Shown here one piece after another: positions 1-61,263 of a stretch of DNA of 61,263 bases. The stretch is from an uncultured Bizionia sp. Lineage in GTDB: Bacteria > Bacteroidota > Bacteroidia > Flavobacteriales > Flavobacteriaceae. The notes beneath the pieces were generated by a model that was not told where the DNA came from, did not search any database, and was given only the letters and a program-made list of their open reading frames with translations. Where the stretch lies: the NCBI GenBank assembly GCA_947496215.1, contig CANMCF010000027.1, positions 1 to 61,263 of the forward strand. The letters run 5' to 3'. Numbering within the stretch: position 1 is the first letter of the stretch; each line of letters begins with the position of its first letter. The position numbers and the translations under genes are program-made.

Positions 1-68
1 CCTTGTCAAATCATCCTTCAGACGAAAAAAACTCACGGCCTTTCCTCTATAGGTTAAATTTGAATCAA

Positions 69-144
69 AGATGCTTCACTGGGAAGCATTATAGATTGAT
101 AGCAAGGTAAAAGGCAAAAGAATGGGAGCTCTTTTGCCTTTTTT
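69..144 (+). ncRNA. Candidate small RNA, copy A
   Basis: A Bacteroidota -7 box TAAATTTG at 55-62 predicts transcription from about 69. The predicted ~75-nt RNA starts with a hairpin (GATGC 70-74 with GCATT 86-90, extended by TTC/GAA). It ends in a terminator: 13-base arms 109-121 and 130-142 around an 8-base loop, followed by T6 at 139-144. No open frame is present. Promoter, hairpin and terminator are seen; expression and function are inferred. Confidence 0.5.
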
Positions 145-478
145 GTGTCATATTGTTAAGTTAGATCTTAAACTTCACACTTCACAATCTTTCTCTCAAT
201 GCAATTTTTCAAAAGACTTCGTTATTGGGTACAAGTGACGCTTTATGGTGAGAGAGTTCTGTATGAATTCCGAATAAGGCATCGCTCTATGTAAAAGGAA
301 TGCTTTGACTCGTATGCGAACATTAGAATGTTTTGTGTACCATTGGAAAAGGGCATTTATAATCATAGAGACTGGTTTGATGCCATTCGACGACATTTTT
401 CTGCATTTCACCTTGTCAAATCATCCTACAGACGAAAAAAACTCACGGCCTTTCCTCTATAGGTTAAATTTGAATCAA

Positions 479-554
479 AGATGCTTCACTGGGAAGCATT
501 ATAGATTGATAGCAAGGTAAAAGGCAAAAGAATGGGAGCTCTTTTGCCTTTTTT
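479..554 (+). ncRNA. Candidate small RNA, copy B
   Basis: The transcribed part is identical to copy A. The -7 box TAAATTTG is at 465-472, the hairpin at about 480-500 and the terminator arms at 519-531 and 540-552, followed by a T run. The upstream DNA is also almost identical to copy A, so the two would be hard to tell apart in sequencing data. Confidence 0.5.
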
Positions 555-887
555 GTGTCATATTGTTAAGTTAGATCTTAAACCTCACACTTCACAATCT
601 TTCTCTCAATGCAATTTTTCAAAAGACTTCGTTATTGGGTACAAGTGACGCTTTATGGTGAGAGAGTTCTGTATGAATTCCGAATAAGGCATCGCTCTAT
701 GTAAAAGGAATGCTTTGACTCGTTTGCGAACATTTGAATGCTATTTGGGCCATTGCAAAAAGGTCTCTTAATCAGATAGATTGGCTTGATGTCATCCGAC
801 AACATTTTTATACACTTCACCTTGTCAAATCATTCTTCAAGCGAAAAAAACTCACGGTCTTTTCTTTAAAGGTTAAATTTGAATCAA

Positions 888-964
888 AGAAGCTTCACTA
901 AGACGTTTCATAGAATTAGTAGAAAGGTTGAAAGGCAAAAGAATGGGGACTCTTTTGCCTTTTG
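888..964 (+). ncRNA. Candidate small RNA, copy C (diverged)
   Basis: The box TAAATTTG is kept at 874-881 and the hairpin starts 15 bases later, as in copy A. The outer stem is GAAGC (889-893) with GTTTC (905-909). Compared with copy A, one T-A pair has become A-T and two pairs changed between Watson-Crick and G-U, so the stem is kept although the bases differ. The terminator arms lie at about 931-942 and 951-963. Confidence 0.45.
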
Positions 965-1066
965 TTTTTAATATTGTCAAAATACAGCTCACCTATAGTT
1001 AAAGGCAACTAGTCTAAGCTTTTAATGAGCCAATCGAATAATTTCTTTCAAAAAAACGTAATAAAA

Positions 1067-1074
1067 TAGTTTTG
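1067..1074 (+). promoter_or_regulatory. -7 promoter box of the secreted propeller gene
   Basis: TAGTTTTG matches the Bacteroidota TAnnTTTG consensus exactly and lies 26 bases before the ATG at 1101, leaving a leader of about 20 nt. There is no clear -33 TTTG; TTTC occurs about 21 bases upstream. Confidence 0.55.
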
Positions 1075-1100
1075 CTACCATAACGCTTAATAGAAACATC

Positions 1101-3710
1101 ATGAGACACTCTAATTACTCTTATAGGAAGATTTTTATCTTGTTGACAATAACCTTTTTGAGTTTGGGTGTTGGAGCTCAAAACGCACCTTTTAATTGCG
1201 AGAGCAATGCCTATTTATTTCAATACAATGATGTCTATGCCATAGATTTGGCCTCAGGGAGTTCCTATGAGGTGGCTACTGATGTCACTTCAGGGAATAT
1301 CAACGCAGCTGCCTACAACCCAGCAGACGGTTTTATTTGGGGATCATTGAGTTCTCCGGCAAAAACGATTGTAAGAATTGACAAGGATTTTTTGACTACT
1401 ACCTTCTATGTGGATGAGTTGCCAACTGGGAACAGATATGTTGGAGGTATAAATAGTACTGGAGTATATTACTTGAAAGGTGGAGGGACCACCTACTATA
1501 GAATAGATTTGGATCCTAATTCTCCAACCTATTCACAGCATTTGAGTACAGAAACTCTATCACAAAGCATAAGCAATCACGACTGGGCATTCAATGCAGT
1601 CGATGGTCATTTGTATACCGTGGAAAAAGGGACCAACATACTATACCGAATCAATGCAACTACGGGGCAAGTCATAAGCTTGGGGGAGGTGCCGATACTT
1701 TCTGGGTTGAATTACACCTATGGTGCAGTCTATTTTGATGCTTCTGGTCGATTCTATGTTTCTGCCAACCAAACAGGAACCATCTATGTGATACAAGATG
1801 TTCAAGATCTAGACGGCATAAATGCAATGGACTCTAACCTTTTTGCCTTCGGGCCATCGAGTTCGAGCAATGATGGAGCAAGATGTCCAACAGCATCAGT
1901 ACCGCAAGAGATATGTGACAACGGAATAGATGACGATGGAGATGGGTTGACAGATTGTGAAGATCCTTCATGTTCAGGAGTTGCTGAGTGTCCAACTATG
2001 GAAGCACCTACATCAGGAGGTAATGAAGGCGGTTTGGAAAGCAATAACAGATTGTCCGAGCAAATAAACAAGCGTAATTTCAATCGAGCGAAAAACAGTT
2101 ACAAATTCGACAGGACAACGGCAAAGCGTTTTGTAAAACCATCAAATTATGGGAACAGAACCACTAATTCTGGGATCCAACTAACTGATTTGGTTCCAGT
2201 GAATACTATCGGGGAAGATTATATCATAGAATCCTCACCTATGGATTTGATAGAAATAACGAACGCGACCGAGTTGTATGCAGTGGATTATATGGAAAAT
2301 GGCGAAGCAGTAGCCTCCATATTGGCGCTAAAAACAGAGAATGGTGTCTACGAGCACACTAAATACATCTGTGACAGGTTGTTGGGAGCTCAGCTCATTT
2401 CAGTGTCCACAATAGACATAGGTGAACAATCTTTCATAAAATCGATCATTAGAAATGTGGATGGATCAATGGAATTTGTCTTAAGTCTATCTGCCAAGAT
2501 AATAAATGACGACACCAATTTTTCAATAGAAAGTCATTGGAATCTGGATAGATACGAGTCGGATGTCGCTTTTTACAATTTTCAAATTTGGGCAAATACG
2601 TTGGATGACTTGTTGTTGCTTGGAGAAGAGGTTGTGGAGTTGTTGGATGTCCAAAAACCGGTAACGGAATATGACAATTCGACACCACCAACCGTGTTTG
2701 TTAGAAAAGGACAATACGTCAACGGAAAGTTAGATCTACAAATAATAAATACGAATGCCAGTCAAGATGTTGTTTTCGATGCAGGTCTAAGAGCAACGGA
2801 AACGAGTGAGATAGATTATGTGTCATCTACACTTGACTTGAATGAAAATTACATTACAAATCTAGAAGTTGAAACAGGAAACCTGTTCGATGTAGGCTTT
2901 AGAATTGGGGATGGAGTGCAAACACCAGACGATTTGTTCATGTCGGACGGCCCATGGGGAGTTGATGATTCGGCAGCAAGTACAACAATAGAAAATTATA
3001 ACATTGAGCCAAATGAAGAAGCTTTTGGAGACAATGAGTTTGGAGTAGAGAGAAATTTGAATCTAAGTGCGGAGACCAGCGAGTATGTTGCTGTCTATAG
3101 AGCATTGACACCGAGGTTCAAAGCTGTGGATTTGTCTGATTACGATACATTTAAGTTCAAGGGAAAAGGTACGGGGACGTTAGATGTGAGATTTGTAAAG
3201 CAAAGTATAGATAATTGGGAAGCACAGTACAAGGCGACGGTAGAATTGACAGGAACTCTTCAGAATTTCACGATTCCCTTCTCGGCATTCACATCCACGA
3301 ATGGCAATGTGTTGGAATTGAACGACATCGTCACCATAGTATTTACAATGGTTTCCGAAAACGGAACCACAGAAACCAAAACAATGCAATTGGAAGCCAT
3401 TAGCTTCTTTGACAAGGATATATTGTCCGTAGATGTTTTTGAAACAAACGAGGCACTGCAAAATCCAATTGCAATTCCCAACCCAATGGTTAATGGTACA
3501 ACCATATACTTTACAGCTCAAAAAACGCACAAGGCAACGTTGCTCATATATAACCAAATAGGCAAATTGGTAAGGCAGACTACCATTGAAATAGCAAGGG
3601 GAGACAACGAAATACAAATGAAGAGAGGCACATTGAGTTCAGGGTTTTACTTCTGTAAGGTAGAGAGCAATGTCTCAAACTACAAACCGATTAAATTGTT
3701 GATTGATTAG
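1101..3710 (+). CDS. Type IX-secreted propeller protein with Asp-rich repeat
   Basis: The 869-residue protein has a signal peptide (residues 1-26, ending VGAQ). A DUF6923-like propeller region follows (about 27-265, with repeated Y-x-I-D and AAYNPADGFIW-like blades). Next come one CDNGIDDDGDGLTDC repeat (about 271-294, probably calcium-binding), a linker, and a region of about 150 residues near 630-780 resembling CIA30-like carbohydrate-binding folds. It ends in a Por/type IX sorting domain (about 790-869, with IPNPMVNG and GFYFCKVES). The last domain directs export through the type IX system and attachment to the cell surface. The gene stands alone, with its own -7 box and terminator. Its ligand cannot be read from sequence. 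Export is well supported; the propeller and CIA30-like calls are tentative. Confidence 0.8.
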   Translation: MRHSNYSYRKIFILLTITFLSLGVGAQNAPFNCESNAYLFQYNDVYAIDLASGSSYEVATDVTSGNINAAAYNPADGFIWGSLSSPAKTIVRIDKDFLTTTFYVDELPTGNRYVGGINSTGVYYLKGGGTTYYRIDLDPNSPTYSQHLSTETLSQSISNHDWAFNAVDGHLYTVEKGTNILYRINATTGQVISLGEVPILSGLNYTYGAVYFDASGRFYVSANQTGTIYVIQDVQDLDGINAMDSNLFAFGPSSSSNDGARCPTASVPQEICDNGIDDDGDGLTDCEDPSCSGVAECPTMEAPTSGGNEGGLESNNRLSEQINKRNFNRAKNSYKFDRTTAKRFVKPSNYGNRTTNSGIQLTDLVPVNTIGEDYIIESSPMDLIEITNATELYAVDYMENGEAVASILALKTENGVYEHTKYICDRLLGAQLISVSTIDIGEQSFIKSIIRNVDGSMEFVLSLSAKIINDDTNFSIESHWNLDRYESDVAFYNFQIWANTLDDLLLLGEEVVELLDVQKPVTEYDNSTPPTVFVRKGQYVNGKLDLQIINTNASQDVVFDAGLRATETSEIDYVSSTLDLNENYITNLEVETGNLFDVGFRIGDGVQTPDDLFMSDGPWGVDDSAASTTIENYNIEPNEEAFGDNEFGVERNLNLSAETSEYVAVYRALTPRFKAVDLSDYDTFKFKGKGTGTLDVRFVKQSIDNWEAQYKATVELTGTLQNFTIPFSAFTSTNGNVLELNDIVTIVFTMVSENGTTETKTMQLEAISFFDKDILSVDVFETNEALQNPIAIPNPMVNGTTIYFTAQKTHKATLLIYNQIGKLVRQTTIEIARGDNEIQMKRGTLSSGFYFCKVESNVSNYKPIKLLID

Positions 3711-3740
3711 TTTTTAATTGTAGGTTTTCATTAACCGCTA

Positions 3741-3775
3741 GGCAAAAGAATTGAGGGGTTCTTTTGCCTTTTTTT
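3741..3775 (+). terminator. Rho-independent terminator after the propeller gene
   Basis: The stem GGCAAAAGAA (3741-3750) / TTCTTTTGCC (3759-3768) is followed by a T run. It is the same stem sequence as the three terminators in the repeats at 1-970. The rest of 3711-3987 shows nothing else I can interpret. Confidence 0.8.
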
Positions 3776-3987
3776 GTTTTTATGGCAATCATTGTATTTG
3801 GTGGTTAGCAATAACTTAATGAAGAAAACGGATCTCTCGAAATAAAAGAAACGGTTAATAGTTCGTAGAAAGCAAATATGCTCCAAAGAGATACGGAGCG
3901 GAGTCAAGAGTATTAATTAATCATAGGATTAAGAAAAGATTCAAAATAGGTAAAGCTATTGACAGTCTCATCTTTGAATGGGAATTG

Positions 3988-6033
3988 TTATTGTTTTCTA
4001 AAAATAGGCCTATCGAACAAATCCCATCTCAAACGAAATCCAATTTCGGTAAATGTAAATCCAGTGGCAGTTGTAGAGGCTATGTTGCTATGCAAACCAT
4101 AGAGATTGGCGACGAATCTATCCGAGAAGGTATAACCTAGCTTCCCTTGAAACCTGTAGGTGCCTTGCTTGTCTTGTTCTTCAATGAACTGAAAACCGGT
4201 AGCAGCATTCAAGTTGTAAAACCACCTGCCCTTTTGGTTTTTTAGGAGCTCGACGAAAACCTCGACGACATTAAATTGCTCCGGACTGAAATAAATGGTA
4301 GGAACCTGGTCTTTGAATGTTATGTATTGGTAATTCAATCCAGCTTTGAGCAGGGGCTTGTCAAAAATGTTATAGTAGAGGGAAGTAAATATCAAGTGCT
4401 TCTCATTGTCGTCGTTTTGCGAAGTGTAGTTGTATTGGGTATACCAGCCCAAATTAAAGTTGGTACCTACGTTATAATTGGCATACAAGGTGTTCTGAAC
4501 AATTTCCCTACTCAACAGGTCGGCATTGAAATCTTGCCATTCACGTTTAAATCCAATATCCAAGGTTTGAAGCTTGAATGGTTTTAGACTTAGGGCAATA
4601 TCTGTTAAAAATTGCGTGTAGTCATTGGTTTTTGCATTGATGTCCGTAATTCCAACATTCGTTTTAATCTCAATTTTAGGACGCAACAGATACGAGGCAC
4701 CAAACAATATGTTATTTGCCTTTGCCTCATTGTTGGTTACCGTGTTCTTGGAATCTCTATAGCTATATATTCCATTAATTTTTAGCTTTGTGGATAGCGA
4801 GAATGTGACGTTGGTCAAGAAAGTGAAGGCCTCATTGTTTCCATTGTCAGAACTATAAGCTGTTTTGGTTTCAACAAAAGGAGTGAACTGCTTGTCCAAT
4901 GTCTTTATGAAGCTAATTGCATCTTTTTGGTTTTTGAAAATGGCCAAAGTCTTATTTGCAGCATCATAAGCATCATCATACAAACCAGAAGCTTTTTGTG
5001 CATTGGCCTTTCCCAAATTGCCATCAAAGGATAGACTGTCGTTTTTTAAAATACTATTGGAGTTTGCGAGGCTCTCTTTGAAGTTTCCTTTGTAGATGTT
5101 CAAGGTAGCCAAGAGGGATAATACCCAATTCTCATTCGGGTATTTGATGTAAAGATCGTCGATTAGGGTTTTGGCTTCTTTGTATTTTTTGTTCCAAATA
5201 AGGGCCTGTGCGTATCTTTCCTTTGTTTGAGCAATCAAAGTGTCGTCATTTGTGTCTTGGATGGTTGTGAGAGCTTCTTTACTCAATTTCAACGCATTTC
5301 TGTCCTTGTCGTTTAAATGAGAGACCAGAGCCAAGCCATTCAAGGCGGAGACATTGTCTTTTTTTGTCATGTCAAGGTATGTTTCCTTGGCTTTTTCCAA
5401 ATTGTTGGTCACAAGGTGGACATTGGCAATGTTTATAAGCGTTTCCTTGTCATCTTGAAAGAACGACAAGTTCTCCTTTAACAAGGACAATGCCTTTTCA
5501 TAGTCCTGGGTTTGCACATATTGGTTGGCATATCCCAAATGAATGTATTTTTTGGAGATCAATGCATTTTTGTTTCCAGGTGAAGCGATTAGAGCCTTGT
5601 TCACGTATTCCAATGCCTCATCATAGACCTTGAGATTGGACAATGCATTGGCATAGCCCAAAAGGGCAGGGAAACTTTGACTGTTTTCCAATACGAGAGT
5701 TTCATAGTAATCTTTGGCTTCCTTGTATTTTTCAATCCAAAGCAGCCCTTCGGCATAATTGAGCTTTATTTCGAAGTCGTTGGGATACTCTTTCAATAGT
5801 GATGTGAAAATGGATATGGCCCGTCCTGCATTTCCATTTAAACCTACGGCTCTACCGTAGCACAATTTGGCAGTTTTGTTTTTGGGATAATCAACCAAGA
5901 CAGATTCAAAATACGATTCTGCTTTTTGGTATTTGCCTGTTTCTAGGTAGGTGAACCCTTCTTGCATATTCTGGGAATATCCCAAAAAACAGACGAAGAC
6001 AAATAGGATCAGGGTGGTGGATTTGGTTTTCAT
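3988..6033 (-). CDS. TPR protein with C-terminal outer-membrane beta-barrel (YaiO-like), probable polysaccharide exporter
   Basis: The 681-residue protein has a signal peptide (residues 1-20, FLGYSQ). About nine TPR-type helical repeats follow (roughly 22-385). The last ~290 residues alternate polar and hydrophobic residues with aromatic girdles and end in an outer-membrane-like strand (LRWDLFDRPIFRKQ), like YaiO-type barrels. A TPR scaffold fused to a barrel is the layout of the exopolysaccharide exporters PgaA, BcsC and PelB. It is divergently transcribed from the STAS/flippase/GT4 block with 149 bp between starts, which supports a role in exporting that locus's polymer. Outer-membrane location is well supported; the export role is inference. 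Confidence 0.75.
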   Translation of the reverse strand: MKTKSTTLILFVFVCFLGYSQNMQEGFTYLETGKYQKAESYFESVLVDYPKNKTAKLCYGRAVGLNGNAGRAISIFTSLLKEYPNDFEIKLNYAEGLLWIEKYKEAKDYYETLVLENSQSFPALLGYANALSNLKVYDEALEYVNKALIASPGNKNALISKKYIHLGYANQYVQTQDYEKALSLLKENLSFFQDDKETLINIANVHLVTNNLEKAKETYLDMTKKDNVSALNGLALVSHLNDKDRNALKLSKEALTTIQDTNDDTLIAQTKERYAQALIWNKKYKEAKTLIDDLYIKYPNENWVLSLLATLNIYKGNFKESLANSNSILKNDSLSFDGNLGKANAQKASGLYDDAYDAANKTLAIFKNQKDAISFIKTLDKQFTPFVETKTAYSSDNGNNEAFTFLTNVTFSLSTKLKINGIYSYRDSKNTVTNNEAKANNILFGASYLLRPKIEIKTNVGITDINAKTNDYTQFLTDIALSLKPFKLQTLDIGFKREWQDFNADLLSREIVQNTLYANYNVGTNFNLGWYTQYNYTSQNDDNEKHLIFTSLYYNIFDKPLLKAGLNYQYITFKDQVPTIYFSPEQFNVVEVFVELLKNQKGRWFYNLNAATGFQFIEEQDKQGTYRFQGKLGYTFSDRFVANLYGLHSNIASTTATGFTFTEIGFRLRWDLFDRPIFRKQ

Positions 6034-6076
6034 TATTGACTTTTAGTTAAATGCAAGTTAATCAATAGTAGGCAAT

Positions 6077-6145
6077 CATTCGTCTACAGCAAATTGCATC
6101 TCACCGAAATTCATAAGAATAAAAAGGGATCTTAATTGATATTTG
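6077..6145 (+). promoter_or_regulatory. Activator-type motif plus -7 box of the STAS/flippase block
   Basis: CATTCGTCTACAGCAAATTGCATC lies at 6077-6100 (24 bases, of which CTACAG is 6084-6089). A weak -7 box GATATTTG lies at 6138-6145. The same motif recurs at 8215-8238 with exactly the same 54-bp CTACAG-to-box distance. No -33 TTTG is visible, which fits an activator-dependent promoter. Confidence 0.5.
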
Positions 6146-6182
6146 CAACTCAAATGATCACTAATCTTTAAAAGCAAATACC

Positions 6183-6461
6183 ATGGCTTTACAAATCTTA
6201 GAACAGAACGGAACATTTTATTTGGAAGGAAACATCAATGCAACAACATCGAGGTCATTCATCATTCATTTTGAACATGTGATAAAAGCGTCTAAAAACG
6301 TGAAAGTGGACATTGACAAAGTAAAAGAGATTGACTCGAATGGCGTTGCTGCATTTAAGACGCTATTTGCAAGCGCATTGAGAAATCACAAGTTGTTTTC
6401 CGTGATGGGAAATGGGTGCAAGGACATTTACGATGAGTTCAATTACTACCAAGTGGCATAA
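6183..6461 (+). CDS. STAS-domain protein 1
   Basis: This 92-residue protein is a single STAS domain with no signal peptide. It has the usual beta-alpha pattern and the switch loop IDSNGVAAF (about residues 49-57). Spo0A-like anti-anti-sigma factors have DSSG at this place; here the second serine is asparagine, so phosphorylation as in SpoIIAA is uncertain. STAS proteins act as partner switches or bind small ligands. No anti-sigma kinase or PP2C phosphatase gene lies nearby. It is first in a block with STAS protein 2 (23-bp gap), a flippase and, behind a second promoter, a GT4, so it may control polymer production. Confidence 0.7.
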   Translation: MALQILEQNGTFYLEGNINATTSRSFIIHFEHVIKASKNVKVDIDKVKEIDSNGVAAFKTLFASALRNHKLFSVMGNGCKDIYDEFNYYQVA

Positions 6462-6484
6462 CCTAACTTTAAAACCGCGCTATT

Positions 6485-6784
6485 ATGAATTTTCAAATAA
6501 TAAACAACAAAGGAACTTTCGAAGTTCACAGAAATTTGACTTTCGAAAACACGAACTACACCAAAGGCTATTTCAACATGCTCTTGGACAGATATTACGA
6601 GATCGTAATTTGTTTGAACAAGGTGACCAAAATGGATGAGTCTGCGCTAAATGTTCTTCGATTCATTTCGGAAAAGGCAAAGAAAAGAAGCAAGACTTTG
6701 TTTGTGTTGGGCAAAAACAATGGAACAATTAAAAATGTGATGGAAAATACCAACCCAAACACCATTTTTAGAGATGACTATTAA
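6485..6784 (+). CDS. STAS-like protein 2
   Basis: This 99-residue protein has the same fold pattern as its neighbour. Its loop KMDESALNVLRF (about residues 50-61) replaces the DSSG switch with DESA, and KTLFVLGKNN follows as the next strand. Relationship to protein 1 is by pattern, not close identity. Its 3' end overlaps the flippase start by 11 bases, so the two are probably translationally coupled. The loss of a clear phospho-acceptor suggests a structural or binding role. The family call is moderate. Confidence 0.6.
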   Translation: MNFQIINNKGTFEVHRNLTFENTNYTKGYFNMLLDRYYEIVICLNKVTKMDESALNVLRFISEKAKKRSKTLFVLGKNNGTIKNVMENTNPNTIFRDDY

Positions 6785-8021
6785 TGACAAAATATTGAAG
6801 CGGACAATTACTCCAGAGCAATTATTCATGTTGAGTGTTCTAATTGTAAATGGAGGGAACTATTTGTACAACCTTGTACTTGGGCGTCTTTTGGGACCGG
6901 AAGCGTTTGCCGATGCGGCAGTTTTAATCACTTTTTTATTGGTTTTGTCTTTTATGGCAATGACATTTCAATTGGTAACTGCAAAATTTTCTGTCCTCTT
7001 TGAAGCTAGTGCATTTTCAAGCTTTATTTCCAAGATGTATAGGAATGCAGTGATGGTTGGATTGGTATTGGGGGTTGCCATTATTGTCTTTTCGAAACAA
7101 TTGCAACAATTGTTCAACACATCTTCATCAACGCTATTCGTTATCTTTGGATTAGGAGTGCCCATATATTTTTTAATGAGTGTGAACAGAGGCATCTTTC
7201 AAGGAAAAAAAGCCTTTAAATCATTATCCATAACTTACCAAACCGAGATGTTGAGTCGTTTGTTGATAACGCTTGGCATACTTTTCTTATTGGACATTCC
7301 ATCATCGGTTGCTGTGGCCATAGGTATATTTGTATCTTTTGGATTTGGATTGGTGCCCTTCAAGATCAAAATAATGAGGTTTAATGAAGTCATCGCCAAA
7401 ACTGATTATAAAGCAAAGTTGGTTCATAACTTTTTCATCATAACGGCTTTTTATGAGCTAACTCAAATTATAATAAACAATAGTGACATTCTTTTGGTAA
7501 AGCACTATTTCGAGTCCTATGATGCTGGTCTATATGCTGCTTTGGCACTTATTGGACGGATCGTCTACTTTGTGGCTTGGATGTTCGTCATGCTGTTGTT
7601 GCCAACCGTGGTACAGTTGAAAAAGGAAGGAAGGCCCACTGCTCCGATTTTATTTAAATATGTAGGTTACATCTCTATAATAGCATCTACGATTGTCTTG
7701 GGGTGTGCTCTTTTTCCTAAAATGGTCATTTCAATGTTATTTGGGAGCAGCTATTTGTCTATGGCTCCACTATTGTGGAAATATGCTTTGGCAACAGGAT
7801 TGTTTGCAATTTCCAACATCTTTGCCTATTACTATTTGTCCTTGGATAGATACATCCCAGTTGTGTTGTCTGGACTCTTTGGAGTGCTACAAATGGGATT
7901 GATTATTTTCTTTCACGAGAGTCTGTCGGAAGTGGTGACCATGCAGATAGTGGCAATGGTATTGTTGTTGATCGTACAAATCGTCTTCTTTTTCTTGGAT
8001 CACCTTCAGATTAGAGAATAG
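6774..8021 (+). CDS. Polysaccharide flippase, MOP/MATE-like superfamily
   Basis: The 415-residue protein is almost entirely hydrophobic, with about 12 membrane helices. The N-terminus has a GGNYLYNLVLGRLLGPE motif typical of the Wzx/PelG-type oligosaccharide flippase superfamily. It would move a lipid-linked or growing glycan across the inner membrane. Next to a GT4 and a TPR-barrel protein it occupies the place that PelG holds beside PelF and PelB, although sequence identity to PelG cannot be claimed. The start overlaps the preceding gene by 11 bases. Confidence 0.8.
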   Translation: MTINDKILKRTITPEQLFMLSVLIVNGGNYLYNLVLGRLLGPEAFADAAVLITFLLVLSFMAMTFQLVTAKFSVLFEASAFSSFISKMYRNAVMVGLVLGVAIIVFSKQLQQLFNTSSSTLFVIFGLGVPIYFLMSVNRGIFQGKKAFKSLSITYQTEMLSRLLITLGILFLLDIPSSVAVAIGIFVSFGFGLVPFKIKIMRFNEVIAKTDYKAKLVHNFFIITAFYELTQIIINNSDILLVKHYFESYDAGLYAALALIGRIVYFVAWMFVMLLLPTVVQLKKEGRPTAPILFKYVGYISIIASTIVLGCALFPKMVISMLFGSSYLSMAPLLWKYALATGLFAISNIFAYYYLSLDRYIPVVLSGLFGVLQMGLIIFFHESLSEVVTMQIVAMVLLLIVQIVFFFLDHLQIRE

Positions 8022-8214
8022 GAACATGTTGTAATGAAAAAGGCTTGGATACAATTTTCCATTGTTTATCAGTAGCGTATGCATACATTTAAATTTAAAC
8101 CACTCAGTCATCATTTCTGGGAACTTTTTTTCGAATGAAAAATGTGTAAAGGAATCATTGGACTTCAACTTTCTGTTTTAAAGACACAGAATAGTCAAAT
8201 CTCAAATAACCCTC

Positions 8215-8283
8215 CATTCGTCTACAGTAAATCGCATCCTATCTACACTCCTCGATTTTAATCGAGATAAATCTTCAAATTTG
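8215..8283 (+). promoter_or_regulatory. Activator-type motif plus -7 box of the GT4 gene
   Basis: CATTCGTCTACAGTAAATCGCATC at 8215-8238 differs from the 6077 copy at only two of 24 bases. A second TCTAC lies 21 bp after the first (8221 and 8242), a two-turn direct repeat. The -7-like box CAAATTTG is at 8276-8283, again 54 bp from CTACAG, and lies 23 bases before the ATG at 8307. The rest of 8022-8306 shows no gene. Confidence 0.55.
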
Positions 8284-8306
8284 TATTGCAATCAAAAACA
8301 AATATT

Positions 8307-9527
8307 ATGAAACTGGCAATAGTTACAGCATATCCACCAAGTAAAATAACGTTGAATGAGTATGCTTTCCATTTGGTTAGACACTTTAGACAACAACAAG
8401 ATGTCACTGAGCTAATTTTGTTGACAGATACCACTCCAGAGCACAAAAATCTGTCTTTTTCAGAAGAAGGGTGTAAAGTTACAGTTAAAGAATGTTGGAC
8501 GTTCAACAGCTATTTTAACCTATTCAAGGTAACCAAGGCAATCAACCAAGTACAGCCGGATGCTGTGTTGTTCAATTTGCAATTCATGAAATTCGGTGAC
8601 AAGAAGATAGCAGCAGCTCTAGGGTTGCTATTGCCAATGGTATGCACGCTCAACGACATTCCCAATGTTGTATTGCTACACAACATAATGGAGGAAGTCG
8701 ATTTGAAAAGTGCTGGATTCACTTCTAGCAAGTTAATGCAAAAAATCTATGGTTTCATAGGGGCTACATTGACAAAGGTTATTTTGCAAGCAGATGTGGT
8801 TGCTGTGACAATGCATAAATATGTAACGGTTTTAGAAGAGAAGTACAATGCGAAACACATAAGGATGATTCCTCATGGTACTTTTGAAACAACGAAACAA
8901 GAACCGGAATATACTTTGCCGAAAGGACCATTGCAAATTATGACCTTTGGAAAATTCGGAACCTATAAAAAGGTAGAGGCTATGATAGAGGCTGTCGTCC
9001 AAGTGAGACGAGATACCGGTTTGGATTTGGAAATTGTAATTGCAGGAACAGACAATCCCAATGTACCAGGTTATTTGGCTGGTGTTAAAGAAGATTACAA
9101 GCATATTCCCCAAATTAGATTTACCGGCTATGTAGAAGAAAACGAGGTGCAGAAATTATTCGATGATAGTGCTGTGGTTGTATTTCCGTACACATCTACG
9201 ACTGGAAGCTCTGGGGTCTTGCATCAAGCAGGCAGCTATGGTAAGGCTGTGGTAATGCCGGATTTGGGAGATTTGGCCTTATTGGTGGAGGATGAGGGGT
9301 ATAGAGGAGAGTTTTTCGAACCCACAAGTATAGACAGTATGGCAAGAGCAATAAAGACAATCATAACCGATGACAATTATAGAATATGGTTGGGGAAGGC
9401 CAATTATAAAGCTGCAACAGCATTTCCAATGGAAAAGATTACCGATATGTATATGGATGTCTTTAGAGGTATCATATTTGAAAAAGAAACAAGAGTAGCA
9501 TCAAAATTCAAAACCCCGATTATTTAG
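8307..9527 (+). CDS. GT4-family glycosyltransferase
   Basis: The 406-residue cytosolic protein starts with a Rossmann strand and loop (MKLAIVTAYPPSK). It has a second nucleotide-sugar half from about residue 205 (LQIMTFGKFGTYKKVE) and a donor-site segment SSGVLHQAGSYGKAVV (about 306-321). The usual EX7E motif of GT4 is weak here, because the first glutamate is not obvious. The open frame extends to a TTG at 8286, but the ATG at 8307 begins the recognisable domain and follows the -7 box properly. It probably adds sugars to the locus's polymer; donor and linkage are unknown. Its end overlaps the convergent GH5 gene by 8 bases. Confidence 0.8.
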   Translation: MKLAIVTAYPPSKITLNEYAFHLVRHFRQQQDVTELILLTDTTPEHKNLSFSEEGCKVTVKECWTFNSYFNLFKVTKAINQVQPDAVLFNLQFMKFGDKKIAAALGLLLPMVCTLNDIPNVVLLHNIMEEVDLKSAGFTSSKLMQKIYGFIGATLTKVILQADVVAVTMHKYVTVLEEKYNAKHIRMIPHGTFETTKQEPEYTLPKGPLQIMTFGKFGTYKKVEAMIEAVVQVRRDTGLDLEIVIAGTDNPNVPGYLAGVKEDYKHIPQIRFTGYVEENEVQKLFDDSAVVVFPYTSTTGSSGVLHQAGSYGKAVVMPDLGDLALLVEDEGYRGEFFEPTSIDSMARAIKTIITDDNYRIWLGKANYKAATAFPMEKITDMYMDVFRGIIFEKETRVASKFKTPII

Positions 9528-11037
9528 AAATATATTTAAAAGATACTTTTTTTGTCCCATCAGTAGAGATAAACCCGAACTTTTGTTGAATATTTCTACG
9601 CCAAGGCAGTCTACCTACGACTGCCTTTGGCACGTTCTCGAAATCGTACAAGGTCCAAGACATGTAAGGAATCTCATTGTCTGAAAATATGCCTTGTATT
9701 TTCTCATGGTATTGGGCCTGGTCATTTTCCGAGTTGCCAAAAAAGTTCCAAAAGCCATTGTATGATGAAATACCATATTCCGTAAGTATGACTGGCTTGT
9801 TTGGTATCTGTGTCTTCAATCTTTTATAAGTAGCTGTCAAACCATCTATTTTCTTGTAATAGTGAAAGGATGCGAAATCGACCTTGTCCTTTAAGATAAT
9901 GGCACTTTCATCATTGGACCAACCAATGGTTGCCGGATGATTTGGATCTATGGACTTAACAAGGGTCAACATATGCTCTAGCCAAGCAGTCACAATCGAT
10001 TGATCTCTTGATTTGAAATCTAAGTTTGGTTCGTTTTTAATGTCCCAAGCCAAGATGGCATCATGGTTTTTAAATGTGGAGACAATGGTTTCTGCATGCC
10101 TGTGGTTAAGTGTCCAATCCAAAACGGAATAATCACCATAAAAATCAAAAAGAGTTATCATAACCATTAACTCTTGTGATTCGGCAACATCCAATATTTG
10201 TTTTAGTTTTTCGAGTTTGTCAGCTTTGACCTTGGCTTTTCCAAAGTCATCATAAGGTATAAAAATACGAACATTATTCAACCCAGCTTCTTTTACAATG
10301 CTAAAGTCCTTTGCAATGGTTTCAATGTTGAAACCAACCCCGAACATATCCCAAGGTGTTGCTTGCGGGTAATAATTAATGCCTTTGATGTTTTTGCTTT
10401 CAATGAAGACAGGGAGGCCAGTTTCTTTCTTTTGCTCTTGGGTATCTTGCTTTACCATATGTCGAATGCGCCAAAAGCCATCTTCCAATAGTAAAATAAC
10501 TTTGTAGGTAGATACCTCGGAAGTTTCCAAAAGGAGCGCTTCTCCTTTATAAATACGTTTGTATTCAATGACATTGTGATCAGTTAAAACGACCAATTGT
10601 CCGTCTTCGCTAAAGAATTCCAATGTAGGATTGTGCTCTAAAGTTGTAGATTCCATACTTGTACCTTCAGAAAGATTTAAGTCGATGGCATTATATATGT
10701 TTTGGCGTGCCTTGTTCGTATAGTAATCTTCAATACCTCGTTTTTTGTTGCTTCTATAAGCAACAAGCTTCACATACCAAGCGTCCAAATAATCGTTCTC
10801 AATCATTTTCAAAGTTTGGTCATCCATAGATCTGCCTTCATTTTTTAAAGGTGCCCAAGTTGTCTTTGGGAGATATTGGTCTGCTTTTTTAAGTTCGGTA
10901 TGCAATATGCTACTACGATCTGCACCAGTATTTAAATAACCGTATATGGCACTAATTCCAAATATGCAAAAGCCAATGACAACAATGTAAGAACCTATTA
11001 ACATGCTTCTCAATATATTTTTGTTGATTCCACTCAT
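9520..11037 (-). CDS. Membrane-anchored GH5-like glycoside hydrolase
   Basis: The 505-residue protein has one N-terminal membrane helix (about residues 11-32). An extracytoplasmic region with an NTF2/IMS-like look follows (about 75-200), and then a GH5-type TIM barrel (about 215-505). The acid/base glutamate is E336 in WDIKNEPN and the nucleophile E420 in ILTEYG; both are present. GH5 enzymes cut beta-glucans and beta-mannans. In an exopolysaccharide locus such an enzyme usually trims or releases the polymer in the periplasm, as PelA or BcsZ do. Its start overlaps the Ig-like gene by 4 bases (ATGA), so the two are co-translated. Confidence 0.8.
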   Translation of the reverse strand: MSGINKNILRSMLIGSYIVVIGFCIFGISAIYGYLNTGADRSSILHTELKKADQYLPKTTWAPLKNEGRSMDDQTLKMIENDYLDAWYVKLVAYRSNKKRGIEDYYTNKARQNIYNAIDLNLSEGTSMESTTLEHNPTLEFFSEDGQLVVLTDHNVIEYKRIYKGEALLLETSEVSTYKVILLLEDGFWRIRHMVKQDTQEQKKETGLPVFIESKNIKGINYYPQATPWDMFGVGFNIETIAKDFSIVKEAGLNNVRIFIPYDDFGKAKVKADKLEKLKQILDVAESQELMVMITLFDFYGDYSVLDWTLNHRHAETIVSTFKNHDAILAWDIKNEPNLDFKSRDQSIVTAWLEHMLTLVKSIDPNHPATIGWSNDESAIILKDKVDFASFHYYKKIDGLTATYKRLKTQIPNKPVILTEYGISSYNGFWNFFGNSENDQAQYHEKIQGIFSDNEIPYMSWTLYDFENVPKAVVGRLPWRRNIQQKFGFISTDGTKKVSFKYISK

Positions 11038-12233
11038 AGTTTTGTGAATTGAAGTGTTTTTTCTAGTCCGGCCGTTTTTATGTTAAAGTTGTAGTTTCCT
11101 TTCTTCAAAGCAAGATCTTTCAAGTTGAAGTGAGCGAAACCTAGTCTCGATCCTTTTGTCGATGTGTAAATGTGGATGTTTTCTTTATAAATGGAAAGGG
11201 TCACTTGCAGTCCATCGGGTATCATTTGTTTCATGAAACTTTGCAAAGGGCCAATGATTAGCATATTGTTGTCCTTGGAAACAGCAACATCGAAATCGGT
11301 TATGACTTGAGTGTAATCGAGAGTTATGACGTTGCTTTCTGCCATGCCATTCACAAAGGCTTTTATGGTCCATCGCGATTTGTGATCAGGATGTATCATT
11401 GTTGCCGTTGCTATTCCTTTTATGGTAGAACCGTTCGTTTTTAAGATATTGCCAACTTCATTGGTTATGAAAAAATCAACAAAGGTGCCATCGTTCACCA
11501 CATTGTCGAATTCGTCTTTTAATATAGAAGTAACGAATGTTGTTACTTGGTTGCCATCGGCATAAACATGATGGCGTTTTGCTGAAATTGAAAAATTTGT
11601 TGGAATGGCTGCCAAGACATTGATGTCATATTCCTTAGAATGTTCATTTAAACATTCTGATGTTATTAAAATGCGACCCGTTTCTTTTTTGGAATAGATG
11701 TTTTTGTATGAGATTAAATGCTCAGTTAAGATTTCATTGTTTTCTTCTGAAGACAAAAACTGATGTTTTATGTTTACTTGAGTACCATCCTTTAGGGGAT
11801 TGTCCAAAGCATCAGTAGGAATGACAACCATCATAGAGAAATCGCTTCCGCCAGCAGCAATGCTAGGAGGGCCAATGTAAGTTTCCAGTGTGGTCACATT
11901 TGTTTTAGGAGTAATGGTAAACTGACCATAAAGAGGACTTTCAAGTAACTTCCAATGGATAATACCAGCCTTGTTGCCAATGTTGGAAGGAATTTCATAA
12001 TAAAGCACATTGTTTTTAAAAATTGGCGTAATTATGGTAGAGCCGTAAGTATGAGAACAGTATAAGCCAGGAAAGGTGTTTTGTGTTGTTGAAAATAGAA
12101 GTTCTATGAATTCTCCCGCTTCAAATGTCTTTTGAGTTGTGATGCATTTTATCTCATTAGGAGTATCCACAATGGTTGTAGATGATAGAAATAGAAGAAT
12201 AAGGAGTGATAGATATGTGTGTTTAATAGCCAT
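11034..12233 (-). CDS. Secreted Ig-like (invasin/Big_1-type) protein
   Basis: The 399-residue protein has a signal peptide (about 1-21) and no further membrane segment. The middle part (about residues 200-300) shows a Big_1/invasin-like pattern: an ADGNQVTTFVTSILKDEFDN motif followed by NGTFVDFFIT-type strands. The flanking parts are beta-rich. It sits between the GT-C-like and GH5 genes with 1- and 4-base overlaps, so it very probably works with them in the periplasm, for example as a scaffold or glycan chaperone. No enzymatic residues are apparent. Confidence 0.65.
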   Translation of the reverse strand: MAIKHTYLSLLILLFLSSTTIVDTPNEIKCITTQKTFEAGEFIELLFSTTQNTFPGLYCSHTYGSTIITPIFKNNVLYYEIPSNIGNKAGIIHWKLLESPLYGQFTITPKTNVTTLETYIGPPSIAAGGSDFSMMVVIPTDALDNPLKDGTQVNIKHQFLSSEENNEILTEHLISYKNIYSKKETGRILITSECLNEHSKEYDINVLAAIPTNFSISAKRHHVYADGNQVTTFVTSILKDEFDNVVNDGTFVDFFITNEVGNILKTNGSTIKGIATATMIHPDHKSRWTIKAFVNGMAESNVITLDYTQVITDFDVAVSKDNNMLIIGPLQSFMKQMIPDGLQVTLSIYKENIHIYTSTKGSRLGFAHFNLKDLALKKGNYNFNIKTAGLEKTLQFTKL

Positions 12234-15200
12234 TAATTTGGGTTTCCGATATAGTTGTTTATTTCAATTTTAATGAAACTGTAATTTGAATGCTCAATTT
12301 TTTGCAATTGGGAATTAGTATGGTTCTCAATTCTGTTGTGAACTATTTTGTTTGCAATGTCTTTGTTTGGCAATCCGTTTACAAAGCAATTGCTCATGTC
12401 GCTATTTATAATTCGTATTGCATTGTTTTCTAAAAGATCATACTTAAAATATTGTTTGCGTTGTTGCCTAATGCCTTCTTTTAAAAATAAGTGATCTACC
12501 CAAAGCATTGTCTTGTTTTCATCGTAATACGTGATTAGAATCTGGGGAATGGTCACTTCTTCTATTCCGCTATTGTACAGGGTTCCTTTGATGGCGGTTC
12601 TACCAATGTCAATGGCACTTAAAGTTACTTTTTTGTATAAATCGAACACAGATACGTTGCCAGCTGCTTGGAGGTTGAATTTTGTGGGTTGCTCATTAAA
12701 GGAAACAGGTGTAAACTCATCTGGGTTGAAGGTCTTGGGGATGGAGTCTTTTGTTTGGGACCAAGCAATGCCTTCAAAGTCAATTCTAAAACTACTTACC
12801 TCCTTAGGCATTAGTTTGTGCTTCATATGGTATTTAGCATCATAACTGGCAAGTTTGGTGTCGTTGTCATTGTATAGCGTGCCTTTCAAAACAACATCGG
12901 CAGGTGCGTTGTCAATATTCTGAATTTCTCCAACAATGGCGTAATGGTTGTCGTACTTCACCAATTTCGAGGATAGTATTTCCAAGACAGGTTGTTTCAA
13001 CACGTCTTCGTGGAGGGTTTGTTCACTGGTGATTCGTCTACGTCCTTGGTTGTAGTACGTTGTGGAATTGTCACTGTACAATTGATCAGGAGGTAAATCC
13101 GTATCTAAGGCTTCAGGTTGCACATACCATTTTCCCTTGTGCTTTAATAGTGACTTATAATCTATTTTCTTGATTTTTTCAAGAGGAGTGATCCATTGGG
13201 TTGTTACCTTGGCAGTAGCCACGCTATCATTCTTTTTTGCAATGCTGGTTTTAATGTCCTCCAATTTGGCATATGAACTTAAAAGCCCATCTGTCACAGA
13301 GATTTCCAACATGTATTGTGCAATTGATAGTTCCCTGTTTGGGTCGATCAAGCGATATGCCTTTTCAAAGGCTTTGACGTCTATGGCGTCATAATAGGCC
13401 AAGACAACATTTTCAGGAGTACGTTGAGAATCGTTTTGCAAATAGAAGGCATATAATCCATAAAAGACAGTGAGAGCCAAACTGATAGACCAAATATGGG
13501 AAAGCCTTAAAATACCTTTAGGAAAAGAAGCATGGTTGCTTTTGAAGCTTAAATATTCTGGGGCGCCCTTTGCTTTACCTTTTAAAGCTCTAAGCCATGG
13601 TAGTTGTACGTTAAAGACAAAAGCAATGATAATCATTAAAAAGGGAACAATGCCCCAAAGTATCTTTTGCCATTTTGCAACCTCTTCCTTTGGCAATATG
13701 GAAGAAATGGGAGGGATGTTGAGCCTTTCCCATACCTGAACGCCATTTTCGAGTTGTCGTAGGCGTTGCCAGCCACAGAAATATAGGATGGGGTCGTAAA
13801 ACTTATCATTGGAAAAGATATATTTTAAATTGTATTTTTTTGGGACCGTCAAAAATTGCTGTAAAGAACCAATGCCTTCCACCCCTTTGAATTTGGAGTT
13901 TTCCAAACGTTCAATGGCTCTGGTGGTCAATTCTGGTAGACGTCTTGCCGAATGGTAATTGCCATCAACTGTCAGTGCATTGGTTTGAGCAGAAAGCCAA
14001 GCCATTTGATCTCCAAACCCCAAGGTCAAATAGCGCCATTGATCATGCTGATCTTGATTCAGAAAATTAACAATGGGCAGCATCTTGATCTTTTGAGGTT
14101 GTGAAGGCCTGAAATAACCTAGACTCATTGAGAAAATGGTCATAAATATGAAGAGCCCGGCCAAAATCCCTCCAATGGCTCTATGGTAAATGGCTCCAAA
14201 GGTGCTCTGCATGAGTGTTTTTAGATCTCCTTCCACAAAGCGGTAGGCAAATTCTCCAAACAGAGGCAAGGCCATAATGGAAGCCCAGAGTGTAAAGCGA
14301 TCCAAGGTCAGAATGTTAAATGCCGTATCGCCTAAAATGAATTTCGGTATTGGAGTGGTACCTCCAGTACCTAAAATGGTCAATAGTGTAAAGGAGAGTC
14401 CAAAAAACAGATAACGTTTACTATAATACCTATAGAACAGATAAGGAAGCAATATCAATAGAATGCCCCATGGAATTAGGAAGAATACCAATCCAGAAGA
14501 TGTTATTTCCAAAAAATTGTCACGAGAACCATGTGGTATGGGTACTTGGGTAATGGGGTTGTTTTTAGAGTTTATCCAATACGGAAGAATGGAACCTAGT
14601 ATTACGGTTACGAAAAGCAATCCAAAACCAAGAATTCGTTTGAAAAGACTTAAAAATGTATTGAAGAATATTTTGAATGTGACTAATTTTATAGAGCCAA
14701 CCTTGTCTTTGGAGGTGTCCATGATTGTCATTCCAATTAAAGGAAATATGAAAAATACCATTCCAAAAAAAGAAGTGACATGGTGTGAACATACAGTAAC
14801 GGCAATAAGAGATAGAGAAGAAAGGAGGTGGTAATACCTTCCTGTTTTTAGCCATGAATATATTTCAGGCAGGGCGTGCATGAGTATCGAGATTCCTATG
14901 ATGCTTGGGAGTTGCCCAAACAGATGAAGAGTTTCAACAAAAGAAGAAGAGAATACTGCCAAAATGGAAGCATAACCTGCAACTGTTTTATTTGCCGTGA
15001 TCAGCAAGGAGAACCTATAGACTCCGGTAATAAACAGGAGGATACTAATCAACGCAACGCAAAACAATCCAAATTTCATACCACCCAGCATAGATAAAAA
15101 GGCTATTGCTTGATGTACCAATGGAGGGTAGCTCATTATGGAAAAACCTGTGTACCATTTATAATTCCACGGTTCGAACCAATTATTTGCATAATGATCT

Positions 15201-15328
15201 GCAAAGAATAGATGTATCAAAGCATCATAGGTGGTCTCTAATGTGAAAAAGATGGAAGTCCCATGAAACACCATACCTATGAGTATTGCGACAATTAAGT
15301 ATTTATTCGATTTTTTAAGCATTGACAA
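12233..15328 (-). CDS. Large GT-C-like membrane protein (PTPS-related family) with periplasmic C-terminal domain
   Basis: The 1031-residue protein has about 12-13 membrane helices in residues 1-640. The first periplasmic loop resembles the 6-pyruvoyl-tetrahydropterin-synthase-related membrane family (WNYKWYTGFSIMSYPPLVHQ), which belongs among GT-C glycosyltransferases. A tail of about 390 residues follows, with an NTF2-like segment (about 655-770) and FxLYD-like beta domains. GT-C enzymes use polyprenyl-phosphate sugars on the periplasmic face. The divergent GT2 gene at 15498 looks able to make such a donor. It is the first gene of the GT-C/Ig/GH5 operon (TAATG overlap with the next). The membrane-enzyme call is reasonable; activity is inferred. 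Confidence 0.7.
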   Translation of the reverse strand: MSMLKKSNKYLIVAILIGMVFHGTSIFFTLETTYDALIHLFFADHYANNWFEPWNYKWYTGFSIMSYPPLVHQAIAFLSMLGGMKFGLFCVALISILLFITGVYRFSLLITANKTVAGYASILAVFSSSFVETLHLFGQLPSIIGISILMHALPEIYSWLKTGRYYHLLSSLSLIAVTVCSHHVTSFFGMVFFIFPLIGMTIMDTSKDKVGSIKLVTFKIFFNTFLSLFKRILGFGLLFVTVILGSILPYWINSKNNPITQVPIPHGSRDNFLEITSSGLVFFLIPWGILLILLPYLFYRYYSKRYLFFGLSFTLLTILGTGGTTPIPKFILGDTAFNILTLDRFTLWASIMALPLFGEFAYRFVEGDLKTLMQSTFGAIYHRAIGGILAGLFIFMTIFSMSLGYFRPSQPQKIKMLPIVNFLNQDQHDQWRYLTLGFGDQMAWLSAQTNALTVDGNYHSARRLPELTTRAIERLENSKFKGVEGIGSLQQFLTVPKKYNLKYIFSNDKFYDPILYFCGWQRLRQLENGVQVWERLNIPPISSILPKEEVAKWQKILWGIVPFLMIIIAFVFNVQLPWLRALKGKAKGAPEYLSFKSNHASFPKGILRLSHIWSISLALTVFYGLYAFYLQNDSQRTPENVVLAYYDAIDVKAFEKAYRLIDPNRELSIAQYMLEISVTDGLLSSYAKLEDIKTSIAKKNDSVATAKVTTQWITPLEKIKKIDYKSLLKHKGKWYVQPEALDTDLPPDQLYSDNSTTYYNQGRRRITSEQTLHEDVLKQPVLEILSSKLVKYDNHYAIVGEIQNIDNAPADVVLKGTLYNDNDTKLASYDAKYHMKHKLMPKEVSSFRIDFEGIAWSQTKDSIPKTFNPDEFTPVSFNEQPTKFNLQAAGNVSVFDLYKKVTLSAIDIGRTAIKGTLYNSGIEEVTIPQILITYYDENKTMLWVDHLFLKEGIRQQRKQYFKYDLLENNAIRIINSDMSNCFVNGLPNKDIANKIVHNRIENHTNSQLQKIEHSNYSFIKIEINNYIGNPN

Positions 15329-15349
15329 TTAATAGGATTTTTCTCTAAC

Positions 15350-15357
15350 TAAAGATA
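15350..15357 (-). promoter_or_regulatory. Possible -7 box of the GT-C/Ig/GH5 operon
   Basis: Read on the minus strand the bases are TATCTTTA, one mismatch from TAnnTTTG, and they lie 21 bases before the start codon of the GT-C-like gene. The 9-bp palindrome at 15371-15395 falls 13 bases further upstream, across the expected -33 region. Confidence 0.4.
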
Positions 15358-15370
15358 AGATAAACTTTTG

Positions 15371-15395
15371 TTTCGACGAGCCGCTATCGTCGAAA
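15371..15395. promoter_or_regulatory. 9-bp perfect inverted repeat, candidate operator
   Basis: TTTCGACGA (15371-15379) and TCGTCGAAA (15387-15395) are exact reverse complements around a 7-base spacer. It lies in the divergent region between the GT-C-like gene and the GT2 gene, just upstream of the minus-strand -7 box, where bound protein could block or aid the minus promoter. It is not followed by a T run, so it is unlikely to be a terminator. Confidence 0.5.
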
Positions 15396-15403
15396 GTAAA
15401 AAT

Positions 15404-15472
15404 ACGTCCAACTACAGAAAAGTCCCAATCATCGAATTCCCCCTAAAAAAGAGGCGATTCCATCTAATTTTG
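15404..15472 (+). promoter_or_regulatory. Shared motif plus -7 box of the GT2 gene
   Basis: CGTCCAACTACAGAAAAGTCCCAATC (15405-15430) is a looser version of the 6077 and 8215 motifs. CTACAG at 15412 lies 53 bp before the -7 box TAATTTTG (15465-15472), against 54 bp in the other two. The start region TTTTGGAGCATAA resembles TTTGGAGTATAA in front of the SH3 gene at 44641. Confidence 0.45.
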
Positions 15473-15497
15473 GAGCATAACCTTAAAGAAATCTACT

Positions 15498-16331
15498 ATG
15501 AAAACAGGAATTATCATACCATGCTATAACGAAGCCAAACGATTGAATGTTAGTGCTTTTGTCAGTTTTGTTACTTCTAATGACAAGTATCATCTATGTT
15601 TCGTGAATGATGGAAGCAAAGACGATACTCTTGCTGTCTTGGAAACTATTCAAGAACAAGCCAAAATGAAAGTGAGCATTGTGGATGTAAAGAAAAATGC
15701 AGGAAAAGCAGCTGCAGTTAGATCTGGTGCACGTTATTTGTTCAATAGAAGAGATGTGGATTACATAGGATTCATTGATGCGGATCTGTCTACCGACTTC
15801 AATGATTTTGAAAAATTGGTAGATACACTTCATAAAAACGAAGATTTAGATTTGGTGTATGGTTCCAGGGGAAAAGGTGAAGGACAAATAGAGCGCAATG
15901 TTTTTAGAAATCTGTTTTCTAAAATTATAAAGATGATAGTGTTTTTAATCTTGGGTTTGCCTATTGAAGACACGCAATGTGGAGCCAAGGTCTTTAGGCG
16001 CAACATTGTTCCTGTGGCTTATGAGTCGGCTTTTTTGACACGATGGTTATTTGATGTTGAAATCTTCATAAGGTTAAAAAAGCATTATGGAAAAGTACAA
16101 ACAATGGATAAGATTTACGAACAACCTTTAGAGCGTTGGATACATGTAGATGATTCCAAATTGGGAATGAAGGATGCATTGCAAATTCCTTATATGTTAT
16201 TGAGCATTTGGTTTTCATATGTGGTAGTTCAATCATTTGACGTAATTGTAGGGCAAGGTGAAACTGTCGCTTTTGATGATGCTGCCAACATTTCTGCCTT
16301 TTATGGAATGGAGGGGCAAAAGGCAGCTTAA
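15498..16331 (+). CDS. GT2 glycosyltransferase, polyprenyl-phosphate sugar synthase type
   Basis: The 277-residue protein has the GT-A fold of the dolichyl-phosphate glucosyl/mannosyltransferase group: IIPCYNEAKRL at residues 4-14, FVNDGSKDD near 34-42, GKAAAVRSGARY near 69-80, the metal-binding FIDADLSTD near 92-100, and IEDTQCGAKVFRR near 155-167. Enzymes of this group move hexose from a nucleotide to a polyprenyl phosphate on the cytosolic side. That lipid is the donor type used by GT-C enzymes such as the divergent 1031-residue neighbour. No clear multi-helix anchor follows. Confidence 0.8.
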   Translation: MKTGIIIPCYNEAKRLNVSAFVSFVTSNDKYHLCFVNDGSKDDTLAVLETIQEQAKMKVSIVDVKKNAGKAAAVRSGARYLFNRRDVDYIGFIDADLSTDFNDFEKLVDTLHKNEDLDLVYGSRGKGEGQIERNVFRNLFSKIIKMIVFLILGLPIEDTQCGAKVFRRNIVPVAYESAFLTRWLFDVEIFIRLKKHYGKVQTMDKIYEQPLERWIHVDDSKLGMKDALQIPYMLLSIWFSYVVVQSFDVIVGQGETVAFDDAANISAFYGMEGQKAA

Positions 16332-16370
16332 TAATTTAAATAATTAATGTTTTTTTTGAGGGTAGATAGC

Positions 16371-16406
16371 AATAGCTAGAATAGGGTAAAGTCTATTCTG
16401 GCTATT
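16371..16406 (+). terminator. Hairpin terminator after the GT2 gene
   Basis: AATAGCTAGAATAG (16371-16384) pairs with CTATTCTGGCTATT (16393-16406) with one G-U pair; only a short T run follows. It lies in the 310-base gap 16332-16641. The rest of that gap is AT-rich with a weak 7-bp inverted repeat (16493/16537) and no gene or convincing promoter. Confidence 0.55.
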
Positions 16407-16641
16407 TTGCGTATTAATTGAAAACGGTACTTTTCAGAAAAATGTATTATATTTATTAGTGCAAGCACATTGATTTTCAGTATGCTCCCTCATAGTGTGT
16501 CAATCCAGAAATTACCATGACAATAACCAATGACTGCACACTAGGAATAAGTTTTCGATTTCCCTGAAGTTTTTTAAGGCGTAATGATTCATGCCCTAAA
16601 AAAGCGCTTTTACATGGGGTTTACTTCAAGTCATTAAAGTT

Positions 16642-17382
16642 GTGAATATGAATGAAACGATTCTATTATTAAAAAAACCTACTTATGCAATAAGGGCATT
16701 GCTAATATTGTTGATCTTGTATTTTAGTTGGAAATCATCTATTGTAGAAGTTCATTTTGTGGAATTCTGGTTCATATTAACATTCTTTCTTTCCTTTTTC
16801 CTATACTCCAAAAGAAGTGTTTTCTTTCAGAGTTACATTACTGCCATACTAATAGCTCAAGCTCTTTTTTTAGCATATGTGATGATTTTTAAGGAAGCGT
16901 ATTACCTATGTCTGATTGGAGGTGTCATATATTTGGTTGCTTATGTATCTATGATTCTATATGTTATTGAAGAAATCAATCTAAAAAAAATACGCGGTTT
17001 TTCCTTGATCTCGGGTGTTGTTGTTTTTGTTCTTACGACTTATATCATATATCAATTATATGTCGTGATGAATAGGGAAGGTTGGTTTGGTCATAATGGT
17101 GGCTTTTACGATAGTGCAAGTTTGGCAATGATATTTGTTTATATGACAATGGTTTTGTTGTTGACTTTTTTGAGCATTGTAAATCTATCGAGAAACATAA
17201 CCAAAAACGGAGTTTTGTTTTGTCTGTCTGCCACTTGTGCTCTTTCTTCAGAGTTTTCTCAAATCTTTCAGGCGCTGATCTATGGAGGAGATGAATCTGG
17301 AGCCATAAATGTAATTGACAAGCTTTTTTCAGTTGCATCAATGTTCTTCTTCTATTTTAGTGTTTCACACGAAAAGAAGTAG
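16642..17382 (+). CDS. Seven-helix membrane protein of unknown function
   Basis: The 246-residue protein consists of about seven or eight evenly spaced membrane helices joined by very short loops. The overall look is of a YhhN-like or small sensor-type integral protein, but I recognise no diagnostic motif. It follows the GT2 gene on the same strand after a terminator-like hairpin, and is convergent with the fucosidase at 17432. It could belong to the exopolysaccharide locus or be independent. Confidence 0.6.
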   Translation: MNMNETILLLKKPTYAIRALLILLILYFSWKSSIVEVHFVEFWFILTFFLSFFLYSKRSVFFQSYITAILIAQALFLAYVMIFKEAYYLCLIGGVIYLVAYVSMILYVIEEINLKKIRGFSLISGVVVFVLTTYIIYQLYVVMNREGWFGHNGGFYDSASLAMIFVYMTMVLLLTFLSIVNLSRNITKNGVLFCLSATCALSSEFSQIFQALIYGGDESGAINVIDKLFSVASMFFFYFSVSHEKK

Positions 17383-17431
17383 AATACGGAGTTTACCTAG
17401 GGAGTTTGTGTTTTTATAAAAAGAAACTTCT

Positions 17432-18769
17432 TTAGTTGTCTTCTATTTTTTGACCTTCTTCCCCATATAAGTCTATTGTACCATCCAACAATACGGCAAT
17501 TACTGTAACGTCTTTGTCTTGAACGGCTTCGGGCAAGTCAATGTATAACAATCCAGGCACTTTGCTCCAATACTGTTTTCCAACAACCTGGTGAGATAGT
17601 TTGGTGCCATTTCCAACGACCCAAATCCTATTGACTTTGTTTTTTAACCCTTTGATAAGCAGGGAACCATTGGGTTTGTTGTCTACATATAGATATAGTA
17701 TGGTTTTGTCTTTTGACAATGCCGTGTAACCATTGAAATGACCGTGAGGGATACCCGCTCTGGTGCCATATATTGCTTCTTTGTGTTTGTTGGTCCAACG
17801 TCCCAAACCTTTTAAAATGGAAACTTGTTCTTCTGGGATGGTTCCATCTGGTCTAGGACCGATGTCTAGCAACAAGTTACCACCCATACTGATGCAATCC
17901 ACAAGAATCCTTATGATTTGATTTGTGGACTTATATGCTTTGTCATTGGGTTGGTATCCCCAGGAATTGTTTATGGTCATGCAAAGTTCCCAATAGTTGT
18001 TTTTAGGTTTTGTAATGGGGACTCCTTGCTCTGGAGTTGCATAGTCTCCATAACCTTGCAGTCTGGAATTAATTATGGTCGTTGGTGTTTTTTCCAATAG
18101 CAATTGACGAATTTCCTTTGCTTTCCATTTTTCTGCAGATTGCTCCCAGTCACCATCAAACCAATATAGGTCTGGATTGAATTTTGTCAATTCCTTTATT
18201 TGACCAAAATTGAATTTCGTGAACTTTTTCCATCTCGACTTGTCTTCCTCATATCGCTTTTCGTTTCTTCGAAAATTTGGATAGTTGGGGTGAGACCAAT
18301 CCAAGAGGGAGTAATACAAACCAACTTTGAGGTTTTCTTTCCTAATAGCCTTCACAAAAGGGGTGATGAGATCTTTTTTTGCCTTTGTTTTGTCTACGAC
18401 ATTCAAATCACTTTGTTTGGTATTCCATAGTGCTACTCCATCATGATGCTTGGTTGTGATTATTGAATACTTTGCGCCACTTTCCTTGATGAGTTTGGCC
18501 CAATATTCAGGATCATAGTTTTTTGCGTTGAATCCACCCAGTTGCTTCATATAATCTTCATAAGGAATGTAATTGTTGTAAAAAGACCAAGATTCATCTA
18601 TTCCATTTACTGCATAAATCCCCCAGTGAATAAAAATCCCAAGTTTAGCTTCTTTGAACCAAGCCAATCTTTCTTCTTTCGAAAGTTCTTTTTCTTGTGA
18701 AAAACCACTGAAGGCATTCAAACAAAAAATAGTCGTCATTAAAATTACCAGTTGTTTTCGATGTTTCAT
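17432..18769 (-). CDS. GH29 alpha-L-fucosidase A (secreted)
   Basis: The 445-residue protein has a signal peptide (about 1-24, SGFSQ) without a lipobox. The GH29 barrel opens with LGIFIHWGIYAVNGIDESW, then KHHDGVALW (about 104-112) and the nucleophile aspartate in LYWFDGDW (about 200). A short C-terminal beta domain ends it. GH29 enzymes release alpha-L-fucose with retention of configuration. It is the last gene of the minus-strand fucose operon, 1 bp after the flavoenzyme gene. Absence of a lipid anchor suggests periplasmic action. Confidence 0.9.
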   Translation of the reverse strand: MKHRKQLVILMTTIFCLNAFSGFSQEKELSKEERLAWFKEAKLGIFIHWGIYAVNGIDESWSFYNNYIPYEDYMKQLGGFNAKNYDPEYWAKLIKESGAKYSIITTKHHDGVALWNTKQSDLNVVDKTKAKKDLITPFVKAIRKENLKVGLYYSLLDWSHPNYPNFRRNEKRYEEDKSRWKKFTKFNFGQIKELTKFNPDLYWFDGDWEQSAEKWKAKEIRQLLLEKTPTTIINSRLQGYGDYATPEQGVPITKPKNNYWELCMTINNSWGYQPNDKAYKSTNQIIRILVDCISMGGNLLLDIGPRPDGTIPEEQVSILKGLGRWTNKHKEAIYGTRAGIPHGHFNGYTALSKDKTILYLYVDNKPNGSLLIKGLKNKVNRIWVVGNGTKLSHQVVGKQYWSKVPGLLYIDLPEAVQDKDVTVIAVLLDGTIDLYGEEGQKIEDN

Positions 18770-18770
18770 T

Positions 18771-19937
18771 TTACTTGTTTTTATTGAGGAATTTAGGAAA
18801 GTCGATAACTTCTTTACAGCAAATTTGTTCCATTACCTGTTGCAATTCTGTTTTCAATAGAGAGATGGTATGATCTCCACCTTTGTTGCCCAAGGCAGAA
18901 ACCCCGTACATGAAAGAACGCCCCATGAAGGTAAATTTAGCGCCACTGGAGAGTGTTCTTGCTATGTCCGGACCAGAACGAATGCCACTGTCCATCATTA
19001 CAGTTATTTTGTCGCCATATTTTTTAGCAATTCTGGTTAATGGTTTTATAGTGGATTCTCCAGCATCCAATTGTCTCCCTCCGTGATTGGAAACGATAAT
19101 GCCATCCAACCCTAGTCGTAATGCTTTTTCTGCATCTATTTCATTGGCTACTCCTTTCAATACCAATTTCCCTTTCCACATATCACGAATGGGTTTGATT
19201 TTTTCCTCGTTCAGTCTTCCTGAAAAGGTATCGTTCATAAATTTTCCCAATTGTTTTAAATCGAGTCCTTTGGGCATATATGGTTTCAAGGTTTCAAAAT
19301 TGGGTTGTCCATATTTTAAGGTTTGAATTGCCCAATTTGGTTTTCCTAAGATTCGTAAAATGTTGTTGAAGGATATTTTAGGAGGCATCGCCAAACCATT
19401 TCTAATGTCTCGCGGACGAAATCCGAAAGTCGGGACGTCGCATAAAATGACCAAAACGGGACATTGTGCAATGGCAGCTCGGTTAATCAAATCATCACGA
19501 ACCTTGTCTTCGGCAGGATGATATAGCTGAAACCATGACTTACCTTCTGTAATTTCTGAAATGCGTTCAATGCTACTCGTGGATACTGTACTCAACACAA
19601 AAGGAATGTTGTGTTCAAAAGCGGCCTTTGCCAATATTTCTGGTGAATTTGGCCACATTAGGCCTTGCAAACCAACTGGTGCGATTCCAAATGGTGCATC
19701 ATAGACATGTCCAAACAATTCTGTTTGCATGTTGGAATAGGTGTGGGAATCCAAATAATTGGGCAATAATTCCACTTGTCTGATTTCCGAAGTGTTTTTG
19801 CGTAAATTCACATCTTCATTGCAGCCACCATCCAAATATTCGAAAGCAAACTTTGGAATCCTCTTTTTGGCCCTGTTTCTCAAATCGTCAATAGATGGAA
19901 AGCGTGTATCGAACTTTATTTCTTTCTTGTTGCTCAT
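18771..19937 (-). CDS. FMN-dependent alpha-hydroxy-acid oxidising enzyme, L-lactate dehydrogenase type
   Basis: The 388-residue cytosolic protein belongs to the LldD/glycolate-oxidase family. It has APVGLQGLMWPNSPEILAKAA near the N-terminal barrel strands, the catalytic histidine in VSNHGGRQLD (about 278-287), and the FMN-phosphate loop MDSGIRSGPDIARTLSSGA. The non-phosphorylating L-fucose pathway yields L-lactate as an end product. An L-lactate oxidiser in the same operon would turn it into a second pyruvate. The substrate is inferred from context; glycolate or mandelate cannot be excluded by sequence. Confidence 0.85.
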   Translation of the reverse strand: MSNKKEIKFDTRFPSIDDLRNRAKKRIPKFAFEYLDGGCNEDVNLRKNTSEIRQVELLPNYLDSHTYSNMQTELFGHVYDAPFGIAPVGLQGLMWPNSPEILAKAAFEHNIPFVLSTVSTSSIERISEITEGKSWFQLYHPAEDKVRDDLINRAAIAQCPVLVILCDVPTFGFRPRDIRNGLAMPPKISFNNILRILGKPNWAIQTLKYGQPNFETLKPYMPKGLDLKQLGKFMNDTFSGRLNEEKIKPIRDMWKGKLVLKGVANEIDAEKALRLGLDGIIVSNHGGRQLDAGESTIKPLTRIAKKYGDKITVMMDSGIRSGPDIARTLSSGAKFTFMGRSFMYGVSALGNKGGDHTISLLKTELQQVMEQICCKEVIDFPKFLNKNK

Positions 19938-19946
19938 TGGTCTGTA

Positions 19947-20276
19947 TTATAATTGAAACACTTTTTTCATCAATAGCCATTTCTCACCGGGCTTGGCGAT
20001 TGGCAATGCTTGTTGATAATTCCACATCAGCTTTTCCCAAGCTTCATTTTCTGGGTACTTTGCATCGATCGAAGCCTTTTTGTCAAAGGAAAAATCGTCA
20101 TCCACTTCCATAATCATGAACATGCGATTGCCCACTCTATGGATTTCCAAGTTTTTGATACCAGATTCTTTGATGCAGGCTATGATCTCTGGCCATACCT
20201 TGGTGTGGTGATCTTCATATTCTTTGATGCTTTTTTCGTCATCGATCAAATCCAATGCAAAACAATGTCTCTTCAT
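19947..20276 (-). CDS. L-rhamnose/L-fucose mutarotase family protein
   Basis: The 109-residue protein matches the RhaM-type mutarotase family: KRHCFALDLIDD at the start, YEDHHTKVWPEI with the conserved histidine pair (about 20-31), and NLEIHRVGNRMFMIMEV (about 42-58). It interconverts sugar anomers so that enzymes receive the form they use. Its place between the fucose transporter and the flavoenzyme gene indicates L-fucose as substrate. Confidence 0.85.
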   Translation of the reverse strand: MKRHCFALDLIDDEKSIKEYEDHHTKVWPEIIACIKESGIKNLEIHRVGNRMFMIMEVDDDFSFDKKASIDAKYPENEAWEKLMWNYQQALPIAKPGEKWLLMKKVFQL

Positions 20277-20286
20277 CTTGTTGGGT

Positions 20287-21603
20287 TCAGATTGTTTTCA
20301 TTTCGTGTTTTGTGTATACCGAAAACCCATACCAAGCTATGTAGACGAAGCAGAGTAATGGCAAGATGAAAGAGAAGTTGACTTCGGAGACACCTGCAAT
20401 CGTAGTATCCGATACTCCGTTTCCTCCAGCATCAATGATTATTCCTTGTAACTTTGGCATTAATGCCCCACCTACGATTGCCATGATCAAACCAGCTGAG
20501 CCTACCTTTGATTGTTCTTCGGTCAAACCTCCCAAGGCTATGCCATATATGGTAGGAAACATCAAAGACATACAGAATGAAATGCCTACTAGACTGTATA
20601 ATCCGACAAATCCTTTTATCCAAATGGTTCCTACTGTAAACAGCATTGCGAAAAGGGCAAAATACATCAATAATTTGCCTGCACTCATAAATCTCAACAG
20701 ATAGGTACCTATGGCTCGACCAATTGTAAATATCACAAATGCTGCCATTTGATAGTAGCCAGCGGTCACACTATCCATTCCCATACCTTCCGCATATTGA
20801 TAAATGTAGGTCCAGCACATAATTTGCGCTCCAACATATAATATCTGCGCCACGACTCCCAAGACATACTTTTTGTTCTTGCCCAAAACGGCAAATGTAT
20901 CTCCAATACTTGGCATGCTACCTTCGTCTTTGGATTGTGGCATCTTACTTACCACAAACAATATGAAAACACCTATTAGTACGAGTCCCAAAATAACATA
21001 AGGATTACGAATGACCAACAAATCGGAAGTCTTTACCAAAATTTTCGAAGCTTCATCCAAAGCACTGAAATCTGCTATGTCATCGGATTGCAAATTTCTC
21101 AAGACGAATTGTTGCGCCACGAACAAACCAGCAATCAAACCTACAGGATTAAATGCTTGAGCCAAGTTTAAACGTTGAGTAGCAGTTTCTTTGGCTCCCA
21201 TTGCCAATGCATAGGGGTTGGCGGCCGTTTCCAAGAATGCCAGGCCAAAGGTTAGGATGTAAAGCCCTAGACAGAAAAACCAAAATTGCTCTGTAATGGC
21301 AGCTGGGTAGAATAGCAAAGCACCCAACGCATATAATCCCAATCCTATTAAAATCCCTACCTTATAAGAATATTTGCGCATGAACATGGCAGCTGGCAAA
21401 GCCATGCAAAAGTAGCCTCCGTAAAAGGCCATCTGTACCCATGCTGCTTGAGAATTCGAGAGCTCCAAGACTTTTTTGAATGCTTGAACCATAGGATCTG
21501 TTACGGCATTGGCAAATCCCCATAGTGCAAACAGTGAAGTCACCAATATAAAGGGAACTAGTACCTTTTTGGATACTACGGGTATTTTTTCTGTATTCTT
21601 CAT
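20287..21603 (-). CDS. fucP: L-fucose:H+ symporter (MFS)
   Basis: The 438-residue protein has 12 membrane helices and the FucP-type signature near the start (LFALWGFANAVTDPMVQAF). A family-typical FLETAANPYAL stretch follows (about residue 133 on), then AQAFNPVGLI. FucP imports L-fucose with protons across the inner membrane. It lies 10 bp from the mutarotase gene and 24 bp from the dehydrogenase gene, which is consistent with import feeding the oxidative route. Confidence 0.9.
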   Translation of the reverse strand: MKNTEKIPVVSKKVLVPFILVTSLFALWGFANAVTDPMVQAFKKVLELSNSQAAWVQMAFYGGYFCMALPAAMFMRKYSYKVGILIGLGLYALGALLFYPAAITEQFWFFCLGLYILTFGLAFLETAANPYALAMGAKETATQRLNLAQAFNPVGLIAGLFVAQQFVLRNLQSDDIADFSALDEASKILVKTSDLLVIRNPYVILGLVLIGVFILFVVSKMPQSKDEGSMPSIGDTFAVLGKNKKYVLGVVAQILYVGAQIMCWTYIYQYAEGMGMDSVTAGYYQMAAFVIFTIGRAIGTYLLRFMSAGKLLMYFALFAMLFTVGTIWIKGFVGLYSLVGISFCMSLMFPTIYGIALGGLTEEQSKVGSAGLIMAIVGGALMPKLQGIIIDAGGNGVSDTTIAGVSEVNFSFILPLLCFVYIAWYGFSVYTKHEMKTI

Positions 21604-21627
21604 TTTAAATGATGTTGTTGATTAATA

Positions 21628-22416
21628 TTATGTCAATGCTCTATCCAAATGTGTATAACCGCCATCTATGTGTATTAGTTGCCCTGTCGTGTGACTAGAT
21701 TGGGGTGATAACAAAAAAGTAACCATGTTGGCTATTTCCTCCTTGGTCGTCATTCTGTTTTCCAGCGGAATCTTCTGGGTTATCTCTTTTAATTTTTCTT
21801 TTGGATTTTCAAAGGCCTTAATCCACTTGTCATACAATGGCGTATAACATTCTGCCACGATAACTGCATTTACCCTAATCCCATGTGGAAGCAGTTCTAC
21901 TGCCCACTCCCTCGTCAAAGCATTTCTACCTCCATTTGCAGCGGCATAGCCCGAGGTCTTTCCTTGCCCTGTCTCTGCAGTTTTGGAGCCAATGTTTACG
22001 ATACTTCCTTTACTTTTCTTTAGTTCTGGCAAGGCAAAATGTGCCATTGTATAGTAATGAGTGAGGTTGCGGTTCAAGGACCTTATGAAGTGCTCTATGT
22101 TTCCATCTTCCAATCCTACGCCATCATTTATACCAGCATTGTTTACCAAACCATCAATTTTCCCTTGTTCTTCTATGATTTTTTTTATGGCGTTTTTGCA
22201 TTGTTCAGGATCTGTGAGTTCTGCCAAGGCATATGATGCTTTCTGCTTTTTGTCCTTAATTGCTTTTACGACATTCTGTACATCGATCTTGTTTCTACCT
22301 ACTATGATCGGTATTGCACCTTCACTGGCCAGTAGATTGCAGATGCCATTTCCAATTCCCTTGGACCCTCCGGTTACAATGATGACTTTATCTTTCAATT
22401 TCAAATCCATATGCAA
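21628..22416 (-). CDS. SDR oxidoreductase, probable L-fucose dehydrogenase
   Basis: The 262-residue protein has the SDR nucleotide motif TGGSKGIGNGI (about 15-25), NNAG (about 92-95) and the active-site segment IGSKTAETGQGKTSGYAAAN. The usual YxxxK reads YAAAN here: the codon for the lysine position is AAT. The conserved serine and tyrosine are present. By context it oxidises L-fucose to L-fucono-lactone, the first step, followed by the lactonase at 29310. The alternative 2-keto-3-deoxy-fuconate step is better given to the other SDR at 31024. Confidence 0.75.
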   Translation of the reverse strand: MHMDLKLKDKVIIVTGGSKGIGNGICNLLASEGAIPIIVGRNKIDVQNVVKAIKDKKQKASYALAELTDPEQCKNAIKKIIEEQGKIDGLVNNAGINDGVGLEDGNIEHFIRSLNRNLTHYYTMAHFALPELKKSKGSIVNIGSKTAETGQGKTSGYAAANGGRNALTREWAVELLPHGIRVNAVIVAECYTPLYDKWIKAFENPKEKLKEITQKIPLENRMTTKEEIANMVTFLLSPQSSHTTGQLIHIDGGYTHLDRALT

Positions 22417-22428
22417 TTATACTTTTCT

Positions 22429-24528
22429 TTAATGTTTGGTGATGACTCCTATTTCTCCAACGGATAACCTTTTGTCACCATCGACAATCTTTATGCCTTT
22501 TAGTTTTACGTATCGTGCTTTTGCTGTGTTAAATTTAATAATTTGTTCGATAGGACTACTCTTGATGTTTCCAAATTCTCCTTTAGCCATAATTCTCCAA
22601 TCTTTGTTATCGATACTTGCCGAAAATTCATAGTGTGAAATGATTCCGTATGGCCATCTTCCTTGCATAGGCATGTATGTAAAGCCTTGCAATTGATGTT
22701 TTCTACCTAAATCTATGATTATCTCACCAGCTTCATCGCTTTTTTCCGTAGTCCAAGTCGTTTTAGGGTTGTCATCGATTATTTTGTAAGTGTCGTCTAA
22801 TTTTCCAGAACTCACCTGTACTACCTTCCAGTCTTCTTTACTGATGTCGAAATAGATTGTTTGCGGTATGGTTTGTTGGTTGTTTTCAGGATTGTGGGCG
22901 ATCACGTTCAATGTTGTAGGTTCATTAACTATAAAGGGAGAACTGTATTTCTTTGATTTCGATGTTGGATTGGTACCATCCATAGTATAATGGATTTCGA
23001 TGTTCTTGTCCACTGTTTCCATTGTAACCCTACCTTTTGCATCTCTGATTACTGTTGGTTCAGTTAGCAAACTCGGAGCACGATATAGCTCTATGTTTGA
23101 AATTGTCGGTACAGCCTTTGCATTGGTGATGTTAATCCTTATTTTTGAAGCTTCTATGGTATCGAATCGTAGAATTCTCTTTGCTCCAATGGTGGATTGT
23201 GTATCGATGGTCCTCCAATTTCCATCAATCTCCGCTTCCACGTCGAACCCATTGATGCGTTGACCAAGGGAAATGTATTCTTGCAAAAGTACTCTGTTTA
23301 TTTCTGTAGGGACATCAAATTCAAATGTAATGGAGGCAGTTGTAACATTGTCATCTGTTGTCCAGTAGGTTTTGTGATCATCATCAATAACGTTGTCTAA
23401 CTTGAATTTGGAATGGTTCCCTCTTATGTTGGTTGCCGTGACTCTTGCTCCTTTTGCCAAATCGTGTGCAAAGTCCTTTTCAATTTGATGTTTTAAGGCC
23501 ATTAATTGTTCTATGTCTTTTTCGTGCACCAATCCTCTAAAATCGACAGGAAGGTTTAAAAGCAATGAAGCATTTCTTCCAATGGACTGATAATAGATGT
23601 CTACCAAACGAGATAATGTCTTTACTTGAATGTCTTCTGAAGGATGGTAATACCAACCAGGTCTAATGGAAACGTCGCATTCCGCAGGAATCCAATGTGT
23701 TCCATCTTCATGGCCAGAGCGGAGCTCTTTGTATTTTTGATAGCCAGGATATACTTCTTTTTGTCTCAATAGGCTCCAATTGGTTTCGTTTGCCCAACCT
23801 TCTTCATTACCCACCCAACGTACGCCTGGCCCCCCATCCCCAAAGATGACGGCATTGGGCTGCAATCCTCTTACAATTTCCAAGACCGTGTCCCATTGAT
23901 AATATGTCTTGTTGTCGATCTTACGAGTTTCGTTTGCCCCTCCATAATATCCTGAACCTCCATTTGCGCCATCAAACCATACTTCGAAGATGTCTCCATA
24001 GTTGGTTAGCAATTCTCTCAATTGATCGTGGAAATATGTGACGTATTCTGGTTTTCCGTATTCGGCATGGTTTCTATCCCACGGAGATAGATAGATGCCC
24101 ATTTTCAATCCATATTCCTTACAGGCTTCAGATAGATCTTTCAAAACATCTCCTTTACCGTTTTTCCAAGGGGAATTCTTTACGGAATGTTCAGTGAATT
24201 TAGAAGGCCATAGACAAAATCCATCGTGATGCTTTGCGGTGATGATTACCCCTTTCATTCCGGCTTCTTTGATGGTTTTTGCCCATTGTCTTGCATTTAA
24301 CTCCGTTGGGTTGAATTGTGATGGAGACTCAGCGCCATTCCCCCATTCCATGTTTGTGAATGTATTCATGTTGAAATGGATGAAGGCATAATACTCCATG
24401 TCGTGCCAAGCCAATTGACGTTCGGAGGGCAATGGTCCATAAGGTTTAGGTTCCTTGACGTCTTGTTTGCAGAATACCAACAAGCATATAAGTCCAAATA
24501 ATATGATTATGAAATAAAATCGTTTCAT
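22429..24528 (-). CDS. GH29 alpha-L-fucosidase B with CBM32-like domains (lipoprotein)
   Basis: The 699-residue protein starts with a lipoprotein signal (lipobox LLVFC, cysteine about residue 20). The GH29 catalytic part (about 35-345) has AKHHDGFCLWPSK and the nucleophile in EVWFDGANGGSG. An F5/8-type-C/CBM32-like domain (about 350-480), a short chitobiase-type beta segment with IHYTMDGTNPTS, and a second F5/8-like domain (about 560-699) follow. This architecture is typical of GH29 subfamily B, which favours alpha-1,3/1,4 fucosides of complex glycans. It is probably membrane-bound by its lipid and faces the glycan. Confidence 0.9.
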   Translation of the reverse strand: MKRFYFIIILFGLICLLVFCKQDVKEPKPYGPLPSERQLAWHDMEYYAFIHFNMNTFTNMEWGNGAESPSQFNPTELNARQWAKTIKEAGMKGVIITAKHHDGFCLWPSKFTEHSVKNSPWKNGKGDVLKDLSEACKEYGLKMGIYLSPWDRNHAEYGKPEYVTYFHDQLRELLTNYGDIFEVWFDGANGGSGYYGGANETRKIDNKTYYQWDTVLEIVRGLQPNAVIFGDGGPGVRWVGNEEGWANETNWSLLRQKEVYPGYQKYKELRSGHEDGTHWIPAECDVSIRPGWYYHPSEDIQVKTLSRLVDIYYQSIGRNASLLLNLPVDFRGLVHEKDIEQLMALKHQIEKDFAHDLAKGARVTATNIRGNHSKFKLDNVIDDDHKTYWTTDDNVTTASITFEFDVPTEINRVLLQEYISLGQRINGFDVEAEIDGNWRTIDTQSTIGAKRILRFDTIEASKIRINITNAKAVPTISNIELYRAPSLLTEPTVIRDAKGRVTMETVDKNIEIHYTMDGTNPTSKSKKYSSPFIVNEPTTLNVIAHNPENNQQTIPQTIYFDISKEDWKVVQVSSGKLDDTYKIIDDNPKTTWTTEKSDEAGEIIIDLGRKHQLQGFTYMPMQGRWPYGIISHYEFSASIDNKDWRIMAKGEFGNIKSSPIEQIIKFNTAKARYVKLKGIKIVDGDKRLSVGEIGVITKH

Positions 24529-24530
24529 TT

Positions 24531-25943
24531 CTATAGTTCTTTTCCTTTTATGTGAAATGCCCAGGCATGAGAGCTTTTACTCCAAGTATCCAACAATATC
24601 TTTGGAATTGTAATTTTTAGACCTTCATTTTCTACAAATTCCCATGGTATGGGAGAATCATTTCCCAATAGATATATGTTGGTGTTCGGTCTGGGTTTTA
24701 AATTTTTTATAACAAATGTTGCTTTTGGCTTTTTCAATGTGATGGCATAGAAGTCGTCTTTCCCTTTTTTCTTGGTAAAACGGATGTTTTCTCCTTGTTT
24801 GTAGTTTTTTTGCAATCGTTCTGTCTTGTATATAGCGATTCCATTTGTGTTTAACCATTCCCCCATTTGTTTCAATCTTTCCAAACTAGGTTCTGGGATG
24901 ACTCCATCTGAAGTCGGTCCAATATTCAATAGATAATTACCTCCTTTGGCAGTTACATCTATCAAGTTGTGAATCAGTACTTCTGAGGATTTCCAATTGT
25001 TGTCATTCTTTTTGTATCCCCAAGTATCATTCATGGTCATACAGGATTCCCAATCCGAGTCTGCGGCCTTATCCAGAATTTCTTGTTCTGGGGTACCAAA
25101 ATCCCCTGCGTAATCACCATTTTTCTTATTCATTCCCTGCATTCCTTGGCGACCTTTGTCTACACGGTTGTTTATAAGGATGTCAGGTTTCAAGGTACGT
25201 ACGTATTGATAGAGCGCCTTGCCTTGCTCATGTGTGAATTCATCCACCCATTCCCCATCAAACCATAAGATTGATGGGTCATAGTTGTCAACCAATTCCT
25301 TTACTTGTGGTTTCATGTAATTTTCCAAGTAGACTTTAAACTTTTCCTTGTAGCCTATGGTATCTTTTTCATTTCTTAGAAAGGAATCGTATTGTGCATC
25401 TGGATGATGCCAATCCATTATGGAGTGATATAGTCCAAACTTTATACCTTGTTTTTTACAGGCTAAGGATAGTGCCTTTAAAATGTCTTTTCCATAAGGT
25501 GAAAAATCTACGATATCGTAATTGGAAACCTTAGAGTCCCATAACGAAAAACCATCATGATGCTTGGATGTAATGACAACATATTGCATTCCTGCTTCCT
25601 TCATTGTTTTTGCCCATAGGTCTGCATCAAATTCTTGTGGGTTGAATAGCTTTGCATAGGTTTCATACTCCTTGGCAGGAATCCTTTCGTAATATTGAAT
25701 CCACTCTCCAATGCCCTTTACTTCTTTCCCTTTGTGTACTCCGGCGGGTACAGCGTATGCGCCCCAATGAATGAACATTCCAAATCGGGCATTTCTCCAC
25801 CACTCCATACGAGCATTGAAATCAGTTTCTGTTTCTTCTAGATAATTTATTATTTGCGATGCTTTTGGACTGTTTGATCTTTTTTCTCCCTGACAGGATA
25901 GAATCAATATTGCCAAGATTAGAATGTAAACTTTTTTTTGCAT
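24531..25943 (-). CDS. GH29 alpha-L-fucosidase C (lipoprotein)
   Basis: From the ATG at 25943 the protein is 470 residues, with a proper lipoprotein signal (MQKKVYILILAILILSCQGE). The frame extends upstream to 26006, but that would put 21 basic residues before the signal and overlap the neighbour, so I prefer 25943. GH29 motifs: FGMFIHWGAYAVPAG, KHHDGFSLWDSK and the nucleophile in LWFDGEW. No added binding modules. It lies 2 bp upstream of fucosidase B in the operon. Confidence 0.9.
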   Translation of the reverse strand: MQKKVYILILAILILSCQGEKRSNSPKASQIINYLEETETDFNARMEWWRNARFGMFIHWGAYAVPAGVHKGKEVKGIGEWIQYYERIPAKEYETYAKLFNPQEFDADLWAKTMKEAGMQYVVITSKHHDGFSLWDSKVSNYDIVDFSPYGKDILKALSLACKKQGIKFGLYHSIMDWHHPDAQYDSFLRNEKDTIGYKEKFKVYLENYMKPQVKELVDNYDPSILWFDGEWVDEFTHEQGKALYQYVRTLKPDILINNRVDKGRQGMQGMNKKNGDYAGDFGTPEQEILDKAADSDWESCMTMNDTWGYKKNDNNWKSSEVLIHNLIDVTAKGGNYLLNIGPTSDGVIPEPSLERLKQMGEWLNTNGIAIYKTERLQKNYKQGENIRFTKKKGKDDFYAITLKKPKATFVIKNLKPRPNTNIYLLGNDSPIPWEFVENEGLKITIPKILLDTWSKSSHAWAFHIKGKEL

Positions 25944-25980
25944 GAGTGATTTTTTTTTGACTAAAAAGAGTTTCATAGAC

Positions 25981-26919
25981 TTAGTTTTTCTTGCTAAAGA
26001 CTTCATCTACGTTTTTTCCTCTCCAAAAATCAGGAACTTCCAATCCTAATAGGTGGGCAATGGTGGTAGCGGTGTCATAAGTTACGATACTTGATTTCAG
26101 CTTTCCTTTTGCTGGTAGGTTTTTTCCATGGATTATCCATGGAATTTCTACTTCCAACAAGGTCTTTCCACCGTGCCCTTTGTCTATTCCACCATGATCT
26201 GAACTAAATATGATGGCCGTATCATTTAACAAGTCATTTTTTTTCAAGGTATTGATTATGTCTCCTATCAAAGTATCTATTTTTTCGACAGCAGCATAGT
26301 ATTCTGGTGTGTCGTGACCAATGTTGTGCCCAGTACCATCTGGTTCATCGAAATGAATGAAGGTTAGCGAGGGTTTTTCTTTTACGAAGAACTCCATGGC
26401 TTTGTTTTTAGTATCCACATCGGATTTCCCGTTGTAATCCAGGTCGACCATATTTTTTTCGAAAAGATGCCCTATCCCATCCCAAGTATAGGAAACGCCT
26501 TTTTTTGAATCAGGCAATTGTTTGTCTATTAAACTGAAAATGGAGGGATATATGTTTCCTTTTCCAATGACTCTTGATGGTAGTTCTGGTGTCTTGCTAC
26601 CCCATTCCGTATAGCCGTGTAATTCGGGACCGGACCCCATGATCATTGATGCCCAATTTACAGCGCTCGATGAAGGTAATACTGCTCTGGCCTTAAGTGA
26701 ATAAGAGCCTTGAGTCATTAATTTTCTGATATTGGGGGTTTTGGCTTTTTTAAAGGCATACCCTCCAAAGCCATCGGAACCAATTAGGATGACTCGTTTG
26801 ACTATTTGTTTGGGGCTTTCCTTTTTTTCGGGGGAATTACAGGAAGTGAAAGCACCGATGCAGATTAGTGCCATTGCAAATAGATTTAAAATTCGTGCCA
26901 TCGCTTTATGTGTTTTCAT
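25981..26919 (-). CDS. Alkaline-phosphatase-superfamily lipoprotein (type I phosphodiesterase-like)
   Basis: The 312-residue protein has a lipobox (GAFTSC, cysteine about 27). It has the metal-site pattern of the superfamily: IGSDGFGG (about 47-54), the nucleophile region PSSSAVNWASM (about 82-92), HFDEPDGTGHNIGHDT (about 194-209) and FSSDHGGIDKGHGG (about 242-255). The nucleophile position seems to be a serine, where nucleotide pyrophosphatases have threonine. It could remove phosphate, sulfate or phosphodiester groups. Within a fucosidase operon a glycan substituent is a plausible substrate. It abuts the GH95 gene with no gap. Confidence 0.75.
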   Translation of the reverse strand: MKTHKAMARILNLFAMALICIGAFTSCNSPEKKESPKQIVKRVILIGSDGFGGYAFKKAKTPNIRKLMTQGSYSLKARAVLPSSSAVNWASMIMGSGPELHGYTEWGSKTPELPSRVIGKGNIYPSIFSLIDKQLPDSKKGVSYTWDGIGHLFEKNMVDLDYNGKSDVDTKNKAMEFFVKEKPSLTFIHFDEPDGTGHNIGHDTPEYYAAVEKIDTLIGDIINTLKKNDLLNDTAIIFSSDHGGIDKGHGGKTLLEVEIPWIIHGKNLPAKGKLKSSIVTYDTATTIAHLLGLEVPDFWRGKNVDEVFSKKN

Positions 26920-29313
26920 TTAATTTAATGCATTCAAGTTGCCATCTAACCAAACTTTTTGGTTTTTGGACAGTTCCAATTCTTTGGATAGTCCATTATA
27001 GTCCACTTTAGTAATATGATCTTCTTTTGCTAACAATCCAATTTTTATCGCCTGACCTTCTTCCCATTGTATATCCACCTCTATGTTTCCCCTTGCTTTC
27101 AACCCTGCGATTTTCCCATTTTCCCATTTTCCCGGCAATGCGGGCAATATTTGAATAGTCTCGGAATGTGATTGCAATAGCATTTCTGCCATTCCTGCCG
27201 TTGCTCCCATGTTTCCATCCAATTGAAAGGGCGGGTGCGTGGATAGGAGGTTGGGGTACACGCCACCACCTCCCATGGTGTTTTCTGCTCCAGTGGAGGT
27301 AATCTGCATGGCACGATTCAATAACTCATAAGCATGATTTCCATCTTTCAAACGTGCCCAGAAATTAATCTTCCAAGCGATGGACCAACCAGTCCCGTCA
27401 TCTCCTCTGGCTTTCAACGTTATTTGTGCAGCTTCCGAAAGCTTAGGAGTTTCCGTCGCATTTATTTGTCTTCCAGGATACAATGCATATAGATGTGAAA
27501 CGTGACGATGCTTATTATCTGGTGAGTCCCTATCTTCCTTCCACTCTTGCAGTTGCCCCCACTTGCCGATCTTAAGTGGTAACAATTGTGATTTCGCTAG
27601 AATTAACCTCTCTTTGAAGTCATTGTCCGTTCCCAATGCATCACAAGCAGCAATGCAGTTGGAGAACAAATCCCAAACAATTTGAATGTCCATATATGCA
27701 CCAGTGGAGATTCCTCCGTGTTCTGGAGAGTAAGATGGTGATGATACTAGGTGACCATCGGGGTCAGTTATCAGATAGTCCAACCAAAACAATGCTGCAT
27801 CCTTCATGATGGGGTAGCCCTTTTGCCTCAAGAAGTCCTCATCTCTATTAAATGCATAATGTTCCCAAACGTGCCTTGAATACCAGGCAGCTCCTCCTGG
27901 GAAGAATCCCCAAGGAAAGTCCCAACCTGGAGCAGTGTATCCAAATGTGTTGTTCATGGTGTTGACCACCCAACCCTTTGCATTGAAAAAGTCCTTGGCT
28001 GTCTTGTGTCCTGGTTCTCTTAACTTGTCTATGTAGTCTATCAAGGGTTCGTGGCATTCGGCCAAGTTGGTTATCTCCGTAGGCCAATAGATCATTTGTA
28101 TGTTTATGTTGGCATGGTAATCCGATGCCCATGGAGGATTTGTCTTGTCGTTCCATTTTCCTTGTAAATTTGCAGGGAGTGTTCCTTGCCGAGAGCTGGA
28201 GATCATTAAATAGCGCCCATATTGAAAGTACAAGGCTTCAAGGGGAAAATCTTCTTTTCCGGAAGAATAGACCTTTAAGCGGTGATCGGTAGGTAAATTG
28301 GTAGTGTCTGTTTCGCTTAGTTTGAATGTAACCCTATCATATAGATTCCTATAATCTTTTTTATGCTGTTTTAGAATCTCATCGAATGTCTTGGATTGGA
28401 CATTTGTTATTGTTTGTTCATTCAGTGCCTTGTAATCTCTTCCTTTGTAGGTAGGGTATTCGTTTTTGTAATCGGTTGCTGCGGTTAGATACAGGGTAAC
28501 TGTTTTGGCTGCCTTTATGGATAGTTCTCCATTTGCATAGGAAATGGAGCTTCCATCGGAATCGACCAGCATTCGACTTTCAAACGCCATCCCATTGTTC
28601 TCGAGTTGACCTTTCGATATGAGTTGATTGTCTTTGAAGTAAATCGTTGTGTTCTGATGTGGTGTTCTTTGTTTGATGACATAATCCGTACCAGATGCAT
28701 CATCATTTGTAAATTGAAAGACCAAGACACGTTGCGGATAGCTTGCAAAGTAGGTTCTTTGATAATTGACATTTGCTACCTTGTAGGAGATTGTTCCCAT
28801 TGCATCCGAAATGTTGAGTTTCCTATGATAGTTTTGCGCTTTTCCCTCATGTTTCGTTTTTATGAAAATATCCCCAAATGCCTGATATGCACCGAACCCT
28901 TCCCAAACGGAATGCCCTTTGTCAGCTTTTATGACTCCTGTTAGTTTCCTGTTGGCCAATTCATGGGCTTTTTCGAATTGTCCTTCTTTTAGTAGTTGTC
29001 TAATTTTGGGCAGGTATTGATGGGCATTTTCTCTGTTTCCGCCATTGTAGTCCTTCCATTCACCTTTTCCACCAGTCCATAAGGACTCTTCATTGAATTG
29101 GATGCGTTCTTCCTTTATTCCTCCAAAGAACATGGCTCCCATATATCCATTTCCGATTGGTAAAGCCTCTTTCATCCAATTGGTGGCCGGTTTATCATAC
29201 CAAAGCGAGTCTTTATTAATGACCTTTTCTTTTTTGCAAGCGACGATCACCAGCAAAACACACAATGCTTTAAAAGTATTCAAAGGGTTTGTATGTGTTT
29301 CAAACCAGCTCAT
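26920..29313 (-). CDS. GH95 alpha-L-fucosidase (lipoprotein)
   Basis: The 797-residue protein has a lipoprotein-type signal (VLLVIVACKKE, cysteine about 26) and the full GH95 layout. The N-terminal beta-sandwich begins LWYDKPATNWMKEALPIGNG, followed by FNEESLWTGG. An (alpha/alpha)6 barrel (about 330-700) contains NLQGKWNDKTNPPWASDYH and a C-terminal GGGGVYPNLLSTHPPFQLDG. GH95 enzymes invert configuration and mostly cut alpha-1,2-linked fucose. It complements the retaining GH29 enzymes. The start overlaps the lactonase gene end by 4 bases. Confidence 0.9.
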   Translation of the reverse strand: MSWFETHTNPLNTFKALCVLLVIVACKKEKVINKDSLWYDKPATNWMKEALPIGNGYMGAMFFGGIKEERIQFNEESLWTGGKGEWKDYNGGNRENAHQYLPKIRQLLKEGQFEKAHELANRKLTGVIKADKGHSVWEGFGAYQAFGDIFIKTKHEGKAQNYHRKLNISDAMGTISYKVANVNYQRTYFASYPQRVLVFQFTNDDASGTDYVIKQRTPHQNTTIYFKDNQLISKGQLENNGMAFESRMLVDSDGSSISYANGELSIKAAKTVTLYLTAATDYKNEYPTYKGRDYKALNEQTITNVQSKTFDEILKQHKKDYRNLYDRVTFKLSETDTTNLPTDHRLKVYSSGKEDFPLEALYFQYGRYLMISSSRQGTLPANLQGKWNDKTNPPWASDYHANINIQMIYWPTEITNLAECHEPLIDYIDKLREPGHKTAKDFFNAKGWVVNTMNNTFGYTAPGWDFPWGFFPGGAAWYSRHVWEHYAFNRDEDFLRQKGYPIMKDAALFWLDYLITDPDGHLVSSPSYSPEHGGISTGAYMDIQIVWDLFSNCIAACDALGTDNDFKERLILAKSQLLPLKIGKWGQLQEWKEDRDSPDNKHRHVSHLYALYPGRQINATETPKLSEAAQITLKARGDDGTGWSIAWKINFWARLKDGNHAYELLNRAMQITSTGAENTMGGGGVYPNLLSTHPPFQLDGNMGATAGMAEMLLQSHSETIQILPALPGKWENGKIAGLKARGNIEVDIQWEEGQAIKIGLLAKEDHITKVDYNGLSKELELSKNQKVWLDGNLNALN

Positions 29314-30134
29314 CTACTATAAAGTCGGATTGTATTTTTGCTCATTATTGCTGCTTTTTCATCTGGTGAGAAAGGCAGTATGTGATTTTTTACAATGTTT
29401 ATTTGTTCGTCATATTCCGCAGCCAACAAGCATACTGGCCAATCGGATCCATATAGGGTTCGATTAGTTCCAAAAGCTTTGAAAATAGTATCTAGATACG
29501 GTGTGAAATCAGATTGTTTCCAATGATTCCAATCGGCTTCGGTTACCATTCCTGAAATCTTGCAATGTACATTTTGGAATTTTGCTAGTGTTTCGATGTC
29601 ATTTCTCCAGTCTTTGAATTCTTTTGATGAGATGGCGGGTTTTCCCAAATGATCCATAACGAAAGGTTGATTTGGGAATTTTGAAACAAAGGCAATGACT
29701 TCGGGGAGTTGATGACGGTGTACCAATATGTCGTAGGTTAGATCATATTTTGACAATTGTTCTATTCCGTTTTGAAAATCTTTTCGTAGCATGAAGCCTT
29801 TAGGTTCAGCTTGGATGATATGACGTACTCCACAAAAAGTCTCAAATCGTGAAAAGCATTGCAGACTCTCATCGATTGTCTTGGAACATAAGTCCACCCA
29901 GCCTACCACGCCTTTTATGAAATTATTCTCCTTGGACAATTGCAACAAGAAGTGAGTTTCTTCTTCGGACTGATCTGCTTGTATGGAAATGCAACCATCA
30001 ACATTGTTTTTTTTGAATGTCGACTCTAGATGGGAAGGCAAGAAATCTTTGCGGATGCTTTCCATATCTTCCGTTATCCAGCGATCTCTTGCTGGATTGT
30101 ATTTCCAAAAATGTTGATGGCTGTCAATTATCAT
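29310..30134 (-). CDS. Amidohydrolase, probable L-fucono-1,5-lactonase
   Basis: The 274-residue protein is an amidohydrolase-2 family TIM barrel: the metal motif SHQHFWKY near the start (His6, His8), FVMDHLGKP (about 164-172) and YGSDWPVC (about 232-239) with the catalytic aspartate. Family members in fucose and rhamnose pathways open the lactone formed by sugar dehydrogenase to L-fuconate. It is coupled on both sides: 4-base overlap with GH95 and 1-base overlap with the FAH gene. Confidence 0.85.
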   Translation of the reverse strand: MIIDSHQHFWKYNPARDRWITEDMESIRKDFLPSHLESTFKKNNVDGCISIQADQSEEETHFLLQLSKENNFIKGVVGWVDLCSKTIDESLQCFSRFETFCGVRHIIQAEPKGFMLRKDFQNGIEQLSKYDLTYDILVHRHQLPEVIAFVSKFPNQPFVMDHLGKPAISSKEFKDWRNDIETLAKFQNVHCKISGMVTEADWNHWKQSDFTPYLDTIFKAFGTNRTLYGSDWPVCLLAAEYDEQINIVKNHILPFSPDEKAAIMSKNTIRLYSR

Positions 30135-30988
30135 TACATATATGCTTTGGCAGTTTGTGTTGAGGTTCCCAAACCATCGATGCCCAATTCCACTATGTCT
30201 CCTGGTTTTAAGTATTTGGGGGGATCGAAACCTAATCCAACCCCAAATGGTGTACCAGTAGAAATAACATCTCCAGGTAGCAAGGTCATGAATTGACTGA
30301 TGTAGCTTACTACTTCTTCCACATTGAAGATGAAATCGGAAGTGCTGCTATTTTGTACCGTCTCCCCATTTAACTTCAACCATAGGTTCAAGTTGTTTGG
30401 ATCTTTGATTTCGTCTCTGGTTGCAATGAATGGTCCCAAAGGAGCAAAAGTGTCACAACCTTTGCCTTTGCACCATTGTCCTTCCTTTTCTATTTGATAT
30501 GCTCTTTCACTATAATCGTTGTGTAATACGTAACCTGCTACATGATGCATTGCGTCTTCCTCCGAGACATAGGAGGCTTTTTTGCCAATGACTATGGCCA
30601 ACTCCACTTCCCAATCTGTTTTTTTACTTCCCTTAGGGATGATCAAGTCATCATTTGGGCCAACAATGGCACTGGTTGCCTTAAAAAACAAAACAGGTTC
30701 CTTGGGTACGGCCATACCGCTTTCTGCAGCGTGCTGTGCATAGTTTAGTCCTACGCAAACCATTTTCGATGGTCTGGTCATTGGTGGGCCCAATCGCTCA
30801 TTATCACTTATTTTTGGACACTTGTCTTCATTAGTTTCCAACCAATTTTTCAAGCGATCCAATCCATCCCCTCCAAAGAACGATTCCGTATAATCTTCAC
30901 CAAATCCTGATACATCTATTCTTGACCCATTCTCCAATTGTACTCCTGGCTTTTCTTTACCTACAGTTCCAAATCGTATTAATTTCAT
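30134..30988 (-). CDS. FAH-family hydrolase, probable 2,4-diketo-3-deoxy-L-fuconate hydrolase
   Basis: The 284-residue protein has the N-terminal DUF2437-type segment (MKLIRFGTVGKEKPGV) and the FAH domain with CVGLNYAQHAAESG and metal-binding acids in DWEVELAIVIG (about 118-128) and HNDYSERAYQ. It would split 2,4-diketo-3-deoxy-L-fuconate into pyruvate and L-lactate, the last step of the pathway in this operon. A fumarylacetoacetase or 5-carboxymethyl-2-hydroxymuconate role is unlikely given the neighbours. Confidence 0.85.
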   Translation of the reverse strand: MKLIRFGTVGKEKPGVQLENGSRIDVSGFGEDYTESFFGGDGLDRLKNWLETNEDKCPKISDNERLGPPMTRPSKMVCVGLNYAQHAAESGMAVPKEPVLFFKATSAIVGPNDDLIIPKGSKKTDWEVELAIVIGKKASYVSEEDAMHHVAGYVLHNDYSERAYQIEKEGQWCKGKGCDTFAPLGPFIATRDEIKDPNNLNLWLKLNGETVQNSSTSDFIFNVEEVVSYISQFMTLLPGDVISTGTPFGVGLGFDPPKYLKPGDIVELGIDGLGTSTQTAKAYM

Positions 30989-31023
30989 TTTTAATTCTTA
31001 TTTAAATATTAGTTGTTTCTTGA

Positions 31024-31791
31024 TTATCCGTTTAGTTTTATGAATCCACCATCTATTGGGAAATCCGTCCCTGTGATGAACGATGCTTCGTCCGAACATA
31101 AATATAGGGCTAAATTGGCCACTTCTTCAGGTTCTCCCATTCTTCCAATTGGTTGTGTTTTGGATAGACTTTCGAACATTTCCTTTTCTTTGCCAGGGTA
31201 ATTTTTGTTAATGAAACCATCAACGAATGGTGTGTGAATCCTTGCTGGGGAAATGCTATTGCAACGAATGCCATAATTCAAGTAGTCTTTTGCGACAGAG
31301 TAGGTCATCGTCAGCACTGCACCTTTGGACATGGAGTATGCAAATCGATTTGAGATGCCTACAGTCGATGCAATGGATGCCATGTTTAAAATGACACCGC
31401 CTTTTTCTTTCATTCTTCCTATAATGGCATACATGCAGTTATAGACCCCTTTTATGTTTACATTGAAGATGCGATCCATATCTGCTTCCTTCGTTTCTTC
31501 CAAATTGCCAATATGAGCAATGCCTGCGTTGTTTATTAAAATGTCTATTGTACCTTCTATGGAGGCAATTGCATTTTGGACTTCTTTTAGGTTGGCAATG
31601 TCGCATAGATGTGCTATTGCCTTACCTCCTTTGTTTTCGATTTCTTTCACAGTGATGTTGGCATTTTCTAGATCGCGTTCCAAAATATGTATCGTTGCAC
31701 CTTGTTCTGCCAATGTCAATGAGATTGCCTTGCCTATTCCGCTGCCTCCACCTGTTACAATTGTCTTTTTTCCGTTTAAACTAAATTTCAT
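31024..31791 (-). CDS. SDR oxidoreductase, probable 2-keto-3-deoxy-L-fuconate dehydrogenase
   Basis: The 255-residue protein has TGGGSGIGKAI (about 13-23), NNAG (about 87-90) and a complete active site with serine and YSMSK (about 152-156). The C-terminus carries TGTDFPIDGGFIK. It would oxidise 2-keto-3-deoxy-L-fuconate at C4 to the diketo acid used by the FAH hydrolase next door. Unlike the other SDR in this operon, its catalytic lysine is intact. Confidence 0.82.
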   Translation of the reverse strand: MKFSLNGKKTIVTGGGSGIGKAISLTLAEQGATIHILERDLENANITVKEIENKGGKAIAHLCDIANLKEVQNAIASIEGTIDILINNAGIAHIGNLEETKEADMDRIFNVNIKGVYNCMYAIIGRMKEKGGVILNMASIASTVGISNRFAYSMSKGAVLTMTYSVAKDYLNYGIRCNSISPARIHTPFVDGFINKNYPGKEKEMFESLSKTQPIGRMGEPEEVANLALYLCSDEASFITGTDFPIDGGFIKLNG

Positions 31792-31804
31792 TTCTTATTG
31801 GCTT

Positions 31805-33130
31805 TTATTCAATCCCTTTATGTATTTCTTGCCAAACCTTGCCATTTGGAAACTCGTAATCAATTAAAGAGCGCTCTTTCATCGTAATGCTGTATCCTGG
31901 TAGTTTTGGTGGTATATATGCTCCGTTTTTTATTGTGACTGGGTCGTGGAAATGTTCGTGCAAATGATCTACATATTCTATGATTCTATTTTCCATGGAT
32001 CCACTTATTGCAATGTAATCTATAAATGAGAGATGTTGTACATATTCACACAACCCGACACCTCCAGCGTGTGGGCAAACAGGAATTTTAAATTTTGCAG
32101 CCATCAATAAAATGGCCAAGACCTCGTTTACTCCACCGACTCTACAACTGTCTATCTGGCAAATACCAATGGCATTGGCTTGTAACAATTGCTTGAAGAC
32201 TACTCTATTTTGACAATGTTCACCTGTAGCGACTTTTATGGGGGCAATAGCCTTTGCTATCCTGGCATGACCAAGAACGTCATCTGGACTTGTGGGTTCT
32301 TCAATCCAATATGGGTTGAATCTTTTTAGGGATTCCATATTGAGGATGGCTTCATCCACATCCCATTTTTGATTGGCATCCATCATCAATTGCAGGTCGT
32401 TCCCAATTTCTTCACGAATAATGCCCGCTCTTCTCATATCGTCTTTTAGATCTGAACCTACCTTTATTTTCATATGCTTGAAACCTGCTGTTTTTGCCTC
32501 TTTGCATAAACGTCTCATTTTTTCATCGGAATAACCAAGCCAACCTGCAGATGTCGTATAGGCAGGGTATCCTTCTATCAAGAGTTTTTTTATTCTGTCT
32601 TTTTTCGAGGTTTCGTTTTTTTGTAGCAATGTCAAGGCTTCTTGTGGAGTGATGGCATCTGTGATATATGTGAAGTCTATGCATCTTACCAATTCATGCG
32701 AAGTCATATCTGCTAGTAACTTCCAAAGCGGCTTTTCCTCTACTTTGGCATATAGATCCCAAACGGCATTTACAATGGCTCCAGTTGCCAAATGAATGAC
32801 TCCCTTTTCTGGACCTAACCAACGCAACTGGCTATCTCCTGTAATCATTTTCCAAAAGGCTCCCATATCGGAAGTAAACTCGACTAGTTTTTTTCCAATG
32901 ATCAGGTGGGATAAGGATTTTATGGCAGCAACGCACAATTCGTTGCCTCTACCTATTGTAAAGGTCAATCCATGTCCCTCCATGCTATTTTGACAATTGG
33001 TTTTTAATATGACATAGGCCGCAGAGTAATCCGGATCTGTGTTCATGGCATCGGATCCGTCCAATGATTTGCTTGTGGGAAATCGAATGTCTTTAACCAG
33101 AATGTCGACAATGGTAATTGAATTAGGCAT
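31805..33130 (-). CDS. L-fuconate dehydratase (enolase superfamily)
   Basis: The 441-residue protein has the N-terminal capping domain with FPTSKSLDGSDAMNTDPDYS, typical for fuconate dehydratases. The barrel has the base KIKVGSD (KxK, about 221), metal ligands in MMDANQKWD, WIEEPTSPDD and GEHCQNR, and a late histidine-containing CPHAGGVGLCEY. It removes water from L-fuconate to give 2-keto-3-deoxy-L-fuconate. It is the first gene of the 13-gene minus-strand operon; a 122-bp gap precedes it. That gap holds minus-strand TAATTTTA, a possible -7 box. Confidence 0.9.
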   Translation of the reverse strand: MPNSITIVDILVKDIRFPTSKSLDGSDAMNTDPDYSAAYVILKTNCQNSMEGHGLTFTIGRGNELCVAAIKSLSHLIIGKKLVEFTSDMGAFWKMITGDSQLRWLGPEKGVIHLATGAIVNAVWDLYAKVEEKPLWKLLADMTSHELVRCIDFTYITDAITPQEALTLLQKNETSKKDRIKKLLIEGYPAYTTSAGWLGYSDEKMRRLCKEAKTAGFKHMKIKVGSDLKDDMRRAGIIREEIGNDLQLMMDANQKWDVDEAILNMESLKRFNPYWIEEPTSPDDVLGHARIAKAIAPIKVATGEHCQNRVVFKQLLQANAIGICQIDSCRVGGVNEVLAILLMAAKFKIPVCPHAGGVGLCEYVQHLSFIDYIAISGSMENRIIEYVDHLHEHFHDPVTIKNGAYIPPKLPGYSITMKERSLIDYEFPNGKVWQEIHKGIE

Positions 33131-33252
33131 TTGAAATTTAAGGTTTATCCTGTAAAATTAACTCTTGATGGGCTTAATTACCACCAATAATTATGCTATT
33201 TGTGATACTTTTTTTGCCTTTTTTATTGAGTTATTAGGTATTGTAGCTAATT

Positions 33253-34122
33253 TTATATGTGTTTTCGAAGATACTCTGTTGGAGAAAACCCAGTTATCGT
33301 TTTAAATTGCCTATTGAAATTTGAAACGTTGTTAAATCCGGATTCATAGCAAACGGCAGTTATGCTGTACTTGTTTTCCATTAGTAATTTACAGGCATAT
33401 CCTATTCTGATTTCATTCAAGTATTTTGAAAATGTCTTTCTATTGGCTCGTTTGAAAAAACGACTGAATGAAGAAGGATTCATATTCGCCACCTTCGCAA
33501 CATCATTTAAAGATATGGATTTATTGAAGTTGTTGAAAATGTATTCGTAAGGCTTGTAAAGGTTTTTGTTGTCAGATTTTTTGAATGTATCCAGAAACCC
33601 CGAACTCGATAGCAATCTATAATCTTTGCGATTGGACAGTTCGTTTAAAATTTGCAAGAACTCAATGACTTTTTTGAAACCATCGTAGGTTGACAATTCT
33701 TTGACCTTCTCAATGGTTCTCTCATTTTCTCCTTCAAACTTTACTCCGTAAGAAGCCCTTTCCAGCAAGTCGGCAATGTGCTTCATCTCTGGGTTTTGAA
33801 AAAAAGTATCACCCAAGAAGTTGTCTTTGAAGTGTATGGCGATAGCCTCGGCCTTCAATGTCGATGAAGTTTTGAAATACACATCGTCATTTTGCCACAT
33901 ATGGGGTAGATTCTTTCCGATCAGGACTATTTCCCCTTTATCAAACTTTTCAACGCTATCTCCAATGAATCGGGTTCCAGTACTTTCCAAAAGGATCACT
34001 AATTCCAACTCCATATGATAATGCCATATCTTTAAAAAATAAGGGTAGTTATCATAACTAATGGAGAAAGAGCTATTTTGCAGGTTACTCCTATTAAGAA
34101 GTTTTGGCTTCATTATGATCAA
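33253..34122 (-). CDS. AraC-family regulator of the fucose genes
   Basis: The 289-residue protein has an N-terminal cupin (about 10-130, with WHYHMELELVILLESTGTRFIGD and GKNLPHMW). A C-terminal pair of helix-turn-helix motifs follows (about 185-289), with DVAKVANMNPSSFSRFFKRA and AVCYESGFNNVSNFNRQFK. Such regulators sense a sugar in the cupin and activate nearby promoters. It lies 12 bp after the GH29 D gene and directly upstream of the catabolic operon, so a fucose-derived effector is likely. No clear AraC half-sites were found by eye. Confidence 0.85.
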   Translation of the reverse strand: MIIMKPKLLNRSNLQNSSFSISYDNYPYFLKIWHYHMELELVILLESTGTRFIGDSVEKFDKGEIVLIGKNLPHMWQNDDVYFKTSSTLKAEAIAIHFKDNFLGDTFFQNPEMKHIADLLERASYGVKFEGENERTIEKVKELSTYDGFKKVIEFLQILNELSNRKDYRLLSSSGFLDTFKKSDNKNLYKPYEYIFNNFNKSISLNDVAKVANMNPSSFSRFFKRANRKTFSKYLNEIRIGYACKLLMENKYSITAVCYESGFNNVSNFNRQFKTITGFSPTEYLRKHI

Positions 34123-34134
34123 ACGTTTGTCATG

Positions 34135-35613
34135 TTATTGTTCTACGGAGGATACTTTGAAAGTCCATACGTATTTTGATGGCGATTTCGTGCGCAATTT
34201 CTTAGGTACGAAAACCGTAAACCCTTTTTCGTTCTTTTTCCATTTCAAGTTCCTCTTAGACCCCAACAATTGGATTTTTGCATCTTTTGTTGGGTTTATC
34301 GAATTCACTGTAATTGTTGAAGGGATCGTATTCTCTCCTTCTTCTGCCATATAAAACAAAAATACGTTTCCATTTTTGTCTTGTGTCATACAAACATTGT
34401 TCTCTTTAAATGGCGCTATTGGTTTCGTATCATAGATTGCACTGTTGTTAACTGCCATCCAATCTTCAAATTCCTTCAAAAGATCGTATGCTCCTTGCTG
34501 CCATCTACCATCCGGGCCAGGCGCAATGTTGAGCAGCAGGTTGCCGCCTTTTGCCACGATGTCTACCAAGGTTTGAATGCCTTTTCTACCACTCATGTAT
34601 TTTGCATTGGGAGTCGAAGACCATCCGCCGCCGGATATGATGCAAGATTCCCAAGGATATGGCAATGTCTTTTCTGGAATTCTATTTTCTGGTGTCAGAT
34701 AATTTTGATTTTTACCGTATACAGCTCTATCCACGACAATCAAACCTGGTTGCTTCTCCCTAGCTTTTATAACCAATTCATCCATTCTTATGTCTTGGTT
34801 TACAATACGATGCTTCAAATAACCTCCTTCATTATTGTTCACGGTTTTCTTGTACCAATCCCTTATTTCTCCCTTGGGTGTTTTTGCGACCCAACCACCA
34901 TCAAGCCATAGGATGTCTACTTTTCCATAATCGGTCATCAATTCCATGATTTGGTTGTGTGTGAAGTCTATGAACTTGTTCCATTTTTCTGGATTTTCTT
35001 CGGGCGAGTAGTTTACATTCCTATCTTTTGGTGGGTAATAGGGATCCCAATAGTGTTCTGAGTGCCAATCGGGTTTGGAGAAATATGCGCCAGCCCATAG
35101 ACCTTCCTTTCTAAAGGATTCGAAAATCTCCTTGGTGATGTTCGACCTAGGATTCGATGAGAATGGCGTGCCGGAATCGGTGATTTTGTAATCTGTATAC
35201 TTGGAGTCGAACATTGTAAAACCGTCATGGTGCTTTGTTGTGAACACCACATATTTCATACCTGCTTTTTTAGCAGCTTCTGCCCATTTTTCGGGATTGA
35301 AATGACTGGGGTTAAAGGTATTCTTCAAGTTTTCATATTCTTTTTTGTAGGCAAAATAATCTTGAGGGTTCTTCCCTTTTTTCCTTTCACACCATTCATA
35401 CTCTTCGGGAGAAAGAGACCAAGATTCTACAATACCCCATTGACTGTATGCTCCCCAGTGCATCAACAGGCCAAATTTCTTGCCTTGCCATTCTTCTAGT
35501 TTTTCCAAAACCAATGGATCCGTTTCAGGAACATATCGTTCTTCTCCATGATGTTCTTGTGAATAACCAGTTAGTATGAATAGTATGAATATTGCTGATA
35601 AGGTCTTTTTCAT
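34135..35613 (-). CDS. GH29 alpha-L-fucosidase D (secreted)
   Basis: The 492-residue protein has a cleavable signal peptide (about 1-18, LTGYSQ), no lipobox. GH29 motifs: FGLLMHWGAYSQWGIVESW (about 48-66), TTKHHDGFTMFDSKY and the nucleophile in ILWLDGGWVAK (about 235). Several of its loops differ from the other three GH29 enzymes here, including a longer insert before WESCIISGGGW. It is the promoter-proximal gene of a two-gene unit with the AraC regulator. Confidence 0.9.
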   Translation of the reverse strand: MKKTLSAIFILFILTGYSQEHHGEERYVPETDPLVLEKLEEWQGKKFGLLMHWGAYSQWGIVESWSLSPEEYEWCERKKGKNPQDYFAYKKEYENLKNTFNPSHFNPEKWAEAAKKAGMKYVVFTTKHHDGFTMFDSKYTDYKITDSGTPFSSNPRSNITKEIFESFRKEGLWAGAYFSKPDWHSEHYWDPYYPPKDRNVNYSPEENPEKWNKFIDFTHNQIMELMTDYGKVDILWLDGGWVAKTPKGEIRDWYKKTVNNNEGGYLKHRIVNQDIRMDELVIKAREKQPGLIVVDRAVYGKNQNYLTPENRIPEKTLPYPWESCIISGGGWSSTPNAKYMSGRKGIQTLVDIVAKGGNLLLNIAPGPDGRWQQGAYDLLKEFEDWMAVNNSAIYDTKPIAPFKENNVCMTQDKNGNVFLFYMAEEGENTIPSTITVNSINPTKDAKIQLLGSKRNLKWKKNEKGFTVFVPKKLRTKSPSKYVWTFKVSSVEQ

Positions 35614-35663
35614 GGTTTTTGGTTTTAAGGGATTGGATTAAAAAACATATTTAAAGCTATTAA

Positions 35664-35671
35664 CAAAATTA
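35664..35671 (-). promoter_or_regulatory. -7 box of the GH29 D / AraC unit
   Basis: Minus-strand TAATTTTG matches TAnnTTTG exactly and lies about 50 bases before the start at 35613, in the 234-bp divergent region shared with the PNGase gene at 35848. Confidence 0.5.
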
Positions 35672-35847
35672 ACAATAAAAAACACTTAAATTGCTTTCGT
35701 GTTTTTTAAAAGAATTTGAAATTCCCTTTTGAAAACAAATCGAGCAAGTCAATTATTTGGTTTTTAGCTGATTGATTGTTCGATAGGAACGAATGATAGA
35801 TGTCGAGGCAGACTTGCATACCCTTAACTATGTTTTAAAAATAAAAG

Positions 35848-37536
35848 ATGAAAAGATTATTTAAATTTTTGCTGATGATTTCTCCAGTGGCTATTTTGGC
35901 TCAAAATGCTTCCAGTACATTCAAAGTTAGTTATGATCAATATAACAATGGTGAAAAAATAAATAACGAGTTGGTTATCTTCTATGAAGACGAAATGGTC
36001 TTTTTGTCTAAGCCGGAAGATAAGATCAAGCATTATACGGATTTGAGAAACAATCAAAATATAAGTATAATTGCATATGATGGGAAAGATTTCAAAAGCT
36101 TGACACCTTTTAATACTTTGCCAAAACCAAGTTTTGAAGAGAAAAAGGAAATAATTCTTGACTATGATTGTGAATATGCTTCTTTTTCATATTTTTCAAA
36201 TAAGATAGAAGTATGGTATACCAATGAAACGGAAGCCAAAGGATCCCCTTATAGCAGGTACCTTCCCGATGACAAGGCACTTGTTTTAAAGATAAGGGTT
36301 AATGGAAACCGTGAAATCATTGCCAACTCCATAGTCAAAGAGAACGATTATAGACCTTCCTCGGTCCTTATCGAAACAGCCGAAAAAGTCAGTAAAGCAG
36401 AATTTGAAGAGATTAAAATCAATTCCAGATACAAGAGATTGCAAGTCTTTGAAAATGATACGATAAATTTCGATCCCAATATCAAGGTGCCCGAAGAAAA
36501 AATTTTGATAGGATCTGAGACCTATCATTTTTCAAAGGGGTCTGTAATTATGAAAAGAGTTCCATTGTCATCGGAATTAAGTAATAGCGGCTATGTGTTT
36601 GCCAAGTTGAATTGCAAATCCAATGGAGATGCATATGATAGAACAGGGTCGGTTTTTATCGTGCCTGTCAAGGAAAAAGGTAAGTTGTCTGTTCTGGATG
36701 CCTATTTGAATGGTTTGGAAACACTACCGGAATTCATTGATAACAATGGACAGAAATATCAAGGAATAGTCAGGGAAAAGAATTACACACCTCCTACGGA
36801 AATTCTACGCTTCTATACGTCTTTTGGTGCCGACCATTTTAACGAGAAACGTGAGATAAACAACTACGATTGGGCAAACGATGTGACATACAAGCAAGAA
36901 GTGTCTGCTTTGATTCCTTCAGGTGTAGATGAAATCTGGGTTGGTGTCTTTGTTGGGAATTATGATTCTGGAGGTCATGTGGTTAGTTTGGAGTTGGATT
37001 TTTATCCTGCGTTCAACAAAGAAGAGACAAAAAGCACAAAATATATCGAGCCATTGTTTTCCACGGTTAACACATTGGAAATGTCAGGTCAAAACTATGG
37101 AAGACTTTTTAAGAATGATACTTTGAAAGTGGAATTCGATATACCAGAAAATGTAGAAAACCTTCAATTGCTATATACGACCACGGGCCATGGAGGTTGG
37201 GGAGGAGGAGATGAGTTTAATCCTAGGTTGAATAAATTGTATGTTGATGGAAAGGAAGTTTTTAAAATAGTTCCTTGGCGTACAGATTGTGCATCGTATC
37301 GATTATCCAATCCAGCTTCAGGTAATTTTGGTAATGGATTGTCTTCTAGTGATTTGAGTCGGTCCAATTGGTGTCCAGCCACATTGACACCTCCTTACAG
37401 CATTCCATTGTCTATGCTTGAAAAAGGCAAGCATACTCTCGAGGTCGTAATCGATCAAGGTGATGATGAAGGATCCAGTACAAATCATTGGAATGTGACT
37501 GGGGTTCTCATTGGTGATGAAAAGTCTAAGAAATAG
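35848..37536 (+). CDS. PNGase F-type peptide-N-glycosidase, secreted
   Basis: The 562-residue protein has a signal peptide (about 1-18, VAILAQ). An N-terminal region of about 240 residues resembles the extra bowl-like domain of type II PNGases. Two eight-stranded beta-sandwich parts like PNGase F of Elizabethkingia follow (about 260-395 and 400-558). Diagnostic stretches are TTGHGGWGGGDEFNP (E456), FKIVPWRTDCASYRLSNP and SRSNWCPATLTPP. PNGase F releases whole N-glycans from asparagine. Divergence from a fucosidase suggests that fucosylated glycoproteins are the food. Length exceeds that of the classical 314-residue mature enzyme because of the N-domain. Confidence 0.88.
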   Translation: MKRLFKFLLMISPVAILAQNASSTFKVSYDQYNNGEKINNELVIFYEDEMVFLSKPEDKIKHYTDLRNNQNISIIAYDGKDFKSLTPFNTLPKPSFEEKKEIILDYDCEYASFSYFSNKIEVWYTNETEAKGSPYSRYLPDDKALVLKIRVNGNREIIANSIVKENDYRPSSVLIETAEKVSKAEFEEIKINSRYKRLQVFENDTINFDPNIKVPEEKILIGSETYHFSKGSVIMKRVPLSSELSNSGYVFAKLNCKSNGDAYDRTGSVFIVPVKEKGKLSVLDAYLNGLETLPEFIDNNGQKYQGIVREKNYTPPTEILRFYTSFGADHFNEKREINNYDWANDVTYKQEVSALIPSGVDEIWVGVFVGNYDSGGHVVSLELDFYPAFNKEETKSTKYIEPLFSTVNTLEMSGQNYGRLFKNDTLKVEFDIPENVENLQLLYTTTGHGGWGGGDEFNPRLNKLYVDGKEVFKIVPWRTDCASYRLSNPASGNFGNGLSSSDLSRSNWCPATLTPPYSIPLSMLEKGKHTLEVVIDQGDDEGSSTNHWNVTGVLIGDEKSKK

Positions 37537-37581
37537 AAGGTACATGTGATATCTTTCCTAACAGTTAAGATGAAAAATACA

Positions 37582-38142
37582 TTACTTGTCCTTGATCCAA
37601 TGACTTATTGGGGTTTTTACATTCTCGTTAAAAAAAATAGACTGATTTTTATTTAAAGAATACTCCACAGTCCATTTATTATTGGGTAAATCTATTCGTT
37701 TTTTTATGGAATTGCCTATTAATAGACTACCTATCATAGGTACTATTTGTTGTAATGCATTTGTTAGGGAGGTGTTTTTTTCGGAGGATTTTGAAAGTAT
37801 TCCATATTCGGAAATTAAACCGACTATGGTTCTTTGTCTGTAATTCTGAAACAGTGACTTAAAACTGTATTTTTTAGGCTTTATGGGGATGTCATTACCA
37901 AAAGAGGCCAAATAAACATTGTCAATTTCCCAAGGTCTAATGTTTTTCTTGCCCAAATTCAAGATAAAATCTAATCGATGAGTTATCTCTATCTTTATTT
38001 TTTCTGCTTCTAACTTTTTTTCTATATTTTCCTTTTGAAAATTGTACAAGAAGGGGATTATGCTAAGAAATATGGCTGACAATAAAAATAGACCAAATTT
38101 GCTATTTAAGAAAGATGAAATGGGATGGGGGTTGTTTTCCAT
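37582..38142 (-). CDS. Membrane-anchored protein of unknown function
   Basis: The 186-residue protein has one N-terminal membrane helix (about residues 13-33). A charged coiled-coil-like segment follows (about 36-54) and then a domain I do not recognise. It comes 117 bp after the EndoU gene on the same strand, so it may be the last gene of the peroxidase/radical-enzyme operon or may use its own promoter. The gap holds TTTGGAGATA on the minus strand, but no perfect -7 box. Confidence 0.6.
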   Translation of the reverse strand: MENNPHPISSFLNSKFGLFLLSAIFLSIIPFLYNFQKENIEKKLEAEKIKIEITHRLDFILNLGKKNIRPWEIDNVYLASFGNDIPIKPKKYSFKSLFQNYRQRTIVGLISEYGILSKSSEKNTSLTNALQQIVPMIGSLLIGNSIKKRIDLPNNKWTVEYSLNKNQSIFFNENVKTPISHWIKDK

Positions 38143-38259
38143 AATGGTTGCGTGTTAAAATAAAAAGAGAAGTGTTAAGAATTTCGAATTCATATCTCCA
38201 AACAGCAATGCCGTTCGTCGCTTTCCCACTTAAGCTAAACAACTTCTCCAGTATGAGTT

Positions 38260-39588
38260 TTATTGGAAGTTTATGACCTGCCCTTCAAATACACGTTCGT
38301 ATTTCACAGAAGCGATCAATAAATCTTCAGCATCTAACAACTCTATGCGTCCACCTTTGTTTCCTAGTTGTATGGAGTGTTCGGAATTGTAAGATAGTAA
38401 AAATATCGATGAGCTGTTGGCTTCGATGTCACCATTGAGAAAGAACTTTCTACCCATGCGATCCCTAAGGTACCACTCGGTCAATGTGATTGTTTCATTG
38501 GTATTGTTTCTAATGGTAACGGATTCTTTGTTGTGATCTGGACCTGGCGGGTTGACCAGAGCGGATTCTATGGAGATTTCCCCATCATTTATCAAAGATC
38601 GACTTACATTCAACTCTATGACCGGTTGATCACCATTGACCAAATTTGAGTTGTCGTTACCTTCATACATGGGGAAGAACGATCTTACGTGGTTACCTCT
38701 ACTTCCATTCTGTTCTATGTTGCGATACATGACAAGACTATAGTTTCCTCCTGCCATTTGAACCGGCTTCCTGTCATTGGAAGAAAATAGTCCTTTTTTG
38801 CTTTGGTAATAGGCGACAGTTCCCAAGGCCATCTCGCATTCCGGACTGGAACCGACGAAGAAGCCGCCACGAGGCTTGAACAATTCGGCAATGATATCTC
38901 CGTTTATGTCCTTGTGATTCCACAACATCTGTAACGTCACGACATTTGGATTGTCTGGACCTTCATTGTTGTTCAGGCCATAGTTGTAACCCATGAAATT
39001 GACCCGTCCTGTGGATTCGTCCAAATGAAATTTAATCCAGTTGTGATATCCGGAAATTGTTCCCAAGGAAGAGGCTCCACCATGTTTTGGATTGTATTTT
39101 CCCTCTCCGACAAATACATGCTCAAAGCCGGAGGCATAATGCGTCGATCTTCCTTTGAACCAATTGGTGTACGTTCTAAACCAAATTTCGAACAATTCGG
39201 ATTCAAATTTGGATTCGATGTCTATGTTCAAATCGTTTTTCAAGTACTGGATGCAAGTCTTGATGACATTCGTGTCTTTTATTTTTGAAAGAAAGTCCAT
39301 TCCTTCTTGAATCTCATGGTCGGTCACCTCTTCTTCATATCTATAATTGACGAGGTAATTGTTCAACAGTGATATGTAACCCCTGTTTATGTCGGAATTC
39401 AACTTGGATCGGTTTACTTTTTCGAAAAGAGGGAATTGCGCCAAATCGATTTGGCGCTTTCCATTGGCCCTAACTTGTTCATCGAGCAATATGTCTGCTT
39501 TCGGATTCGCGTAATCTCCCGAGGAGGTCTTTCTGGATACTGAAAATCTGTTTTCATCGTTATCCCATAATTTCTTATAAATGCTCAT
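38260..39588 (-). CDS. EndoU (XendoU-like) endoribonuclease with lamin-tail-like C-terminus
   Basis: The 442-residue protein has no signal peptide or membrane helix. Residues about 30-305 match the eukaryote-type EndoU family. SGFEHVFVGE supplies E156, H157 and E162; YHNW supplies H182; and FKPRGGFFVGSSPECEMAL supplies a likely catalytic K238. In XendoU the corresponding two histidines and lysine cut RNA at uridines, leaving 2',3'-cyclic phosphate. Residues about 315-442 form a beta-rich domain with VTIRNNTNETITLTEWYL, like a lamin-tail domain. The gene starts 13 bp after the DyP-radical-enzyme fusion. A cytosolic RNase or a contact-delivered toxin are both possible. Confidence 0.82.
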   Translation of the reverse strand: MSIYKKLWDNDENRFSVSRKTSSGDYANPKADILLDEQVRANGKRQIDLAQFPLFEKVNRSKLNSDINRGYISLLNNYLVNYRYEEEVTDHEIQEGMDFLSKIKDTNVIKTCIQYLKNDLNIDIESKFESELFEIWFRTYTNWFKGRSTHYASGFEHVFVGEGKYNPKHGGASSLGTISGYHNWIKFHLDESTGRVNFMGYNYGLNNNEGPDNPNVVTLQMLWNHKDINGDIIAELFKPRGGFFVGSSPECEMALGTVAYYQSKKGLFSSNDRKPVQMAGGNYSLVMYRNIEQNGSRGNHVRSFFPMYEGNDNSNLVNGDQPVIELNVSRSLINDGEISIESALVNPPGPDHNKESVTIRNNTNETITLTEWYLRDRMGRKFFLNGDIEANSSSIFLLSYNSEHSIQLGNKGGRIELLDAEDLLIASVKYERVFEGQVINFQ

Positions 39589-39601
39589 AATGTGTCTGGT
39601 T

Positions 39602-42600
39602 TTAAAAGTATAGTGCGCGTTCGGTTTGATCTTTTTGTTGTTCGGGAGGAAGCGTTATGAAGAATGAGTTCCAACCTCCAACGCGACATTGCAGATGGCT
39701 GTATTTCTTTAAATCTTCGATGGGGCGTTCTCCAAAACGCACCTTTTGCCCAACATTGAAGGCTTCTCTTGTTTCCAGTGTTGAGAGTACACTAATGGTG
39801 AGGATATTTCCATTGGAGGCAATCCAGTTTTCCAATATCTTTACGAAAAAGCCTGTTTCTTGCTTTGTGCCATCCACTCTTATGTCAGTAACGACACCAC
39901 CTCCGAACCTGTCAAGCCTTTGCTTTTTTATGGATTCGAAAACCGCCTTCAGGCTGGATGTCGCCGTGCCGCTATATGGTGAGAAATTCGGAGATACGGG
40001 TTGGTTTGCCAATCTTCCGTCCGAAGAGGCATTGACTCCTTTCCCCATGGAGGAATATTGTCCGAAGGTACCACTGCCATAGGTGAAATGTAAATTGAAT
40101 CGCTCTCCCAACGATGTTTTGAGGGAAGGGCCGAAATAATTGGCCAATTGTCTTATTTTCCTTGCTTCTTCGTCATCTTCATCCGCCAAGTATCCTTTCT
40201 TCACCAGGGAGATTGAAGTCTCGCAAGCCGTTTGCCAGAAATCCATCAATGTGCTACAAATGGCATCAACCTCCTTATTGGCGTTTCCGAATTTTGGTGC
40301 ATTGAACAGGAAGTCTCTTCTCATGCGTTCAAACTTTGAAATTTGCTCTAAGTCATTTCCGGTTCCATCGGCATATTCAGGTCTTACCTTACCTTGTCCA
40401 TAATTTGCCTTTAGAGCTTCAAGAACCTCTTCGAGGGTATACTTCTCCTCTTCGAATACAAATTGTTTTATGGCCATTAATGAATTGGCCAGATTTGGAA
40501 CTGCAAAGGCTAGGAAACTACCAATGTTGTACTCTGCTCCACCTTCTGTCTGGTCTTTTCCGGATTCGATGCATCCATCCAGCAACAGTGACAATATTGG
40601 ACTTTTGCTGACTCCGGAAGGAAGAAGGAAGAAATTGGCGATGCTGAAGGCTACATTGTCAGCAAAAAACTGGATGTGGGTCTTTACATTGTCCAATAGC
40701 TGATCGAAACTTTTTATCTGTGAAACATGAGGTGTCCTGATGCTGTTTTTTATACCTCTTAAAAATTGACTGTCTTGACTGTATTTGCAACCTTCGTTGA
40801 GAGAACACTCTAGTACGGTCAACATGTTTATCATCCCGAAGGTAAAGGTGTTTTTGCCATTTAGGACCATTTCCCAACAGCCGGCATTGCAATAATCCAA
40901 GGCTTCTTCCTTTGGAATGTCGTTTTCGACAAGTCCATTGACTATTGTTTCATCATTGTATATGATCGGCAATCCGGCTTTGCTTGTCTTCAAAGTACTT
41001 TCGATGGCTTCCAAAACGGTTTTGGGTGTTTTGCCATGAATGCGAACATTTAGTGTCGGTGTGCAAAGGCCAGTGGCTCCGACTGCTTTTAAAAAGAGCA
41101 ATGTGGTTTTGTTGCAGGCATCTTCTCCTTCTTTGGTTTGGCCGCCAATGATGATGTTTTGGATAAAGTTGTTGCAGCTGGCAACTTGATCCAGATAGAT
41201 CGGTCTGGTCCCTATGCCTGTTCCATAGTTCAAAAAGTCCTGAGACAGTAGGTTGGCAGGGTTGTTGTTTAATCGCGAAGCACATTTCAAAAGAAAGCAC
41301 TCGACTAGTTCCAAGGCTTTTTCTTCGGTGATCTCATTATTGTCAAGATCGTTCTCAAGGTATTCATTAAGTACTTGATCGAGCCTACCCAGTGAATTGA
41401 AAACGGAGTCCACTGTTTGTGCCAAGTGTAGAAAATAGATGAATTGAAGTGCTTCATGAAAGGTTCTCGCAGGACTGGAAGGTATGCGTTTGCAGATGTC
41501 TATAATTTCTAGATAATCAGTCAGGTACGGCGTTTTCTTTCCTTCTTTTTCAATGTTGTCCACCAATTCCTGATATTTCGAGGCACAGGTCTCGGCATAG
41601 GTTACGATGGCCTCGCAAGAAATTATGATGGCCTCGAAAAGTTCCTTGTTGCTTGGATTGGTGCTTTCTCTCAATTCTTTGATGTATGGAGTCAGTCCTT
41701 TTTTCATCACTCTGGAAAAATTAGGAACCGTATGGCCAAAAACCGAAGAGGCATCTCGGTTGCAGAATGCGGAAGCCCTTGTTTCTTCTGGAGTCAAATA
41801 ATCAGGAAATCGTTTTCCAAGACCGACGGAACCCATGGGAAGCACTCCTGCAATCAATTCGCCATCCTCTATTTTGAATGTGTTTTTCGAAGTTACGAGT
41901 GTATTCATCATTTCCTTGAAGGCCAAAGCCCTTCGTATGATGATGCTTTCATTTTCACAGCCTTTGTGAATCTGAAAAATATTTGGGAGTTGATCGTCTT
42001 GGATCCAATCTGCTCTTCTATCTTCGAAAGCACGATCCAATATGCCATCTCTTAGATTTAATGTTCTTGCCGTCGATGGATTTCCGACTGGGTATCTTGA
42101 GTCTTCCATAGATGATGACAATGTCTTGAAAAAGGAGATTGACGGAGCAAACAAGTATTCTCCTCCTTTGAGTGTTACCAGTTTTTCCAAGCTGTATTCC
42201 GTTTTGGTGGTTCCGTCATTGAAATTGAAACGTCTGTTGTTGCCATTGCCAATTAAAGGATCTATTCCTGTGTGGGATGAAGGAAAGTCTTGATTGTTGG
42301 CAACTTTCTCTTGTACGTGTTCAAATTGATTTTCTATGCTATTCATAAACCCTATGAAAAGCAAGCCTACACCGCTGTCTGGCTTGTTGTCGTCGTCTTT
42401 GTGAATGTCATCGGTCCTGTCTCCATAGGACACGGAGCGCCTTAGTATCCTCCAATCTTTTTCTTCTCCGAATTTTCTGGGATTCACTTTTCTGCCATGG
42501 GCGTGGAAAGGACATTTGGATCCGGAAAAATCCTCATCGTAATTAAAATCGTTGGATGTTTCTATTTGGTTGTTCGCCAGTGCAGTACCATCTCTTCGCC

Positions 42601-43402
42601 ATCCAAATATGTGACTGGCTATGTCCTCTTTGTCGGTATTGACGTTTTTGGCAATTCTATTTATTTCCGAATAGAATGTTTTCACATGCTGTTCGTATTT
42701 TCTGTAAACGATGAAACTTCCATAGGCGTTTGGTATATTGGGATCCGAGGTCAATACCAGTTCTTTGGGTGCTGAAGCATCAAAATTCAAAGCTGGTCCA
42801 TTCTTTTCAATGTCCGAGGTCATGAAAAGAGGTTGGCTTTTGCCATCTTGAAACCCAAAATGACCTATGGCTACATCATCTTTGCTTTTTATGATGTTGC
42901 CGTGTTCAATGTGAATGGATTTTATGCTTTTAAAAGTTTCAATAAAACTGACGATATTGTTTGTATCCTCCTCCAAGTGTTCAATAGAATCATTGGATAT
43001 GGATACCAAGACATCCAGATCGTTTGCATAGGGTGCTTCGTAACCGGTAATGTCGTCTAATAACCCTTGTCTGTTTTTCATTCCCGTTTTGTAGGCCACA
43101 TCACCAGGTATTTTATCATTTGAAAATCCTAGTTTTCCATAACCGGATGCAGAGATATAGACATTGAAGATGGATAGGTTCCCATCGTTCAATCCGAGTT
43201 TGAAATTGGAACTCATTTCCAATTGTTCTTTAAATGACGTCAAGGGAAGTTTGCCTACCAACTTTTTGTTGACTTCAACATCATCTCCCAGTTCCAGGCA
43301 AATGAGTGTTTTGTTTACTCTTCCAATGCCTTTAAGGATATTTGCTTGGATGTTGTCGAACCATATTTCGTTTTCTGATAATCCTTTGTGTTTTGTTTTC
43401 AT
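39602..43402 (-). CDS. Fusion of DyP-type haem peroxidase and glycyl-radical enzyme
   Basis: One uninterrupted 1266-residue frame. Residues 1-430 are a DyP-type peroxidase: GFQDG (183-187, distal aspartate D186), CPFHAHGRKVNPR (297-309, probable proximal haem ligand H302), RRSVSYG (321-327) and LLFIGF...QFEHVQE. Residues about 480-1266 are a full-length glycyl-radical enzyme of the PFL/diol-dehydratase group: DGELIAG near the start, active-site CNAGCWE (C842, E844) and the radical loop CRVGGWNSFF (G1243) near the end. The loop has tryptophan where tyrosine is usual. There is no signal peptide. The start overlaps the FGE-like gene by 4 bases and EndoU follows after 13 bp. The substrate is unknown. 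No activating radical-SAM enzyme is in the window. Confidence 0.88.
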   Translation of the reverse strand: MKTKHKGLSENEIWFDNIQANILKGIGRVNKTLICLELGDDVEVNKKLVGKLPLTSFKEQLEMSSNFKLGLNDGNLSIFNVYISASGYGKLGFSNDKIPGDVAYKTGMKNRQGLLDDITGYEAPYANDLDVLVSISNDSIEHLEEDTNNIVSFIETFKSIKSIHIEHGNIIKSKDDVAIGHFGFQDGKSQPLFMTSDIEKNGPALNFDASAPKELVLTSDPNIPNAYGSFIVYRKYEQHVKTFYSEINRIAKNVNTDKEDIASHIFGWRRDGTALANNQIETSNDFNYDEDFSGSKCPFHAHGRKVNPRKFGEEKDWRILRRSVSYGDRTDDIHKDDDNKPDSGVGLLFIGFMNSIENQFEHVQEKVANNQDFPSSHTGIDPLIGNGNNRRFNFNDGTTKTEYSLEKLVTLKGGEYLFAPSISFFKTLSSSMEDSRYPVGNPSTARTLNLRDGILDRAFEDRRADWIQDDQLPNIFQIHKGCENESIIIRRALAFKEMMNTLVTSKNTFKIEDGELIAGVLPMGSVGLGKRFPDYLTPEETRASAFCNRDASSVFGHTVPNFSRVMKKGLTPYIKELRESTNPSNKELFEAIIISCEAIVTYAETCASKYQELVDNIEKEGKKTPYLTDYLEIIDICKRIPSSPARTFHEALQFIYFLHLAQTVDSVFNSLGRLDQVLNEYLENDLDNNEITEEKALELVECFLLKCASRLNNNPANLLSQDFLNYGTGIGTRPIYLDQVASCNNFIQNIIIGGQTKEGEDACNKTTLLFLKAVGATGLCTPTLNVRIHGKTPKTVLEAIESTLKTSKAGLPIIYNDETIVNGLVENDIPKEEALDYCNAGCWEMVLNGKNTFTFGMINMLTVLECSLNEGCKYSQDSQFLRGIKNSIRTPHVSQIKSFDQLLDNVKTHIQFFADNVAFSIANFFLLPSGVSKSPILSLLLDGCIESGKDQTEGGAEYNIGSFLAFAVPNLANSLMAIKQFVFEEEKYTLEEVLEALKANYGQGKVRPEYADGTGNDLEQISKFERMRRDFLFNAPKFGNANKEVDAICSTLMDFWQTACETSISLVKKGYLADEDDEEARKIRQLANYFGPSLKTSLGERFNLHFTYGSGTFGQYSSMGKGVNASSDGRLANQPVSPNFSPYSGTATSSLKAVFESIKKQRLDRFGGGVVTDIRVDGTKQETGFFVKILENWIASNGNILTISVLSTLETREAFNVGQKVRFGERPIEDLKKYSHLQCRVGGWNSFFITLPPEQQKDQTERALYF

Positions 43403-44373
43403 CTTTTAGTCCTTTTAATTCTGAAACCTACGTTTATCGCTGAGGTGTATTTTAATTGGCTTGTGGTGATGGATTCCTTGTTTAAAGGAAGTTTTCGTCG
43501 TTTGCTAACCCTTAGGAATGGCATTTCCCAATCGAAGCCCCCGCCTCTAATTACTTTCTCTTGTATTGGAGCGTTGCTTTTGTGTTCTGGGTTTACAGAG
43601 TCGTCAATTGTGTAGGGAGCGTAAGTGTCCGAAACCCATTCCCACACATTTCCTGTCATATCATATAGACCAAAAGGGTTTGCATTGAACGATCCTACGG
43701 GAGACAACAAGGCGTGACGGTCTTCATATTCCAACAGTACAGGGTATTTCCATTTTGGGAATCGTTCTTTGAATGTTGCATCCGCAATGTTTCCCCCATT
43801 CATCGCATTAGGGATGTCGTTACCCCAAGCATATTTGTTTTTACCGGAAAAACCTGCGGCATATTCCCACTCGGCTTCAGTAGGAAGTGCATAATCGTAT
43901 TTGGAATCAATGCTGTTGAGCCATCTGCAAAATGCATTGGCGTCATTCCAAGAAACGTGCACTACCGGGGTGTCGTCCTTTTGTTCGAAACCAAGGTTTT
44001 TCCAAATGAGTGTTTTGTCAAACCCCCAAGTATTGGTACTATCGTTGTACTTGCCATAAGAGCCGGTACCATCTACTTCAGCCTCTGTCTCATAGTCTGT
44101 ATTTTCGACAAAGACCTTGAACTGCCTATTGGTTATTTCAAATTTTGACAATTCAAAATCAGAAGTAAAGGAAACAGGATGCATCGGGGATTCGTCCTTA
44201 TACCATTCAGGATGCTGTTCTGGCGGTATTGATAGGTAGTAGTCGCTTCCAATTATGAATTCACCTTTCGGAATGGTTGAAAACTCCAAATCCAACAATT
44301 GCATTTGTTTTTTGTTTACATCGTTGGCGCATGAACATAGAATGATTAAAAGTAGTGTGACAAGTGTTTTCAT
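43399..44373 (-). CDS. FGE/SUMF1-like lipoprotein lacking the catalytic cysteines
   Basis: The 324-residue protein has a lipoprotein signal (LLLIILCSCAND). An FGE-sulfatase/SUMF1 fold follows: IPKGEFIIGSDYY, FEITNRQFKVFVENTDY, LPTEAEWEYAA (about 160-170), NPFGLYDMTGNVWEWVSDTY and GFRIKR at the end. True formylglycine-generating enzymes carry two cysteines in RGGSFxCxxxxC. Here the segment is RGGGFDWEMPFLRV, with neither. So it is not a canonical sulfatase-activating enzyme; SUMF1-like proteins without those cysteines serve other roles. It is the first gene of the operon and, as a lipoprotein, is exported while the next two products appear cytosolic. Confidence 0.82.
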   Translation of the reverse strand: MKTLVTLLLIILCSCANDVNKKQMQLLDLEFSTIPKGEFIIGSDYYLSIPPEQHPEWYKDESPMHPVSFTSDFELSKFEITNRQFKVFVENTDYETEAEVDGTGSYGKYNDSTNTWGFDKTLIWKNLGFEQKDDTPVVHVSWNDANAFCRWLNSIDSKYDYALPTEAEWEYAAGFSGKNKYAWGNDIPNAMNGGNIADATFKERFPKWKYPVLLEYEDRHALLSPVGSFNANPFGLYDMTGNVWEWVSDTYAPYTIDDSVNPEHKSNAPIQEKVIRGGGFDWEMPFLRVSKRRKLPLNKESITTSQLKYTSAINVGFRIKRTKR

Positions 44374-44391
44374 ATGCTAATAATTGATTCT

Positions 44392-44440
44392 CAAAACTAA
44401 ATGGAAACATGGTGCGAAGGAATACCCGATAACAGGTATT
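44392..44440 (-). promoter_or_regulatory. -7 box and palindrome before the FGE/DyP-GRE/EndoU operon
   Basis: Minus-strand TAGTTTTG (44392-44399) is a perfect -7 box, giving a leader of about 10-12 nt. An inverted repeat AATACC (44421-44426) / GGTATT (44435-44440) lies 22-41 bp upstream, where a -33 element would be, and could be an operator. Confidence 0.55.
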
Positions 44441-44501
44441 TTCATTTCAGGAAGATGATTGTCATACTGTCTTCAAGGCAGGTTTCATAGGGGTATTCCT
44501 T
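44417..44501. repeat. 11-bp inverted repeat in the divergent promoter region
   Basis: AAGGAATACCC (44417-44427) and GGGTATTCCTT (44491-44501) are perfect reverse complements, 63 bp apart. A related GAGTATCCTTC (44584-44594) directly abuts the -7 box of the SH3 gene, and a GGTATT half lies at 44435. The four elements cover both divergent promoters. Confidence 0.5.
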
Positions 44502-44532
44502 GCTTTTCATCGGTTTGTTCTGGGTTTCCGAA

Positions 44533-44602
44533 ACGAATTCTAGTTTAAGTGCTACGAATTCTAAAAGCATCAAAATCCTACAGGAGTATCCTTCTACCTT
44601 TG
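44533..44602 (+). promoter_or_regulatory. Direct repeat and -7 box of the SH3 gene
   Basis: ACGAATTCTA occurs at 44533-44542 and 44554-44563, 21 bp (two turns) apart, as LytTR-type binding sites often are. The perfect -7 box TACCTTTG follows at 44595-44602, with a leader of about 32 nt to the ATG at 44641. Confidence 0.5.
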
Positions 44603-44640
44603 GAGTATAAATAATTACAAACCCATAAAAACGAAATATT

Positions 44641-45333
44641 ATGAACACTCTAAAAAACAGTATCGCAGCCTTAATCCTATTAGTAACAGCAAACGTGTTT
44701 GCACAAACCCCAGAGGTGGAATTCGACACGTATTCAGAATCCAGAAAAAATGCATCGAAATACCTTTTGGCCGATGATGTGGCATTGAGGGATTGCCCTT
44801 CCACCTATTGTGAAAAATTAACGACCATTCGTATTGGAACCAATGTGAGACTATTGGAGAAAAGTGAAAAGCCACAAGAGATGAATGGTATAACAAGTAG
44901 ATGGTACAAAGTGAAGATGGGGCCTCAGACAGGATGGATTTGGGGAGGTTTGATTTCTCAAAAAACACTGGTCAGCCAAGCGAATGCCGAAGTACGATTT
45001 GTATTTGGAGAGGCAAGTATCGATGACGATTCCGATAAGAAATATCAAATAAGAGCAGTTAAAAATGGAGTTGAGTTGGATAGAATGATAATTGCATCAG
45101 ATACATTGCATTATGCCAACGTGGAAAACATAGGAAATGAAGGATTGGAAAATGTGGACGACATCATTATGTTGAGTACTGCAATGGAAGATAGCTGTGA
45201 AGTACAAAGCGAATCGCTATACATCGTATGGAAAGACAACAAATTGCAAAAAGCGAATAATTTGATAGCTTCTGCCGAAACGTTATCCAGTGAGGAATGC
45301 TGCTACTTGTTCTATTCGGAAATCAAAGAATAA
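44641..45333 (+). CDS. Secreted SH3-domain protein
   Basis: The 230-residue protein has a signal peptide (about 1-21, NVFAQ). A bacterial SH3 domain follows (about 38-100), with ALRDCPSTYCEKLTTI and WYKVKMGPQTGWIWGGLI. Two cysteines in the SH3 part and three near the C-terminus (SSEECCY) may form disulfides. The remaining ~120 residues are not recognised. Such SH3 domains bind cell-wall or other periplasmic ligands. It is divergent from the FGE-like gene and shares its repeated promoter elements, so the two may be co-regulated. Confidence 0.75.
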   Translation: MNTLKNSIAALILLVTANVFAQTPEVEFDTYSESRKNASKYLLADDVALRDCPSTYCEKLTTIRIGTNVRLLEKSEKPQEMNGITSRWYKVKMGPQTGWIWGGLISQKTLVSQANAEVRFVFGEASIDDDSDKKYQIRAVKNGVELDRMIIASDTLHYANVENIGNEGLENVDDIIMLSTAMEDSCEVQSESLYIVWKDNKLQKANNLIASAETLSSEECCYLFYSEIKE

Positions 45334-45357
45334 CCGTGCTATTTAATCAATGTTATT

Positions 45358-45386
45358 AACACTGTGCTTTTTTAGGCGCAGTGTTT
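45358..45386 (+). terminator. Hairpin terminator after the SH3 gene
   Basis: AACACTGTGC (45358-45367) pairs with GCGCAGTGTT (45376-45385) with one G-U pair; the loop is T-rich and only a short T run follows, so efficiency is uncertain. Confidence 0.5.
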
Positions 45387-45425
45387 CTTACTTGAAAGAA
45401 CTCAATTATCCAATACTAGTTTGAT

Positions 45426-45433
45426 TATATTTG
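45426..45433 (+). promoter_or_regulatory. -7 box of the two-component operon
   Basis: TATATTTG matches TAnnTTTG exactly and leaves a leader of about 32 nt to the TTG start at 45472. This supports the TTG as the true start. Confidence 0.5.
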
Positions 45434-45471
45434 TTTTCGATGTAGTTTAACTTGTTAAAACCCAAAGTCTA

Positions 45472-48400
45472 TTGAATCGTTACCTTTTGCATATAACCCT
45501 AGTCTTCTTTTTTGGAATGGCCATGAATTTGTCGAATGCTCAAAAAAAGCAACTTAGGGCATATACGATAGAGGATGGCTTGCCTCAATCTCAGGTTTAT
45601 GACATCGTCCAGGATGATATGGGGTATTTGTGGTTGGGAACACAAGGTGGCGGATTGTGTAGTTTTGATGGGGACGCCTTTCAGGTATGGAATGAAAACG
45701 ATGGGCTGTTGTCAAACTATATCCATACGTTGCATATTTCAAAAGATACCATTTATGCAGGTAACAGACGTGGGCTTTCCATAAAGGTGAAAAACCGTTT
45801 CATCAATATCGAATCTCCCCAAATCAATCAGTTTCACTTTTCAGGAAGACAAAGATATCTTGCCACTAAAAATGGTATGTATGAGTTGTCGGGGGATCTT
45901 ATTTTGAAAAAAGTGACAATTAATTCTGAAATTGATAAAAGCAGCATTAATGGCATCATCTACGAAAACTCCTTTTTTTGGTTGGCTACAAGCGACGGTT
46001 TTTGGAAACTCAGTGATTTGAGTTCAAATGCCAAAACCATTGAAAAATTGGAGACTAGTAATTTCACGGCCGTTGTTGCTTACGAAGACACCATCTATGC
46101 CGCAACTTTTAATGATGGGACATTAATTTATGATATGAACGACTTGAAGAATCCCATATTGATGAAGGAACCGTTACGGATAAATGCGATGTCCATTCAG
46201 AATAAAAAAGAACTATGGATAGCCACGGACAATGATGGGATTTCCATAATAGATCCTGAGACAAACAACGAAAAGGCATTGATAAACACGAACAATGGTT
46301 TGGCCGTTCCACACATTAGAAAAGTAATTGCAGACAAACAATCCAATATCTGGATTGCCACTTCGGGATGGGGCTTTTATAAATATTATCAGAACAATTT
46401 TCAACATTTCAATAAAAATACAGGCTTGAAAGGGAATCGGATCTATGCGGTCCATAATGCAAAAGATGGAGTTTGGGTTTCCAATTCTGAAGCTGGTCTG
46501 GCTCGAATAGATAATGACGGAGTTCACCATATTCCTGGATACAAGACGTTTTCTGGAGTGAAGATAAAGACGATTGCCAGTGATGAGAAAGGGAATATTT
46601 GGGCTGGGTCGGATGGTAGAGGGCTTCTTTTAAGAGAAACTAAAACAGTGGATAGCATTGTTGTGGATTCCAGCGATGTACTTGATGTGAAGCTGAAAAA
46701 GGTATCCAAAACAGTGGTAAGAAACCATCTTTTGAATTCTGAGACAGGTTTCCGATACAATTGGATAAGAAAACTTCATATCGAGAAGAATACCGTATGG
46801 GCTGCAACCTATTCCAGCGGGATTGTAAAGTTCGATTACTATGCTGAAAAAGATAGTTTGGCAATTAGAAAGACCTATGGAGCAAAAGAAGGAATAAATG
46901 ACCTTTTGATAAAAGATATGGTCAAAGATGATCAAGGTAGACTATGGTATGCTACAAAAAAAGGACATTTGGGTTATATCAAAGATGGTAATGTCAAACA
47001 TTTAGGACCTGTTTTAAACTCAAGGGTGCAGATAGGAACGCTGTTGTTTAAAAACAACATACTGTTCATAGGGACGGCAGGCAAAGGCGTATGGTGGTCT
47101 GAAGCCAATGAGGGAAACAATTTTAAAAAACTGAAAGGCACAAAAAGCATATATTCCGAAAACATATATCAACTTATTTTTGATGATGAAGGTTATTTGT
47201 GGGCAGGGACTGAGCGAGGAGTGGACAGGATCACTTTGAATAAGGACAATGATATCGTCGATGTGTTTCATTTTGGCAGAAATGATGGTTTCCTAGGAAT
47301 TGAAACCTGTTTGAATGCAGTAGACAAAGATGCAGATGGAAATCTTTGGTTTGGTGCCATTTATGGGTTGACGCAATTTGTGCCAAGTGACAGCAGCAAA
47401 GAAAGTTTGAAACCTAAAATTTATTTCAAGGATGTGGAAGTTGCTTATAGAAGTGTTGATTCCATAGATTTGAAATCATGGACAAACGTAGATAAGATTT
47501 TGGAGTTGAGTCCTACACAAACGCAAATTAGTTTCAAATACAAGACGGTGGATCTGGATCATCCTACAGACATCCAATATAGATATAAGCTCAATGATAC
47601 GGAATGGAGCCCATGGTCTATGGACGCTGCTCAGAATTTTTCCGGTTTGGCCTATGGAGCACATGAATTCACCGTGCAATCCAGAAACAATAGATGGGAA
47701 ACTAGCGATCCCATTAATTTCAAGTTTTACATAGACAGTCCATTGTATGAGAAGACATGGTTTCAATGGACGGTAATCATTTTGACAATAACCTTTTTAG
47801 GCCTATTCTCACTGCGCTACATCAAGCGCATGAAGCTGGAGAACAATGCAGAGCAGGAACGCTTGAAGTTGCAAAATCACCTATTGACCTTGGAACAAAA
47901 GGCGTTGCGCTTGCAAATGAATCCACATTTTATCTTTAATGTCCTCAATGGAATAAAGGCAATGGCAGGAACCAAACCTGAAAAAATGAATGCCACCATA
48001 AACAATTTTGCAACCTTGTTGAGAGAAACACTCATAAATTCAAGAAAGGATACAATCGGGTTGGATCAGGAAATAAAAACATTGAGACATTACATAGAAG
48101 TCGAAAAATTGATGGCACCAACCTCTTTTGATTATGAAATTATAGTAAATGGTGATTTGGATCCAGAAGAAATATTGGTGCCTCCCATGTTGATTCAGCC
48201 CTTTGTTGAAAATGCAATTCGTCATGGGATCTTAAAAGGAAGGCGTAAAGGGATGTTGAAAGTTCAATTCGATATCACCGAGGAGCATTTGAAATGTACC
48301 GTATTGGATAACGGAATAGGTATATTTCAATCACAAGAGTCCAAGCCAAAAACAGATCATCAATCCATGGCACTTACAGTTACCCGAGAGAGACTGGAGT

Positions 48401-48507
48401 CCATTTCGGGTAAAGGAGCATTGCAGATCGCGGAAATTAAGAACAACGATGGTGTCATTGAAGGTACGAGCATCATATTTAAAATACCTTTGGAAACCGA
48501 TTATTAA
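45472..48507 (+). CDS. Sensor histidine kinase, propeller + Y_Y_Y + LytS-type kinase
   Basis: The 1011-residue protein begins at TTG, because the signal peptide (about 1-23, LSNAQ) needs it and the next ATG lies inside that signal. A periplasmic two-component-regulator propeller (about 27-640) has repeats such as GLPQSQVYDIVQDDMGYLWL. A Y_Y_Y domain follows (about 680-755), then one membrane helix (about 762-782), a coiled coil, and a LytS/His_kinase region with QMNPHFIFNVLNGI (H819), PPMLIQPFVENAIRHG and LDNGIGI. It senses an external ligand and phosphorylates the LytTR regulator encoded 10 bp downstream. The ligand is unknown. Confidence 0.88.
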   Translation: MNRYLLHITLVFFFGMAMNLSNAQKKQLRAYTIEDGLPQSQVYDIVQDDMGYLWLGTQGGGLCSFDGDAFQVWNENDGLLSNYIHTLHISKDTIYAGNRRGLSIKVKNRFINIESPQINQFHFSGRQRYLATKNGMYELSGDLILKKVTINSEIDKSSINGIIYENSFFWLATSDGFWKLSDLSSNAKTIEKLETSNFTAVVAYEDTIYAATFNDGTLIYDMNDLKNPILMKEPLRINAMSIQNKKELWIATDNDGISIIDPETNNEKALINTNNGLAVPHIRKVIADKQSNIWIATSGWGFYKYYQNNFQHFNKNTGLKGNRIYAVHNAKDGVWVSNSEAGLARIDNDGVHHIPGYKTFSGVKIKTIASDEKGNIWAGSDGRGLLLRETKTVDSIVVDSSDVLDVKLKKVSKTVVRNHLLNSETGFRYNWIRKLHIEKNTVWAATYSSGIVKFDYYAEKDSLAIRKTYGAKEGINDLLIKDMVKDDQGRLWYATKKGHLGYIKDGNVKHLGPVLNSRVQIGTLLFKNNILFIGTAGKGVWWSEANEGNNFKKLKGTKSIYSENIYQLIFDDEGYLWAGTERGVDRITLNKDNDIVDVFHFGRNDGFLGIETCLNAVDKDADGNLWFGAIYGLTQFVPSDSSKESLKPKIYFKDVEVAYRSVDSIDLKSWTNVDKILELSPTQTQISFKYKTVDLDHPTDIQYRYKLNDTEWSPWSMDAAQNFSGLAYGAHEFTVQSRNNRWETSDPINFKFYIDSPLYEKTWFQWTVIILTITFLGLFSLRYIKRMKLENNAEQERLKLQNHLLTLEQKALRLQMNPHFIFNVLNGIKAMAGTKPEKMNATINNFATLLRETLINSRKDTIGLDQEIKTLRHYIEVEKLMAPTSFDYEIIVNGDLDPEEILVPPMLIQPFVENAIRHGILKGRRKGMLKVQFDITEEHLKCTVLDNGIGIFQSQESKPKTDHQSMALTVTRERLESISGKGALQIAEIKNNDGVIEGTSIIFKIPLETDY

Positions 48508-48517
48508 AAAAAACATT

Positions 48518-49267
48518 ATGCTAACAGCAATCATAGTAGAAGACTTATTGGATGCGATGGAGCTTTTAAAAAGCGACTTGAAATCCAAGCATCCAGAAAT
48601 CAAGATCATAGATACGGCACCTAGTGTTGTGGAGGCAGCAAAGGCCTTGAGGAAAGAACAGCCGGATATCCTCTTTTTGGATATCATGTTGGGAGATGGA
48701 ACGGGTTTCGATGTTTTGGAGATTTTCCCAGAATTGAAATCAAAAATCATATTTGTAACGGCTAGCGATGAGTATGCCATAAAGGCTTTTAAATTTGCTG
48801 CCATAGATTATGTGTTGAAGCCTTATTCCTATGAAGAATTGGATAAGGCCATAGCTAGGGCAAAAGAACAAATACAACCCAGCAAGGAACGATTGAACAT
48901 CTTGAAAGAGACATTGTCTGCACCAGAAAAGAAGCCAAATAAGATATCGTTGCATACGCTTGATAAAATCATCATTGTCAATCTAGATGACATCGTGCGT
49001 TGCGAATCGGATAGCAACAACACTATTTTCCACCTTCAAGATGGAAGAAAGGTATTTGTAACCAAGACCTTGAAGTATTTTGCAGATATGTTGAAGCCTT
49101 ACGATTTTCTTCGTATTCATCAAAGTCATTTGGTCAATTTGCAATGCATCAGTGCCTTCATCAAGACAGATGGTGGTTACTTGATGTTGAAGAACGGAGA
49201 AAATGTACCGGTGTCTGTACGCAAAAAAGCGGAAATCATCGAGATTTTGGATACCATGCATCGCTAG
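48518..49267 (+). CDS. LytTR response regulator
   Basis: From the ATG at 48518 the protein is 249 residues; a longer frame to 48449 overlaps the kinase and lacks domain content. The receiver (about 1-120) has VEDLLD and the phospho-acceptor aspartate D55 in LFLDIML. The LytTR DNA-binding domain (about 145-249) has IVNLDDIVRCESDSNNT, FLRIHQSHLVNLQ and VPVSVRKKAEI. LytTR proteins bind two ~9-bp direct repeats spaced about two turns. Candidate targets in the window include the direct repeat before the SH3 gene and the motifs in the exopolysaccharide locus; this is inference. Confidence 0.9.
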   Translation: MLTAIIVEDLLDAMELLKSDLKSKHPEIKIIDTAPSVVEAAKALRKEQPDILFLDIMLGDGTGFDVLEIFPELKSKIIFVTASDEYAIKAFKFAAIDYVLKPYSYEELDKAIARAKEQIQPSKERLNILKETLSAPEKKPNKISLHTLDKIIIVNLDDIVRCESDSNNTIFHLQDGRKVFVTKTLKYFADMLKPYDFLRIHQSHLVNLQCISAFIKTDGGYLMLKNGENVPVSVRKKAEIIEILDTMHR

Positions 49268-49296
49268 TGCATATTTCCCATATGAAAACGATTTGG

Positions 49297-49347
49297 TATT
49301 GCAAAAAGGCCAATTAAACTCTAAGTTTAATTGGCCTTTTTGCAATA
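49297..49347. terminator. Perfect bidirectional terminator
   Basis: Two 24-base arms (49297-49320 and 49324-49347) are exact reverse complements around a 3-base loop, with A/T runs (GCAAAAAGGCC, GGCCTTTTTGC) inside the arms. It lies between the convergent LytTR and S74 genes and can serve both. Confidence 0.85.
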
Positions 49348-49358
49348 TGATCTGTATT

Positions 49359-51083
49359 TTATTTTTCCGAAATAGTTTGGTCATTGGCACTATTAGGAGT
49401 CAATGGTGTGATTTCGGATTGTTGAGAAACCCATTTTTCGATGGCTTCTACTCGGGTGTCCATTTCTGTTCGTAGTGCCTTGTTTTCTTTTTCTAAAGCT
49501 TTAATTCGGTTATGAAGTGCACGTATGGATTCTACGGTCATGGCATCATAGGTGCCATATGCAGTTTGCAAATAGCCTTTTGCATCTTCTGTCACCAGGG
49601 TAGGGAATACCTCTTGTATGTTTTGTGCCGTGAATCCATATTGTATGCCTGTAGGTCTTGGATTGCCCGTAGTGGTATCGTTCCATTCATAGGTAATGCC
49701 ATTCAAGGAAAGCATTTGTTGCAACATCTTATTTGGATCAAGGGGACGCAAGTTCTTTTTTAGTCGAGAATCCGAGTTTGCCAACCAGTTACCTGCTGTT
49801 GCTTTGGATGCTTCGCCACCTACCTCAAGTGTGTTTGTAGTGGCTACCCTGTTAATTCCTAAACGATTTGTAGAAAAATCCCCCCAAATAAGAGGGGTGG
49901 AGCTACTGGAGTTTTCTATGTACAATAGATTGCTCCCCGTGGTTTCATTTGACCCAGCCGAATAGCCGATGAAGACATTCCCTGAACCTTCATTGAAACT
50001 ACCACTATTTTGTCCAAAGAAACTGTTTTGGTTACCAGTTATGTTCGCTCTACCACTATTCTGTCCGAAAAAGCTATTGAAGTTTCCTGTAGTGTTTACA
50101 GATCCACTACCTTGTCCAAAGAAGCTGTTTTGCCTACCCGAGGTATTATCTAAACCACTACTTTCTCCAAAGAAGCTATTGAGACTTCCAGTGGTGTTCT
50201 CCACACCGCTGCCATCACCAAAGAAGCTATTGAAGTTTGCCGTGGTATTCGCTCTCCCACTATTTCTTCCGAAGAAGCTGTTTTCACGACCAGTTGTGTT
50301 TGAGCTACCGCTACTTTCTCCAAAAAAACTATTGGATATGCCTGTCGTATTATCCTCACCACTACTTTGCCCAAAAAAACTATTTTGACTGCCAGTTGTA
50401 TTTTCACGACCACTACCATGTCCATAGAAGCTATTGAAATCTCCAGTTGTATTTTCTCGACCGCTGTTGTTTCCAAAGAAATTGTTTTGAAAACCAGTCG
50501 TATTAGCTTGGCCACTGTCGTTTCCAAAGAAATTGTTGAAAGCACCATTTGTATTTGCTGCACCAGCATTGTATCCTACAAAGGTATTGCTGTTGTTGGA
50601 CAAGTCATCATTTGCTCCAGCATTTTCACCCAAGAAAGTCGACCTTCCTGTATTCAAGAATTCCAATTGTCCTTGTTGGGTAAAGCGATGGTGTATTACG
50701 TTGTTTGTTCGTATGTCGATGTCTTGGGCATCTATGGTTCCCAAAAAGTGTGTGCCATTTATCGTTCCAGAATTACCGGTAATGTTCCAGCCGACTACAG
50801 CTGTCCATTGTGATCCATCCCAATAGTGAAAGCCAGCGATGTAGGTTCCGCTATTCGAAATCAGGTACACCAATTGACCGTTTACTGTTCCTGCCGTGTT
50901 TAAATCATTGACTCTAGGAACGAGAATGCCATCAGTTGAGGTGACTCCTCCTAAGTGGTTTGTAGAACGAATGTCCATTGTTGTTTCAGGAGTTGTAGTG
51001 CCAACTCCTACTTGGGCTGTAATGTTGTTGCTAATAGCAAGCACAAAAAGGCATGCTAACGAAGATAATCGTAAGTTTTTCAT
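49359..51083 (-). CDS. Repeat-rich surface protein with C-terminal S74 intramolecular chaperone
   Basis: The 574-residue protein has a signal peptide (about 1-23, NNITAQ), and then VGVGTTTPETTMDIRS, as in tail-fibre-like Bacteroidota proteins. Eleven tandem 17-residue units of the form xFFGxxSGxxNTTGxxN follow (residues about 184-366), likely a beta-helical or trimeric stalk. The end carries a peptidase S74 chaperone with NSDSRLKKN (about 436-444), the self-cleavage site, and PTGIQYGFTAQNIQEVFP. A heptad-rich segment closes it (about 525-555). The S74 domain helps trimers fold and then cuts itself off. It stands alone. Probably cell-surface or secreted; it has no type IX sorting domain. Confidence 0.85.
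   Translation of the reverse strand: MKNLRLSSLACLFVLAISNNITAQVGVGTTTPETTMDIRSTNHLGGVTSTDGILVPRVNDLNTAGTVNGQLVYLISNSGTYIAGFHYWDGSQWTAVVGWNITGNSGTINGTHFLGTIDAQDIDIRTNNVIHHRFTQQGQLEFLNTGRSTFLGENAGANDDLSNNSNTFVGYNAGAANTNGAFNNFFGNDSGQANTTGFQNNFFGNNSGRENTTGDFNSFYGHGSGRENTTGSQNSFFGQSSGEDNTTGISNSFFGESSGSSNTTGRENSFFGRNSGRANTTANFNSFFGDGSGVENTTGSLNSFFGESSGLDNTSGRQNSFFGQGSGSVNTTGNFNSFFGQNSGRANITGNQNSFFGQNSGSFNEGSGNVFIGYSAGSNETTGSNLLYIENSSSSTPLIWGDFSTNRLGINRVATTNTLEVGGEASKATAGNWLANSDSRLKKNLRPLDPNKMLQQMLSLNGITYEWNDTTTGNPRPTGIQYGFTAQNIQEVFPTLVTEDAKGYLQTAYGTYDAMTVESIRALHNRIKALEKENKALRTEMDTRVEAIEKWVSQQSEITPLTPNSANDQTISEK
49986..50534 (-). repeat. Eleven 51-bp coding repeats in the S74 surface protein
   Basis: Each 51-bp unit encodes 17 residues centred on SFFGxxSGxxNTTG. 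Units share the framework but vary at fixed positions (for example NDSG, HGSG, QSSG, ESSG, RNSG). Long frames on both strands here are products of the repeat and not genes. Confidence 0.85.
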
Positions 51084-51336
51084 AAGTTAGGGGGCTTTGA
51101 AGTATCAAAAATCGCGAGCAAGATAAAAAATAAATTCAACAAACAACAATTTGCCGCTTTTTTACTTGATTCATCTTATGAAAGCAGTTCTCATAATCAC
51201 TCCTTTTTGTAGTAAAGGAAAAACGGCCTTTTTGATAATGAAAAACTTAAACCCTACAGAAGATTTCCTTAGAGGAAGAGATTATTACAAAGATTAAACT
51301 ATATGCTATCTGATTCTATTTAAGAATGAAAACAAT

Positions 51337-52290
51337 TTATATATTGTATTTTTCTCCTAATTGCATAAGCATTTCTTTGGTGATGGCATCCAAATCGAAG
51401 TCGTGTTTCCAGTTCCAATCTTTTCTAGCCGTGGTGTCATCTATGCTTTGAGGCCAAGAGTCGGCAATTTCCTGTCTAAAGTCAGGCTTGTACGTTATTT
51501 TGAAATCTGGAATGTATTTTTGTATGGAAGCAGCAATTTCTTTTGGAGTAAAGGTTATTCCTGCCAAATTGTAAGAGGACCTTATTTTTATGTCATCGTT
51601 GTCGGCAGTCATAATGTCCACGGTCGCTTTTATGGCATCATCCATAAATAACATTGGTAAGGCGGTATCTTCAGACAAGAAACATTCATAAGCCTTGTTT
51701 TTTACCGCCTCATGATAGATCTCCACGGCGTAATCCGTAGTTCCTCCACCAGGCAAGGTCTTCCAGCTGATTATGCCAGGGTAGCGAATACCTCTAACAT
51801 CCACACCATATTTTTGATTGTAGTATTCACACCAGCGTTCACCGACTTGTTTGGTAATGCCATAAACGGTCGTAGGCTCCATCGTGGTATATTGTGGTGT
51901 TTCCTTTTTTGGCGTGGAAGGACCAAATACGGCTATGCTGGATGGCCAAAACACCTTTTTGATGAACTTGGACTTTGCAAGGTTCAAGACATGAAATAAG
52001 GAACTTGTGTTCAAATCCCATGCTTTCATCGGGTATTTTTCTCCTGTAGCACTTAACATTGCGGCCATCAAATACACTGTATCTATGTTATATTTTTCAA
52101 CACATACTTTTACAGAAGCATAATCCATTGCATCGATAATTTCAAAGATCCCCGAATTGACTACTTCCAAGTTGTTATAACTAATGTCGCTTGCAACAAC
52201 GTTGTCATCACCATAAATTTCTCTGAGTTTAAAAGTGAGTTCAGATCCAATTTGACCGCAAGCTCCGATAATTAATATTCTTGTTGACAT
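51337..52290 (-). CDS. SDR-type L-threonine 3-dehydrogenase
   Basis: The 317-residue protein is an extended SDR/epimerase-like enzyme with GACGQIGSEL (about 8-17) binding NAD and YGITKQVGERWCEYY (about 143-157, YxxxK active site). The segment GIRYPGIISWKTLPGGGTTDYA (described in parts: GIRYPGIISW at about 166) is typical of the flavobacterial and metazoan-type threonine dehydrogenases. It turns L-threonine into 2-amino-3-ketobutyrate. No partner kbl gene is adjacent. A UDP-sugar epimerase is less likely from these motifs. Confidence 0.8.
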   Translation of the reverse strand: MSTRILIIGACGQIGSELTFKLREIYGDDNVVASDISYNNLEVVNSGIFEIIDAMDYASVKVCVEKYNIDTVYLMAAMLSATGEKYPMKAWDLNTSSLFHVLNLAKSKFIKKVFWPSSIAVFGPSTPKKETPQYTTMEPTTVYGITKQVGERWCEYYNQKYGVDVRGIRYPGIISWKTLPGGGTTDYAVEIYHEAVKNKAYECFLSEDTALPMLFMDDAIKATVDIMTADNDDIKIRSSYNLAGITFTPKEIAASIQKYIPDFKITYKPDFRQEIADSWPQSIDDTTARKDWNWKHDFDLDAITKEMLMQLGEKYNI

Positions 52291-52414
52291 ATTTAAAATA
52301 TAAATTAGATAATGTGTAAAAATAATAAGTTTTCAATCATAAAATCGCAAAATCAACCTAAAAAAGCGCTCTTAAATTTTATATAATTTAGCATAAAGGA
52401 AGTATTGAATGCAA

Positions 52415-52422
52415 TATATTTG
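52415..52422 (+). promoter_or_regulatory. -7 box of the lipoprotein pair
   Basis: TATATTTG is a perfect -7 box, with a leader of about 18 nt before the ATG at 52447. Confidence 0.5.
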
Positions 52423-52446
52423 TATTTCAAATAGTTAAAGCCCAAT

Positions 52447-52968
52447 ATGAAATTCTTAAGTACTTTACTAATACTAGTTTGTTTAATATCATGCAAAAAA
52501 TACTCAGTAGCAACTGAGCAAAAAATAGAAGATGAGGTAGTAAGGGATACGTTGTCTCTTTCTAAACAGGACATTGCCAAAATCAAGTATTTGGATTATG
52601 GAATTGATGCCAAGGCAAAAAACACCTTGGATTCATGGCTTGTCTATAACACGATATCGAAAGCCGTGGAGAATCTTAAAAATGCAGATTTTGACTTTTT
52701 TACCGAAGACGAGGCTGTTTTTGCTTCAGCATTGGAAGATTTGGATACGACAATTCCAGAAGATATAGATACAGCTTCAATAAGAGCAAGGTTGTTGGTG
52801 TTAAAGACGAAACTATACAAGTTGGAAGAAGCAACACGCTTGACGACGACTTCAAAGCAGGAGCACCTTTTGATTATTAAGGAGGTATTTGAAGCTTTTT
52901 CATATGTGACATTGTTGGTAAACAAGAAATACGAAAAAGAAGCACAAAACATAATAAAACCAGAATAA
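52447..52968 (+). CDS. Lipoprotein of unknown function
   Basis: The 173-residue protein has a lipoprotein signal (LLILVCLISCKK, cysteine about 16). The remainder is mostly helical and charged, without a family I recognise. It is followed after 1 bp by an NTF2-like lipoprotein, so the two are co-transcribed and probably work at the same membrane. Confidence 0.65.
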   Translation: MKFLSTLLILVCLISCKKYSVATEQKIEDEVVRDTLSLSKQDIAKIKYLDYGIDAKAKNTLDSWLVYNTISKAVENLKNADFDFFTEDEAVFASALEDLDTTIPEDIDTASIRARLLVLKTKLYKLEEATRLTTTSKQEHLLIIKEVFEAFSYVTLLVNKKYEKEAQNIIKPE

Positions 52969-52969
52969 G

Positions 52970-53512
52970 ATGAAAACATTACCATCCATATTGTTCATAG
53001 TTCTGATCTTATTTTATTCTTGCAATCCGAATTCGAAGGTCGAATTGAAAAAGAGCCCTGTTAAAACATCTGAATCTCTAAAGGAAGAAATTCATAATAC
53101 TTTGGATATGTGGCATCAAGCAGCAAGCAAAGCTAATTATGAAGCCTATTTCGACCTAATGACCAAAAATGGAGTTTTTATTGGTACCGATGCCACGGAA
53201 AATTGGCAGAATGTGGCCTTTAAAACTTTTTCGAAGCCATATTTTGACAAAGGAAAAGCTTGGAGTTTTATTGCCGTGGAGCGTAATGTATATGTCTATG
53301 ACGACAAGAAACTAGCTTGGTTCGATGAGTTGTTGGACACCCAAATGAAGTTATGTAGAGGATCTGGAATTATGAAATTGGAAGACGGTAAATGGAAAGT
53401 GGCACACTATGTCTTGTCCATTACCATTCCCAATGACAATGTTGACGAGGTTATAAATATGAAAGCAAATACTGACAGTATTTTGACCAAGAAGTTAAAA
53501 ATGAAAGATTAA
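52970..53512 (+). CDS. NTF2/SnoaL-like lipoprotein
   Basis: The 180-residue protein has a lipoprotein-type signal (LILFYSCNPN, cysteine about 18). A SnoaL_3-like cone fold follows (about 35-160): a helical start with LDMWHQAASKANYEAYFDLM, then GVFIGTDATENW, LAWFDELLD and DGKWKVAHYVLS. Family members bind small ligands or act as simple enzymes; no catalytic residue is identifiable. It forms a pair with the preceding lipoprotein. Confidence 0.75.
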   Translation: MKTLPSILFIVLILFYSCNPNSKVELKKSPVKTSESLKEEIHNTLDMWHQAASKANYEAYFDLMTKNGVFIGTDATENWQNVAFKTFSKPYFDKGKAWSFIAVERNVYVYDDKKLAWFDELLDTQMKLCRGSGIMKLEDGKWKVAHYVLSITIPNDNVDEVINMKANTDSILTKKLKMKD

Positions 53513-53574
53513 CAGTGGCAGTTTCGATAATAACAATGCTTTTTCATAATTTAGGGCCTTTAAAATAACTAATT

Positions 53575-56500
53575 ATGAAAAACATACCCCTGTTACTGTT
53601 TTGCTTTGTAATGTCATTTACATTTGCGCAAGTTCAGTTTAATGAGAATGCTCCATGGATGTCAAGTTTAGACGTTCAAGCAAGGAAAGCATCAAACAAC
53701 CCTGTTACTTTTCAGGAAACCGTAGATGCTTTTAACACATACTGGGAAACAAGAGACCCAAGTGTAAAAGGAAGTGGATACAAACCATTTAAGAGATGGG
53801 AAAACTACTGGAGAAATTTTGTAAAAGAAGATGGTACCCTACCAACCCAACAAGAACTTTGGGATGCTTACCTGAGTCAAAAAGACAATGTTTCACAAAA
53901 AACATTTATGGCAGATTTAAGTGATTGGCAGCCTGTTGGTCCATTCACACACATTAATACAGGATCTTGGTCTTCTGGACAAGGGCGTGTAAATGTCATA
54001 GTAAAAGACGAAGCCAATGCCAATACCTATTATGTTGGAGCTCCAGCTGGAGGGTTTTGGAAAACTACCGACGGAGGAGTCACTTGGAACACCTACACCG
54101 ATTTCTTACCTCAAATTGGAGTTTCAGGAATCGCAGTGGATTATGGAAATCCAGGAACGATATACATTGCTACAGGAGATGATGACGCAGGAGACTCCTA
54201 TAGTGTTGGTGTAATGAAATCCACTGATGGAGGTCTAACATGGAACACGACAGGTTTAAATGCAGGAAACTCTCCCAATAGCATGAATGACATTTACATT
54301 AATCCAAACGATTCGAACATGCTTTGGGTTGCAACAGGAAGTGGTCTATTCAAATCAACAGATGCTGGTGTGACTTGGACATCGAAATTGTCAGGAAACA
54401 TCAAAGACATTAAAATAAAACCGGGAGACACAAATGTTATATATGCCAACAGAAAAAACTTTTCTGGAACAGAATTTTTTAGATCTACAGATGAAGGAGA
54501 ATCCTTTACCAGTATAAGTTCTGGGCTTCCAAGCACAGGTTCGATCAGTAGAATGGTCATAGATGTGACACCAGCCAATCCAAACCTCGTCTATGTGTTG
54601 ACAGCTACCAATGCCAATGGCTTTCAAGGTGTCTATAGATCTGTGGATTCGGGAGTGACATTTACCACTGTGGCAACATCTGGGACTGTTGGGGATATTT
54701 TCGAATCGACGCAAAGTTGGTATGACATGGCATTTGCCGTTTCTGATACCGATGAAAATGAACTGTATACGGGAGTGCTTAATGTTTGGAAGGGAACAGT
54801 TGGTGCAAACGGCCAAGCGGCATTTACAAAAATAAACAACTGGAGCTCACCAGCAAGTGCCACTTATACACATGCGGACATTCACTATTTGCGTTTTTTC
54901 GAAGGAGAATTGCTTGTAGGATCTGATGGAGGTTTCTATAAATCTGACAATGCTGGAGGTAGTTTCTCAGATTTGACTGCAGGAATGCAAATCAGCCAGT
55001 TTTATCGTATAGCTGTATCCAAGCAATCCTCGGATAAGATGGTAGGAGGTTTGCAGGATAACGGAGGACATGCCTATAACAACAACCAATGGCAAAACTA
55101 TTATGGGGCTGATGGTATGGATACGGCAATCGATCCTGGAAATTCCAATTTATATTACGGATTTATCCAAAGTGGAGGAACACTTTACATTTCATCTTCA
55201 TCAGGAGCTGGTATCACAGGAAATGTGGGGAGTCCGAGTGGAGAAAGTGGAAATTGGATCACACCGTTGTTTATGAACAACGAGAGTGAATTGTATTCCG
55301 GTTATGGTAGACTGTATAGGCTGGAGAACAATAGCTGGACAGCAGTTTCTCCAAGTTTTGGTACGAACATAGATGTTTTGGAAATAGATGAGTTGAATCC
55401 AGACAACATCTTTGTTGCTACAGACAGAACATTGAGAAAAAGTACAGATAGAGGAGTAAACTTTACAACCGTAGCATCGACAGCATTTAATCCGAGTATT
55501 CCTTCCAATAGGGTTATTACCTCCATAGAGGTCAATACGGTAGACAGTAATATAGTGTATGTGACATCGTCTGGTACAAACGGTAATGTTTACAAGTCGA
55601 CAGATGGAGGGTTGAATTTCAACAGTATCACCACAGGGTTGCCTAGTGTGACCAAGAACATCATAAAGCATCAAAACCTACATTCGAAAAACCCATTGTT
55701 TCTTGGGACGAACTTAGGTGTCTATAGATATGACGACGATACTTTGGCTTGGGAGTTGTTCAACAACAACTTGCCCAATGTAACTGTGAGAGATCTTGAA
55801 ATAAATGTTTTTGACAACAAGATCACAGCTGCCACATATGGTAGAGGAATATGGCAATCTACAATACCAACAGAGTTGGCTCCTACCGATGTGAAATTGG
55901 TTGATGTCAATGGCATAGGAGCGACAATAGATTGCAATACAAACATAGAGCCACAGATTCTTGTGAAGAACAACGGAGCAAGTACCATAACATCTATAGA
56001 TGTCGTGTACACGATAGATGGAGTGGATTCAAATTACAACTGGACCGGAAGTTTGACTTCCGAAGCAACTACAACGATAACCTTGCCACAATTTTCTTTA
56101 GCGAAGGGGATTCATACCTTTTCAGCAACGGTAACGACATCGAATGATGCCTATGCTGTAAACAACGGTTCCGAGGAAAAGGTGATCTATGCAAATGCGC
56201 CAGGAACTGTTCAGGTCGTAAATACCTTTGAAACCGCTGCAGAAGAGCTGTTGGTTTTCGATGAAGGAGCCACAACTCAATATTGGCAAAGAGGAGTGCC
56301 AACAGGAACTGTTTTAAATGACTCGGCAAACCCTACCAATCAAGTGTACGGAACGAACCTATCAGGTAACCATGGAGACGGCATTAAAAGTTATTTGGTT
56401 ACGGAATGTTACGATTTAACGAGTATGACAAGTCCGGAGATAAAGTTTGACATGGCATTTCAATTAGAACAAGATTGGGATATCGTTTACGTTGAGTATT

Positions 56501-57030
56501 CCACGAATCAAGGAGCCGATTGGGAGGTTTTAGGAGCTGCCACGGATCCTAACTGGTATAACAGCGACAAGTTGCCAGGTGCCGATTGCCTCAATTGCCC
56601 TGGAGCACAATGGACGGGTACCAATGCTACTTTAACAGAATACGTATATAATTTAACATCATTTACCAACCAAGCAAATATGATGTTCAGAATCGTATTC
56701 CATGCAGATCAAGCAGTGAATATGGAAGGAGCCATTGTTGACAACTTGGTAATAAGGGAAAATGCCTTGAGTACCGATGAGTTTGGAGTGGTGAACTTCA
56801 GTATTTACCCTAATCCATCGGAAGGTGTTTTCAACATCAATACGAGAACAAATGATAGCTTTAACATTAGTGTTTATGATGTTACAGGAAAACGTATATT
56901 GGAAAAAACGAACATCATACCCAACAACAATACCTATAAGTTGGATATTGGTGGCTATGTCTCTGGAATTTACCTGTTGAACCTTTCAACTGAAAAAAGC
57001 AAGATAACCAAAAAGCTGATATTGAATTGA
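53575..57030 (+). CDS. Type IX-secreted sortilin/BNR propeller protein
   Basis: The 1151-residue protein has a signal peptide (about 1-19, FTFAQ). A VPS10/sialidase-like propeller (about 120-770) carries many Asp-box-type motifs (TTDGGVTW, STDAGVTW, STDRGVNF). A CARDB-like Ig segment follows (about 775-875), then a region resembling a MAM or carbohydrate-binding sandwich (about 880-1060), and a type IX sorting domain (about 1070-1151, with YPNPSEGVFNI and GIYLLNLS). The family includes surface binding proteins; no sialidase catalytic set is apparent. The promoter region has TAATTTAG at 53547-53554, close to the -7 consensus. Confidence 0.82.
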   Translation: MKNIPLLLFCFVMSFTFAQVQFNENAPWMSSLDVQARKASNNPVTFQETVDAFNTYWETRDPSVKGSGYKPFKRWENYWRNFVKEDGTLPTQQELWDAYLSQKDNVSQKTFMADLSDWQPVGPFTHINTGSWSSGQGRVNVIVKDEANANTYYVGAPAGGFWKTTDGGVTWNTYTDFLPQIGVSGIAVDYGNPGTIYIATGDDDAGDSYSVGVMKSTDGGLTWNTTGLNAGNSPNSMNDIYINPNDSNMLWVATGSGLFKSTDAGVTWTSKLSGNIKDIKIKPGDTNVIYANRKNFSGTEFFRSTDEGESFTSISSGLPSTGSISRMVIDVTPANPNLVYVLTATNANGFQGVYRSVDSGVTFTTVATSGTVGDIFESTQSWYDMAFAVSDTDENELYTGVLNVWKGTVGANGQAAFTKINNWSSPASATYTHADIHYLRFFEGELLVGSDGGFYKSDNAGGSFSDLTAGMQISQFYRIAVSKQSSDKMVGGLQDNGGHAYNNNQWQNYYGADGMDTAIDPGNSNLYYGFIQSGGTLYISSSSGAGITGNVGSPSGESGNWITPLFMNNESELYSGYGRLYRLENNSWTAVSPSFGTNIDVLEIDELNPDNIFVATDRTLRKSTDRGVNFTTVASTAFNPSIPSNRVITSIEVNTVDSNIVYVTSSGTNGNVYKSTDGGLNFNSITTGLPSVTKNIIKHQNLHSKNPLFLGTNLGVYRYDDDTLAWELFNNNLPNVTVRDLEINVFDNKITAATYGRGIWQSTIPTELAPTDVKLVDVNGIGATIDCNTNIEPQILVKNNGASTITSIDVVYTIDGVDSNYNWTGSLTSEATTTITLPQFSLAKGIHTFSATVTTSNDAYAVNNGSEEKVIYANAPGTVQVVNTFETAAEELLVFDEGATTQYWQRGVPTGTVLNDSANPTNQVYGTNLSGNHGDGIKSYLVTECYDLTSMTSPEIKFDMAFQLEQDWDIVYVEYSTNQGADWEVLGAATDPNWYNSDKLPGADCLNCPGAQWTGTNATLTEYVYNLTSFTNQANMMFRIVFHADQAVNMEGAIVDNLVIRENALSTDEFGVVNFSIYPNPSEGVFNINTRTNDSFNISVYDVTGKRILEKTNIIPNNNTYKLDIGGYVSGIYLLNLSTEKSKITKKLILN

Positions 57031-57054
57031 AAATTCATACCTAGCATAAGGATT

Positions 57055-57087
57055 AAAACGTATTCATTGATTTGAATACGTTTTTTT
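57055..57087 (+). terminator. Rho-independent terminator after the propeller gene
   Basis: AAAACGTATTCA (57055-57066) pairs exactly with TGAATACGTTTT (57073-57084), and a T run to 57087 completes it. Confidence 0.85.
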
Positions 57088-57177
57088 GTTAAAAAGTAAA
57101 TCCTAAAATGTTAATTAATCTTTCACTAAAAAATATCTAATTATATTACGTAATTAAAAACTAATCAGAAGGTAATA

Positions 57178-59271
57178 ATGAAAAAACTATCACTCATAGG
57201 CACTTTTGCTTTATTGAGCATCGTAGCTTGTAAAGAAGAGGTTAAACAAGAAGAGACGGCGCTGGCAAAAGCAGAAGTAGAAAAAGTGCCTGGAATTAAT
57301 TTGGACTTTATGGATGTATCTGTAAAAGCTAACGAGGACTTTTTTAGACACGTAAATGGAAAATGGTTGGATACCAATGAAATTCCTGATGACAGAACTT
57401 CTTGGGGAAGTTTTGCAGAGTTGCGTAAAAAGACAGATGCAGATGCCTTGTCGATATTGAAATCCGCAATGTCGGACAACAAGGATTTGGAAAGCATCAA
57501 GGTATTGCCAGGATCAGATCAAGAGAAAGCTGTGCATTTGTTTCAAACCATAATGGATACCATAGGAAGAAACAAACAAGGCTTGGATCCAGTGAAACCA
57601 TATTTGGCTAAGATAGAAGGCATAAACGACATAAACGACTTACTGGCATTCCTAATAGAAATGGAGCCTAAGGGAGGTGCTGGTTTCTTTGGTTTTGGAG
57701 TTGGTTCCGACCCTAAAGACAGTAATAGAAATGTGGCTTATTTGGGAACTGGAGGTTTAGGTTTGCCAGACAGGGATTACTATGTGAAAGATGATGCGGA
57801 TTCCAAGGAAAAGAGAGAGAAATATGTAACTCACATCACTAGGATGCTCCAGTATTTGGGAGATTCCGAGGTGGATGCTGCTACGCAAGCAAAACAAGTC
57901 TTGGCATTTGAAACACGATTGGCCGAACCGAAAATGGATAAGGTGGATCGCCGTGATGCCCGTAAGCGTTACAACCCAAGATCCATTGCCGATTTACAGA
58001 AGATGGTGCCTGCCGTGAATTGGAAAGATTATTTCTCTGGAATAGGAGTAAAGCAATTGGATACCGTAATCGTAAGTGAAGTAAAGTATTTTGATGCGTT
58101 ACAAGGTATTTTGACAGAGAACAACGTGTCCGATTGGAAAGCATATTTGCGTTGGTCCACATTAAACAATGCAGCAGGCTTGTTGACAACGGAATTGAAT
58201 AAGGCAAATTGGGATTTTTATAGTAAAGAACTAAGTGGAGCAAAAAAGCAACGTCCAATGGAGGAAAGAGCATTGCAGACATTAAATGGAACCATCGGTG
58301 AAGCCTTGGGGAAATTGTATGTCGACAAAAAATTTCCACCGGAAGCGAAAGTCAAGGCAGAGAAAATGATCAAGAATGTCATTTTGGCTTTCGAGCACAG
58401 AATCAACAAGTTGGATTGGATGAGTGAAGACACCAAGAAAAAAGCAATTGAAAAATTAAGGGCTACCAAAGTTAAGATTGCATACCCAGACCAATGGAAA
58501 GACTATGCATCATTAAAAATCAATGGTGTTGAAAATGGAGGGTCATATCTTCAAAACATGTTGAGCGCAAGAACTTGGAATTTCAAGGACGATTTGGAGA
58601 AATTAGGGAAGCCTGTGGATAAAAGTGAATGGTTCATGGCGCCACAAGTCGTTAATGCATACTTTAACCCTTCCTACAATGAAATCGTGTTTCCAGCTGC
58701 CATATTGCAACCCCCATTTTACAACTATACGGCGGATGATGCTGTTAACTATGGAGGAATTGGAGCTGTGATTGGTCATGAGATCTCCCATAGTTTTGAC
58801 GATTCCGGATCACGTTACGACAAAGATGGGAATTTGAACAACTGGTGGACGGACGAGGATTTGAAGCAGTTTGAAGGCCTTGGAAAAGCATTGGCAGATC
58901 AATATAGTGCCATCGAAGTATTGCCAGATGTAAACATAAATGGAGAGTTTACATTGGGAGAGAACATTGGAGATCTTGGTGGTGTTCTGGCTGCTTACGA
59001 TGCATTGCAGATGAGTTTTGAAGGCAATAGGCCAGCAGATATAGATGGTTACACGGCAGAACAACGTTTCTTTATGAGTTGGGCAACTGTTTGGCGAACG
59101 AAAATGCGTGAAGATGCCTTGAAGACGAGAATTAAGACAGATCCACACTCACCAGGAATGAATAGGGCCGTACAACCTCTATTGAATGTCGATGCGTTTT
59201 ACGAAGCATTTGACATCAAAGAAGGAGACAAGATGTACATCGCTCCGGAAGATAGAGTTAGAATTTGGTAA
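57178..59271 (+). CDS. M13-family metallopeptidase (neprilysin/PepO type), lipoprotein
   Basis: The 697-residue protein has a lipoprotein-type signal (ALLSIVACKEE, cysteine about 17). The N-terminal M13 domain starts VSVKANEDFFRHVNGKW (about 44-60). The zinc site is GHEISHSFDD (H534, E535, H538) with ENIGD (E595, D599), and the C-terminus is PEDRVRIW. M13 enzymes cut peptides of limited size in the periplasm or at the surface. Length is normal for the family. It is flanked by two terminators and so is a single-gene unit. Confidence 0.9.
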   Translation: MKKLSLIGTFALLSIVACKEEVKQEETALAKAEVEKVPGINLDFMDVSVKANEDFFRHVNGKWLDTNEIPDDRTSWGSFAELRKKTDADALSILKSAMSDNKDLESIKVLPGSDQEKAVHLFQTIMDTIGRNKQGLDPVKPYLAKIEGINDINDLLAFLIEMEPKGGAGFFGFGVGSDPKDSNRNVAYLGTGGLGLPDRDYYVKDDADSKEKREKYVTHITRMLQYLGDSEVDAATQAKQVLAFETRLAEPKMDKVDRRDARKRYNPRSIADLQKMVPAVNWKDYFSGIGVKQLDTVIVSEVKYFDALQGILTENNVSDWKAYLRWSTLNNAAGLLTTELNKANWDFYSKELSGAKKQRPMEERALQTLNGTIGEALGKLYVDKKFPPEAKVKAEKMIKNVILAFEHRINKLDWMSEDTKKKAIEKLRATKVKIAYPDQWKDYASLKINGVENGGSYLQNMLSARTWNFKDDLEKLGKPVDKSEWFMAPQVVNAYFNPSYNEIVFPAAILQPPFYNYTADDAVNYGGIGAVIGHEISHSFDDSGSRYDKDGNLNNWWTDEDLKQFEGLGKALADQYSAIEVLPDVNINGEFTLGENIGDLGGVLAAYDALQMSFEGNRPADIDGYTAEQRFFMSWATVWRTKMREDALKTRIKTDPHSPGMNRAVQPLLNVDAFYEAFDIKEGDKMYIAPEDRVRIW

Positions 59272-59291
59272 AAGGATTCATTATATGACAA

Positions 59292-59320
59292 AAAAAAGCA
59301 ACCCATCGGGTTGCTTTTTT
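59292..59320. terminator. Bidirectional terminator
   Basis: AAAAAAGCAACCC (59292-59304) and GGGTTGCTTTTTT (59308-59320) are exact complements around a 3-base loop, with A and T runs on both sides. It lies between the convergent M13 and TPR genes. Confidence 0.85.
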
Positions 59321-59340
59321 TATTATGCGGTATTTAATTA

Positions 59341-60045
59341 TTAATTCTTAGGTGCTTCTTTTGGTTTAGCTTTCAAAGAAGATATGGCATTCTTGCTTAC
59401 TTGTGCCAAATTGAAATTAGGAGCCAATTTCAAAGCTTCATCCAAAATTAAAATTGCGGCATCGATATTTGCAGCTTTGTCTTCGTTGAATTTTATCAGG
59501 GCTTTCAAATAGGTGAAAGCAGCTTTTAAAGGGACTTGATAAGGTTGTTGAGTCTCATAGAAAGGCATCACCATGTCATCTTTGGAATTGGCAAGGCCAT
59601 AGGCGATATGCTTCCTTGCCTCGATTAGGTTGTTTGTTTGTAAATTCAATTCAGCCAATTCATAGGCAATGTTGGGGTTGGGATTTCGCTTTATGAGCGT
59701 TTCAAAATGTGGGATTGCCAATTTTGGTTGCCCCAAGGCTTTTAAAGATACAGCCTTTACTTCTACTGCCAAATTAGAATCGGTAGTGTTTTGTTCTATT
59801 CCAATGGTGTTTAGAGCCTGCAAATGCTTTCTTTCGTTGAGGTATACATAAGCCAACGTATCTTTTCTAGCTTGAGAAGGAGACAAGATGTTTAAATGTG
59901 TTAAAGCATTGATTACGCCTTGAGCATCACCTTGTACTTTCATTTGTTTGTAATATGCTTCATAATGCTTTGTCAATTCAGAATTGTTCTGAGCTGTTAC
60001 AAGATAACTACCCATTAAAAGCGTCAATACCAATAATCGTTTCAT
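59341..60045 (-). CDS. Secreted TPR-type protein
   Basis: The 234-residue protein has a signal peptide (about 1-18, YLVTAQ). Helical repeats of TPR type follow (about 20-225), for example GQPKLAIPHFETLIKRNPNPNIAYELAELNL. It is probably a periplasmic protein-interaction scaffold; the partner is unknown. It sits 63 bp downstream of the M28-type membrane gene on the same strand, so co-transcription is possible. Confidence 0.7.
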   Translation of the reverse strand: MKRLLVLTLLMGSYLVTAQNNSELTKHYEAYYKQMKVQGDAQGVINALTHLNILSPSQARKDTLAYVYLNERKHLQALNTIGIEQNTTDSNLAVEVKAVSLKALGQPKLAIPHFETLIKRNPNPNIAYELAELNLQTNNLIEARKHIAYGLANSKDDMVMPFYETQQPYQVPLKAAFTYLKALIKFNEDKAANIDAAILILDEALKLAPNFNLAQVSKNAISSLKAKPKEAPKN

Positions 60046-60108
60046 TTTTTTGTTTTTTATAATCTGCCAAAACTATGAAAAATATACATTTAAACTCTTA
60101 AAACAATG

Positions 60109-61191
60109 CTAATTAATGCTAATGGATTGTTTTAGCACAATGGCATCGTTAAGAACGAACGGCTTAGGTATCATGTCGGGTTCCCGTTTTGGTACGTTAA
60201 ATTGATTGTTGTCCAATAAATCGAAAGTGGCTTCATACAGTTCCAAAGTTGTTTTTTGATTTGCGGGAACACTAATAAACAATTCCAGAGGGTCATTGTC
60301 CGAAACATAAAAGCTGAACAATCTGTTGTTTTCACGCTTTTCGAATACAAACTCAGAATCTTCTGATCTATGTGCATCTACTCCATTTATTTTAAATGAA
60401 TTGTATACGTTGGTTGAGTCCGAGAACATTTCCATTCGTTGGCCTTTACGACTAGACATTATGCAAATGTTGAGGTGTCTTTTATTTGCAATTATGGTAT
60501 CGTTGGAAATTTCAATCCTTGGTTTTGGAATGGATTTTATGGGAGCCTTCTTCGTGTGGGTAAACCCTGAAGCGTATTTGCTGTTGAATATGTTTTTATT
60601 TAAATCGGAAGCATTGTCTGGCTCGTCTCCCAAGAATCTTTCTGTCCAAGCATCCAAAGCATTATCATAAGTTGCCCAAACGGCTGTATTGTCATCTGTA
60701 TCCAAGACATAGATCAAACTATTAGGTTTAGGGTTTTCTGGTGTGAAGTTAGAATTGAAGTGAGCCTTGAAGAAGAAAAGGACTCCAAAAAATAGGAGTA
60801 GATGCCCCAAACGGTTTTTGTGTTTGAAAAAGCCAAAGACGGGAAGTGTAAAACCTAATATGAGTACAGTGAAAATAGCGCTTACATACAGAATATTCAA
60901 ACCTAGTCCAACGGGAAACATTTTTACGAATGGAGACATGACAAATAATACAGGTATGCACAACAAGGCCATGGCCACCGGGTTTGGTTTTTGTTGTCGC
61001 AACAACAAGAATAAGGATAACAAGGCAAATAGTACAGGGATGACAAAGAAGCTGGCTCCTTTTAGATTAAACACAATGATTGTACAGATGATTAACCATA
61101 ATGCAATAGGTGCCACGAGCAAACTTGCAGTATTTGAAGAGGAGGTGTGTAACTTGTGGTACAAATAAAAACAAATGGAGAGGTTTAACAA
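60109..61191 (-). CDS. Membrane/C-terminal half of an M28-type peptidase (possibly truncated)
   Basis: The 360-residue frame begins at a TTG. It has about six membrane helices (about 1-155), a linker, and an extracytoplasmic beta domain (about 160-360, with VLDTDDNTAVWATYDNALD and IPKPFVLNDAIVLKQSI). This is what I know as the second half of the ~750-residue membrane M28 peptidases of flavobacteria; the metal-binding half is absent. A TAG stop lies in the same frame 11 codons upstream, and the ten codons between encode hydrophobic residues that continue the first helix. So it may be a stand-alone remnant, a gene broken by a stop, or a separate gene with an unusual start. Confidence 0.6.
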   Translation of the reverse strand: MLNLSICFYLYHKLHTSSSNTASLLVAPIALWLIICTIIVFNLKGASFFVIPVLFALLSLFLLLRQQKPNPVAMALLCIPVLFVMSPFVKMFPVGLGLNILYVSAIFTVLILGFTLPVFGFFKHKNRLGHLLLFFGVLFFFKAHFNSNFTPENPKPNSLIYVLDTDDNTAVWATYDNALDAWTERFLGDEPDNASDLNKNIFNSKYASGFTHTKKAPIKSIPKPRIEISNDTIIANKRHLNICIMSSRKGQRMEMFSDSTNVYNSFKINGVDAHRSEDSEFVFEKRENNRLFSFYVSDNDPLELFISVPANQKTTLELYEATFDLLDNNQFNVPKREPDMIPKPFVLNDAIVLKQSISIN

Positions 61192-61221
61192 AGAACTGAG
61201 GTTAAAAACAAGTAAAATACA

Positions 61222-61263
61222 CTAATTTTTAGCCAACATACTTCTGTAATCGTCATCATAAGG
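61222..61263 (-). CDS. Partial C-terminus of an upstream gene
   Basis: Thirteen codons read from the window edge on the minus strand give PYDDDYRSMLAKN and then TAG. This looks like a natural protein end, but it is too short to identify. It is in frame with the M28-type frame downstream, so it could instead be the other side of an interrupted gene. Confidence 0.35.
   Translation of the reverse strand, partial: PYDDDYRSMLAKN

Follow-up and report, generated by a model that had tools for sequence, protein, structure and literature searches.

Glycyl-radical enzymes (GREs) are described, in the available text of three reports, as oxygen-sensitive and as requiring a radical-SAM activase (PMC6181972, PMC6453916, PMC12222630). 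A fusion of an N-terminal DyP peroxidase with a C-terminal PFL, the same domain order as in the locus studied here, was described in Chaetomium cochliodes with an elusive function, and the accessible part of that paper credits further DyP-PFL fusions to a 2014 encyclopaedia chapter (PMC5041501). The same part reports that C. cochliodes has a putative PFL activase and that a Chaetomium fusion gene responds to H2O2 with a 3-fold and to peroxyacetic acid with an 18.5-fold induction. The initial annotation of our locus, which knew of no described protein with this composition, was mistaken on that point, the Chaetomium fusion having been in print since 2016 according to the available text of PMC5041501. 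In the accessible portions of PMC3413370 and PMC13185644, no mention of a DyP-GRE fusion was found.

The closest relatives of our GRE half are stand-alone GREs (L065-L084, L086-L091, L097, L101) of a distinct clade, named GGW, to which this half belongs by its sequence. Where motifs were tabulated, they share with it the Cys-x-Glu motif and R[VI]GGW, with RAGGW in L080 and L081; they carry no DyP domain and have an activase gene next to them (not visible in L074), and their hosts are anaerobes. Choline trimethylamine-lyase, B12-independent glycerol/diol dehydratase and other PFL2-type GREs belong to the same family and also have Cys-x-Glu. The glycyl motif of other PFL2-type GREs is (S/A)G(Y/W), for example SGW in L106, L108, L111 and L112, whereas ours is GGW. 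For the DyP half (residues 12-428), the top two solved DyPs by score are Alr1585 (AnaPX, 5c2i) and DyP2 (4g2c), both of which are stand-alone peroxidases, unlike the fused domain considered here.

The window, the whole stretch of 61,263 nucleotides from an uncultured Bizionia sp. that was analysed, contains the following features around the fusion gene.

43399..44373, minus strand: FGE/SUMF1-like gene (profile search), sharing 4 nt (ATGA) with the start of the fusion gene
39602..43402, minus strand: DyP peroxidase/GRE fusion gene, 1266 aa (ORF, Pfam, phmmer)
42113..43402, minus strand: DyP half, residues 1-430; closest in PDB Alr1585, DyP2 also matched (profile and phmmer)
42845..42847, minus strand: D186 in FGFQDG (motif)
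42497..42499, minus strand: H302 in HAHGRK, candidate proximal haem ligand (motif and alignment of fused proteins)
42440..42442, minus strand: R321 in ILRRSVSYG, candidate distal Arg (motif and alignment)
39605..42112, minus strand: GRE half including its N-terminal part, residues 431-1266 (profile and phmmer)
40871..40879, minus strand: C842-W843-E844 (GCWE), catalytic Cys-x-Glu motif (motif and alignment)
39674..39676, minus strand: G1243 in RVGGW, predicted glycyl-radical site (motif; invariant in 12/12 fused proteins)
38260..39588, minus strand: XendoU-like endoribonuclease with a lamin-tail-like domain (LTD, slightly below cut-off), 13 nt downstream of the fusion

A frame check of the window confirmed that the gene is one intact ORF from ATG to stop, so the single joined 3.8-kb frame proposed initially stands, its strand being minus; the plus strand of 39602-43402 has 45 stops in the corresponding frame. 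The proposed composition, a DyP peroxidase with a complete GRE and the residues D186, H302, C842, E844 and G1243, was likewise borne out by motif reading at those positions.

In the DyP half, Pfam detected Dyp_perox_C at residues 215-369 (E 1.3e-7) and, slightly below cut-off, DyP_N at residues 17-169 (E 1.3e-5). PF20628 scored 32 bits against a cut-off of 20, while PF21105 (25.9 against 27.5) and TIGR01413 (99 against 100.5) fell slightly below theirs; in a phmmer search of PDB, residues 15-428 aligned to Alr1585 (5c2i) with an E of 1.2e-65. By motif, a proximal His and distal Asp and Arg are all present, with H302 as the candidate proximal haem ligand, D186 as the distal acid and R321 as the candidate distal Arg. 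Motifs and profiles characterise this half as a DyP-type, putatively haem-binding peroxidase. The His and Arg motifs are kept in all 12 fused DyP halves, with Asp as distal acid in 9 and Glu in 3.

In the GRE half, PFL-like was detected at residues 551-1060 (Pfam, E 2.5e-114), PF02901 scored 383.7 bits against a curated cut-off of 24.3, and residues from about 536 onward aligned to GREs of solved structure (phmmer). Both the catalytic Cys/Glu pair (C842/E844) and the glycyl-radical Gly motif (RVGG1243W) are present. Scores for named GRE families lay below curated cut-offs, at 258 against 678 for the PFL2-3 subfamily TIGR01774 and at no more than 212 bits against cut-offs of at least 994 for equivalogs such as choline lyase and HypD. 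That this is a generic GRE merely carrying a DyP was ruled out, as its clade is apart from the generic GREs used.

Counting the window's own, 11 genomes carry the fusion (G000, G369, which has the same match coordinates as the Chryseobacterium genome G486, G487-G494 and G1010), as does one plasmid; the 12 fused loci are the window, L021, L085, L094, L095, L096, L098, L099, L100, L102, L115 and L163. In Chryseobacterium defluvii, a protein of 1304 aa has the same domain order and 48% identity over the GRE, and the order recurs with another DyP class in Proteobacteria; an Andreprevotia homologue of the window protein has 1167 aa. Because of this recurrence across genera, an assembly artefact or a frameshift at the junction, with two separate genes in relatives, was ruled out. 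The plasmid searches covered 40 of 112 and 60 of 122 matching records, and for Asticcacaulis and Hymenobacter the plasmid stretches alone were examined. Among the matches listed, there was one intact plasmid fusion (Asticcacaulis), and a Hymenobacter plasmid had the GRE and the DyP in reversed order, each in its own interrupted frame. DyP matches in the locus survey were confined to the fused loci and this Hymenobacter plasmid, and viral contigs gave no match.

The window's DyP half is Alr1585/DyP2-like, whereas proteobacterial DyP halves are DypB-like; type-B and related DyPs were the top PDB matches of L094 and L021, the two proteobacterial fusions tested. A single fused clade was rejected by the GRE tree (delta lnL 126.5, p-AU 2.2e-47) with 35 rows, including 10 of the 12 fused loci (all except L096 and L098) and 14 unfused clade rows. 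The tested group was set by architecture and not by the earlier GRE clade tree, which omits L074, L086, L087 and L103, though that tree was already known. Since the DyP classes differ and the tree rejects one fused clade, at least two separate fusion events are probable. A single ancestral fusion with a later return to an activase and a swap of DyP is also compatible with the tree, though it needs more changes. The Chaetomium DyP is of type B with bacterial fused relatives in the available text of PMC5041501, an assignment that does not extend to the window DyP, and therefore that fusion, as placed by its description, is probably nearer to the proteobacterial ones.

The fused and unfused loci of the clade differ in their activase genes. 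In the species-genome scan, an activase gene lies beside the GRE in 27 of 29 unfused GGW-clade loci (L065-L084, L086-L091, L097, L101, L103) vs 0 of 12 fused loci; L096 and L163 have shorter flanks than the other loci, and for the window the absence rests on whole-genome searches. The two unfused loci with no visible activase are L074, where the contig starts at the GRE or within it, and L103, a GRE fragment that is broken, in part inverted and situated at the end of a contig. Genome-wide searches showed no GRE activase in nine of the 11 fused genomes; in each of those nine, the fusion is the sole PFL-like GRE. In these nine, TIGR02494 gave nothing above 40.4 bits (the top match being MoaA by reading), and a custom 13-row activase profile, run on all fused genomes except G1010, gave nothing above 33.3 bits in eight. 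TIGR02493 was run on G000 and G369, the two of the 11 with completeness on record. No cognate radical-SAM activase was recognised in the window's 99.96% complete genome, whereas a putative one was reported in Chaetomium (PMC5041501, accessible part). The two Andreprevotia genomes each have one PflA-like activase, within about 1.2 kb of a separate classical PFL.

In a baseline set of 47 Bacteroidota genomes that bear an unfused GRE, 46 had an activase match at E<=1e-20, and 40 of the 47 exceeded the curated cut-off; the one genome with no match (G402) has a GRE frame of 428 aa only. All 5 clade controls scored, as did all 7 unfused GRE genomes of a separate search, two of these only below cut-off. 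Because baseline and control genomes do score, an activase too divergent for the search becomes less likely. Several distant loci (L092-L093, L104-L114, L116-L125), which lie outside these counts, had no activase by simple BLAST. G950 was dropped as another activase-less GRE genome, its contig ending just past the GRE. This comparative pattern appears to be new, and no report of activase replacement in GREs was found in the literature searched, in which subscription journals are thinly covered.

Because O2 normally cleaves glycyl radicals, one in an aerobe needs explaining; most hosts of the fusion are aerobes. Because the carriers examined mostly have no activase, the peroxidase may have taken over the activation job. 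The explanation we favour, to which we give an even chance, is that the DyP domain replaced the radical-SAM activase of a GGW-clade GRE and uses peroxide to generate the thiyl/glycyl radical. The fusion, the conservation of both catalytic sets, the absence of a recognisable activase and the joining of two DyP classes are features of the sequences themselves; radical generation by the DyP half and every chemical step are what we infer. H2O2 would convert the DyP haem to compound I, and the oxidising equivalent would reach the GRE half along aromatic residues of the protein; a thiyl radical would form there on C842, directly or through G1243. C842 and E844 would then carry out ordinary GRE chemistry on a substrate, probably of eliminase type given the Cys-x-Glu motif. 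In aerobes, this peroxide route would stand in for anaerobic, SAM-dependent activation. Class I and class III ribonucleotide reductases have an oxygen-dependent and a SAM-dependent radical generator, respectively, for the same thiyl chemistry; DyP-GRE and activase-GRE may be likened to them by analogy only, with no homology claimed.

More tentatively, and leaning slightly against it, we consider that aerobic bacteria at least twice independently swapped the activase for a fused haem peroxidase, giving SAM-independent, peroxide-driven and O2-compatible GRE chemistry. If true, there would be a second route to the glycyl radical, extending GRE chemistry to oxic habitats, and a testable function for a fusion that was published in 2016 (2014 by citation) and whose role was elusive to its describers.

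Several observations touch on the favoured explanation. In its favour are the activase lost at the locus and genome-wide, the separate origins of the fusions, the invariance of C842, E844 and G1243 in all 12 fused proteins, and the low dN/dS of class-B fusions. A search of the alignment for columns with Tyr/Trp restricted to fused GREs found none, which counts against the DyP half as radical generator; columns that are Tyr/Trp in both fused clades are mostly aromatic in the activase-linked clade too. The closest approach to a fused-specific path is given by columns 815 and 1001, which are Tyr/Trp in most fused proteins, and Leu/Ile and mostly Phe in the activase-linked clade, but aromatic in outgroup GREs also. 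The change of distal Asp to Glu in 3 of 12 DyP halves counts against radical generation as well. The putative Chaetomium activase (PMC5041501) counts against replacement, and the peroxide induction of the Chaetomium gene counts for the peroxidase as activator.

That induction and that activase (PMC5041501, accessible part) also fit a DyP that guards the glycyl radical by clearing peroxide near it, while the radical is installed by an unrelated or unrecognised activase, or by one from elsewhere; so do the PflA-like activases of both Andreprevotia. Both of these, however, lie close to another PFL, an activase was seen in nearly all baseline genomes vs none in 9 of 11 fused ones, and its absence from both fused clades would be left unexplained, so we regard the guard as unlikely. 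The initial annotation had offered protection of the radical, or its making or feeding, as two guesses. These are now partly separated: a guard beside a normal activase is a poor fit because nine of the 11 genomes show none, and the activase loss and repeated fusion seen in the sequences favour a peroxidase that makes or feeds the radical.

Alternatively, the GRE half could be a former radical enzyme whose barrel holds a substrate or polymer oxidised by the DyP half, in line with the missing activase and with the cutting of a glycyl radical expected in aerobes. We judge this improbable, since C842, E844, R1240, G1242 and G1243 are invariant in 12/12 fused proteins from two clades at ~25% identity, while 749 of 836 GRE columns vary and 87 are invariant. 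In addition, six pairs of class-B fusions, taken outside the window's own clade, gave dN/dS values of 0.08-0.31 across the two halves, and the GRE half had the lower value in 5 of the 6.

The FGE/SUMF1-like family adjoins the fusion in L085, L115 and L021 too, XendoU is present also at L085, and DUF2278 with an LTD-like part occurs at L021 and, by BLAST, at L115. Although these partly common neighbours (FGE-like, XendoU or DUF2278) would suit two enzymes that act one after the other in a pathway and were joined for channelling, activation being incidental, this is very improbable, as two DyP classes are joined to the same GRE clade and the short class-B fusions have few neighbours in common. 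None of the three operon proteins was matched by PADLOC. By reading, the start of the FGE/SUMF1-like gene looks lipoprotein-like.

The reading frame at 39602-43402 was intact and real, and the initial annotation's placing of a DyP peroxidase and a glycyl-radical enzyme (GRE) in a single frame was confirmed as one uninterrupted ORF on the minus strand, with every catalytic residue that it had named (D186, H302, C842, E844, G1243) found at its position. Sequence searches matched residues 1-430 of the protein to DyP peroxidases and the remainder to a PFL-type GRE. The surrounding features were as follows.

43399-44373, minus strand: FGE-like gene, upstream of the fusion and overlapping its start by four bases (ATGA)
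38260-39588, minus strand: XendoU gene with a lamin-tail-like domain, starting 13 nt after the fusion
35848-37536, plus strand: PNGase F-like protein that carries a PNGase F-II-type domain at its N terminus in addition to the N-glycanase N and C domains
17432-35613, minus strand: fucose-degradation cluster; the ten window proteins scanned included four alpha-L-fucosidases (PF01120), one GH95 enzyme and one enolase-superfamily gene

Because of the ATGA overlap and the 13-nt gap, the FGE-like gene, the fusion and the XendoU gene look like one operon, which is adjoined on the opposite strand by the PNGase F-like gene. An FGE-like gene together with either XendoU or DUF2278 accompanies four fusions (38260-39588 and 43399-44373 in the window, and loci L085 3891-5965, L021 4242-6329 and L115 4196-6260), which span both the Alr1585/DyP2-like DyP halves and the DypB-like ones of the proteobacterial class-B fusions. 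The nuclease-like partner varies, and the lamin-tail-like domain is carried by XendoU in the window and by DUF2278 in L021. The three FGE-like proteins read (window, L085 and L115) share RGGGFDWE, and on reading them the Cys pair of a true FGE was not apparent.

An activase gene adjoined the GRE in 27 of 29 unfused loci of the clade, the other two being one cut and one broken assembly, whereas flank searches of the fused loci, with the window judged from whole-genome searches, found a nearby activase in 0 of 12. DyP matches in the flank search were confined to the fused loci and a Hymenobacter plasmid, where DyP adjoins an interrupted GRE and no activase matched within the 18.5 kb stretch. On this plasmid (L022, 7986-13689), the GRE lies in two overlapping frames and is followed by DyP in more than one frame, an order reversed relative to the fusions. 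A PLD-like gene comes after DyP, and a PLD-like relative is also found near the GRE in the Geobacter-type loci L069 and L087.

Across whole genomes, the activase profile TIGR02494 gave no candidate in 9 of 11 fused genomes. Its best match in the window's genome (99.96% complete) scored 40 bits and was MoaA by sequence and neighbour, that in Chryseobacterium scored 26 bits and was RlmN by reading, and TIGR02493, run on those two genomes, found no activase either. A profile built from 13 rows of activases belonging to the clade itself gave nothing above 33.3 bits in the eight of these nine genomes searched; PF13353 gave nothing above 44 bits in all nine, and NrdG-sized matches of 147 and 183 bits in two control genomes. 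By PF02901, the fusion was the sole PFL-like GRE in each of the nine. The remaining two of the 11, both Andreprevotia, had one PflA-like gene each, with a main piece of 127-128 bits by TIGR02494, below the curated cut-off, as are some other PflA-type genes here. In both, this activase shares its contig with a PFL of the classical type, separate from the fusion and only about 0.7 kb away in one genome and 1.1 kb in the other. For comparison, 47 further genomes of the phylum that carry a GRE were searched: 46 had an activase at E<=1e-20 and 40 had one over the cut-off. No p-value is attached to this contrast because the fused genomes fall into groups of relatives.

The DyP halves of the window and Chryseobacterium best matched Alr1585 and DyP2, and those of fused loci L094 and L021 best matched type-B and related DyPs, with no detectable overall similarity between the L094 half and the window's (23 bits). 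The GRE trees placed the window and Chryseobacterium as the sister group of the activase-linked clade; Hymenobacter and the class-B fusions branched outside both. Forcing 10 fused rows into one clade cost 126.5 log-likelihood units (p-AU 2.2e-47), in an analysis for which the software warned of long branches meeting near the outgroup and of uneven letter make-up, the window's row being among those affected. Fusion thus probably took place at least twice independently; a history with one fusion event, later reversed, and an exchange of the DyP half is less probable.

The initial annotation knew of no described protein with this composition, but a fused DyP-PFL gene of Chaetomium cochliodes is already described in PMC5041501 (BMC Genomics 2016), which mentions the fusion in other distant genomes, crediting a 2014 chapter, and terms its significance elusive. 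According to the same text, H2O2 induces that gene 3-fold and peroxyacetic acid induces it 18.5-fold. Our literature search found no other paper on a DyP-PFL fusion; the architecture is thus known from print. Nor did the search find an earlier description of the activase/DyP regularity, which suggests a new means of generating a glycyl/thiyl radical.

Should the GRE half be a radical enzyme, it cannot depend on any radical-SAM activase of recognisable type, and the two clades in which the activase is missing both have a DyP domain. On the simplest reading, to which we give an even chance, compound I of DyP would be the radical source, delivering the oxidising equivalent needed to form the thiyl/glycyl radical. 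Counted against it are the oxygen sensitivity of glycyl radicals, an alignment-column search that found no Tyr/Trp column exclusive to fused GREs, and the putative PFL activase reported for Chaetomium cochliodes in PMC5041501. That the DyP half is instead a guard, with activation by an activase unseen in the profile searches, seems unlikely to us. It is similarly doubtful that the GRE half is non-radical: across the 12 fused proteins 87 of 836 GRE columns were invariant, including C842, E844, R1240, G1242 and G1243.

Conservation extends to the DyP halves: all 12 have the proximal His and distal Arg motifs, and nine have Asp as the distal acid against Glu in three, with L095 and the window-type Asp checked separately. 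For six overlapping pairs, all of them class-B fusions, dN/dS was 0.11-0.31 for DyP and 0.08-0.24 for GRE, with dS saturated (1.6 or more) in the L021/L115 pair.

Profile searching among 395 genomes from the window's phylum gave four clade members at 432-1243 bits, set apart by a clear score gap from the next GRE at 218. A pattern scan based on a five-row GRE alignment yielded 61 loci from a collection of species genomes that covers 84,980 species. Fused hosts were Chryseobacterium, of the same order as the window's genome, the latter itself, Azohydromonas, Paracidovorax, Pseudomonas, Massilia, Collimonas, Andreprevotia and Asticcacaulis, in which a further fusion lies on a plasmid. Unfused hosts included Bacteroidales, Lachnospiraceae, Geobacteraceae, Fibrobacter and Chlorobiaceae, and we take these to be anaerobes and most fused hosts to be aerobes. 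Within the window's order (395 genomes), the family occurred in the window's genome and one other only. In the order of Paracidovorax anthurii (300 genomes), the query's own fusion was joined by another intact one (G1010) and by a broken copy (G1040, contig C9). The latter is a short class-B fusion in separate pieces, one with two stops, and its genome holds an activase.

Between Paracidovorax anthurii (L096, 1544-5050) and Pseudomonas cichorii (L099, 6939-10499), protein identity was 94% for DyP and 96% for GRE, and such near-identity across different bacterial families suggests recent horizontal transfer. The window's genome also has a second, stand-alone DyP (G000, C2:348487-349167, in a 479-aa frame), and similar stand-alone DyPs were present in both congeners searched. 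Locus L164 (3506-6550), from the Paracidovorax-order sample, is another GRE type, a 1014-aa frame with an ordinary RVAGY motif and an activase gene downstream.
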